Shown here in pieces: positions 1 through 37,146 of a stretch of DNA of 37,146 bases. The stretch is from positions 1 through 37,146 of the forward strand of contig CALDNT010000185.1 in assembly GCA_937915145.1 (NCBI GenBank). The letters are read 5' to 3'. Positions within the stretch are counted from its first letter, which is position 1; the number at the start of each line of letters is the position of its first letter. Source of the stretch: an uncultured Reyranella sp. (GTDB lineage: Bacteria > Pseudomonadota > Alphaproteobacteria > Reyranellales > Reyranellaceae). The position numbers and the translations under genes are program-made. The notes below the pieces were generated by a model. It was not told where the DNA came from. It saw nothing but the letters and a program-made list of their open reading frames with translations, and did not search any database.

Positions 1-146
1 GGACGACCCTCGCCATCGTGGAACCTGACGCTGGGCAGTTCCTTCGGCGATTGGTGGAGGGCGAGCCCCGGCGACGCCGCGGCAACCGATTCCACGCCCG
101 CCACGGGGGCAAGCATGAGCAGAAGCAGAAGGCCGGCGACCTTCAC
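1..146 (-). CDS. Exported TlpA/redoxin-family protein (3' part outside window)
   Basis: Only the first 48 codons are visible. The frame opens with GTG at 144-146, which overlaps the TGA stop of the upstream redoxin gene (143-145) in a GTGA arrangement, so the two are probably translationally coupled. The N-terminus is a typical signal peptide: a short MKVAG start, a run of leucines (LLLLLML), then small residues around position 25. After it comes LPSVRFHDGEGRP, which resembles the stretch just before the first beta strand of TlpA-type thioredoxins (P..F.D..GRP). The CxxC motif would lie outside the window. The likely role is periplasmic thiol-disulfide exchange together with the neighbouring CcmG-like protein. 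The family call rests on this short segment and on context. Confidence 0.6.
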   Translation of the reverse strand, partial: MKVAGLLLLLMLAPVAGVESVAAASPGLALHQSPKELPSVRFHDGEGR

Positions 147-793
147 GACGGTCGTCCGTCGCCCGTTCGGCGCAGGCGCTCGATCAGCGGCATGAACGTG
201 CCGTCAAGGATCTGCTCCGTCAGCGGGCCGGCATACTTCAGCATGACCCGCCCGTCCGCGCTGACGACATAGGTTTCGGGAACGCCGTACAGGCCCCATT
301 CGATGCCGACCCGGCCATCACGATCGGCGCCGGCGCGCGCATAGGGATCGCCGAACGTGTCCAGCCAGCGCGCCGCATCCGCCGGCGCGTCCTTGTAGTT
401 TATGCCGTGGACCGCCACGGCTCCGGATCGCGCCAGTTCCATGAAAATCGGATGCTCGGCGCGGCAGGCCACGCACCACGAGGCGAAGAAGTTGACCAGG
501 GAGACTTCGCCCTGAAGGTCGGCGCTCGACAGACCAAGTGCGCGACCCTGCACCGGCGGCAGGCTGAACGCGGGTACCCGCCGACCGATAAGCGTCGATG
601 GCAGCCTACCCGGATCGCGTGTCAGTCCCCATCCGAGCGTGACCGATAGCCCCGCAAAGCCGGCGACCGGCGCGGCGAAGAGCAGCCGGCGGCGCAGGGC
701 GCCGCTTGCTGCCTCCTCGGGCACCGACTCGGTGTCTGTCACCACTTGTTGTTCGGGCATGACGCTGGACTCCTTCGTTGCCCCGTCATCCAT
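143..793 (-). CDS. CcmG/DsbE-like thiol:disulfide interchange protein
   Basis: A membrane-anchored periplasmic thioredoxin of 216 residues. An N-terminal hydrophobic segment (about residues 37-56, after RRR) is followed by a redoxin domain with the active site WCVAC (C107, C110) and the cis-proline loop GVPET (P172). These are hallmarks of CcmG/DsbE/TlpA proteins, which reduce disulfides in the periplasm. No cytochrome c maturation genes are seen nearby. The gene sits behind a multicopper oxidase and a DUF411 protein, so it more likely keeps metal-binding cysteines reduced or helps copper delivery (inference). The ATG at 793 abuts the upstream TGA. A second ATG at 760 has a better ribosome binding site (AAGGAG, 9 nt away) and could be the true start. 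Confidence 0.85.
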   Translation of the reverse strand: MDDGATKESSVMPEQQVVTDTESVPEEAASGALRRRLLFAAPVAGFAGLSVTLGWGLTRDPGRLPSTLIGRRVPAFSLPPVQGRALGLSSADLQGEVSLVNFFASWCVACRAEHPIFMELARSGAVAVHGINYKDAPADAARWLDTFGDPYARAGADRDGRVGIEWGLYGVPETYVVSADGRVMLKYAGPLTEQILDGTFMPLIERLRRTGDGRPS

Positions 794-1243
794 TCATTCC
801 TTGGCGTAGATCGTCGGCGCGCCGCCATCCTTGGGCAGCGCATAGACGACGAACGGCCCCGACTTGGCGCCGCCCATGCCGGGCGAACCGGCCGGCATGC
901 CAGGCAGGGTGATACCCTTGATCGGCGGCCGCTCCGACAACAGCCGACGCACGACGTTCACGGGCACGTGGCCATCGATCACATAGCCGTCAATGAACAT
1001 CGCGTGGCAGCCTTCGAGCTTTTCGGGCACGCCGGCCTTGCGGTTGATGGTTTCAAGATCGTTGGTCGGCTTGACCGTGACGTCGAAGCCATTGCCGCGC
1101 ATATATTCGGCGTAGCCCTCGCAGCAGCCGCATTGCGGGTTCTTGTAGAGCATGGCCTTGAGTGGGCCCTTGGGCGGATCGCCGGCATAAGCCGCGGCGA
1201 TGCCCGCGAACATCAGGGCGACAACAAGAAGAATGCGACGCAT
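794..1243 (-). CDS. DUF411 periplasmic metal-binding protein
   Basis: A 149-residue exported protein with a signal peptide (residues 1-20, ending AYA). The mature part carries the DUF411 pattern: an N-terminal CGCC cluster (C38, C40, C41) after YKNPQ, a C79-H80 pair (GCHAMFIDGYVIDGHVP), H92, and the Met-containing tail LPGMPAGSPGM. DUF411 proteins are common in copper and silver resistance loci and are thought to bind metal in the periplasm; their biochemistry is little known. The ATG at 1243 is chosen over the in-frame ATG at 1291 because GGAGA lies about 8 nt upstream and the signal peptide then begins directly (MRRILLVVALMF). It lies between the multicopper oxidase and the CcmG-like gene in one apparent operon. 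Confidence 0.85.
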   Translation of the reverse strand: MRRILLVVALMFAGIAAAYAGDPPKGPLKAMLYKNPQCGCCEGYAEYMRGNGFDVTVKPTNDLETINRKAGVPEKLEGCHAMFIDGYVIDGHVPVNVVRRLLSERPPIKGITLPGMPAGSPGMGGAKSGPFVVYALPKDGGAPTIYAKE

Positions 1244-1291
1244 GACTGGTCTCCTTTCACTGGTTGTTTGATCTGTCGATCGGATGAGCAT

Positions 1292-2713
1292 TCATCGAGT
1301 GGGTTTGCCCGGTGTGGAATCCTCGATCCGCAGAATGGCCATCAGGCCCGCCGCCTGATGGTCGGTGACATGGCAATGCAGCATCCAGTCGCCCGGATTA
1401 TCGGCGACGAACGCCACATCGACGGTCTCCTTCGGGGCGACGAGCACGGTGTCGGCCCACTGGTTGTGGGAGACGGGCGCGCCATTGCGGCTGAGAACAC
1501 GGAAGCTGTGGCCGTGCAGATGCATGGGGTGGAGCCATGCCGTGTCGTTGCGCAGCCTCAGCACATAGCTGCGGCCGAGTTCGAGCGTCGTGGCCGGCGC
1601 CATGCCGGCATGGCCATCGCCGGTCATCGACACGCCGTTGATCGCCCAGGCCGCGCTGCCCATGCCGCGCATGCCCCCCATCATGCCGCCCTGCAGCACC
1701 AATTCGCGGCGATCGGCCGCCGCGAGATCGGGCTCGGGCAACGGATTGCGCGGCAAGCGGAGCGGCGCCCCGTCGCGATGCGCCCGCACCGGCGCATCCT
1801 TGTCGTAGGCAAGATGAAGCAGCACGTACTTCAGGTCATCGTCGTAGTCGTCGGTCACCGCGTAGCGCCGGCCAGGAATACCCTGCATGTCGAGCACGAC
1901 GTCGATCCGCATCGCCGGCGCCAGCATCAGGCGGCCATTCTCCGGTTCGTGCGGATCGCATGGCTGGCCGTCGATCGCCACCACGACGGGACGGTGCCCC
2001 TCGAAGCGCAGCGCCATGATGCGGGCGAGCGCGGTGTTGAGGAGGCGCAGGCGGATGCGCTCGCCGGCGCGTACCGGTTCGTCCGGCGGCACGACGCCGT
2101 TCACCGTGACGGTGTTGCCGACGCGACCGGACATCGCCGCTTCCATGCGATTGCCGAAGCCGGCCGCGATCTGGCCATCGGGCCGAAGCCGCCAATCCAT
2201 GATCATCCACAGCAATTCGCGGTCTACCGGTACCGGCGTGCGCTCCTCGACGATCAGGGCTCCGGCCAGGCCGCGGCCAAGCTGCTGCAGGCTGTTGGCG
2301 TGCGGGTGATACCAGAAGGTGCCGGCGTCGGGCGGAGTGAACTGGTAGACGAACTTCTCGCCCGGCCGGATCGGCGGCTGCGAGATGCCGGGAACGCCAT
2401 CCATGCCGATCGGCAACCGGATGCCGTGCCAGTGAACGGTGGTGTCCTGGTCGAGCCTGTTCTCGACCACGATCGAGACCGGCTCGCCCTGGCGCACCCG
2501 CAGTGTCGGCCCCGGCACGCTGCCGCCGTATGCCCATACATCGGTCGCTTGCCGGCCGCTGCCGGTCAGCGCGGCCTGCGCGGGGCCTGCGACGAGAGTA
2601 TAGCTCTGGTTCGCCCTTGCCGGTCGCGGACGAGCGACCCCCAACACGGCAAACCCGACGCCTGACACAAGTATTGTCCGGCGCGACAACAGTCCGACAC
2701 GATCGGTACTCAC
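1292..2713 (-). CDS. Tat-exported multicopper oxidase (CopA/CueO-like)
   Basis: A 473-residue three-domain laccase-type oxidase. All copper-binding motifs are visible: HWHG (94-97), WYHPH (134-138), HPMHLHGH (395-402) and HCHVTDHQ (446-453), with M458 as the likely axial ligand of type 1 copper. A twin-arginine signal (SRRTIL, R11-R12) points to folded export by Tat. A Met-rich loop (MMGGMRGMG) resembles the copper-sensing inserts of CueO-type cuprous oxidases. The expected role is periplasmic oxidation of Cu(I) to the less toxic Cu(II). I place the start at GTG 2711-2713 because GAGGAGGGAG lies just upstream; an ATG at 2752 is possible but adds a non-signal-like tail. It shares its direction with the DUF411 and redoxin genes. 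Confidence 0.93.
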   Translation of the reverse strand: MSTDRVGLLSRRTILVSGVGFAVLGVARPRPARANQSYTLVAGPAQAALTGSGRQATDVWAYGGSVPGPTLRVRQGEPVSIVVENRLDQDTTVHWHGIRLPIGMDGVPGISQPPIRPGEKFVYQFTPPDAGTFWYHPHANSLQQLGRGLAGALIVEERTPVPVDRELLWMIMDWRLRPDGQIAAGFGNRMEAAMSGRVGNTVTVNGVVPPDEPVRAGERIRLRLLNTALARIMALRFEGHRPVVVAIDGQPCDPHEPENGRLMLAPAMRIDVVLDMQGIPGRRYAVTDDYDDDLKYVLLHLAYDKDAPVRAHRDGAPLRLPRNPLPEPDLAAADRRELVLQGGMMGGMRGMGSAAWAINGVSMTGDGHAGMAPATTLELGRSYVLRLRNDTAWLHPMHLHGHSFRVLSRNGAPVSHNQWADTVLVAPKETVDVAFVADNPGDWMLHCHVTDHQAAGLMAILRIEDSTPGKPTR

Positions 2714-2808
2714 GGCTCGCTCCCTCCTCAATGGCGATGGATGGCCGCACACCCAGGCGGGCGCGTGGCCTCATCCCTGATCAGCCGACAACGGCAACCA
2801 GGGTCGCG

Positions 2809-3165
2809 TTAGCCGAGGATGTTGAGTCTGGGAGGGTAGGGATCGGGCGCAGGCGCCCAGCCGGCAAGCGAAGGCTGAGCGAACGTGGGCACGTCAACGC
2901 CGTCGATTCGGAGTGCAACGAGGACTTGCGGCAGCGCGGCGACAACCTGGGCCGAACAAATCGCCGAGTTGCAACCTGACGCCTTCATGTCGGAAGTACC
3001 GCCGCCGCAGTCGGAGCACTTGCCTCCATCGGCAACGCCCATACCGGATGCCATGGCCATTCTAGCTGCCATGTCAGAGGCCTGAACGGAGGCCGCACTC
3101 ATGCTCACGGCAAACACCAGCCCCAGAAGCGGGGTCAGTATTCTTCTCAGCCACGAGCGGTTCAT
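2809..3165 (-). CDS. Small exported Cys/Met-rich protein, possible metal binder
   Basis: An unrecognised protein of 118 residues. A signal peptide (residues 1-30: RR, then a hydrophobic run, ending VQAS) precedes a Met-rich stretch (MAARMAMASGMG) and a cysteine cluster C50-x2-C53 ... C65-x4-C70. It ends in a proline-rich tail (WAPAPDPYPPR). The gene at 5147-5485 has the same layout and a matching tail (LSPPPEPFPPR), so the two look like a paralogous pair. It is the first gene of the leftward copper operon. In position and style it recalls the small CopL proteins upstream of copA in Xanthomonas, but I see no firm homology. A periplasmic copper-binding or sensing role is inference. Confidence 0.7.
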   Translation of the reverse strand: MNRSWLRRILTPLLGLVFAVSMSAASVQASDMAARMAMASGMGVADGGKCSDCGGGTSDMKASGCNSAICSAQVVAALPQVLVALRIDGVDVPTFAQPSLAGWAPAPDPYPPRLNILG

Positions 3166-3242
3166 GATCGACAGGATGAACGAACGAATCTCGATCGCAA
3201 GCGATATCCTGTCACAGAGGCGTGAGCTTCCGCCGCGAAGAC

Positions 3243-3261
3243 CTGGCGTCAGGCACGCCAG
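3243..3261. promoter_or_regulatory. Inverted repeat in the divergent copper/thioredoxin intergenic region
   Basis: In the 188 bp between the leftward copper operon (start 3165) and the rightward thioredoxin gene (start 3354) there is a perfect 7-bp inverted repeat, CTGGCGT / ACGCCAG, separated by 5 nt. A second small palindrome, ATCGC-AA-GCGAT, lies at 3194-3205. Either could be an operator for the leftward genes, for which I see no MerR-type promoter. No binding protein can be named from sequence. Confidence 0.3.
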
Positions 3262-3295
3262 ACCAATTCACAGTGTCACTGCATGGCTTCACCGC

Positions 3296-3327
3296 TTGAC
3301 TCTGGAGTCGCCTCCAACCGCTACGCT
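3296..3327 (+). promoter_or_regulatory. MerR-family promoter/operator upstream of the small thioredoxin gene
   Basis: A -35 box TTGACT (3296-3301) and a -10-like TACGCT (3322-3327) are separated by 20 bp, longer than the normal 17 bp. This is the hallmark of promoters activated by MerR-type regulators. The spacer begins CTGGAG-TC-GCCTCC, a partly degenerate dyad related to the ZntR-type ACTCTGGAG half-site. It lies 26 bp before the ATG at 3354. The regulator is most likely the MerR protein encoded at 3692-4102. Confidence 0.75.
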
Positions 3328-3353
3328 TGCGTTACCATCCAACGGAGGAACCC

Positions 3354-3617
3354 ATGGCCAAACGGAAGATCGAGATTTTCAGCGCTGGCTGCGATGTTTG
3401 CCAGGACGTGATCAACCAGGTGACGGCAGCGGCCTGCCCGTCGTGCGACGTGAGCGTCGTGCCGATGACCGACATCAACCAGGCGGCGCGCGCCAAGGCG
3501 CTCGGCGTGCAGTCGCTGCCGGCCGTCGTCATCGACGGCAAACTGGCGAGCTGCTGCTCGGGCCGCGGCATCGATCTGGCGGTCCTGCGCGGTGCCGGCC
3601 TCGGCCGCGCCGACTGA
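3354..3617 (+). CDS. Small thioredoxin-like protein with CxxC and extra cysteine pairs
   Basis: An 87-residue cytoplasmic thioredoxin/glutaredoxin-fold protein with no signal peptide. The active-site motif is C13-D-V-C16 after a short beta strand (KIEIFSAG). The cis-proline region is LPAVVIDGKL. Four further cysteines, C28-x2-C31 and the adjacent pair C67-C68, are unusual for thioredoxins and could bind a thiophilic metal. The ATG at 3354 has a good GGAGG ribosome binding site. The gene is preceded by a MerR-type promoter and followed by the MerR gene itself, so it should be metal-induced. A role in intracellular metal trafficking or thiol reduction with the CcdA-like protein downstream is inference. 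Confidence 0.8.
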   Translation: MAKRKIEIFSAGCDVCQDVINQVTAAACPSCDVSVVPMTDINQAARAKALGVQSLPAVVIDGKLASCCSGRGIDLAVLRGAGLGRAD

Positions 3618-3635
3618 ACACCGGAATACCCGACC

Positions 3636-3667
3636 TTGACCCTGGAGCCGGCTCCAGGGTGTATCAT
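3636..3667 (+). promoter_or_regulatory. Near-ideal ZntR-type MerR promoter upstream of the merR gene
   Basis: The -35 TTGACC (3636-3641) and -10 TATCAT (3662-3667) are 20 bp apart. Between and partly overlapping them is a perfect 20-bp palindrome, CCCTGGAGCC / GGCTCCAGGG (3640-3659). This closely follows the known zntR/pbrR-type operator layout (TTGAC-CTGGAG...CTCCAG-GTGTAT). It sits 24 bp before the regulator's ATG, on the same strand, implying autoregulation and co-induction of the genes downstream. Confidence 0.9.
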
Positions 3668-3691
3668 CGCCGCCGAAGCGGAGGAGCCCCC

Positions 3692-4102
3692 ATGCTCACC
3701 ATCGGCAAGGCCGCGGCGCAAGCCCGCGTTACACCCGACACCTTGCGCTATTACGAGCGCGAAGGCCTGATCCAGCCGGCGGACAAGACGGCATCCGGCT
3801 ACCGGCTTTACGACCATGAGCAGGTCCGTCGCCTGAAGTTCATCCGGCAGGCGCAGGAATGCGGCTTCGCGCTCGCCGATATTCGTACCCTTCTTGCGGT
3901 TCGCGCCCAGCCCGCCGCCTGCTGCGGCGACGTTCGCCAGGTTGCCATCGAGAAGAAGCTTCAGATCGAAGGCAAGATCAGGACGATGAAGGCCATGTCG
4001 CGGGCCCTCGACAGCCTGATCGCCGACTGCGCGAGCGAGACCATGCCGGTCGGAGACTGCCCCATCCTGGCGGCGCTCGACAAAGCTGCAGCCCGGGCAT
4101 GA
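3692..4102 (+). CDS. MerR-family heavy-metal regulator (ZntR/CadR/PbrR-like)
   Basis: A 136-residue transcription activator. The N-terminal winged helix (ITIGKAA-type start, then TPDTLRYYEREGLI at about 14-27 and SGYRLYDHEQVRRLKFI) is textbook MerR. A dimerisation helix follows. Metal-ligand cysteines are C77-C78, C113 and C123. The C113-x9-C123 spacing and the ending CPILAAL match ZntR and PbrR, which sense divalent ions; CueR has a shorter C-x7-C loop and no Cys near 78. So despite its copper-gene neighbours this regulator probably senses Zn, Cd, Pb or Hg (inference). Its own promoter has a perfect MerR dyad. The stop overlaps the next ATG in an ATGA. Confidence 0.93.
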   Translation: MLTIGKAAAQARVTPDTLRYYEREGLIQPADKTASGYRLYDHEQVRRLKFIRQAQECGFALADIRTLLAVRAQPAACCGDVRQVAIEKKLQIEGKIRTMKAMSRALDSLIADCASETMPVGDCPILAALDKAAARA

Positions 4103-4377
4103 CGGCGGTGGCGCCGACGAGACTCGAACTCTTCCGCGCCGCCGGCTGCGCTGCCTGCGACGCGGCACGCGGCGCTCTCAAGGCGGCCGCACTGGAAGAA
4201 GACGCCGATCTCGTCTGGCGCGACGTCGATGTCCTCGACGAACTCGACCATGCCGTCGAACTGGGCGTGCTGACTCTGCCGGCGATCGCCATCGACGGCC
4301 AACTGGTGTTCACCTCGTTGCCGACGCCCGCCGAACTGCGTGCGGCGCTGGCGCGGTACCGGACGGCCAGGCGCTGA
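4099..4377 (+). CDS. Small thioredoxin/glutaredoxin-like CxxC protein
   Basis: A 92-residue soluble protein with the thioredoxin-fold start LELFRAAG, the active site C17-A-A-C20 and a cis-proline strand LPAIAIDGQLVF. No signal peptide is visible. The ATG overlaps the merR stop (ATGA), so it is translated with the regulator. With the similar gene at 3354 it forms a pair of metal-induced small redoxins around merR, followed 1 nt later by the CcdA-like gene. The set looks like an electron relay from cytoplasmic thioredoxin through the membrane protein. The exact partner is not known from sequence. Confidence 0.8.
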   Translation: MTAVAPTRLELFRAAGCAACDAARGALKAAALEEDADLVWRDVDVLDELDHAVELGVLTLPAIAIDGQLVFTSLPTPAELRAALARYRTARR

Positions 4378-4378
4378 A

Positions 4379-5074
4379 ATGGAGGGAGAGGCGCTGCGGC
4401 AGGCCGTCGAGGCGGCGGGGCCCTTCGCCCTGGCGATTGCGCTCGTCGCCGGCCTGGTCTTCAGCTTCAACCCCGTGGCGCTGGCGGCCATTCCGGTGGC
4501 TCTCGCCTATGTGACGAAGGCGCGCCACCCCAAACAGGCCGCCGTTTTCGGGGTGGCCTTCGTGGCGGCTATGCTGGCGACGCACGTCCTTCTCGGCGTT
4601 GTCGCGGGCATCGGGGGGAGCTGGATCGAAGCCGCGATCGGCAACTGGTGGAACCTCGCGATCGGACCACTGCTGATTGTCCTGGGACTGATGTGGCCGG
4701 GCTGGCTGCGCATCCCCCTGCCGGCCATTGCCTTTCGGGCCAACCGGCCGTCGGGCCTATTGGGCGCCCTGTTGTTCGGTGCCATCTTCTCCGTGGCGAT
4801 CTGTCCGGTTTGCACGCCAGCGCTGCTGGTGCTGACCGGCGTGGCGCTGGCGTCGGGGTCGCCGCTTTTCGGAGGGCTCCTGCTGCTGGCCTTCGCGATG
4901 GGCCGTGCCGTTCCCGTCGCCGCCGGCGCCTGGATGGTGGGATGGGCACGACAGCGGCCGCAGCTTGCGGCCTACCGCCGCGGCTTCGAGATCGCGGGCG
5001 GCCTTGTGTTGGTGATTTCCGGCTTCTACCTCCTCAACGCCTACTTCTTCTGGCTGCCGGCCCTGGCAATCTGA
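4379..5074 (+). CDS. CcdA/DsbD-type membrane thiol transporter, atypical cysteines
   Basis: A 231-residue membrane protein with about six hydrophobic segments (roughly 15-45, 55-78, 92-110, 126-158, 163-188, 205-228). The overall layout and the TM1 and TM4 start motifs are those of CcdA/DsbD, which pass electrons from cytoplasmic thioredoxin to periplasmic redoxins. In normal CcdA each of TM1 and TM4 carries one reactive cysteine next to proline. Here TM1 reads FSFNPVALAAIPV with no cysteine, while TM4 has two, C142-P-V-C145-T-P. This may be a family variant with a different mechanism, or a metal-transporting derivative. It follows two small CxxC proteins and would fit as their membrane partner. 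Confidence 0.8.
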   Translation: MEGEALRQAVEAAGPFALAIALVAGLVFSFNPVALAAIPVALAYVTKARHPKQAAVFGVAFVAAMLATHVLLGVVAGIGGSWIEAAIGNWWNLAIGPLLIVLGLMWPGWLRIPLPAIAFRANRPSGLLGALLFGAIFSVAICPVCTPALLVLTGVALASGSPLFGGLLLLAFAMGRAVPVAAGAWMVGWARQRPQLAAYRRGFEIAGGLVLVISGFYLLNAYFFWLPALAI

Positions 5075-5146
5075 ACCGCCATCGCCGACCTGTGACACCG
5101 ACGTGATTGGCATTTGCCGGCAATCTGTCCCAAATGGCAGTCGTCG

Positions 5147-5485
5147 ATGGTCAGATTTCGCCTCCTCGCCGGTCTTTTGGGTTGCCTCGCCGCTTTGGTG
5201 GCTGGCCTGCCGGCGCAGGCATATGTGTCGTCGGCAAAGACCGCCGCCGGCACGACCGACGCCGCCCTCTCGGAACCGTGTCCGCACTGCGCCGAGTGCA
5301 GCGGTACCACGTGCCCTCCCAACGCCACCGAGTGCGGGGCGATCTGCGTGAAAGGTGCGCCAGCGCCCGGAGCCGACGAGTCGGCCCTTGCAGGCGTGTC
5401 GCCTCCCGGCAGCACCTGGTCTTCCCGGGCGCAGGTCCTGAGCGGCCTGTCGCCTCCTCCCGAACCTTTCCCGCCCCGATCCTGA
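5147..5485 (+). CDS. Small exported Cys-rich protein, possible metal binder
   Basis: An unrecognised 112-residue protein. A signal peptide (residues 1-25, ending PAQA) is followed by a dense cysteine cluster, C45-x2-C48-x2-C51-x4-C56-x6-C63-x3-C67. The proline-rich tail LSPPPEPFPPR closely resembles the tail of the protein at 2809-3165. The ATG at 5147 is preferred over that at 5114 because the signal peptide then starts properly (MVRFRLLAGLLG). It lies between the CcdA-like gene and cusB, in the same direction. A metal-binding role in the periplasm is inferred from cysteine content and context. Confidence 0.7.
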   Translation: MVRFRLLAGLLGCLAALVAGLPAQAYVSSAKTAAGTTDAALSEPCPHCAECSGTTCPPNATECGAICVKGAPAPGADESALAGVSPPGSTWSSRAQVLSGLSPPPEPFPPRS

Positions 5486-5560
5486 CCGGCTGACGGTCGA
5501 TCCAGCGTGGTGTGTCGCCGCGCGCGCGATGGCGTGCGCGGCAGGTGGAAGGGTTATCCG

Positions 5561-6850
5561 ATGTCGAAGAGTTCCGATTCACGGTCGGGCCGCGGTCTCG
5601 TGCTCGTGGCGCTGGCCGTCGTCCTGGGTGTCGCCGGTGGCGCAGGCGTTGTGCTGTGGGCGTGGAAAGGTCCGGGCTCGCTCGCGCCGGCGGCCATTGC
5701 CGAAGCAGCCGCCAGTGAGGCGCCGTCCGGCGCCTGCGGCGGCGGCAAGGTCAAGTACTACCGCAACCCGATGGGCGCGCCCGACACCTCGCCGGTCCCG
5801 AAAAAAGACTCGATGCAGATGGATTACATCCCGGTCTGCGAGGATGAGGGCGGCTCGGACGGCAGCAGTGCCGTCAAAGTGAACCTCGACCGCGTCCAGC
5901 GGCTGGGCGTGCGCAGCGAAGCGGTCGAGGAGCGCGCACTGTCGCGCAGCGTCCGCGCCTTTGCCACCGTGCAGTTCGACGAACGCCGCCAGACCGTGAT
6001 CGCGCCCAAGTTCGGCGGCTGGATCGAGAAGCTCCATGTCAACGCCACCGGTGACGCCGTCGTGGCCGGCCAGCCGCTGTTCGACATCTACAGTCCCGAG
6101 CTCAACGTGCTGCAGCAGGAATTCCTGATGGCCAATCGCCTACAAGGTCCGCAGGGCATCGGCGATACACGCCTGCGCAACATGGATTATCCCGAGCGCG
6201 AGCTGGAGAAGCTGCGCCGCGGCGAGCGGCCGGCGCGCACCATCGCCATACCCGCGCCGGCGGCCGGCACGGTGGTGGAAAAGATGGCGGTCGAGGGCAT
6301 GCGCTTCCAGCCCGGCGAGACCCTGTTCCGGATCACCGACACCTCGTCGATGTGGGTCCAGGCCGAGATCTACGAACAGGACCTCGCCTTCGTGAAGGTC
6401 GGCGATGCCGCGACCGTCACCGTCAACGCCTTTCCCGACCGCCCCTTTCCCGGCCGCGTCACCTTCATCTACCCGACCGTCGGCAAGGACAGCCGCACGG
6501 CGCGGCTCAGGATCGAAGTGGCAAATCCCGATGGCCTGCTGCGCGCCGACATGGCAGCGACCGTGGACATCGACTCGCCGATCGCCGGCCGCTGGGTGGC
6601 CGTGCCCGACTCGGCGATCATCGACAGCGGCCGGCGGCAGGTCGTGCTGGTCGAACTCGGCGCCGGCCGTTACGAGCCGCGACAGGTGAAGCTGGGCGCG
6701 CGCGTGCCGGGCTACGTGCAGGTGCTGGAGGGGCTGAAGGCCGGTGAGCGGGTCGTGACATCGGCGACCTTCCTGATCGACGCCGAGAGCAACATCAGGG
6801 CGGCGCTGGCGGCCTTCACGGCGGGCACCGAAACGGGAGCGACCAAGTGA
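5561..6850 (+). CDS. cusB: CusB-like periplasmic adaptor of a heavy-metal RND efflux pump
   Basis: A 429-residue membrane-fusion protein. A transmembrane anchor or signal lies at about 11-35. Next comes a heavy-metal-binding domain (about 64-95) of the type found in CusB and some P-type ATPases: YYRNPMG ... KKDSMQMDYIPVC, with M71, M85, M87 and C93 as likely soft-metal ligands. The barrel-sandwich/lipoyl and beta-barrel domains follow (VIAPKFGGWIEKLHV; IPAPAAGTVVEKMAVEGMRF). It links the inner-membrane pump to an outer-membrane channel and probably hands metal to CusA. The stop overlaps the GTG start of the pump gene (GTGA). The ATG at 5561 is preceded by GGAAGGG. Confidence 0.92.
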   Translation: MSKSSDSRSGRGLVLVALAVVLGVAGGAGVVLWAWKGPGSLAPAAIAEAAASEAPSGACGGGKVKYYRNPMGAPDTSPVPKKDSMQMDYIPVCEDEGGSDGSSAVKVNLDRVQRLGVRSEAVEERALSRSVRAFATVQFDERRQTVIAPKFGGWIEKLHVNATGDAVVAGQPLFDIYSPELNVLQQEFLMANRLQGPQGIGDTRLRNMDYPERELEKLRRGERPARTIAIPAPAAGTVVEKMAVEGMRFQPGETLFRITDTSSMWVQAEIYEQDLAFVKVGDAATVTVNAFPDRPFPGRVTFIYPTVGKDSRTARLRIEVANPDGLLRADMAATVDIDSPIAGRWVAVPDSAIIDSGRRQVVLVELGAGRYEPRQVKLGARVPGYVQVLEGLKAGERVVTSATFLIDAESNIRAALAAFTAGTETGATK

Positions 6851-9800
6851 TCGCCGGGCTGATCCGCTGGTCGGCGCGCAATCTGCTGCTGATTCTGGTC
6901 GGCACGTTTGCGCTGGCAGGCGGCGGGCTGTTTGCCATCGGCCGCATCTCGCTCGACGCCATCCCCGATCTCTCCGACACCCAGGTGATCGTCTACACCG
7001 AATGGCCGGGCCAGGCGCCTCAGGTGATCGAGGACCAGGTCACCTATCCGTTGACGACGGCGATGCTGGCGGTGCCGCGCAGCACCGCGGTGCGCGGCTT
7101 CTCGTTCTTCGGCGTATCGTTCGTCTACGTCATCTTCGAGGACGGCACCGACATCTACTGGGCGCGCAGCCGCGTGCTGGAATACCTGAACTCGGGCGCC
7201 CAGAAGCTGCCGGCCGAGGTCAAGCCGACGCTGGGGCCCGACGCGACCGGCGTCGGCTGGGTCTATCAATACGTCGTAGTCGGCGCCAACCGCACCCTGG
7301 CGGAGCTGCGCTCGCTGCAGGACTGGTACATCCGCTTTGGCCTCGCCAAGGCGGACGGCGTGGCCGAGGTTGCAAGCGTCGGCGGCTTCGTGAAGCAATA
7401 CAACGTCGTCGTCGATCCGGCCAAGCTCAGGAGTTTCGGCGTGCCGCTGGGGCGGGTGATCGCCGCGATCCGCGCCAGCAATCGCGAAGTCGGCGGCCGC
7501 GTCGTCGAAATGGCCGAAACCGAATTCATGGTGCGCGGTCGCGGCTACATCAAGGACACGTCCGACCTCGGGCAGATCGTGCTGCGCGCCGACGGGCCGG
7601 TCCCGGTGCTGCTGCGCGACGTCGCGCGCGTCGAGATCGGGCCGGACGAGCGCCGCGGCGTCACCGAGCGCGACGGCGAGGGCGAGGTCGCGGGCGGCGT
7701 CGTGCTGCAGCGCTTCGGCCAGAATGCCCTCGACGTCATCGCCAACGTCAAGGCCAAGGTCGCGGCGCTGGCGCCAGGCCTGCCCGAGGGCGTGCGCATC
7801 GAAGCGGTCTACGACCGCTCCGACCTGATCCATCGTGCCATCGAGACCCTGGTCCATACACTGATCGAGGAAAGCATCGTGGTGGCGGTGGTCTGCTTCG
7901 TGTTCCTGCTTCACGTGCGCTCGGCGCTGGTGGCCATCATCACGCTGCCGGTCGGCATCCTGATGGCGTTCCTCGCCATGCACTTCCTCGGCATCGGCTC
8001 CAACATCATGAGTCTGGGCGGCATCGCCATCGCCATCGGCGCCATGATCGACGCCGCCATCGTGATGATCGAGAACGCCCACAAGCACCTGGAGCGGCTG
8101 AAACCCGGCCAGTCGCGCCGCGATGCCGTCGTGGCCGCCGCGGTCGAGGTCGGGCCGGCGCTGTTCTTCAGCCTGCTGGTCATCACCGTGTCCTTCCTGC
8201 CGATCTTCGCGCTCGAGGCACAGGAGGGCCGGATGTTCAAGCCGCTGGCCTGGACCAAGAGCCTGTCGATGGCGGCCGCGGCCCTGCTGTCGGTGACGCT
8301 GGTGCCGGCGCTGATGCTGCTGTTCGTGCGCGGCCGCATCCTGCCGGAGCACCGCAATCCGGTTAACCGCGCGCTGATCTGGCTCTACCGTCCGGCGATC
8401 CGGCTGGTGCTGCGGGCGCGTCTGTTCACGATCGCGATGGCACTCGTGGTGCTGGGTGCCAGCGCCTGGCCGGCGATGCGGCTCGGCAGCGAGTTCATGC
8501 CGGCCCTCGACGAGGGCACGCTGTTCTACATGCCGACCACCCTGCCCGGCCTTTCCGTCACCAAGTCGGCCGAGCTGCTGCAGACCCAGGACAAGATCAT
8601 CAAGTCGTTCCCCGAAGTGGCCTCGGTCTACGGCAAGGGCGGCCGCGCCAACACGGCGACCGATCCCGCGCCGCTGGAAATGTTCGAAACGGTGATCAAC
8701 CTCAAACCCAAGTCGGAATGGCGGGCCGGGATGACCGTCGACAAACTGATCGCCGAATTCGACGGGGCGCTGCAGTTCCCCGGCGTCAGCAACGCCTGGA
8801 CCATGCCGATCAAGGCGCGGACCGACATGCTGGCCACCGGCATCCGCACGCCGGTCGGCGTCAAGCTGCTGGGCCGCGACCTGGGTGAACTGGAAGCCCT
8901 GGCGCGCCAGGTCGAGGCGGCGGTGCGCGGCGTGCCAGGCACCACCAGCGCCTTCGCCGAGCGCGTCACCGGCGGTTCGTTTCTCGACATCGTGCCGGAT
9001 CGCAACAAATTGGCGCAGTACGGCGTGATGATGGAGGACGTCCAGATGGCGGTGTCGAGCGCGCTGGGCGGCGAGGCGATCTCGGCCACGATCGAGGGCC
9101 GCGAACGCTACAGCATCAACGTCCGCTACCCACGCGACTTCAGGTCCGATCCACGCGCCATCGCCCAGGACGTGCTGGTGTCGACCGTGCGTGGCGGCAT
9201 GATACCACTGGGCCAGCTCGCCGACGTCCGGCCGAACCGCGGTCCGACCACGATCCGTACCGAGAACGCCCAGCTCGCGGTCTATGTCTTCATCGACTTC
9301 CGCGACCGCGATCTCGGCGGCTATGTCGCCGATGCCCGGCGCGCGGTCCAGGAAAAGGTCGTGTTCCCACCCGGCTCCTACGCCATCTGGAGCGGCCAGT
9401 TCGAGTTTCTCGAACGGGCCGAGGCACGGCTGCAGATCGTCGTGCCAGCCACGCTGCTGCTGATCTTCGTGCTGCTCTATCTCAATTTCCGCCGCATGAC
9501 CGAGACGCTGATCGTCATGCTGTCGCTGCCGTTCTCGCTGGTCGGCGGCCTGTGGTTCGTGTGGTGGATGGGCTTCAACATGAGCGTGGCGGTCGCGGTG
9601 GGCTTCATCGCGCTGGCCGGCGTCGCCGCCGAGACCGGCGTGGTGATGCTGATCTATCTCGACCAGGCGCTGAAGGAACGGCAGGCGCGCTGCGAGGCCG
9701 AACGCCGGCCGTTCGCCAGGTCCGACCTGCGGGCGGCGATCATGGAAGGTGCGGTTGAGCGCGTGCGGCCCAAGATGATGACGGTGACCGCGATCATGGC

Positions 9801-10002
9801 GGGGCTGCTGCCGATCCTGTGGAGCACCGGCACCGGCTCGGAGGTCATGCAGCGCATCGCCGTGCCGATGATCGGCGGCATGGTGAGTTCGACACTGCTC
9901 ACGCTGCTGGTGATCCCGGCGCTTTATGCCCTGGTCAAAGGCTGGCGGCTGGAGCGGGTGGCCACGCAGCCGGCCGCGCGCGCGGCCGCGACGGTCGCCT
10001 GA
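6847..10002 (+). CDS. cusA: CusA-type Cu(I)/Ag(I) RND efflux pump
   Basis: A 1051-residue inner-membrane proton-driven exporter starting at GTG, overlapping the cusB stop. TM4 carries GAMIDAAIVMIEN (398-410, with D402), the form typical of copper/silver HME-RND pumps rather than Zn/Co/Ni CzcA. The three methionines that form the copper path in E. coli CusA (M573, M623, M672) appear here as M562, M612 and M661, all offset by exactly 11 residues. This strongly supports Cu(I)/Ag(I) as substrate. The usual outer-membrane channel gene (cusC) is absent from the operon, so a channel encoded elsewhere must be used. The next gene is an unrelated lipoprotein. Confidence 0.96.
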   Translation: MIAGLIRWSARNLLLILVGTFALAGGGLFAIGRISLDAIPDLSDTQVIVYTEWPGQAPQVIEDQVTYPLTTAMLAVPRSTAVRGFSFFGVSFVYVIFEDGTDIYWARSRVLEYLNSGAQKLPAEVKPTLGPDATGVGWVYQYVVVGANRTLAELRSLQDWYIRFGLAKADGVAEVASVGGFVKQYNVVVDPAKLRSFGVPLGRVIAAIRASNREVGGRVVEMAETEFMVRGRGYIKDTSDLGQIVLRADGPVPVLLRDVARVEIGPDERRGVTERDGEGEVAGGVVLQRFGQNALDVIANVKAKVAALAPGLPEGVRIEAVYDRSDLIHRAIETLVHTLIEESIVVAVVCFVFLLHVRSALVAIITLPVGILMAFLAMHFLGIGSNIMSLGGIAIAIGAMIDAAIVMIENAHKHLERLKPGQSRRDAVVAAAVEVGPALFFSLLVITVSFLPIFALEAQEGRMFKPLAWTKSLSMAAAALLSVTLVPALMLLFVRGRILPEHRNPVNRALIWLYRPAIRLVLRARLFTIAMALVVLGASAWPAMRLGSEFMPALDEGTLFYMPTTLPGLSVTKSAELLQTQDKIIKSFPEVASVYGKGGRANTATDPAPLEMFETVINLKPKSEWRAGMTVDKLIAEFDGALQFPGVSNAWTMPIKARTDMLATGIRTPVGVKLLGRDLGELEALARQVEAAVRGVPGTTSAFAERVTGGSFLDIVPDRNKLAQYGVMMEDVQMAVSSALGGEAISATIEGRERYSINVRYPRDFRSDPRAIAQDVLVSTVRGGMIPLGQLADVRPNRGPTTIRTENAQLAVYVFIDFRDRDLGGYVADARRAVQEKVVFPPGSYAIWSGQFEFLERAEARLQIVVPATLLLIFVLLYLNFRRMTETLIVMLSLPFSLVGGLWFVWWMGFNMSVAVAVGFIALAGVAAETGVVMLIYLDQALKERQARCEAERRPFARSDLRAAIMEGAVERVRPKMMTVTAIMAGLLPILWSTGTGSEVMQRIAVPMIGGMVSSTLLTLLVIPALYALVKGWRLERVATQPAARAAATVA

Positions 10003-10091
10003 GCGATCATCGCGAGACGGTCGACTGCATGAGGCCCCGGTGCCCGACTGTCGAAGTCGTCTACAATGAGAAGCGCCGAGGAGAGCGCCCG

Positions 10092-10679
10092 ATGCGCCTT
10101 GCCCGTACTGCCGCCACCCTGTTGCTTGCCGCCACACTTGCCGCCTGCGTGACCGGGCCGACGGCGGTGCAGACCACCACGCCGACGCTGGGCGGCTACA
10201 ACTATGCCCCACAGTACGATTTCGGCGAGTTCTGGGCGGCAACCGACGGCAGGGACTTTCGCGTGATCGTCGCGGGCAATCCCTTCTCGGCACTGACCTT
10301 CGGCGAGATGAAGGCCCGCCTGCTGCCGGTGCTGCAGGCCAACAAGCCGCGGCCGGCGCTCACCTTCACCTATGACGCGCCGGAGGAGGAGCAGCACCCG
10401 GACTATCGGCTGGTGCTGGTGTTCGACCCGGCCAACGATCTCGGCTCCGGTACGGTGTGCAATGGCGTCACGCGCCTGAAGCCAGGGACGCCGGGCCACG
10501 TCTATGTCTTCGGCGTCTACTGCCGCAACAATCTGGCCATGTCCGAGACCATGGGCTGGACACCGGCGACCGGCCCCGACGATCCCCGTCTCGGCCAGCT
10601 TTTCGCCCAGCTTTTCCTGGTGCTGTTCGCCGACCGGCCCCAGCGCCGTGACTGGTTCGTGCCGTACATCCGCTGGTAG
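10092..10679 (+). CDS. Predicted lipoprotein of unknown function
   Basis: A 195-residue protein with a lipoprotein signal peptide: MRLARTAATLLLAATLAAC, lipobox LAAC with lipidated C19. The mature part has two cysteines (in TVCNGV and VYCRNN) that could form a disulfide, and an aromatic C-terminus (WFVPYIRW). Similar lipoproteins occur in alphaproteobacteria, but I know of no assigned function. It follows cusA by 89 bp and converges with the DUF3297 gene. There is no sign that it belongs to the efflux system. Confidence 0.8.
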   Translation: MRLARTAATLLLAATLAACVTGPTAVQTTTPTLGGYNYAPQYDFGEFWAATDGRDFRVIVAGNPFSALTFGEMKARLLPVLQANKPRPALTFTYDAPEEEQHPDYRLVLVFDPANDLGSGTVCNGVTRLKPGTPGHVYVFGVYCRNNLAMSETMGWTPATGPDDPRLGQLFAQLFLVLFADRPQRRDWFVPYIRW

Positions 10680-10693
10680 TCGTCTCAGCAGGC

Positions 10694-10975
10694 CTATTTC
10701 AAAAAGTAGGGCTCGACCTTGCCCTTGAGCTTGATGGTGAGCGGGTTGCCCTTGCGGTCGACCGTCTTGCCGACGGCGAGGCGGACCCAGCCCTCGCTCA
10801 CGCAGTATTCCTCGACGTTGGTCTTTTCCTCGCCGTCGAACTTTATGCCGACGCCGCGCGTCAGCAGCGCCTCGTCATAGTGCGGGCTCTTGGGGTTGGT
10901 CGAGAGACGATCCGGCAGCTGGGCCGGCAGCTGGGCCGGCGGGGCGGGAGGTACAGAAGGTGGGGTGTCTGTCAT
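10694..10975 (-). CDS. DUF3297 family protein
   Basis: A 93-residue soluble protein. After a Pro/Ala/Gln-rich N-terminus (two copies of AQLP) comes the conserved block NPKSPHYDE ... GVGIKFDGEEKTNVEEYC ... EGWVRLAVGK ... GNPLTIKLKGKVEPYF, which is the DUF3297 signature as I know it from proteobacteria. Its function is not established. The ATG at 10975 is chosen over the upstream alternative because AGAGG precedes it. Confidence 0.85.
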   Translation of the reverse strand: MTDTPPSVPPAPPAQLPAQLPDRLSTNPKSPHYDEALLTRGVGIKFDGEEKTNVEEYCVSEGWVRLAVGKTVDRKGNPLTIKLKGKVEPYFLK

Positions 10976-11025
10976 GCCTCTAGCTAGCACGTCACGCCGC
11001 CAAGAACAGCGTGACAGTGACGCAA

Positions 11026-11424
11026 TCAGGCGCGGGTGGCGTTGGCGAGCTGCAGCGTGTCCGCGAGGTGGCGGAACCGCGTCGCCAGGCCATTGGCACC
11101 GAATGTCCAGAGATGGAGTTCGAGATCGCGGAGGCGCCGTCCGGTGAGCTTCACCACCATCTCGATGTCGATCGGCACGGCAACCAAGTCGCCGCCGGCG
11201 AGAAAGGCCCGCGGCTGGAAGCGCACGAAGTCGAAATCACCCAGGGCACTGAAGAAGCCGGCGACGGCGTCGCGGCCGCGACGCGGCGCGTACCATTTGA
11301 GCGTCTCGCCGCCCCAATCATGCTCCCACTCGATGTCGGGATCGAGCTGGATGAGGATGCCCGGAACGTCGCCTTTCCCAAAGCAGTCGTACATTTTCTG
11401 CACGGTCTCCACATATCGGCTCAT
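11026..11424 (-). CDS. SnoaL-like / nuclear transport factor 2-fold protein
   Basis: A 132-residue protein whose pattern (helix YVETVQKMYDCFGKGDVPGILIQLDPDIEWEHDW, then RGRDAVAGFFSAL, then FLAGGDLVAV) is that of SnoaL-like/ketosteroid-isomerase-like proteins. These have a cone-shaped fold that binds small hydrophobic ligands, and many have no known reaction. The ATG at 11424 is preferred over that at 11493 because GAGGA lies 6 nt upstream and the family normally begins just before this helix. No specific substrate can be named. Confidence 0.8.
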   Translation of the reverse strand: MSRYVETVQKMYDCFGKGDVPGILIQLDPDIEWEHDWGGETLKWYAPRRGRDAVAGFFSALGDFDFVRFQPRAFLAGGDLVAVPIDIEMVVKLTGRRLRDLELHLWTFGANGLATRFRHLADTLQLANATRA

Positions 11425-11493
11425 GGCGCATCCTCGCGGCTCGTTGTCGTCGCGGGGAATACGGCAGCAGGCCCGGTGGCAGATGCCCGGCAC

Positions 11494-12135
11494 TCATTCA
11501 AGAAATCGTGAGGGTACCGGCAGATAGGTGAAATCGTCGAAGACAGTGACGCTGTCGGCCTTGGTCCAGACGCCGACCGCGCCGGGGCCGGCAATGCGAT
11601 TGTCGTCGAGCTCGATGTAGATTTTGCCGTTAAGCAGGACGCGGATGCGTCTGCCGCGGAACTCGACCCGCAGGCTGTGCCAGACATTTGCCGCCACCGG
11701 GGCATCGACATATTTCAGGGTCACGCGGTTGCCCCGCTGCACGTAGTAGAGCGCGACATTGTTTTCGAGCGCGTTGGCGCGTGCGACATAATAGGTGTCG
11801 CCATCCTTCCAGCGCCAGACGAGGCCGCCTGCCTGATCCTCTCGGCCCGCCAGCGGCTTGAACTTCACTTCGACGGCGCCGTCGCCAAGCGCCGTCCCCT
11901 GCTTCACGCACCACGGAAAGGCAGCGGTTCCCGACTGCTTCAGCACATTGGGCGGGCTGGGCGCGCCGGCATCGGCCTCGACCGTCCAGCGCGCCGCGCC
12001 GCCGCCGGTGCTGCCGCACCGCCAGCCAGGCGGTTGCGCGCCGGCGCGGGCGGCATCGAACCCGACGGTCTCGGCTTGTGCAGGAAGAGCGACGGAGAGC
12101 ATCGCCATCGCAAATTCCAGGGCAAACTTCAGCAT
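11494..12135 (-). CDS. Exported concanavalin-like (DUF1080/LamG-type) protein
   Basis: A 213-residue protein with a signal peptide (residues 1-21, ending PAQA). The mature part shows a beta-sandwich pattern seen in DUF1080/LamG-like domains: VEVKFKPLAGREDQAGGLVWRW, DTYYVARANALENNVALYYV, WHSLRVEFRGRRIRVLLNG. Two cysteines (C40 and the one in FPWCVKQG) may pair. It probably binds carbohydrate or another surface ligand in the periplasm; I see no catalytic residues that prove an enzyme. The ATG at 12135 has GGAGG 5 nt upstream. It sits downstream of chrA, but nothing ties it to chromate. Confidence 0.75.
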   Translation of the reverse strand: MLKFALEFAMAMLSVALPAQAETVGFDAARAGAQPPGWRCGSTGGGAARWTVEADAGAPSPPNVLKQSGTAAFPWCVKQGTALGDGAVEVKFKPLAGREDQAGGLVWRWKDGDTYYVARANALENNVALYYVQRGNRVTLKYVDAPVAANVWHSLRVEFRGRRIRVLLNGKIYIELDDNRIAGPGAVGVWTKADSVTVFDDFTYLPVPSRFLE

Positions 12136-12164
12136 GGTTGCCTCCTGTCGAAACAGCGGCCCGG

Positions 12165-13532
12165 CTAGATCACGCTGATGACCTGGGAGTAGATAATCCC
12201 GGTCAGCGCGCTGGCAAGCAGCACCGTGATCATGCCGAACTTGAAACGGAATACGGCAACGGCACAGGCCGCCGCCAGCACCAGTGCCGGAAGATTGGCC
12301 GAGGCCAGAACCGGCAGATCGACGGTGGCGCCGAGGACGTTCACGGGCTCGAGGTCAGAGAACAGCACCTGCAGGCCGAACCACACCGCGAGATTCAGGA
12401 TCACACCGACCACGGCGGCGGTGATGGCGGCAAGTGCGGCGGCCAGCGCCTTGTTGGATCGCAGCGCCTCGACGAACGGCGCGCCGAAGAAGATCCAGAG
12501 GAAACAGGGCACGAAGGTGACCCAGGTGGTGAGCAGCCCGCCCAGCGTCGCGGCCAGCAGCGGCGGCAGCCCCCCCGGTTCGCGCCAAGCGGCGAGGAAG
12601 CCCACGAACTGCGTCACCATGATCAGCGGCCCCGGCGTGGATTCCGCCATGCCGAGTCCGTCCAGCATCTCGCCGGCCGTCACCCACTGGTAGTTCTCGA
12701 CCGCTTGCTGGGCGACATAGGCCAGCACCGCATAGGCACCGCCGAACGTGACCACGGCCATCTTGCTGAAGAACACCGCGATCTGGGCAAACACGTTGCC
12801 GCCGCCCAGGCCGAAATAGAGCAGTGCCACCGGCACCAGCCACAGCGCCAGGAACACGGCGGCGATCGACAGCGACCAACGGACGTTGGGCCGGGCATGC
12901 GCCGGCGTCTCCTCACCCAGCAGCGAGTCTGCGTCGGCTACTTGGCGGGCGCCCGGCGTGCCATGGCCGCCGCCGGTCCTGAACGCCGCCCAGCCGAGGC
13001 GGCCGCCCAGCCAGCCAATCGCGCCGGTCGCCACGATGATGAGCGGGAACGGCACGTGGTAGAAAAAGATCGCCACGAAGGCCGCGGCCGCGATGCCGCG
13101 CATGACGTTATTGCGCAGCGCGCGCCTGCCGACCCGCAGCACCGCCTCGATCACGATCACCAGCACCGCGGCCTTCAAGCCAAAGAACAGGCCCTGCACC
13201 AGCGTGACCTTGCCCAGCAGCACGTAGACCCAGGAAAGCGCCATGATGGCGAGCAGGCCCGGCAACACGAACAAGGTGCCGGCCAGAAGCCCGCCTTTGG
13301 TCCGGTGCATCAGCCAGCCGATATAGGTGGCGAGCTGCTGGGCCTCGGGGCCGGGCAGCAAGGTGCAGTAGTTCAACGCCTGCAGGAAACGCTGCTCGCC
13401 GATCCACTTCTTCTCCTCGACGACGATGCGATGCATGACCGCGATCTGGCCGGCTGGCCCGCCGAACGAGAGGGCGGCGACACGGGCCCACACCTTCATG
13501 GCTTCGGAAAAGGGAACGCCGTGGTCTTTCAT
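12165..13532 (-). CDS. chrA: Chromate efflux transporter ChrA
   Basis: A 455-residue inner-membrane protein with the two homologous halves of full-length CHR-family transporters. Each half begins with the family signature: ALSFGGPAGQIAVMH and LLPGPEAQQLATYIGW in the first, VVTFGGAYAVLAYVAQ and ESTPGPLIMVTQFVGF in the second. A hydrophilic linker (about 210-240) joins them. ChrA exports chromate from the cytoplasm, which protects from Cr(VI) mistaken for sulfate. The ATG overlaps the chrB stop (ATGA 13529-13532), so chrB and chrA are translationally coupled. Confidence 0.96.
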   Translation of the reverse strand: MKDHGVPFSEAMKVWARVAALSFGGPAGQIAVMHRIVVEEKKWIGEQRFLQALNYCTLLPGPEAQQLATYIGWLMHRTKGGLLAGTLFVLPGLLAIMALSWVYVLLGKVTLVQGLFFGLKAAVLVIVIEAVLRVGRRALRNNVMRGIAAAAFVAIFFYHVPFPLIIVATGAIGWLGGRLGWAAFRTGGGHGTPGARQVADADSLLGEETPAHARPNVRWSLSIAAVFLALWLVPVALLYFGLGGGNVFAQIAVFFSKMAVVTFGGAYAVLAYVAQQAVENYQWVTAGEMLDGLGMAESTPGPLIMVTQFVGFLAAWREPGGLPPLLAATLGGLLTTWVTFVPCFLWIFFGAPFVEALRSNKALAAALAAITAAVVGVILNLAVWFGLQVLFSDLEPVNVLGATVDLPVLASANLPALVLAAACAVAVFRFKFGMITVLLASALTGIIYSQVISVI

Positions 13533-14503
13533 CTGCTGCCCTGCTTGCTCGCGAACGAGCTGTAGAGATCGTCGAGAAGGATGGCGCCACGCGCCAGCCG
13601 CTCGACGTCGTCGGGGCTGGAAGCCGCGATGCCGGCAATCAGGCTGCGGACACCGGCGGCCTCCTCGCGGCCATACTTGCCGTCCTTGAGATCGATGTCG
13701 TGGATGATCTCGGCGATGGCGCCGAGTGCCGGATCGTCGAGGCCGCTCTCCGCCAGCAGCACCTCGAAGGTGCAGCGCTCGCCGCGATGGGTGAACTCGC
13801 CCTCGAACATGTCGAAGCGCAGCTCGCCCGGCTGGGCGGCATAGCCGGTGCCCGGCACGAACTTGAAGCGCGCGGCAGGATCGATGAAGCGGCGGATCAG
13901 CCAGGCCGAGGCGATGCGATCGATCTGCACACCCTGTCGCGTCACCCAGAGGCGGTTTTTCAAATCGCCGGGCGTATCGGGCGTCGATGGTGCTGGTGCG
14001 CTCACGTCCGTCTCCTCCTTGTGCAGCCCGGCCTCGAGACCCGACACCAGACCCTCGGTCGGTTCGCGCCCATCGGCGCCGAAGAAATCGATCGCCACGA
14101 CCTCGTCGAACTGCTTGCGCAGCCGCGCCACCGGGCCGGCCCGCTCGGCATCGCCGGATTGCCCCGCCGCCAGCTCGCGCGCCGCGGCGGCCACCTCGGC
14201 GTAATCCTCGTCGCGGGCGGCGCAAAACAACGCCTCGACCTCGCCGTCACTGAGGCCATCGACAAGCCTCGCCTCACAGACGAAGGCCTCGCCGCCCAGC
14301 TCGGCGATCTCGCGCACCAGCCAGGCGAAGTCCTCCTGCGTCTCGGCATTGGCCGGCAATGCATAGACAGAGTTCTTGACCGTCACCGCACCCAGCCCTT
14401 TCAGGCGCCGCCAGATTTTCACCCGCGCGTAGGCGGGCTTGGCCGGGAGTTGATGGATCAGCAGCAGCCAGCGCGCGCGCCCCGAAGAGTCATCACCTGA
14501 CAT
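13529..14503 (-). CDS. chrB: Chromate-responsive regulator ChrB
   Basis: A 324-residue protein with both ChrB regions. The N-terminal domain (about 1-160: WLLLIHQLPAKPAYARVKIWRRLKGLGAV ... VYALP) is the DNA-binding/winged-helix part. The C-terminal domain (about 185-320) has WVTRQGVQIDRIASAWLIRRFIDP and FTHRGERCTFEVLL, the typical ChrB motif. ChrB represses or tunes chrA expression in response to chromate. It heads the leftward operon and is divergent from the superoxide dismutase fusion gene, with a 118-bp AT-rich region between them. A stand-alone copy of its C-terminal domain is encoded at 15560-16015. Confidence 0.93.
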   Translation of the reverse strand: MSGDDSSGRARWLLLIHQLPAKPAYARVKIWRRLKGLGAVTVKNSVYALPANAETQEDFAWLVREIAELGGEAFVCEARLVDGLSDGEVEALFCAARDEDYAEVAAAARELAAGQSGDAERAGPVARLRKQFDEVVAIDFFGADGREPTEGLVSGLEAGLHKEETDVSAPAPSTPDTPGDLKNRLWVTRQGVQIDRIASAWLIRRFIDPAARFKFVPGTGYAAQPGELRFDMFEGEFTHRGERCTFEVLLAESGLDDPALGAIAEIIHDIDLKDGKYGREEAAGVRSLIAGIAASSPDDVERLARGAILLDDLYSSFASKQGSR

Positions 14504-14621
14504 AATACATCCGTATCATACTACAAATAGAAAATGCAACACTTGTATCTTTTTTCTCTTGCATTCCCGTTTCACAAGCGTATTTTGCTGTTGAAACGAG
14601 TGTATCACCAAGAGGAACGCC
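14504..14621. promoter_or_regulatory. Divergent chrB / SOD-rhodanese control region with inverted repeats
   Basis: This 118-bp stretch is clearly more AT-rich than its surroundings. It contains an inverted repeat AATGCAA (14533-14539) / TTGCATT (14559-14565) and another CGTTTCA (14568-14574) / TGAAACG (14592-14598). GTATC recurs three times, near 14513, 14545 and 14602. For the rightward gene, TTGCAT (14559-14564), a 16-nt gap and TATTTT (14581-14586) make a plausible promoter. On the other strand the mirror TTGCAT with a downstream TATGAT may serve chrB, though that spacing is short. ChrB is the natural candidate to bind here. Confidence 0.6.
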
Positions 14622-15563
14622 ATGTCCTTCCACAGTCGTCCCATCGCCTTCAAACCGCCGCGGCTGAAAGGGCTCTCGGCGCACCTGATCGCCAGCCACT
14701 ACGAGAACAACTACGGCGGCGCGGTGCGCCGGCTGAACGGCATCAAGGGCGAACTCGCAGGTCTCGATCCCGCCACCGCGCCCGGCTTTCGCCTCAACGG
14801 GCTGAAGCGGGAGGAGCTGATCGCCACCAACTCGATGCTGCTGCACGAGGCCTATTTCGACAGTCTTGGCGAGGGTGGCGGCGGCGACCCCAAGGGTCTG
14901 CTCGCCCAGGCGATCGTGCGCGACTTCGGATCGCTGGCCAAATGGCGTGCCGAGTTCGTCGCCATGGGAAAGGCACTAGGCGGCGGCTCGGGCTGGGTGC
15001 TGCTGACGATATCGCCACGCGACGGCACGCTCTCCAACGTCTGGGCGGCCGACCATACGCACGGCATGGCCGGCGGCACGCCGCTGCTTGCGCTCGACAT
15101 GTACGAGCACGCCTATCATCTCGATTTCGGCGCCAACGCCGGCGCCTATGTCGATGCCTTCATGGCCAACATCGCCTGGGCGCGTGTCGCCGCCCGCTTC
15201 GATGGCGTCGCCGCCGAGCCGAAGCCGCACATGGTCGCGACACCCGAGGCGCAAGAGATGCTCGCGGCCGATCCCGACCTGATCGTGATCGACGCCCGCC
15301 TCGCCGACGATGCCGCCTCGGTGCCGGTGCGGCTGCGCGGCGCGCGCCGGGCACCGCCCGACAAGGTCGACGAGGTCGCAGCCTCCCTGCCCCAAGGTGC
15401 CAAGGCGTTGGTCTATTGCGCTTGGGGCTTCGAGATCGGAGGCAATTGCGCCGCCAGGCTGCGCGAACGCGGCATCGATGCCGTGGCGGTTGCCGGCGGC
15501 ATCGGCGCCTGGCGCGCCGACGGCCTGCCGACCGAGCCGTTCAAGGAAGGAGAGACGAAATGA
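14622..15563 (+). CDS. Superoxide dismutase-rhodanese fusion (chromate-island ChrC-like)
   Basis: A 313-residue protein of two domains. Residues 1-200 are an Fe/Mn superoxide dismutase with metal ligands H26, H75, D159 and H163 (DMYEHAYHLDF), and a His at 145 (AADHTHG) in place of the usual water-binding Gln. Residues about 205-305 form a rhodanese domain with Cys266 in YCAWGFEIGG, not the standard CxxGxR loop. Relative to E. coli SodB, gateway residues H30 and Y34 are N30 and A34, so the activity may be altered. Fe-SOD genes (chrC) and rhodaneses (chrE) are known in chromate operons; here both are one polypeptide. It starts the operon divergent from chrB. Confidence 0.9.
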   Translation: MSFHSRPIAFKPPRLKGLSAHLIASHYENNYGGAVRRLNGIKGELAGLDPATAPGFRLNGLKREELIATNSMLLHEAYFDSLGEGGGGDPKGLLAQAIVRDFGSLAKWRAEFVAMGKALGGGSGWVLLTISPRDGTLSNVWAADHTHGMAGGTPLLALDMYEHAYHLDFGANAGAYVDAFMANIAWARVAARFDGVAAEPKPHMVATPEAQEMLAADPDLIVIDARLADDAASVPVRLRGARRAPPDKVDEVAASLPQGAKALVYCAWGFEIGGNCAARLRERGIDAVAVAGGIGAWRADGLPTEPFKEGETK

Positions 15564-16015
15564 AATGGGTAACCCGCGAACGTCCCAAGATCGACCGCAT
15601 CGCCTGCCCGTGGCTGATCAAGCGCTTTGTCGAAAAGGAGCCAGAGTTCCTCTACGTGCCGGCCGACAAGGTACTGTCCACGGCCAAGGAAACCGGCGCC
15701 ATTCCCTATGACATTCCCGGCGTGAAATTCACCCATGTCGGCGAGAAGTGCAGCTTCGACGCCTTCATCGCCGAATACAGACTTGACGCGCCCGGCCTCG
15801 ACCGCCTGGCCGACATCGTGCGCGGTGCCGACACATCGAGGCTCGACCTCACGCCGCAGTCGCCCGGCCTGTTCGCGCTCTCGCTCGGGCTCAGCCACGT
15901 CTACAGCGACGACCACGAGATGCTGAAGCACGGCATGGTGATGTACGACGCGCTTTACGCATGGTGCCGCAGCCTGACCGGCGAAACCCACAACTGGCCA
16001 CCGAAGATGGGCTGA
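15560..16015 (+). CDS. Stand-alone ChrB C-terminal domain protein
   Basis: A 151-residue protein matching only the C-terminal half of ChrB: WVTRERPKIDRIACPWLIKRFVEKEPEFLYVP, FTHVGEKCSFDAFI, and a His-rich part SDDHEMLKHGMVMYDALYAWC. It lacks the N-terminal DNA-binding region, so it is not itself a repressor. The conserved Cys and His residues suggest chromate or metal sensing, or a redox role (inference). The ATG overlaps the stop of the SOD-rhodanese gene (ATGA), so both are made together. The full-length ChrB is encoded divergently at 13529-14503. Confidence 0.88.
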   Translation: MKWVTRERPKIDRIACPWLIKRFVEKEPEFLYVPADKVLSTAKETGAIPYDIPGVKFTHVGEKCSFDAFIAEYRLDAPGLDRLADIVRGADTSRLDLTPQSPGLFALSLGLSHVYSDDHEMLKHGMVMYDALYAWCRSLTGETHNWPPKMG

Positions 16016-16023
16016 GGCGCGCC

Positions 16024-16944
16024 ATGACCCTCACTCTCCTCGGCCATGTCGTCCTGCCCGAGCACAAGGCGAAAGGCGGCTTCGACCACGCCGCCGTCCA
16101 TGCCGCCAGCCGCCACGTCTATGTCGCGCACACCGCCAACGACGCGATCGACGTGTTCGATCCCGCGAACCGGCAGTATCTCTTCTCGGTTCCCGGCCTG
16201 CCCGGCGTCGCGGGTGCCCTGGTGAGTGACGAAAGCGGGCTGATCATTTCCTCGAACCGCGCCGCCGACACGATCGGCGTGTTCGCTCCCGGCCCGAACC
16301 CGACGGTCCGCATCATCGACGTCGGCCGCGGACCCAATGGCCTCGCCTACGACCCCGGCCGGCGGATCGTGCTGGCGGCCAACGTCGGCGACCCGGCGGT
16401 GCCGGGCTCGCATACGCTGTCGTTGATAGATCTTGCCCATGAGGCGCGGCGTACCGAGATCGCCGCGCCAGGCCGCACGCGCTGGGCTGTGTTCGATCCG
16501 AGGCCGGAACTCTTCTACGTCAACATCGCCCAGCCCGCTGAGATCGTCGTGGTCGATCCCCGCCGGCCCGACCGGATCGCCCGCAGCTTCCCCGTGCCTC
16601 ACGCCGGCCCCCACGGCCTCGACTTCGATAGTGCCACCGGGCGGCTGTTCTGCGCCTGCGATGCCGGTGTGCTCGTTACCCTCGACGCACGATCGGGCGA
16701 GGTGCTGGACGAGAAGCCGCTCAGCGGCGTGCCCGACGTCGTGTTCTTCGGTCGCCAGCGCCAGCGCCTCTACGTCGCCATCGGCGCCCCCGGCGTCATC
16801 GACGTCTTTTCCACGCAGCCGATGGAAAAGCTCGCGACCATCGTGACCGAGCCGGGCGCCCACACCACGGCCCTCGCGCCGGCCGGCGACCGGCTCTACG
16901 TCTTTCTGCCACGCACGCACCGCGCTGCGATCTACGCAACATGA
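16024..16944 (+). CDS. YncE-like beta-propeller protein, cytoplasmic
   Basis: A 306-residue protein made of about six to seven repeated beta-propeller blades, each with a strand like HVYVAHTANDAIDVFDP, GLIISSNRAADTIGVF or RLYVAIGAPGVIDVFS. This is the YncE/surface-layer propeller family (YVTN-like). Unlike most relatives it has no signal peptide (MTLTLLGHVVLPEHK), so it probably acts in the cytoplasm. No catalytic residues are visible. It lies 8 bp after the ChrB-domain gene and overlaps the next gene by ATGA, so it belongs to the chromate-divergent operon. Its task there is unknown. Confidence 0.85.
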   Translation: MTLTLLGHVVLPEHKAKGGFDHAAVHAASRHVYVAHTANDAIDVFDPANRQYLFSVPGLPGVAGALVSDESGLIISSNRAADTIGVFAPGPNPTVRIIDVGRGPNGLAYDPGRRIVLAANVGDPAVPGSHTLSLIDLAHEARRTEIAAPGRTRWAVFDPRPELFYVNIAQPAEIVVVDPRRPDRIARSFPVPHAGPHGLDFDSATGRLFCACDAGVLVTLDARSGEVLDEKPLSGVPDVVFFGRQRQRLYVAIGAPGVIDVFSTQPMEKLATIVTEPGAHTTALAPAGDRLYVFLPRTHRAAIYAT

Positions 16945-18731
16945 CCGAACTTCTGATCCTCTCGCGCACCGACATCGCGAGCCTGATGGACTACGGCGAC
17001 TATGTCGACGCGGTCGAAGCGGCGTTCCGCGCCGCCGAAGCGGGCGAGGCCGTGGCCCCGCCCGCTTCGGCGCTGCACGTTCCCGGCGGATCGTTCCACG
17101 CCAAAGGCGCCGCATTGCTCGGCCGAGACGCCAAGGTTGCCATCAAGATCAACGGCAACTTCCCGGGCAATCCGTCTGCCAACGGCCTGCCGACCGTGCA
17201 GGGCGTCATCTACCTGGCCGACGGCGCCGACGGACGACCGCTGGCGGTGATGGATTCGATAGAGGTCACCATCAACCGCACCGGCGCGGCCACCACCCTG
17301 GCCGCCCGCCATCTCGCGCGCCCCGGCTCGGCCGTAGCGACGATCTGCGGCGCCGGCGTGCAGGGCCGCATCCAGCTCAGGGCGATCGCGGCGGCAACCA
17401 AACTCGAGCGCGTGCATGTCTGGGACCTCGATGCCGATAGAGTCCGGCTGTTCGCCGGCGAAATGTCGGCGGCCCTGGCGCTCGACGTGCGGCCGGCGTC
17501 CGACCTCGCCCCGGTGCGCGAAAGCGACATCGTCGTCACCTGCACCTCGGCCCGCCGGGCCTACCTGACGCCCGAGCTGGTGCGGCCCGGCACCTTCATT
17601 GCCGCAGCCGGCGCCGACAACGACGACAAGTCGGAGATCGACCCACGCCTCTATGCCAAGTGTCTCGCGGTCGTCGATTCCCTGGAACAATGCGCCGAGA
17701 TCGGCGACCTGCATCATGCCCTTGTGGCCGGCACCGTCACGCGCGAGCATGTGCACGCGACGCTGGGCGAAATCATCGCCGGTAAAAAGCCCGGCCGCAC
17801 CGACGACGACACCATCAGCCTGTTCGACAGCACCGGTATGGGCCTTCAGGACGTCGCCGCAGCCGTCGCGATCTACCGGCGGGCACTGGCAGCCGGCAGC
17901 GGAACGCGTTTGACCCTCACCTGGCCGGCCGCAATTGCATTGCCGCTGCGCAGAGTGGGCGCTAGTTTGGCGCCCACTTCGTCCAGCTGGGGGCACCATG
18001 GCTCTGGGTCGTCTTATTCTCTTGGCCGTTCTGTGTGCCGTCGCCGCCGTGGCGTGCAATTCGCCACCGACGATTCCGGTATCTACGACGGCCCTGCAGC
18101 GCGCCTATTGGGGCCTGCCCACGGCCGGCCCCAGCGCCGATGTCACGAGCCAGGTCACCTGCCCCAACGGCTATCCTTGCGACGTCTTCGCCGATGCCGC
18201 CAACTACAGTGGCTCCAAGGCCGACCTCAACAACCGGCTGGTCGTCATCTGGACCTGCCAGCCGCAGCACTTCGTGCTGTCCGAAGTCGTCGCCTCGGGG
18301 CTCAAGGTCCGCATGGACTGCGTCGGCGGCATGCCGCTGGTGCCGCGCACGATCGCCATCACCAGTGCCTCGTGGGGGGCCGACGCGGGACAGACGGTCG
18401 ATGTTACCCAGGCGGTGCGCAACATTTGCGGCGACGACTCGTGGCGCTGCCAGGTGCCGGCGATGGCCTATATCTTCGGCCAGCCCGACAATGTAGCGAG
18501 GCCGAAGACGCTGCGGATCCGCTACACCTGCAACGGCATGACCACGCCGGGCCAGCAGGCGGTGGAGAACAGCGTGGCCGACCTGCGCTGCGAACGGGGA
18601 ACCGACCTCGACAAGTCTCCCGCCGCACCCTGAGGCACGGCCGCCGGCAGCGGCTGGAATCGGGTCGAAGCTATTTCGGCGCCATCCGGATGGCACCGTC
18701 GAGGCGGATGGTCTCGCCGTTCAGCATGTGA
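16941..18731 (+). CDS. Ornithine cyclodeaminase/mu-crystallin family protein with missing stop
   Basis: Residues 1 to about 323 are a complete ornithine cyclodeaminase/mu-crystallin protein: substrate and NAD region [11 protein letters not shown] (K69), [15 protein letters not shown] (R113), Rossmann motif GAGVQG (138-143) and the C-terminal block [28 protein letters not shown]. Family members (cyclodeaminases, ketimine reductases, amino-acid dehydrogenases) end here. In this sequence the frame stays open for a further 273 Arg-rich residues, through the lipoprotein gene at 17998-18633 and into the antisense of the next gene. A TGA sits at 17911-17913 in the +1 frame, so an indel near 17880-17910 (real or sequencing) is likely. 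The start overlaps the propeller stop (ATGA). Confidence 0.75.
17998..18633 (+). CDS. Predicted lipoprotein with lectin-like beta domain
   Basis: A 211-residue protein with lipoprotein signal [20 protein letters not shown] (C20 lipidated, followed by NSPP). The C-terminal part, about 115-185, reads [24 protein letters not shown] ... then [10 protein letters not shown]. This resembles small galactose-lectin-like modules with a DVT..V...C pattern found in secreted proteins. Eight or more cysteines probably form disulfides. The protein-like composition and signal peptide show this is the real coding frame, although the preceding ornithine-cyclodeaminase frame runs open across it. The ATG at 17998 has GGGGG 5 nt upstream. 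Its function is unknown. Confidence 0.82.
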   Translation: MALGRLILLAVLCAVAAVACNSPPTIPVSTTALQRAYWGLPTAGPSADVTSQVTCPNGYPCDVFADAANYSGSKADLNNRLVVIWTCQPQHFVLSEVVASGLKVRMDCVGGMPLVPRTIAITSASWGADAGQTVDVTQAVRNICGDDSWRCQVPAMAYIFGQPDNVARPKTLRIRYTCNGMTTPGQQAVENSVADLRCERGTDLDKSPAAP

Positions 18732-19432
18732 TTCTCGACGATCGACATGGCGAGCTGGGCGTATTCCTTGGGATCGCCGAGCCGCGAGGGGAACGGCACC
18801 TGGGCGCCCAGGCTCTTCTGGGCCTCGGCCGACAGGCCCATCATCATCGGCGTCAGGAACAGGCCGGGCGCGATGGTGCAGACGCGGATGCCCATGCTGG
18901 AGAGGTCGCGGGCGATCGGCAGCGTCATGCCGACCACGCCGCCCTTCGACGCCGAATAGGCGGCCTGGCCGATCTGGCCGTCGAACGCCGCCACCGAGGC
19001 AGTGTTGATGATGACGCCACGCTCGCCATCGTCCATCGGCTCGGCCTGGCTCATCGCCCACGAGACGAGGCGGATGACGTTGAAGGTGCCGATCAGGTTG
19101 ACCTGGATCACCTGGGCAAACATGCCGAGATCGTGCGGACCACTCTTGGAGATGGTGCGGGCAGCGCGGCCGATGCCGGCGCAGTTCACCGCAACGCGCG
19201 GCGCCCCCAGCTTCTCGACAACCGTCTTCACCGAAGCCTCGGTGTTGGTCGCGTCCGACACATTGGTCTTGACGTAGAGGCCGCCAATTTCCTTGGCCTT
19301 CTTTTCGCCCAGCTCGTCCTGCAGATCGAAAATCGCGACCTTGGCCCCGGCTGCCGCCAGCGCCGACGCCGTGGCGCCCCCCAGACCCGACGCGCCGCCG
19401 GTGACGATTGCCACTTGGCCCTTGACGTTCAT
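18671..19432 (-). CDS. Short-chain dehydrogenase, 3-hydroxyacyl-CoA dehydrogenase type II-like
   Basis: A 253-residue SDR enzyme. The cofactor motif TGGASGLG is at 11-18, with D36 (IFDLQD) indicating NAD preference, NCAG at 83-86, and the catalytic set S146, Y159 and K163 (YSASK). The overall pattern and the C-terminal [33 protein letters not shown] match type II 3-hydroxyacyl-CoA dehydrogenase (HSD10-like), which oxidises 3-hydroxyacyl-CoA in fatty acid or branched-chain breakdown. The ATG at 19432 has GAGGAGG upstream. The acyl-CoA synthetase at 20760-22295 fits the same pathway. Confidence 0.92.
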
Positions 19433-19511
19433 GCGTTCCTCCTCGGTTGAAGGGCTTTTAAGCATGGCCGGCCCCCTTGCCAAGCGGCCGCGCAGGCCCA
19501 ACCTTTCAGCG

Positions 19512-19865
19512 ATGAGCGACGTCCCTCAACTCGTCCGCAACGAGGCCCGCGTACGGGCCGGCTTCTGGCAGAAGGCGCGCAGGACGCTGGGTCGCGTGCC
19601 CTTCAGCGAGGACGCGGTGGCGGCCTTCTACTGCGCCAGCGATTCCGCCACGCCGCTGGCGGTCCGCGCCACGCTGTTCGGCGCGCTGGCCTATTTCGTG
19701 CTGCCGATCGACGCCATCCCCGACTTCATCCCGGGCCTCGGCTTCACCGACGATGCCGCCCTGTTGATCGGCGCGCTGACGGCAGCGCAGATGCACGTCA
19801 CCAAGGCCCACCGCCAGCAGGCACGCGACTGGCTGCTCAAGGAGCAGGCGGCTCCGGGGGCTTGA
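19512..19865 (+). CDS. YkvA family (DUF1232) membrane-associated protein
   Basis: A 117-residue protein with the DUF1232 core [26 protein letters not shown] (about 67-92), a short hydrophobic hairpin containing the conserved LPxDxIPDFIP motif. The function of the family is not established. Its 3' end overlaps the end of the convergent EamA gene by 29 bp (19837-19865). The ATG is 11 codons into a GC-rich leader and is the only start that fits the family length. Confidence 0.88.
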
Positions 19866-20760
19866 CCAAAGCGGCCCGCCGGCGCTCGCGCGCGAGCAGG
19901 TGCTCGCGATGGGCGATGTAGAGCGCCGAGGCGATGACGATGGCGGCGCCGACGTAGGTCCAGACCACCGGCATTTCGCCCCACACCAGCCAGCCCACGA
20001 ACACCGCGAACGGCAGGCGCAGATATTCGAACGGTGCCACCGCCGACATCTCACCCGCCTTGAAAGCCTGGACCCAGAAATACTGGCCGACGGTGGCCGA
20101 CAGAGCGATGCCGCCTGCAAGCACCCAGCCCCAGGCATCGGGCCAGCGCCACACCCAGATCGCCGGTACCGCCAGCAGCAGGGTCGAGAAGATCGCGAAC
20201 TGCGTCAGGATCATCAGCGGCGTCTCGGTACCGGACAGCCGCTTCACCAGCAGGATCGAGACCGCGACCGTGGCGGCATTGGCCAGCGCCAACAAGGCGC
20301 CGAGCTGCAGGCTGCCGGCGCCCGGCCGCACCATCACCAGCACGCCGGCAAAACCTACGACCGTCGCGGTCCAGCGCCGCCAGCGCACCTTTTCGCCGGC
20401 GATCACGACGGCCACGACGACCGAAAACAGCGGCTGGGAGAAGGCAATGGCGGTGGCATCGGCCAGCGGCAGCATCGAGACGGCGTAAAAGCCCAGCACC
20501 ATCGAGGTGGTGCCCATGAAGGTCCGCCAGAAATGTCCGGCGATGCGCTTGGAATGCCACGGCACCACCCGGCCGGTGGCGATCAGCGGCAACAGCATGG
20601 CAAGGCCGATGGCGGCGCGAAAGAACGCCGTCTGAACGCTGTCGATCTGCAGCGACAGCAGACGGATCATGGCGCCGGTCGAGGTGAAGATGAAGCCGCC
20701 GGCCACCAGCCACAGCGCGCCCTGCACGTTCGGAGGCAGGCGCCGCAGTCCGGCGAGCAT
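19837..20760 (-). CDS. EamA/DMT-family transporter
   Basis: A 307-residue protein with ten predicted membrane helices in two EamA repeats (about 15-145 and 155-290). Family features include GALWLVAGGFIFTSTGAMIRLLS at the start and VAPFEYLRLPFAVFVGWLVWGEMPVVWTYVGAAIV near the end. Such transporters export amino acids, purines or other metabolites; the substrate cannot be read from sequence. Its ATG shares one base with the stop of the acyl-CoA synthetase gene (TGATG), so it is coupled to it. Confidence 0.9.
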   Translation of the reverse strand: MLAGLRRLPPNVQGALWLVAGGFIFTSTGAMIRLLSLQIDSVQTAFFRAAIGLAMLLPLIATGRVVPWHSKRIAGHFWRTFMGTTSMVLGFYAVSMLPLADATAIAFSQPLFSVVVAVVIAGEKVRWRRWTATVVGFAGVLVMVRPGAGSLQLGALLALANAATVAVSILLVKRLSGTETPLMILTQFAIFSTLLLAVPAIWVWRWPDAWGWVLAGGIALSATVGQYFWVQAFKAGEMSAVAPFEYLRLPFAVFVGWLVWGEMPVVWTYVGAAIVIASALYIAHREHLLARERRRAALVKPPEPPAP

Positions 20761-22295
20761 CAGATCTTCCGGTCCCGTCCGACCCAGTAGGCTTCACGCA
20801 GGTTCTTCTTCAGCACCTTGCCGACCGGGCTGCGGGGCAACGCGGCGATGAAATCGACCGACTTGGGTGCCTTGACGCCGCCGAGCTTCTCGCGCGCGAG
20901 GTGGATCAGTTCCTCGGCCGTTGCCGTGGCCCCAGGCTTCATCTCGACCACCGCCTTCACCGCCTCGCCCCATTTGTCGTCAGGCACGCCGATGACGGCG
21001 CAGTCCTGCACCGCAGGATGACTCCACAATACCTGCTCGACTTCGCTCGGGAAGACGTTGAAGCCACCGGAAATGATCATGTCCTTCTTGCGATCGACGA
21101 TATAGACGAAGCCATCGGCGTCGATGACGCCGATGTCGCCGGTATGGTGCCAGCCGAAGGCCGAGGCCTCCTCCGTCGCCTTGGGATTGTTGTAGTAGCC
21201 CGCCATCACCAGGCCGCCGCGCACGACGATCTCGCCGCGCTCGCCGCGCGGCAGGAGCTTGCCCTGGTCGTCCATGACCTCGAGCCGGACCAGCGGCGAG
21301 ATCCTGCCGCAGCTCGCGAGGCGATGACGCTTGTTGGTCTGCAGCGCCTCGACATGATCCTTCGGCGAAAAGAACGTGCAGATCATGCAGGCCTCGGCCT
21401 GGCCATAGGTCTGGGTCAGCACCGGGCCGAACACCTCGATCGCTTCCACCAGCTTGTCGACCGACATCGGCGCCGAGGCATAGACGAGGTTGGTGAGCGA
21501 GCTGTAGTCATGCTTGCGCACGTCGGGATGGGCAAGAAGCATGTAGATGAGGGTGGGCGGCATATAGATGTGCGTCACGCCGTGCTTTTCGATCGCCGCC
21601 AGAATGCCGCCGGGATCGGCCGTGCCCATGAAGATGTTGGTGCCGCCGAAGGCCAGCAGCGGAAACGAGCAGACGCCGGCCGCATGGGTCATCGGCGCCA
21701 CCATGAGATGGACCGGCGGCCGGTCGACCGGCATGGAGGCCCAGAAGATCGAGTTCATGGTCTCGATGTTGCGGTTGGTGATCTGCACGCCCTTGGGCCG
21801 GCCGGTGGTGCCGCCCGAACTGGCGAGGAAGACCACGCCGTCGGGATCGTCGGGCAGGTCGGGCGCCGCTTCGCCCTGCGCAGCGAGCCACACCTCGAAC
21901 GACGGCGCATCGATGCAGGCGACCTCGCGGATCTTCGGGCACGCCTCGCGGATGCGCGGCAGCGAGGACTCGAAGCTCGAGTGATAGAACAGGAACTCCA
22001 CGTCGGTGTTGTTCAGGATGTAGAGATTTTCCTCCAGCGCATTGCGCGCATTGACCGGCGCCCAGGTGACGCCAGCGCGCACGATACCCAGCAGGCAGGC
22101 ATAGGCCGCGGCGTGGTTGGGGCTGTAGACGGCGGCCTTGGATCCGCTGCCGAGGCCGGCCGCCAGGAGACCGTTGGCGACGCGATGGGTCTGGCCGCGG
22201 ACCTCGGCATAGGTCCAGCCCCGCGTGCCGTCGTGCAGGCAATGGCGGTCGGGATAGAGATCGGCCCCACGGTCGAAATAGTCGATCAGTCTCAT
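20760..22295 (-). CDS. AMP-dependent acyl-CoA synthetase
   Basis: A 511-residue adenylate-forming enzyme. The P-loop motif SSGGTTGRPKG is at 159-169. Further on come TYGQAEACMI, the hinge WHHTGDIGVIDADGFVYIVDRKKDMIISGGFNVFPSEVE, and the C-terminal catalytic lysine in PRSPVGKVLKK. It activates a carboxylic acid, probably fatty or aromatic, as acyl-AMP and then acyl-CoA. The exact acid is not determined. The ATG at 22295 is preferred to the ATG at 22322. It overlaps the downstream EamA gene by one base and follows the GNAT gene by 1 bp, suggesting one transcript. Confidence 0.93.
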   Translation of the reverse strand: MRLIDYFDRGADLYPDRHCLHDGTRGWTYAEVRGQTHRVANGLLAAGLGSGSKAAVYSPNHAAAYACLLGIVRAGVTWAPVNARNALEENLYILNNTDVEFLFYHSSFESSLPRIREACPKIREVACIDAPSFEVWLAAQGEAAPDLPDDPDGVVFLASSGGTTGRPKGVQITNRNIETMNSIFWASMPVDRPPVHLMVAPMTHAAGVCSFPLLAFGGTNIFMGTADPGGILAAIEKHGVTHIYMPPTLIYMLLAHPDVRKHDYSSLTNLVYASAPMSVDKLVEAIEVFGPVLTQTYGQAEACMICTFFSPKDHVEALQTNKRHRLASCGRISPLVRLEVMDDQGKLLPRGERGEIVVRGGLVMAGYYNNPKATEEASAFGWHHTGDIGVIDADGFVYIVDRKKDMIISGGFNVFPSEVEQVLWSHPAVQDCAVIGVPDDKWGEAVKAVVEMKPGATATAEELIHLAREKLGGVKAPKSVDFIAALPRSPVGKVLKKNLREAYWVGRDRKI

Positions 22296-22296
22296 C

Positions 22297-22830
22297 TCAG
22301 GAACTCCCCGGCGGCGGGGCATCGCCCGCGCCCAGTGGCCGTTGCATCAGCACGCTGTCGAGCCAGCGGCCGAACTTGAAGCCGATATTGGTCAGGGTCC
22401 CGACCATCGCAAATCCGCAGGAGACATGGAGCCGGATCGACGGCGTCTGAGCCGAGTTGCCGATCACCGCCACCATCTGGCGCTTGCCCATCGCGGTGCA
22501 CTGCTCGATCAGGACCGGCAGCAGGGCCCGGCCGACACCCTGACCGACCGCGTCATGGGCGATGTAGATCGAATCCTCGACGGAGAATTTGTAGGCCGGC
22601 CGCGGCCGCCAGTTGCCGGCATAGGCGTAGCCCAGCACCAGGCCGTCGCGTTCGGCCACCAGATGAGGCAGGCCAAGATCGAGCACGGCGGCACGCCGCT
22701 TCCTCATTTCCGCAAGGTCCGGCGGCTCGACCTCGAACGAGGCCGTGCCATGCAGTACATGATGTCCGTAGATTTCCGCGCACCGCGCCACATCGGCCTC
22801 GGTCGAGGCCCGTACGATCAAACCGCTCAC
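22297..22830 (-). CDS. GNAT acetyltransferase, phosphinothricin/methionine sulfoximine type
   Basis: A 177-residue N-acetyltransferase. The order of blocks is that of the Pat/MddA (YncA) branch: IVRASTEADVARCAEIYGHHVLHGTASFEVEPP, then GLVLGYAYAGNWRPRPAYKFSVEDSIYIAHDAVGQGVGRALL with the acetyl-CoA loop QGVGRA, then MVAVIGNSAQTPSIRLHVSCGFAMVGTL. These enzymes acetylate the amino group of small amino-acid-like toxins such as methionine sulfoximine. It precedes the acyl-CoA synthetase gene directly. Confidence 0.9.
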   Translation of the reverse strand: MSGLIVRASTEADVARCAEIYGHHVLHGTASFEVEPPDLAEMRKRRAAVLDLGLPHLVAERDGLVLGYAYAGNWRPRPAYKFSVEDSIYIAHDAVGQGVGRALLPVLIEQCTAMGKRQMVAVIGNSAQTPSIRLHVSCGFAMVGTLTNIGFKFGRWLDSVLMQRPLGAGDAPPPGSS

Positions 22831-22872
22831 GTTCTGTGCTCTCCCGCCTTTCCAGGGGGAGGTTATAGCGCG

Positions 22873-23496
22873 TCAGTTGCCGCCGCGCCGAATCGCACCG
22901 GGATCGGGACCGTCGAACTTGAACAGCGAATCGGCCAGCTGCAGGCCCGATTGCACGTCCACCAGCGAGACGTTCACGTGATTGCCGCGGTTGTCGATGA
23001 TGGTCCAACCGCGCAACACCATGGGATTCTCGTCGAGACGGACGACGACCTTGCCTTCCTGCGGCTTGCGCGCCTGGCTCATGGTGAGTTGCAGCATGCC
23101 GTTGCTGCGCTCGATCTTGTCGACCTGCAGATCGCCGGTCAGCGACAGTGGCTCCTTGACCAGGAACGACGCCGCGGTCCAGCCGATCGGCCACTGGCCG
23201 AAATCCTTGGTGGCGATGTCCCACATCGTCACCTGATAGCCGTCGGCCACGATCTTGAGCTGCGAGGGCGCGTCGTATTCGAAGCGCATGCGGCCCGGGC
23301 GCCGGATATAGAGCGTGCCCTGGACGACCGAGCCGTTGGGGTTGCTCTGGACGAACCGCGCCTTCAGCGTGCGGATCGAATTGAAATAGCTCTCGACCTC
23401 GGCGACGACCGGCGCGCTTTGGCCCTGGGCATTCGCCGAACCGGAGCCAAGAAGCGCGGTGAGAGACAGCAGCAAGGCGGCAATGAGGGTACGCAT
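22873..23496 (-). CDS. LolA-like outer-membrane lipoprotein carrier protein
   Basis: A 207-residue periplasmic protein with a signal peptide (residues 1-23, ending ANA). The domain starts VVAEVESYFNSIRTLKARFVQSNPNGSVVQGTLYIRRPGRMRFEYDAP, the classic LolA opening, and ends with a half-barrel closing segment (LVDVQSGLQLADSLFKF). LolA ferries lipoproteins from the LolCDE complex to the outer membrane. The ATG at 23496 is chosen over 23535 because the signal peptide then begins at MRTLIAALLL. Confidence 0.9.
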   Translation of the reverse strand: MRTLIAALLLSLTALLGSGSANAQGQSAPVVAEVESYFNSIRTLKARFVQSNPNGSVVQGTLYIRRPGRMRFEYDAPSQLKIVADGYQVTMWDIATKDFGQWPIGWTAASFLVKEPLSLTGDLQVDKIERSNGMLQLTMSQARKPQEGKVVVRLDENPMVLRGWTIIDNRGNHVNVSLVDVQSGLQLADSLFKFDGPDPGAIRRGGN

Positions 23497-23602
23497 GGGC
23501 TGGATATGGCGGCCGAATGCGGCGGAATCAAGCAAGTCTCCCCTCTTCCCAAGCCGGTAAACGCCTGTTTACCATGTCCGCGACCAGCGAAAGGACACTC
23601 CC

Positions 23603-24730
23603 ATGCACGTCGGAATGGCCGCCGTCTTCCAGAACACCGGCCGCGCGCTCAGCGACCGCCAGATCTACCTCAACGAACTGGCCCTGGCCGACATGGCCGA
23701 GCCGCTAGGCTTTGAATCGATCTGGTCGGTCGAGCATCATTTCACCGACTACACGATGTGCCCCGACGTGGTGCAGTTCCTGAGCTACATGGCCGGCCGC
23801 ACCCGGCACATACAGCTCGGCTCGATGGTGGTGGTGCTGCCGTGGCACGATCCGATGCGGGTCGCCGAACAGATCTCGATGCTCGACCAGCTCTCGGGGG
23901 GCCGCATGATCCTGGGACTCGGCCGTGGCGCCGGGAAAGTCGAATTCGACGGCTTTCGCCTCGACATGGGCGACAGCCGCGAGCTGTTCGTCGAGTATGG
24001 CGAGGCGCTGCTGAAAGGCCTCGAAAGCGGCGTGATGGAATACCAGGGCAAACATTACAAGCAGCCGCCGGTCGCCATCCGGCCGGCACCGTTCAAGAGC
24101 TTCCGTGGCCGGACCTATGCCGCCGCCGTCAGCCCCGAGAGCGCGCGTATCATGGCGCGGTTGGGCGTCGGCCTGCTGATCATCCCGCAGAAGCCGTGGC
24201 GCGAGGTCGAGAAGGAACTCACCGAGTACAATACGCTCTTCCGCGAGATCAATGGCCGCGATGCGCCGCAGCCGATCTCGGCCGGCTGGACCTTCGTCGA
24301 CGAAAGCGCCGAGCGGGCGCGCGAGATGGCCGTGCGGTACATCGGCGGCTATTACCGCACGGTGCTCGACCACTACCAGTTCGCCGGCGAGCACATGAAA
24401 AACCAGCGCGGGTACGAGTACTACGCCAAGATGAACGAGAAGCTCAGCGTTTACGGCGACCAGAAGGCGATCGAATTCTTCGCCGACCTGCAGGTCTACG
24501 GCACCCCGGAACAGGTCTATGAAAAGATCATGGCGATCCACAAGCAGACCAACAATTCGGGCTATGTCGGGGTGTTCTCCTATGCCGGCATGCCGCACGA
24601 GGAAGCCGCACGAAACGTCCGGCTGTTCGCCGCGACGGTAATGCCGGAGCTGAAGAAGTTCGACGCCGGCGCGCCGGTCGATCGATCGCAGATGCTGCCG
24701 GACTTGCGGTTCGCCGCCGCCGCGGAGTAA
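23603..24730 (+). CDS. LLM-class (luciferase-like) flavin-dependent oxidoreductase
   Basis: A 375-residue bacterial-luciferase-like protein. The family features are GFESIWSVEHHFTDYTMCPDVVQFLSYMAGRTRHIQLGSMVVVLPWHDPMRVAEQISMLDQLSGGRMILGLGRGAG, covering the flavin-binding barrel, and a later TPEQVYEKI. Members oxidise small substrates with reduced FMN or F420. Alkanal- or sulfonate-type substrates are possible, but none is shown by sequence. It starts a rightward pair with the cytochrome gene 28 bp later. The AAAGGA ribosome binding site is well placed. Confidence 0.9.
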   Translation: MHVGMAAVFQNTGRALSDRQIYLNELALADMAEPLGFESIWSVEHHFTDYTMCPDVVQFLSYMAGRTRHIQLGSMVVVLPWHDPMRVAEQISMLDQLSGGRMILGLGRGAGKVEFDGFRLDMGDSRELFVEYGEALLKGLESGVMEYQGKHYKQPPVAIRPAPFKSFRGRTYAAAVSPESARIMARLGVGLLIIPQKPWREVEKELTEYNTLFREINGRDAPQPISAGWTFVDESAERAREMAVRYIGGYYRTVLDHYQFAGEHMKNQRGYEYYAKMNEKLSVYGDQKAIEFFADLQVYGTPEQVYEKIMAIHKQTNNSGYVGVFSYAGMPHEEAARNVRLFAATVMPELKKFDAGAPVDRSQMLPDLRFAAAAE

Positions 24731-24758
24731 GAGCGCACTCTCTGCAGGAGCGTTCGCC

Positions 24759-25619
24759 ATGAAGACAATCCTTGCCATCGCGTCGGTGGCCGCGGTCTTG
24801 ACATCGGCCAACGGGGCCGCCGCACAGACGCCACTCGAGCGCGGCAAGTATCTCGTCGAAAGCGTCGTGGGCTGCGGCAACTGCCACACCCCGCAGGGCC
24901 CGAATGGTCCCATTCAGGGCAAGGCCCTGGCCGGCGGCCTCGAGTTCGACCATCCCGGCTTCTTCAAGGCCTATTCCACCAACATCACGCCCGACCGCGA
25001 CACCGGGATCGGCAAGTGGACCGATGCCGAGCTCAAGGTCGCGATCCGCGAGGGCAAGCGGCCGGACGGTACGCTCATACGCCCGCCGATGCCCTTCGAG
25101 CTCTATCGCAACATCGCCGATGCCGACCTCGACGCCATCGTGGCCTATCTGCACACGGTGCCGGCGGTGAAGAACGTCGCGCCGAAGTCAAAGTACGAAA
25201 TCCCCCTGCCGCGATCCTATGGCCCGCCGATCACCAAGCCAGTGACGGCGCCGCCGCGATCCGACAAGCTGGCCTACGGTGCCTATCTCGCCGGCCCGCT
25301 CGGCCACTGCATCGAATGCCACACACCGCTGGCGGCCAATGGGCGTTCCGAGTTCGATACGCTACTCGGCGCCGGCGGCCGCCAGTTCCAAGGTCCGTTC
25401 GGCGTGAGCGTGTCCAAGAACATCACGTCCGATCCCGTAGAGGGACTGGGGAAATGGACCGACGCCGAGATCGAGCGCGCCATCCGCAAGGGTATCGACA
25501 AGAACGGTGATGCACTCAAGCCACCGATGGGGTTCGCCTATTACGACAAGATCTCGGCCGACGACATGGCGGCGCTGATCGCCTATCTGCGCAGCCTGCC
25601 GCCCAGGAAGACGCCCTGA
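24759..25619 (+). CDS. Periplasmic diheme cytochrome c
   Basis: A 286-residue protein with a signal peptide (residues 1-22, ending AAA) and two class I haem sites: C39-G-N-C42-H43 and C184-I-E-C187-H188. Each domain has a downstream PPM motif (M111 and the PPMGFAY near residue 252) that likely supplies the distal Met. The layout is like the cytochrome subunits of membrane-bound alcohol, aldehyde or nicotinate dehydrogenases, which pass electrons to the respiratory chain. No dehydrogenase subunits are adjacent, so its electron donor is unknown. Confidence 0.92.
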   Translation: MKTILAIASVAAVLTSANGAAAQTPLERGKYLVESVVGCGNCHTPQGPNGPIQGKALAGGLEFDHPGFFKAYSTNITPDRDTGIGKWTDAELKVAIREGKRPDGTLIRPPMPFELYRNIADADLDAIVAYLHTVPAVKNVAPKSKYEIPLPRSYGPPITKPVTAPPRSDKLAYGAYLAGPLGHCIECHTPLAANGRSEFDTLLGAGGRQFQGPFGVSVSKNITSDPVEGLGKWTDAEIERAIRKGIDKNGDALKPPMGFAYYDKISADDMAALIAYLRSLPPRKTP

Positions 25620-25677
25620 CCTCTGGCGCAGGCGTCTTGCCGCGCTAAGGTGGCGGCGATGAAACCGACCCCGCCCG

Positions 25678-27411
25678 ATGCTGGCTGATCTCAAAGCCGC
25701 CTGGCACCTGCGCGGGCCGTCGATCGGCGCCCACAGGCTCGGCTATGTGGCGATCCTGACGTTTCTGTCGGGTGCCAGCGACGGGATCGGGTTGATCCTT
25801 CTCATCCCGCTGCTGAATTCGCTCGGCGCCAAGCCTGCCGACGAACCCGGCGTGCTCGGCTGGCTTCTGGAGTTTCTGCCAGCCACGCTGACCGGCCTGC
25901 TGTTGGTGTTCCTGGCCGTCGTCGTGCTGCGCGCGATCGTGGCACGGCTGCGGGAGGACATGGTGGCGCGCCTGCGCTTCGACTATGCCGTCGCGCTGAA
26001 GATCAGGATCTATTCGGCCATCGCCAATGCCTCGTGGTCGTATCTGCGGCGCAAGCGGACCGCCGACTATCACGCGCTCTTTGCCGCCGAAGTCGACCGC
26101 ATCGAACATGCCAGCCAGCTGCTGTTGGAAATTCCCATCCGCGTCGCGATCTTCCTTGCCCATGTGGTGATCGCATTCGTCATCGCGCCAGGGTTCTCGG
26201 CCCTGGTGATCGCGCTCGGCCTTTGCCTGGTTTGGGGTCTTCGGCACCGGCTTGTCGAAAGCCGGCGCCTCGGCGACATCGTCTCCGAGGCCAGCACGCA
26301 GGTGAGTCGCGAGATCACCGAGTTTCTCCAGGCACTTAAACTGACCAAGGCCTACGGTGCCGAGGCCCGCCACATCCGCGCCTTCGCCGACGCCGTCGAG
26401 CGAGCCGAAGGAGCAGGACTGGCGAGCAGCCGCCTGCTGGCGAAAACCCGAATGGCCATGGAGTGCGTGACGGCGGTGGGGCTGGCGGCGTTTCTATGGC
26501 TGGCCGTCAACTGGATCGGGCTGCCGCTTGCCAACCTTCTTGTCCTGATCTTCGTATTCCAGCGTCTCATGCCGATGTTCCAGGAGATCCAGAACCTTGT
26601 GCAGGAGTTCGTTCACAGCTCGTCGGCCTTCCAGATCGTCGCGGGGGCCGTCGCCGATTGCGAATCGGCGGCCGACCGGACGGAGCTGGCGCTTCCGTCG
26701 CCCCTGCGGCTCGAGAAGGAACTGCGCTTCGCGGGCGCAGGCTTCGGATACGGCGCCACCCCGGACGACGTCCTGCGCGATATCGATCTCACGCTTCCGG
26801 CCGGCTCGCTCACCGTGCTGTCGGGCGTATCGGGCGCCGGCAAGAGCACGCTGCTCGATCTCGCCGGAGGACTCATCGTCCCAACGGTGGGGCGACTTCT
26901 CGTCGACGGCGTCGAGCTGACGGCCGAACGCGCACCGGCCTGGCGCCGCTCGGTAGGTTACATGGCCCAGGAGGCGTTTCTATTCCACGACTCGATCCGC
27001 GCCAACCTCGCCTGGGCGGACCCCACCGCGACGGACGCGCGAATGCTGGAAGTCATCCGCCTGGCGGGGCTGGCCGACCTGCTGCGCGATCTATCCGGCG
27101 GGTTGGACACCGTCGTTGGCGACCGTGGCGCCAACCTGTCGGGCGGCGAGCGCCAACGGCTCGCGCTGGCGCGGACGCTGCTGCGCGCGCCCCGGTTGAT
27201 CCTTCTCGACGAACCGGCCAGCGCTCTGGATGCCCTGAACGAGGAACGCATCCTCGAAACTATCGCCGGTCTGCACGGCACGACGACCATCCTGCTGGTC
27301 ACCCACCGGCCACTGGCGATTGCCGGTGCCGATCAGCGCTTCACGCTGGTCGACGGCAGGCTGATGGAAGCAACCGCCTTGGCGGCGAGCCGAAACGGCC
27401 GCATGACATAG
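25678..27411 (+). CDS. ABC transporter (permease-ATPase fusion), likely lasso peptide exporter
   Basis: A 577-residue exporter half-transporter. The membrane domain covers about 20-310. The ATPase domain has Walker A GVSGAGKST (383-391), signature LSGGERQ (487-493), Walker B LILLDEP (507-513) and switch H543. It has no peptidase domain, as is usual for lasso D proteins such as McjD, which export the finished peptide and give immunity. It lies at the edge of the cluster and runs toward the nucleotidyltransferase gene; the two overlap at their 3' ends by 79 bp (27333-27411). A tiny upstream frame (ATG 25659 to TGA 25688) overlaps the start and could tune translation. Confidence 0.88.
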   Translation: MLADLKAAWHLRGPSIGAHRLGYVAILTFLSGASDGIGLILLIPLLNSLGAKPADEPGVLGWLLEFLPATLTGLLLVFLAVVVLRAIVARLREDMVARLRFDYAVALKIRIYSAIANASWSYLRRKRTADYHALFAAEVDRIEHASQLLLEIPIRVAIFLAHVVIAFVIAPGFSALVIALGLCLVWGLRHRLVESRRLGDIVSEASTQVSREITEFLQALKLTKAYGAEARHIRAFADAVERAEGAGLASSRLLAKTRMAMECVTAVGLAAFLWLAVNWIGLPLANLLVLIFVFQRLMPMFQEIQNLVQEFVHSSSAFQIVAGAVADCESAADRTELALPSPLRLEKELRFAGAGFGYGATPDDVLRDIDLTLPAGSLTVLSGVSGAGKSTLLDLAGGLIVPTVGRLLVDGVELTAERAPAWRRSVGYMAQEAFLFHDSIRANLAWADPTATDARMLEVIRLAGLADLLRDLSGGLDTVVGDRGANLSGGERQRLALARTLLRAPRLILLDEPASALDALNEERILETIAGLHGTTTILLVTHRPLAIAGADQRFTLVDGRLMEATALAASRNGRMT

Positions 27412-28520
27412 TAGAGAAACCACAGGGCCGGCGGCAATTTCACCGCCTCGTAGTCGCCCGTGGTGCGGGTCAGCGCAAGCCGCAGCCATGCGCCGAGCTT
27501 GGCGATCCGGCTTTCGCAGAGATGAAAGTCGGAGAAATTCTGTTCGTCGTCGGGTTCCGGCAGGCCTTCCTTCAGATGGAGGGTCAGTCGCGCCGCGAGG
27601 GCGCGGACGCGGTCGCTGCGGTCAAGCGCGCCGAGCAAGGCCTGCGGAACTGGCGCATCGAGAAGCTCCCGCGCCATGGCACAGGCGAGCAGGACGGCGT
27701 CGCCGCATCCCCGGGCCCGGGCCCGCCGGTGGACGTCGAGCCAATCGAGATCGGGCGAACAGTCGAGCAGCATGGCGAAGTCGCAGACCCAGCCCAGGCA
27801 TCTCCAGGCTTCCTTGGTGCCGTGGCCGGCCAGCAGCAGGGCGAGGTTCGCACCCGACACGGTGGGAAGCGAATGGTTGCCGATCGATACGCGATCGAGA
27901 TCCCGCCACACCTCGGCCGGCGACAGCGGAAACGGCACGTGGGCGCCGCTGAAATCCCAATGCAGGTCGATCGTGGTATCGGCGGCGGCGTGAACGAAGG
28001 CCCATTGCCGCAGGTAGCGGAGAAAGGCATGCCGGAACGCGCGGTCACCGTTGGCGGCGCGATAGCCGAGCGCTTCGAGCAGGCGCTCGGTGGCATCGAC
28101 CTGTTCGACCGGGACGAGGATGTCGATGTCGACATACTCGCGGCGAGATACGTCGCCGTAGAGTGCGACCGCCAGCGCCGCGCCCTTGAAGACGGCAAAG
28201 CGCAGCTGCTTTTCCGCAAGAGCCGCGGCCACACGGAAGAGTTCCTCGGAAGCGGCCAGCGCGCGCGCGCCATGGAGCCTCTGAAAGCCCTCGAGCTCGG
28301 CCCTGGCCGGAGCCGGCACGCCCTCCCACGACAGTGCGCTGAAGCCGCCAATGAGCTGCGGGCGAACTCCATGAAAGTCTGCCAGGTCGATCAGTCCTGG
28401 AAAATCGACGCCCGCGCGCAACAGCTGTTGCGCACGCGCCAGGTCAGGCGTTCGGCGCGCAATCAGACAAAGCAGATCGAATTCAACGCTGCGGGTTGGA
28501 AACCTGGCCGAAACGGACAT
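27333..28520 (-). CDS. Nucleotidyltransferase-family tailoring enzyme of lasso cluster
   Basis: A 395-residue protein of the uncharacterised nucleotidyltransferase family (NTP_transf_5-like). The key block FKGAALAVALYGDVSRREYVDIDILVP contains K112 and the metal-binding D131-x-D133. Relatives occur in lasso and other RiPP clusters together with HPr-kinase-like kinases. In the pseudomycoidin cluster such a gene (psmN) has been linked to adding a sugar-like group to a phosphorylated lasso peptide, as I recall. Here too both kinase and nucleotidyltransferase are present. It is the last gene of the leftward operon, 57 bp after precursor 1. The reaction is inference. Confidence 0.82.
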   Translation of the reverse strand: MSVSARFPTRSVEFDLLCLIARRTPDLARAQQLLRAGVDFPGLIDLADFHGVRPQLIGGFSALSWEGVPAPARAELEGFQRLHGARALAASEELFRVAAALAEKQLRFAVFKGAALAVALYGDVSRREYVDIDILVPVEQVDATERLLEALGYRAANGDRAFRHAFLRYLRQWAFVHAAADTTIDLHWDFSGAHVPFPLSPAEVWRDLDRVSIGNHSLPTVSGANLALLLAGHGTKEAWRCLGWVCDFAMLLDCSPDLDWLDVHRRARARGCGDAVLLACAMARELLDAPVPQALLGALDRSDRVRALAARLTLHLKEGLPEPDDEQNFSDFHLCESRIAKLGAWLRLALTRTTGDYEAVKLPPALWFLYYVMRPFRLAAKAVASISLPSTSVKR

Positions 28521-28577
28521 CCCAGTTCAAAGCGTCGGGAAGGTAACTCTGCGAGCCCCGCGCTCAGTCCGCGAAGA

Positions 28578-28754
28578 TCAACGCGTCTTCCGCGGTTGCT
28601 TGCCTTTCCCGCCATCGTTCCCCCCGGAACTTCCGACCGCCAGGGTCATGTCGCGAAGCGTTCCCCACCGTACCAGCGTAGGCGCCGCATAGGCCGCTTT
28701 TGCCTGCGCCACTTCGGCGGGGACATCGGTATTGCTGGCAGGAAGGACATCCAT
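28578..28754 (-). CDS. Lasso peptide precursor 1 (58 residues)
   Basis: A short gene between the B1 and nucleotidyltransferase genes. The predicted leader is residues 1-38 and contains the lasso recognition motif Y22-A-A-P-T-L and G31, with Thr37 at leader position -2. The core of 20 residues begins A39-V-G-S-S-G-G-N-D47, then GGKGKQPRKTR. An Ala1-Asp9 isopeptide would give a nine-residue ring and a basic 11-residue loop/tail. The leader segment WGTLRDMTLAVG is identical in the precursors at 34826-35011 and 35112-35288. The ribosome binding site before ATG 28754 is poor (AAGG about 14 nt away), so another start is possible. It is too short for many gene finders. Confidence 0.9.
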   Translation of the reverse strand: MDVLPASNTDVPAEVAQAKAAYAAPTLVRWGTLRDMTLAVGSSGGNDGGKGKQPRKTR

Positions 28755-28828
28755 CGGCGGGCCGCCTTTATTGCATTAGATCAGAGACATTAGCACAGGC
28801 CCGATATCGCGAATAGCCTTGCGAGGTG

Positions 28829-29116
28829 CTATTCGACGGGTTCGATCAGGCCAGCCTCCTGAAGGCTGACGAGGAACTTGATCACGTCGTCGCGGCAGTC
28901 CTCCGGCGTCACGTCGAAATGCTTCACGACATCGCTGCAAATATCGGCGACCGACCGTGGTTGCTCGAGCCCGCTCCAGATCTGGGCGCCCACGCCTTGC
29001 AGGCCGAAGTAGAGTGCGCTGTCGAGATGCAGCAGTGCCACCTCGTCGTTGAGGTTGCAGGCGACCTGTTGCGTCGACCTCTTCACCACTGTCGAAAGCT
29101 CGAGCATTTGCGACAT
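28829..29116 (-). CDS. PqqD-like leader-binding protein (lasso B1)
   Basis: A 95-residue protein with the PqqD/RRE fold: strands VVKRSTQQVACNLNDEVALLHLDSALYFGLQGVGAQIWSGL followed by helices SVADICSDVVKHFDVTPEDCRDDVIKFLVSLQEAGLI. In lasso clusters with split B genes this protein (B1) binds the YxxPxL leader motif and presents the precursor to the B2 peptidase. It lies between the cyclase gene and precursor 1, all in one direction. The 88-bp gap before it contains a hairpin CCGCCC-GGGCGG (29160-29179). Confidence 0.92.
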   Translation of the reverse strand: MSQMLELSTVVKRSTQQVACNLNDEVALLHLDSALYFGLQGVGAQIWSGLEQPRSVADICSDVVKHFDVTPEDCRDDVIKFLVSLQEAGLIEPVE

Positions 29117-29159
29117 TCCCCAATATCGACAGGCGAAACAACTCCGTCAGTCTTTATTA

Positions 29160-29179
29160 CCGCCCTATTTTACGGGCGG
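29160..29179. promoter_or_regulatory. GC-rich hairpin between lasso C and B1 genes
   Basis: CCGCCC and GGGCGG flank an 8-nt AT-rich loop in the 88-bp gap after the cyclase stop. No U-run follows on either strand, so it is not a standard intrinsic terminator. It could be an RNA-processing or partial-termination element that sets different levels for cyclase and B1/precursor, or mean nothing. Confidence 0.3.
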
Positions 29180-29204
29180 CAATCGCCGCAAAAGAACGGC
29201 CGCC

Positions 29205-30980
29205 TCAGGAAATGCCCTGAGCCAACCACTGATCGAGCACGTGGACCGCCAGGATCCGATCGAGATCGTTGCCGATCGCCGCGCCAACCGGCAGAGCGCG
29301 GACGTCGACGTATTCAGCCAGGCGGCCGCCCGGCGACAAACCCGGGAGACCGCCAGTCCGGAATGGGTCGGCAATCGGCGTGGCCGGAAACGACACCTTC
29401 TTGCGCGCGAGGACTTCCGGCGGGAGCCGGCCACGCATGGCCTCGCGCAGCAGCAGCTTCTCCCTCCCCCACGGAACCGGCGGCACCGACAACATGAACT
29501 CCAGCACCCGCAGGTCGAGAAAGGGATGGCGCCAGACGAGAGGGGCCAGGGATTCCTCAAGATCGTGGTCGGTAAATACCGCCGCCCAGATCGAATTGTT
29601 GAACGACGCGAATGCTCGCGGGTGCCAGGGGTGAGGCGGCGCTGCCGCAGCGTCTGCGCCACCAAGTCGTGCTTCCAGGTCGAGGCGAGCAACGAATGGG
29701 CGGTCAAGCCACGGTGGAACGTCGAAGGAATCGTCGGGTTCGGTGCGCCGTCCGGCGTATCGGCGAAGTGTCGCCATCCAACCGGACAGGCCCTTGGCGG
29801 CAACATACTGCAGGACCGCCTCGCTCAGTCGCCGCCAGTCGCGGCGCCCCAGCAGCCAGGAAAGGTAGGCGTTGCGTTCGAACGGAAGCGCATTGTCGGG
29901 CCCTTCGCCTTCGAACCAGACCTGGGCCCTGCCGGCCTGCTCACGGCCGATGGCGCGATCGTGGTAGGCCGACAGGATGGAAGTCGTCGGCTCGGCCGTC
30001 CGGATCGACCGCGATCGCCACTGCGGATCGAAGTCGAGATCGTCGATCGGCCGAAGTTGCAGCTCTATACCCAGTTGCCGGGCGACGAGCGCGCTGAAGT
30101 GATGCTCGTCGTCGGGCATCAATCGTTCGAAGTGGGTGCACTCGGCAACGACGCGCGACGGATCGCCTGTCGCCTCGACGGCAAAGGCCGCCAGTGTCGT
30201 CGAATCCAGACCGCCGCTCATCGAGATGCCGACCTTGCCGGCCGGCAACCGGTCCCTGGTGGATTTCAACAGCAAGTCGATCAGCTGTTCGAAGTATCGT
30301 CGGCGGTCGCTGTAGTAGAGCGGCTCGGCGATATCCAGGCGCCAGTACCGGCGCAGATCCGCACCGCTGTCAGAGAGCGTAAGGACATGGGCCGGCGCCA
30401 GCCGCCGAATGTGCCGATAGACCGTCCGCTCGAATTCCAGACAATGACCAACGCTGAGAAAGTCGGCGACCCAGGCGTCGTCGAGATCGCGGCCGACCGG
30501 CGCAGACGTCGCGATCCAGTCCAACGAATCGCCGATGAACCATGCACCGCCGGCATTGGCATGGAAGAGCGACCGCACGCCGAGCTGGTCACGGGCGCAG
30601 ACCAGGCGATCCCGCGGGCCGTCCCACAGCACGAAGCAGAAATCTCCCGCGAGGCGGTCGAGAAACCCATCGCCCCATGCGGCGTAGGCGTGCAGGCAGA
30701 GTTGCGCGTCGGTGAGCCCATCCGCGCTGCTGCCAACGCGATCCGACAGGCGCGCCCGAAGATCGTCGCGCGCATCGAGCCGGATCCGGCCGGCGATCCA
30801 GTAACGTCCGTCGAGGCTCTGGATGCCGCACGAGCCAATTTCGGACAATGCCGGATCGACTTTCGTGCAGATGAAGGCAACGCGGCGTGCGCTGCCCAGG
30901 ACCTCGACATCATGGCCTGCGGCACCGATCGGCCGTGGATCGATCGGCCGGCCGTCCGTATTGAAGATGGCGGCAAACAA
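29205..30980 (-). CDS. Lasso macrolactam synthetase (asparagine synthetase-like, C protein)
   Basis: A 591-residue AsnB-like enzyme. The C-terminal ATP-pyrophosphatase domain has SGGLDST (255-261) and later WRHPFLDLRVLEFMLSVPP and REAMRGRLPPEVLARKK. The N-terminal glutaminase-like domain starts MFAAIFN, without the Cys2 nucleophile of true asparagine synthetases. That fits lasso C proteins, which activate the Asp/Glu side chain as an AMP ester and close the ring onto the core N-terminus rather than use glutamine. The TTG start at 30978-30980 follows the B2 stop by 2 bp. The expected reaction is an Ala1-Asp9 isopeptide in the three precursors. Confidence 0.93.
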   Translation of the reverse strand: MFAAIFNTDGRPIDPRPIGAAGHDVEVLGSARRVAFICTKVDPALSEIGSCGIQSLDGRYWIAGRIRLDARDDLRARLSDRVGSSADGLTDAQLCLHAYAAWGDGFLDRLAGDFCFVLWDGPRDRLVCARDQLGVRSLFHANAGGAWFIGDSLDWIATSAPVGRDLDDAWVADFLSVGHCLEFERTVYRHIRRLAPAHVLTLSDSGADLRRYWRLDIAEPLYYSDRRRYFEQLIDLLLKSTRDRLPAGKVGISMSGGLDSTTLAAFAVEATGDPSRVVAECTHFERLMPDDEHHFSALVARQLGIELQLRPIDDLDFDPQWRSRSIRTAEPTTSILSAYHDRAIGREQAGRAQVWFEGEGPDNALPFERNAYLSWLLGRRDWRRLSEAVLQYVAAKGLSGWMATLRRYAGRRTEPDDSFDVPPWLDRPFVARLDLEARLGGADAAAAPPHPWHPRAFASFNNSIWAAVFTDHDLEESLAPLVWRHPFLDLRVLEFMLSVPPVPWGREKLLLREAMRGRLPPEVLARKKVSFPATPIADPFRTGGLPGLSPGGRLAEYVDVRALPVGAAIGNDLDRILAVHVLDQWLAQGIS

Positions 30981-30982
30981 TA

Positions 30983-31429
30983 TCAGGCCGGGCCAGACTT
31001 GCCGGCGGCAGGTGCCGGGCCTTCGACAACCCGCCAGGTGACCAGTCGCGTGAAGCGGTCATGCTCGGGTTCGCCGATCAGTATTCGGCCTTCGCAGGCA
31101 AGCCAGGCATGAGCCGAGAATTTCTCATCCGACCTGGCGACGCCTATGTGGAGTTCGGATGCATGGCCCTCGGTCGACAACAGCCGCTGCAGGGCGAGCG
31201 CCGAGCCCAGACACGTGGTCCCAGGCAACCAGCGCGAGGCGGCGCTGACCGCCCAGACGATCCGATCGACGGTTCTCGTCCCCCGCTTCAGCTGACCCGC
31301 CCAGGCGCGCAACCGATCGACGGCGAACAGATGGAGAGCGAGACGCACTGCCGCCACCGTCGCAACAGCCTCGAGCAGCAGCATCCGGTCGCGGCCCGTC
31401 AGGGCAAGGAAGGCCGCGACGGCTCTCAC
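30983..31429 (-). CDS. Lasso leader peptidase (transglutaminase-like, B2)
   Basis: A 148-residue protein matching B2/McjB C-terminal domains: Cys73 in LPGTTCLGSALALQRLL and His107 in KFSAHAWLACEGRIL form the catalytic Cys-His pair. The usual third residue, Asp twelve residues after the His, is Gly119 here, and Glu120 follows directly, so the acid may be shifted by one. With B1 it removes the leader after Thr-Leu to expose core Ala1. The ATG overlaps the kinase stop (ATGA), and the cyclase follows after 2 bp, a tight lasso operon. Confidence 0.92.
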   Translation of the reverse strand: MRAVAAFLALTGRDRMLLLEAVATVAAVRLALHLFAVDRLRAWAGQLKRGTRTVDRIVWAVSAASRWLPGTTCLGSALALQRLLSTEGHASELHIGVARSDEKFSAHAWLACEGRILIGEPEHDRFTRLVTWRVVEGPAPAAGKSGPA

Positions 31430-32445
31430 GGGAACGCGCGCCGACGGATTTCTTCGGCCACCCGCTCGAGTACCGGATAGCTCCTAGCATAGCGCAATGC
31501 ATAGACCGGCAGCACACCCGCCATCCGCTCGGCGAAGCGCAACTGCCGCGCCAGGCGGTCGGGCGCGTAGTAGCGAATTTCCATGGCCGATACGCTGAGC
31601 GTCCGTACCAGATCGATGCCGACCAGCCGCGTCGACGATACGGCGTCGCCCGGCGCCGCCGGCAGCCGCTCGTCGAGCCAGAACAGGGCAGCAATCGGTT
31701 GCGGGATGTGCCGCGTCGGCATCGGATCATGCGGCTGCACCATGATCTTGCCGCTCATGGCGTTCCAGTGGCCATCACCGACCGCTTCGGGCAGTAGCCG
31801 CGCGGCCGCCTCATCCAGCAGTTTCAGACGCTGGGGACCGGCATGTGCAAACGCCCTGCCGTCGGCGAATGTCAGGCGCAGCATGTCGTCGGTGATCAGT
31901 TTCGCGCCTTGCGCGATCAGGAATGCCGCCAGCGTCGACTTCCCGGCGCCGCTCGGCCCGAGCAGGCCGACCACGCGACCGCCGAGATCGACGACGGTGG
32001 CATGCAACGGTTCCTCGCCGCGCAGAGTGAGTGACGTGCTCAGGACGAAATTCAGGAGATTGGCTTCGAACGACCTGTCGTCGACGCCCGCCAGTCTCGA
32101 ACAAACGACATCGCATCCGTTCGGCGACACGATGGTCTCGAAGACCTCGTCGACCCTCATGTAGACGCAACCATTCGGCAGGACGGCATGGAAGAACCAA
32201 TCCTCGGGATCGGCTGCCAATCCATGTGTTCGCGCGCGAAAATACGCCGGCGCCTCGAGGCTGATCCTGATGGCGGCCTCGACATCCGGTTCGGCCACGT
32301 CGATGGATGTCAGCGGAAACTCACATTCGACGACAATGCCGTAGACGACATAGCGATACGTGCCTGTCACCGGGAACGCTCGATGGATGAATTCCTCAAA
32401 AGGCTTGGCAGGAGCGTCCAATTCGGCTTCTCTCCAGTTCCGCAT
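31426..32445 (-). CDS. HPr-kinase-like lasso peptide kinase
   Basis: A 339-residue protein with an HPr kinase-like C-terminal domain: the P-loop GPSGAGKST at 163-171, preceded by H148-A-T, and followed by KLITDDMLRL (D186-D187). Similar kinases (ThcoK, PadeK, PsmK) phosphorylate the C-terminal residue of lasso peptides, usually Ser. The cores here end in Thr-Arg, so Thr at the second-last position or another Ser/Thr in the ring would be the target (inference). It is the first gene of the leftward operon. The start at 32445 lies only 20 bp from the divergent dioxygenase ATG; an internal GTG near 32370 (VTGTYR) could be used instead. Confidence 0.88.
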   Translation of the reverse strand: MRNWREAELDAPAKPFEEFIHRAFPVTGTYRYVVYGIVVECEFPLTSIDVAEPDVEAAIRISLEAPAYFRARTHGLAADPEDWFFHAVLPNGCVYMRVDEVFETIVSPNGCDVVCSRLAGVDDRSFEANLLNFVLSTSLTLRGEEPLHATVVDLGGRVVGLLGPSGAGKSTLAAFLIAQGAKLITDDMLRLTFADGRAFAHAGPQRLKLLDEAAARLLPEAVGDGHWNAMSGKIMVQPHDPMPTRHIPQPIAALFWLDERLPAAPGDAVSSTRLVGIDLVRTLSVSAMEIRYYAPDRLARQLRFAERMAGVLPVYALRYARSYPVLERVAEEIRRRAFP

Positions 32446-32465
32446 CTCATCGAAGCGATGCCGCC

Positions 32466-33266
32466 ATGATACGAATTGACTGCCGAAACGTCTCCGGCGA
32501 GCCGGCCAAGTCGGAGCAAGTGCGGCTTGCCCATGATTGCCTCGTCAGGAACGGCTACGCAATCCTCGACCATGTGTTCCCCGAAGACAAAATCCGGGCC
32601 CTGAACCTCGAATTCAACGAGCATTACGCCAGATTCCGGGAAGATCGCGAGTTCGAAGACACCGTGGAGGTCGGCGCCGGACGGTTCCTGGTGCCGATCG
32701 ACCTGGCCGGCGGCTTCGGCGATCCGTTCATCTACGCCAACCCTCTTGTCGTGGCACTTGTCCGCGAGACCCTCGAACCGGATGCGATCCTCGAAGCCTA
32801 TGGCGCGATCGTTTCCCTTCCCGGAGCGGTGGATCAGGAGATTCACCGCGACAGCCCCCTGCTCTTCAGCAACGAAATAGCGCCCCTTCTGCCCGCCCAT
32901 GCGCTGAACTTCGGCGTCCCGCTGATCGAGATGAACGAATTGCACGGCACCACGGCGCTCTATCCGAGGAGCCACCGCTGGAAAGGCTATGACAAGCAGC
33001 CACAGCCCGAGCTGCCGGTGGTGCCCATCGGATCCTGCATCCTGTGGGACTTCAGGTTGTTTCACGGCGGAACATCGAACCGCTCGAACATGCCTCGTCC
33101 GCTGCTCTACTCCACCTTTGCGCGGCGCTGGTATCAGGATCCCGTCAACTTCTCGAAAGCCACACAGCGTCGCCTGACCTTCGAGCCGGCCTTTTTCCAG
33201 AACCTGTCCGACGATCGCCGTCAGCTCTTCTCGCATATCGATCCGTCACTCGCCGCCGATTGCTGA
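32466..33266 (+). CDS. Phytanoyl-CoA dioxygenase-family Fe(II)/2-oxoglutarate oxygenase
   Basis: A 266-residue oxygenase of the PhyH family. The iron-binding set is H127-R-D129 (EIHRDSP) and H200 (RLFHGGTSN), with R211 placed eleven residues after H200, as in human PhyH (H264/R275), to bind 2-oxoglutarate. It should hydroxylate a substrate with O2. It lies within the lasso cluster, divergent from the kinase, and 7 bp before the methyltransferase gene. A 2-oxoglutarate oxygenase hydroxylates Asp in the lasso peptide canucin, so peptide hydroxylation is a fair idea, but the substrate here is unproven. Confidence 0.88.
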   Translation: MIRIDCRNVSGEPAKSEQVRLAHDCLVRNGYAILDHVFPEDKIRALNLEFNEHYARFREDREFEDTVEVGAGRFLVPIDLAGGFGDPFIYANPLVVALVRETLEPDAILEAYGAIVSLPGAVDQEIHRDSPLLFSNEIAPLLPAHALNFGVPLIEMNELHGTTALYPRSHRWKGYDKQPQPELPVVPIGSCILWDFRLFHGGTSNRSNMPRPLLYSTFARRWYQDPVNFSKATQRRLTFEPAFFQNLSDDRRQLFSHIDPSLAADC

Positions 33267-33273
33267 ACCGCAC

Positions 33274-34770
33274 ATGACCGACCGGACCGAAGGCTACGTC
33301 ACCGATGTCGGCTATACCCATGACTATTGTCACGAATTGAACCCTCTTCGGGCGAGGCTCGCGTTGCTGAATGCCGGCATGAGCGCCCCCGAGGTTGCCA
33401 CCGCCTGCGAACTGGGCTTCGGTCAGGGGTTAAGCCTCAACATCCACGCGGCCGCCTCGCCAGCCGATTGGTACGGCACCGACATCAACACCAGCCATGC
33501 CGGCTTCGCGCGGAATTTGGCATCGGCTTCCGGTGCCACAGTGGAGATTCTCGACGAGGCCTTCGGCGACTTCGCCAATCGCCCGGATTTACCGGACTTC
33601 GACTACATTGGCCTGCGCGGCGTCTGGTCCTGGATTTCGGACCGCAACCGCGTGGTGATCGTCGATTTCATCCGCCGCAAACTGAGAACAGGCGGCATCG
33701 TCTATCTCGACTACAATGCGCTGCCGGGTTGGGCGGCTTTTTCGCCGATGCGTCATCTGCTGGTCGAACACGCCAACCGCGGCGGTGCCAGCGACCGCGG
33801 AACGGCGGCGCGCGTTGACGATGCCATGGCCTTTGCGGCCAGGCTCCTGTCGACGCATCCGGAGTACGCCAAGGACAATCCGCAGATCCTCGACCGCATC
33901 AAGACATTGAGCGGCGAGGATCGCCGTTACGTCGCGCACGAGTATTTCAACCGCGACTGGGTCCCGATGCATTTCTCGACCGTTGCGGAGTGGCTGAAGC
34001 CGGCACGCGTCGACTACGCGGGTTCGGCGAATTTCTCCGATCACCTCGATGCGCTGAACCTGAGTAACGCCCAACGCGAGCTGCTGGAGGAAATTCACGA
34101 TCCCGTTTTGCGGCAGTCGACGCGGGACTTCATCATCAATCGGACTTTTCGCCACGATTACTGGATCAGGGGCGCGCAGATGCTGTCGGCCCCGGCCCGG
34201 GCCGAGGCTTTGCGCAAGGTCCGGGTGATGCTGGTGACGCGTTCGCCCGAACTGCCCTTCCAGTTGCACGCCGCCCTGGCGCTACACAGGAACAGCTTCG
34301 GCGCGGCAACCCATGCTGCGGTTCTCGAAATCCTGGTCGACTACAAGGTGCGATCCATCGGAGAGCTGGAGCAGGCGATCGGACGCAAAGGCATATCTTT
34401 GGGGCAGATCGTCGACGCGGTGACGTTCATGGCCGGTCTGGAACATATCGCCGCCGCACAGGACGAGACGGTGATCGCCCGCGTTCGTCCGCACACCGAC
34501 AGGCTGAACGCGCACCTGATTGAAAGAGCGCGAACCAGTGGCGATATCGCCGACCTCGCCAGCCCGGTCACCGGCGGTGGTGTCAGGGTCCGCCGCACCC
34601 ATCAACTCTTCCTGTCGGCGTTGCGGCAGGGCCGGGCGCGACCGGAGGAATGGGCGGACGACGCATCAAAATTCCTGGTGTCCAAGCAGACCGATCCGAG
34701 TTTGATCGACGATGCCCGAGCGTTCGCTGCGGAAAAGCTGCCCCTGCTGCGTGCCCTGCAAGTTGTCTGA
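33274..34770 (+). CDS. Class I SAM methyltransferase with regulatory domain
   Basis: A 498-residue protein. The N-terminal Rossmann methyltransferase has motif I at CELGFGQG (45-52) and an acidic strand WYGTDIN. About 220-330 is the 'methyltransferase regulatory' segment (YVAHEYFNRDWVPMHFSTVAEWLKPARVDYAGSAN), followed by a helical C-terminal region. Such long methyltransferases occur in bacterial natural-product and surface-sugar loci; their targets are mostly unknown. It is co-directional with the dioxygenase, so the two may modify the same molecule, possibly the lasso peptide. It converges with the precursor genes at 34826 and 35112. Confidence 0.85.
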   Translation: MTDRTEGYVTDVGYTHDYCHELNPLRARLALLNAGMSAPEVATACELGFGQGLSLNIHAAASPADWYGTDINTSHAGFARNLASASGATVEILDEAFGDFANRPDLPDFDYIGLRGVWSWISDRNRVVIVDFIRRKLRTGGIVYLDYNALPGWAAFSPMRHLLVEHANRGGASDRGTAARVDDAMAFAARLLSTHPEYAKDNPQILDRIKTLSGEDRRYVAHEYFNRDWVPMHFSTVAEWLKPARVDYAGSANFSDHLDALNLSNAQRELLEEIHDPVLRQSTRDFIINRTFRHDYWIRGAQMLSAPARAEALRKVRVMLVTRSPELPFQLHAALALHRNSFGAATHAAVLEILVDYKVRSIGELEQAIGRKGISLGQIVDAVTFMAGLEHIAAAQDETVIARVRPHTDRLNAHLIERARTSGDIADLASPVTGGGVRVRRTHQLFLSALRQGRARPEEWADDASKFLVSKQTDPSLIDDARAFAAEKLPLLRALQVV

Positions 34771-34825
34771 TGTCGAAATTGCCTGATGTCGCGGCCCGGA
34801 CGCTGTCGAGCCGCGGACGCCAATG

Positions 34826-35011
34826 TCACCGCGTCCGCTTCGGGCCTTTTCTTTTTCCGCGGCCCCGATCCTTGGCGCCGCTGTAGCCAACGGCCAGCGT
34901 CATGTCGCGCAAGGTTCCCCAGCGCAGCAGGGTTGGCGCCTGGTAAGGCACCTTGACCGGAGGTGACGGGTCGGAATCGTGGGTAAGTTCGTCGGGCCGT
35001 TTTTCTTTCAA
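34826..35011 (-). CDS. Lasso peptide precursor 2 (61 residues, TTG start)
   Basis: It starts at TTG 35009-35011 with a strong AGGAGG ribosome binding site 6 nt upstream (35018-35023). The leader is 1-39, with motif Y23-Q-A-P-T-L, and shares WGTLRDMTLAVG exactly with the other two precursors. The 22-residue core begins A40-V-G-Y-S-G-A-K-D48, then RGRGKRKGPKRTR. Asp at core position 9 is kept, so an Ala1-Asp9 ring is predicted. The core is the most basic and the only one with Tyr. It lies downstream of precursor 3 on the same strand and converges with the methyltransferase gene. Confidence 0.92.
   Translation of the reverse strand: MKEKRPDELTHDSDPSPPVKVPYQAPTLLRWGTLRDMTLAVGYSGAKDRGRGKRKGPKRTR
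34890..34929. repeat. 40-bp direct repeat, copy in precursor 2
   Basis: These 40 bp are identical to 35170-35209 in precursor 3, 280 bp apart. They encode the leader end and the first core residues (from RWGTLRD to AVG). Exact DNA identity, with divergent flanks, indicates a recent tandem duplication of the precursor gene or gene conversion. Precursor 1 at 28578-28754 has a related but diverged version. Confidence 0.95.
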
Positions 35012-35111
35012 GCGTGACCTCCTTGCCTCCGAAGTTGGATCCGATCGCGGATCTACCGCTATGCGAAAATTGAGAGCAAGACTACCGAATCCCGCCCGCG
35101 TGACGGTTTTT

Positions 35112-35288
35112 TCAACGCGTTCGCCTGGGCCTCTTGCCTTTTCCGCCGTCCTTGCCGCCAGTTGAACCGACGGCCAGCGTCATGTCGCGCAAGGTTCCCC
35201 AGCGCAGCAACGTCGGTGCCTGGTATGACTTTTTTTGCGAGGACGGCTGGCGGGAAATACGGGCGGACTCGATGGGTTTGCTCTCCAT
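35112..35288 (-). CDS. Lasso peptide precursor 3 (58 residues)
   Basis: The start is ATG at 35288, with GGAGG 9 nt upstream (35298-35302); an in-frame ATG at 35309 lacks such a site. The leader is 1-38, with Y22-Q-A-P-T-L, G31 and Thr37 at -2. The 20-residue core begins A39-V-G-S-T-G-G-K-D47, then GGKGKRPRRTR. Counting core residues, it has seven Lys/Arg and one Asp, which is used in the ring. It is the same length as precursor 1 and shares most of its core pattern. The 323 bp upstream hold inverted repeats that may carry its promoter. Confidence 0.93.
   Translation of the reverse strand: MESKPIESARISRQPSSQKKSYQAPTLLRWGTLRDMTLAVGSTGGKDGGKGKRPRRTR
35170..35209. repeat. 40-bp direct repeat, copy in precursor 3
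   Basis: Exact copy of 34890-34929; see that entry. It preserves the leader/core junction, so selection on the B1/B2 recognition and cleavage region may also contribute to its conservation. Confidence 0.95.
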
Positions 35289-35611
35289 CTGGCGCGACCT
35301 CCATGACATTTATGTAGAATGGAAATCAGTTTCAATAGAAAACTGACTAGGTCAGAGAGCACCACCGAGATGGACCTCTCACGTCTTATTTTGGATATGC
35401 CCAAATAAAAGTAGCACAGTGGCGATACTAAGGCGCGGATCACAGGTCGCCAATCGCGATTTGATCGCCGCCGTCCCCAGATGGTCCGTTTCTCGCACGG
35501 GCGACCGCCATGTGGGGCCCTTCCGGGCCGCCACGGAATCGTCATTGCCGTCCCGCGGACGGCACGGCAGAAGTCATCGCCGCGGCGATCCAGCCGTGAG
35601 GGAGAGGCACC
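35289..35611. promoter_or_regulatory. 323-bp gene-free region upstream of precursor 3 and patatin gene
   Basis: The part next to precursor 3 is unusually AT-rich for this genome. It holds a perfect inverted repeat TCAGTTT (35326-35332) / AAACTGA (35340-35346), a smaller CTGAC-TAG-GTCAG (35343-35355), and an imperfect hairpin TTATTTTGG...CCAAATAA near 35387-35408. These are good candidates for the promoter and operator of the leftward precursor genes. The right half is GC-rich and ends in the patatin leader, with GGGAGAGG before ATG 35612. No gene or RNA is recognisable. Confidence 0.5.
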
Positions 35612-36799
35612 ATGAGTTCCACGCCGACGCCGGGCGCCAGAGCCAATGGGCCGGTGCCGCGGCCCGAGTTCGAGCGGATCGCGCTCCTCCTGCAGGGTGG
35701 CGGCGCGCTGGGCTCCTATCAGGCCGGCGCCTATCAGGCGCTGGCCGAGGCCAACCTGCACCCCGACTGGGTGGCCGGCATCTCGATCGGCGCCATCAAC
35801 TCGGCGCTGATCGCCGGCAACCCGCCGGAGCGCCGGGTCGAAAAGCTGCGCACCTTCTGGGAGACCGTGACGACGCCGCCGATGGGCGTGCCCCATCTCG
35901 CCAACCTCGAGATCAGCAACGACCTGCAGCGCCAGATGATCAACCAGTGGCGCGCCATGGGCACCATGCTGTGGGGCGCACCCAGTTTCTTCAAGCCACG
36001 TGTGCCGCCGCCGGTCTTCACGCCGGCCGGCAATCCGGGAAACCTCAGCTACTACGACATTACGCCGCTGAAGGCGCTGCTCGAGAGCCTTGTCGACTTC
36101 GACCGGATCAATGCCGGCGAAATGCGCTTCAGCGTCGGCGCCACCAACGTCGGTACCGGCAACTTCGCCTATTTCGACAACACCACCCACAAGGTGTGCG
36201 CCGAGCACGTCATGGCCAGCGGGTCGCTGCCGCCGGGTTTCCCCGCCACCGAGATCGACGGCGAGTTCTACTGGGATGGCGGCATCGTTTCCAACACGCC
36301 GCTGCAATGGGTGCTCGATGCCCGGCCGCGCCACGACACGCTGGCCTTCCAGGTCGATCTGTGGAGCGCCCGGGGCGAGCTGCCGCGCGACATGATCGAG
36401 GTCGATGTCCGTCTGAAGGACATCCGCTACTCGAGCCGCACCCGCGCCGGCACCGACCAGTTCCGCGCTATGCAGGCGGTGCGCCGCGCGGCGGCCAAGC
36501 TGCTGTCGCAGATGCCCGCCGAGATTCGCCAGTCGCCCGAGGCAGAACTGCTGGCCCAGGCCGCGGATACCAAGGTCTACAACATCATCCACCTGATCTA
36601 TCACGCCAGGATCTACGAGGGCGCGTCGAAGGACTACGAGTTCTCGCGACGGACGATGGAAGAGCACTGGAAGACCGGTTACGACGACATGATCCACACG
36701 CTCGGCTACCCCGAGGTCCTGCAGCGCCCGCAAAGCGCCGACGGCGTATTCACTTTCGATCTCGCCCGCCAGGGCCGCGAGCAGGAGACCAAGCGATGA
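35612..36799 (+). CDS. Patatin-like phospholipase (DUF3734 type)
   Basis: A 395-residue lipid acyl hydrolase. The oxyanion loop [12 protein letters not shown] (28-39), nucleophile S58 in GISIG and the catalytic Asp in YWDGG (D222) form the patatin Ser-Asp dyad. The C-terminal extension ([20 protein letters not shown] ... [37 protein letters not shown]) is the DUF3734 region common in alphaproteobacteria. It is often next to acetoacetate decarboxylase and 3-hydroxybutyrate dehydrogenase genes, as here, which suggests a link with storage polyester or ketone metabolism. The stop overlaps the next ATG (ATGA). Confidence 0.93.
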
Positions 36800-37146
36800 A
36801 ACTGGCCGATGTCCGCAAGAACGCCTTCGCGATGCCGCTCAACAATCCGGCCTATCCGCGCGGACCCTACAAATTCTACAACCGCGAATTCGTCATCGTC
36901 ACCTACCGCACCGATCCGGAACTGCTGCGCGCCGTGGTGCCGGAGCCGCTCGAGGTCGTGGGCGATACGGTCAACTACGAGTTCATCCGCATGCCCGACT
37001 CGACCGGCTTCGGCGACTACACCGAGACCGGCCAGGTGATTCCGGTCCGCTTCACGGACAAGGACGGCCGGGTGCAGGAAGGCGGCTACGTGCACGCCAT
37101 GTATCTCGACGACAACTCGCCGATCGCCGGCGGCCGCGAGATCTGG
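36796..37146 (+). CDS. adc: Acetoacetate decarboxylase (3' part outside window)
   Basis: The first 117 residues of an acetoacetate decarboxylase-family protein: [41 protein letters not shown], then [13 protein letters not shown], ending GGREIW at the window edge. In the family the next residues (GFPKK) carry the Schiff-base lysine, so the active site lies just outside. It splits acetoacetate into acetone and CO2. It overlaps the patatin gene by ATGA and is surely cotranscribed with it. Confidence 0.92.

Follow-up and report, generated by a model that had tools for sequence, protein, structure and literature searches.

A lasso peptide gene cluster with three cationic precursors and four candidate modifying enzymes in an uncultured Reyranella

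Genes and precursors at the locus

The window, a stretch of 37,146 nucleotides, comes from an uncultured Reyranella sp., a bacterium of soil and water. Family matches confirm that it encodes a full lasso peptide gene set with three predicted cationic precursors and four candidate modifiers, every named gene lying where a first-pass annotation of the bare sequence had placed it. The biosynthetic core is on the reverse strand and comprises a PqqD-like leader-binding protein (RRE; B1, 28829–29116; PF05402, 7e-18; NF033536, 1.9e-17, under its own cut-off), an asparagine-synthetase-like macrolactam cyclase (C, 29205–30980; PF00733 (Asn_synthase), 2e-23; GATase_7), and a transglutaminase-like leader peptidase (B2, 30983–31429) that clears both of its thresholds (NF033537, 4e-26, 91.9 bits against a cut-off of 33; PF13471, 5e-24, 85 bits against 26). 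The cyclase is 43–71% identical to 12 relatives; its NF033535 match (2e-54) falls under that model's exception-level cut-off, and the kinase likewise scores below curated cut-offs. PF13471 has one match in the source genome and no other, and exactly one per genome in all eight genomes tested. A forward-strand ABC exporter (D, 25678–27411) combines membrane and ATPase domains in a single protein (Pfam scan: ABC_tran, PF00005, 2e-29; ABC_membrane, PF00664, 8e-14).

The candidate modifiers are an HprK-like lasso precursor kinase (K, 31426–32445, reverse; HprK matches, with Hpr_kinase_C at 1e-6, under cut-off), a nucleotidyltransferase (N, 27333–28520, reverse; PF14907, 1.8e-47, the only match to this family in the genome), a PhyH-type Fe(II)/2-oxoglutarate oxygenase (Ox, 32466–33266, forward; PF05721 (PhyH), 1.8e-16), and a SAM methyltransferase related to protein lysine methyltransferases (MT, 33274–34770, forward; PF10119 (MethyTransf_Reg), 5e-31).

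Three reverse-strand precursors (28578–28754, 34826–35011, and 35112–35309) share the leader end, the A-V-G-x-x-G-x-x-D cores, and the C-terminal T-R that had been described for them (alignment A1). All three carry YxxPxL at −17 to −12 (Y-17, P-14, and L-12 in the first), T at −2, and the acidic ring residue (Asp/Glu) expected within positions 7–9 of the core. For the third, position 35309 and an internal ATG, 35288, are alternative starts. The predicted cores are AVGSSGGNDGGKGKQPRKTR (28581–28640; predicted lasso mass 1938.014), AVGYSGAKDRGRGKRKGPKRTR (34829–34894; 2382.358), and AVGSTGGKDGGKGKRPRRTR (35115–35174; 2022.131), all reverse strand and placed by alignment A1; for the first, family conservation also marks residues 1–9 as the predicted ring and Thr19 as the predicted modification site. 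Two precursors were scanned against NCBIfam: the first lies just above the lasso-leader cut-off (lasso_leader_L3, 19.4 versus 19 bits), and the second has no match. A Pfam scan of two precursors gave no match. An earlier remark that aromatic residues are almost absent holds for the three window cores, which contain one Tyr, but not for the wider family, where Trp, Phe, and Tyr are frequent.

A precursor family across the genus

The cluster is not a chance assembly, since 44 of the 76 genomes searched from the order match the precursor profile, all of one genus (44/65 in the window's genus, 0/11 elsewhere), beside the same genes. The best named relatives are Reyranella, and records exist for the named strains R. 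massiliensis 521, R. aquatilis KCTC 52223, and Enhydrobacter aerosaccus ATCC 27094. Seven of eight precursor-free genomes tested lack a cyclase match. The gene order K-B2-C-B1-A-N recurs among related loci. Of 39 C-containing loci, 11 had flanks too short to count. Some genomes contribute more than one of the remaining 28, all of which contain a precursor by construction, having been fetched through it; near C, these encode K in 25 (that of L091 being only a fragment) and N and B1 in 26 each, while B2 is absent beside C in seven, Ox in eight, and K in three. In 13 of the 28, an exporter homologue scoring more than 700 bits is encoded no further than 9 kb from C. A kinase profile search of 385 genomes of the class (E 1e-20) matched six, three in the window's genus and three in another; the latter kinases were dropped, because the stretches fetched around them matched none of B1, B2, C, and N, although one encodes an ABC transporter.

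The search for related loci kept 79, of which those numbered L163 onward are weak matches (at most 38% identity, many phyla) and were left out of the family. Among 139 precursor hits, three could not be parsed: a degenerate copy fetched twice (L104/L146, its T-2 lost) and L114, which is not precursor-like. The 136 parsed hits gave 97 distinct precursors; removing three from outside the Reyranella group (L149, L156, and L184) left 94, with 90 core strings, and discarding one misparse left 89 distinct cores. The precursor at L157 was identified by text pattern alone. Genomes of the window's genus hold 85 of these cores, and the other four occur solely in L117, L131, and L139, which belong to one record set ('bacterium isolate D1-2020 MAG008'). 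A literature search by term found no paper on lasso peptides of Reyranella; this large cationic family is apparently unstudied.

The tail threonine and the kinase–nucleotidyltransferase pair

The ring Asp occupies position 9 in 80 of the 89 cores and position 10 in nine. Seven to 12 residues beyond it, every core has a Thr (89/89, and 35/35 after thinning to below 60% identity), whereas pooled-letter shuffles, a control that ignores relatedness, yielded such a Thr in at most 75 of the 89 and 32 of the 35 over 2000 rounds. All three Hyphomicrobiales-type relatives, whose tails are hydrophobic, retain both D9-G and R-T-S. Because this Thr is the only hydroxyl residue common to all cores, it is predicted as the site on which K and N act, an assignment that we hold with moderate confidence; taken jointly, a lasso product with K and N acting on its tail Thr is somewhat more probable than not.

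H148, K169, D186, and D187 of K are present in each of the 12 rows of alignment A3 long enough to cover them, row 13 being a fragment. The catalytic residues are intact and match those named for BsfK of the Bradymonas bsf cluster, in which a Ser3-to-Thr variant is still phosphorylated (PMC10368454). The predicted fold of K belongs to the PEPCK/HprK group by structure search, which does not fix its substrate. In N, D131 and D133 are invariant (18/18); its predicted fold lies nearest the antibiotic nucleotidyltransferases LnuA and ANT(2'')-Ia, weakly (E 1e-4 and worse), and then FKRP (5e-3), again leaving the substrate unfixed, and a PDB sequence search with N found nothing.

Known systems bear on this prediction in different ways. 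The paeninodin, ThcoA, and SyanA clusters contain an HprK-like kinase with the same His-Lys-Asp-Asp set, but its site is a C-terminal Ser, a residue that ends none of the three window cores and nine of the 89 in the family; since the window peptides all end in Thr-Arg, a C-terminal Ser was rejected as their kinase site. The first-pass annotation had called the modifier set unusual, and four candidates are indeed present, but a kinase with a nucleotidyltransferase, as found in the window and related loci, is already a known lasso combination: the available descriptions of pseudomycoidin and bsf pair both genes with a precursor and C, to which bsf adds B1, B2, and D as individual genes. The bsf core differs from those in the window in its Gly1-Asp8 ring, phospho-Ser3, and Ile at −2, and those descriptions name no Ox or MT, both of which the window cluster has.

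It is less likely, though a serious alternative, that K and N act elsewhere, on a ring Ser/Thr or another substrate, and that threading, export, or target contact is what maintains the tail Thr. BsfK, from a related cluster, acts on ring Ser3 (PMC10368454), and 81 of the 89 cores have some Ser/Thr within ring positions 1–8. Two loci without K beside C (L089 and L090) retain the tail Thr, an argument against K being all that maintains it, except if K acts in trans. Threading, export, or target binding could account for some of the C-terminal conservation. Ser/Thr is, however, never constant at any ring position, the most frequent reaching no more than 44 of the 80 cores with D9, and Ser is present in only 52 of the 89 tails, while the tail Thr is kept throughout and in the hydrophobic-tailed relatives.

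Ring, relatives, and proposed pathway

The gene set and leader spacing suggest that the product is very probably a lasso-type macrolactam, and its ring probably closes between Ala1 and Asp9. The published rule places YxxPxL at −17 to −12 (PMC10368454), and the Y-17, P-14, T-2 spacing, with T exactly 15 residues past Y, occurs in 95 of 97 distinct precursors, a separate set that excludes L114 and L184 and includes L104; Leu is at −12 in 89 of 96. A core that instead begins two residues later, at Gly3, with a seven-residue Gly1-Asp7 ring, is unlikely. Gly3 is found in 68 of the 89 cores, Gly is a usual first residue, and a core with Asp at position 7, GYGNAWDSKNGLF, is tabulated in PMC12427821; the nine D10 cores, which would require either 10 residues in the ring or cleavage at a displaced site, all open with Thr (9/9), so that a second Thr could act as T-2 and leave an eight-residue ring. 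But the residue that would fall at −2 varies (A, S, T, K, N, H, F), and this reading ranks second because the leader spacing fits a nine-residue ring. With that ring, the 80 D9 cores include first residues of Thr (18), Lys (4), Phe (2), Asn (2), and His (1), alongside the Ala of the window. Metanodin, a lasso peptide that opens with Asn, shares the T at −2 and likewise opens its ring with a residue other than Gly, Cys, Ser, or Ala, which demonstrates that first residues beyond these four exist; the window cores open with Ala, and their relatives would open with Thr, Lys, Phe, Asn, or His.

A branched-cyclic, unthreaded product seems similarly improbable. The window tails, made up of small Gly and flexible Lys/Arg, lack an aromatic plug, but side chains that are long and basic can fill that role, and the lasso gene set is complete, with both B domains and C.

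The first-pass annotation could name no lasso family with such basic tails, but one exists: the lasso peptides lariocidin (SKKSKPGDGKFGRGVKRG) and triculamin are rich in Gly and strongly basic, and the first of them binds the ribosome (PMC11451635, PMC12427821, PMC13192320). The window cores resemble them in being basic, Gly-rich, and free of cysteine, with a predicted ring on Asp followed by Gly in two of three. That the window peptides descend from this family and bind the 30S ribosome is nevertheless very unlikely, even though lrc-like clusters have been reported from Alphaproteobacteria in the lariocidin study (PMC11451635), since the eight-residue SKKSKPGD ring printed for both peptides (PMC12427821, PMC13192320) has no counterpart in the predicted nine-residue AVGxxGxxD rings, an alignment identity of 33–41% is no evidence at such short lengths, and the GNAT and clostripain genes of lrc (PMC11451635) do not appear in family scans of the window cluster. 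In the available portions, moreover, no kinase, nucleotidyltransferase, or PhyH enzyme is named for lariocidin or triculamin, the printed tails lack Thr, and Lys is acetylated for self-protection (PMC13352647), whereas the window has a lysine-methyltransferase homologue of putative activity. A cationic lasso family was already known, and this one departs from it in the sequence and size of the ring and in the accessory genes described.

For MT, the sole clear solved relatives are PKMT2 (8e-18, residues 35–294) and PKMT1 (1e-15), which are Rickettsia protein lysine methyltransferases, and the homology spans the SAM and regulatory domains (PKMT2 match; PF10119). Given these nearest relatives, the tail lysines are a likely target, and we consider it evenly balanced whether MT acts on Lys. 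All 11 MT loci counted have a Lys-containing core, a link without statistical support because 72 of the 89 cores contain Lys anyway. For Ox, whose nearest solved relative is kanamycin B dioxygenase (2e-12), H127 and H200 are conserved in 13 of 14 aligned rows and D129 in all 14. CanE of the canucin pathway is likewise an iron/2-oxoglutarate oxygenase, a lasso hydroxylase, whereas the window enzyme is of the PhyH type. Searches of the open-access literature by term found no paper evidently on lysine methylation or on a PhyH-type oxygenase in a lasso pathway.

From genes, motifs, conservation, spacing, and synteny that can be read in the sequence, we infer each enzymatic step with its order and site, as well as threading and activity. 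The locus would make three class II lasso peptides, without disulfides because the cores lack cysteines. B1 would bind the leader at Y-17/P-14/L-12; K would phosphorylate the conserved Thr near the tail end while the precursor is still linear, and N would add a sugar or nucleotide to the phosphorylated Thr. MT may methylate tail lysines and Ox hydroxylate one residue. B2 would then cleave after the residue next to T-2, and C would link the new N-terminus (Ala1 in the window) to Asp9, forming a nine-residue Gly-rich ring round a basic thread, to be secreted by the ABC exporter.

The most likely role of the product, which we put at slightly less than even, is that of a secreted antibacterial that would act, like lariocidin, inside the cells of competing bacteria. 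A fuller picture is speculative and, as a whole, unlikely: a genus-wide class of cationic lasso peptides with a thread phospho-Thr extended by a nucleotidyltransferase-fold enzyme (with a sugar or nucleotide) and N-methylated lysines, one peptidase serving chromosome-scattered precursors, Thr, Lys, His, or Phe as the ring-opening residue of relatives, and a nucleic-acid target within the cell, for instance the ribosome, the charged-group chemistry also shielding the producer.

Cationic lasso peptides have drawn interest since the ribosome was identified as the target of lariocidin, and our search of the open-access literature found no earlier report of a lysine-methyltransferase homologue in a lasso cluster. 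The cores described here point to a large family—89 distinct members with one conserved Thr for a kinase–nucleotidyltransferase pair of partly known chemistry—and in its Thr1 and Lys1 relatives the ring would open with residues beyond those that the accepted rule allows.

Gene content and precursors of the cluster

On testable genetic criteria, the locus in the window is a lasso peptide cluster. Family scans assigned each of its enzymes, bearing out the first-pass annotation's claim of a complete lasso set accompanied by kinase, nucleotidyltransferase, oxygenase and methyltransferase genes. The minus strand carries the PF14907 nucleotidyltransferase N (27333-28520), precursor 1 (28578-28754), the PqqD-like leader-binding protein B1 (28829-29116), the macrolactam cyclase C (29205-30980), the leader peptidase B2 (30983-31429), the HprK-like kinase K (31426-32445), precursor 2 (34826-35011) and precursor 3 (35112-35309). 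The plus strand carries the PhyH-type 2-oxoglutarate oxygenase Ox (32466-33266), the SAM methyltransferase MT (33274-34770) and an exporter (25678-27411) whose 3' end converges on that of N with a 79-base overlap. PF13471 (the peptidase) and PF14907 each have one match in the window's genome, both located in this cluster. C and K do not reach the curated cut-offs set for the lasso and HprK models that they match; these proteins are therefore divergent members.

Comparison of the three precursors upheld the shared leader end, the A-V-G-x-x-G-x-x-D cores and the basic tails proposed earlier: all three contain Y-x-A-P-T-L-x-R-W-G-T-L-R-D-M-T-L followed by A-V-G-x-x-G-x-x-D, and in all three a Gly/Lys/Arg tail with T-R at its end follows the ring part. 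A cut one residue past T places Y at -17, P at -14, L at -12 and T at -2; the YxxPxL motif is described in PMC10368454 as always spanning -17 to -12. This Y/P/T spacing is kept in 95 of 97 distinct precursors (the exceptions being one decayed copy and one lacking Pro), and Leu occupies -12 in 89 of 96. The decayed copy at L104 (9939-10163) has Ala in place of T-2, and its genome (G041) has two further precursor matches. The computed charges of the window's three peptides after ring closure are +4, +8 and +6, and their predicted masses as closed lasso peptides are 1938.014, 2382.358 and 2022.131 Da.

Distribution of the family and placement of its precursors

A profile of the window's three precursors matched 44 of the family's 75 genomes. 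Rebuilt from 24 sequences, it matched 44 of the order's 76 genomes; all 44 are among the 65 genomes of the window's genus, and the 11 genomes of other genera gave no match. Among eight precursor-free genomes tested, a cyclase match was absent from seven and partial in one. The cyclase search of named genomes, from which 79 loci were kept, recovered close loci in Reyranella massiliensis, R. aquatilis and Enhydrobacter aerosaccus ATCC 27094, and in numerous metagenome bins whose labels read Reyranella, Rhodospirillales or Alphaproteobacteria. Loci L149, L156 and L157, with the labels Methylocystaceae, Methylocystis and Hyphomicrobiales, show 45-48% best-segment cyclase identity, and a weak tail of matches at 38% identity or less falls in other phyla. 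The gene order K-B2-C-B1-precursor-N is recurrent among related loci; in the 28 with enough flank for neighbor-gene counts, K is present in 25 (one a fragment), B2 in 21, B1 in 26, N in 26, Ox in 20, MT in 10 and the exporter in 13. Term searches of the open-access literature, a scope outside which subscription papers mostly fall, did not find this large family described, and "lasso peptide" with "Reyranella" returned nothing there beyond an Acetobacteraceae survey.

In several genomes, precursor genes are distant from the enzyme genes. In R. massiliensis (G012; precursors at C1:7043, 2694521 and 2853948), one precursor is some 6 kb distant from the cluster and the other two are separated from it by megabases; another genome has four precursors, none on the contig of its peptidase. 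Because PF13471 has a single match in each of the eight genomes tested, one peptidase probably acts in trans on scattered precursors. Precursors standing away from the enzymes include those at four places in G023 and at L042, L044, L046, L047, L048, L050, L055 and L057; among the few lone precursors whose neighbors were scanned, L046 and L047 lie near a TauD-type oxygenase gene.

A sub-group of loci carries a gene for an NRPS-like protein upstream of the cyclase, where other loci carry B2 and Ox. This gene was identified by family scan at L083 (3129-7499), L091 (3889-6666) and L117 (1426-4122), and read by eye at L089 of R. aquatilis (2774-7267). The protein combines a carrier domain and a thioesterase with one or two adenylation domains; the family scans of L083, L091 and L117 matched no condensation domain. 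As for K, L117 has the gene and L091 a fragment of it, and none was found in L083 or L089. The NRPS-like protein might attach an amino acid or an acyl group to the lasso peptide.

Core residues and candidate modifications

Among 89 distinct cores, the ring Asp is at position 9 in 80 and at position 10 in nine; Gly3 is found in 68 and Gly6 in 73. In the 80 D9 cores, the first residue is Ala in 27, Ser in 26, Thr in 18, Lys in four, Phe in two, Asn in two and His in one. Of first residues seen earlier, the metanodin paper cites Gly, Cys, Ser and Ala by way of example, and it adds Asn; a table in PMC12427821 includes cores opening with Trp and Leu; Thr1 and Lys1 would lie outside the first residues named in those sources. 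The nine D10 cores (from L099, L105, L108, L109, L110, L111, L112 and L113) all start with Thr and have Thr at both -2 and +1, so they could form a 10-residue ring or, if cut two residues later, after the second Thr, an 8-residue ring.

All 89 cores have a Thr 7-12 residues past the ring Asp, within [K/R]-T-[R/S/G/A] in 56. It persists in 35 of 35 cores after thinning to below 60% identity; pooled-letter shuffles, a control that ignores shared descent, reached at most 32 (of 35) and 75 (of 89). The stronger evidence for this Thr comes from the three Hyphomicrobiales-type relatives (L149, 1233-1457; L156, 6195-6410; L157, near 6436), which have hydrophobic tails yet keep D9-G and R-T-S.

K belongs with HprK relatives by sequence search, and its predicted fold is of the PEPCK/HprK type by structure search (model mean pLDDT 84). 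Its residues H148, K169, D186 and D187, which are among the conserved residues of BsfK, the kinase of the Bradymonas bsf cluster (PMC10368454), are unchanged in all 12 rows that reach them in an alignment of K relatives (A3). BsfK is described as phosphorylating Ser3 and accepting Thr there (PMC10368454), and for paeninodin-type kinases the described site is a C-terminal Ser (PMC9266682, PMC8498205). Since no window core has a C-terminal Ser, and the tail Thr is the sole hydroxyl residue found in every family core, we predict that this Thr is the site modified by K. Against this, L089 and L090 keep the tail Thr without K beside C, although K could act there in trans.

The predicted fold of N (mean pLDDT 89.5) is nearest LnuA and ANT(2'')-Ia, and weakly FKRP, so its donor could be either a nucleotide or else a sugar or polyol in activated form. 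In pseudomycoidin, the nucleotidyltransferase is described as adding one or two hexoses (PMC8498205). The nearest solved relative of Ox is kanamycin B dioxygenase. Its expected iron ligands, the residues that bind the metal across the PhyH-type family, are retained in all but one of 14 aligned rows; the row that departs is a degenerate second copy. This second PhyH-like gene, at L081 (4197-5030), has lost both expected iron-binding His (HxD to DxD), and is likely a dead or repurposed copy. Clear solved relatives of MT are limited to the Rickettsia protein lysine methyltransferases 2 and 1. Each of the window's cores holds three or four lysines, and with these relatives methylation of core Lys by MT is a natural guess; but Lys occurs in 72 of 89 cores and MT in only 10 of 28 loci, which leaves no correlation to lean on.

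Relation to described lasso peptides

The earlier suggestion that lasso families with such basic tails could not be named did not hold, as lariocidin (SKKSKPGDGKFGRGVKRG, from a table in PMC12427821) and triculamin (core in a table of PMC13192320) are such peptides. Lariocidin is described as binding the 30S subunit and contacting A-site tRNA (PMC11451635), and lysine acetylation as conferring self-resistance in the lariocidin/triculamin group (PMC13352647). The Reyranella cores resemble these peptides in charge, Gly content and Asp-Gly at the ring end, but differ in ring sequence, predicted ring size and described accessory genes. The lariocidin authors mention lrc-like clusters in Alphaproteobacteria (PMC11451635), with which the Reyranella family may overlap. 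Judged from its genes, the window cluster would work as other kinase/nucleotidyltransferase lasso clusters do, while differing from them in its conserved acceptor candidate, its lysine-methyltransferase homolog and its PhyH oxygenase.
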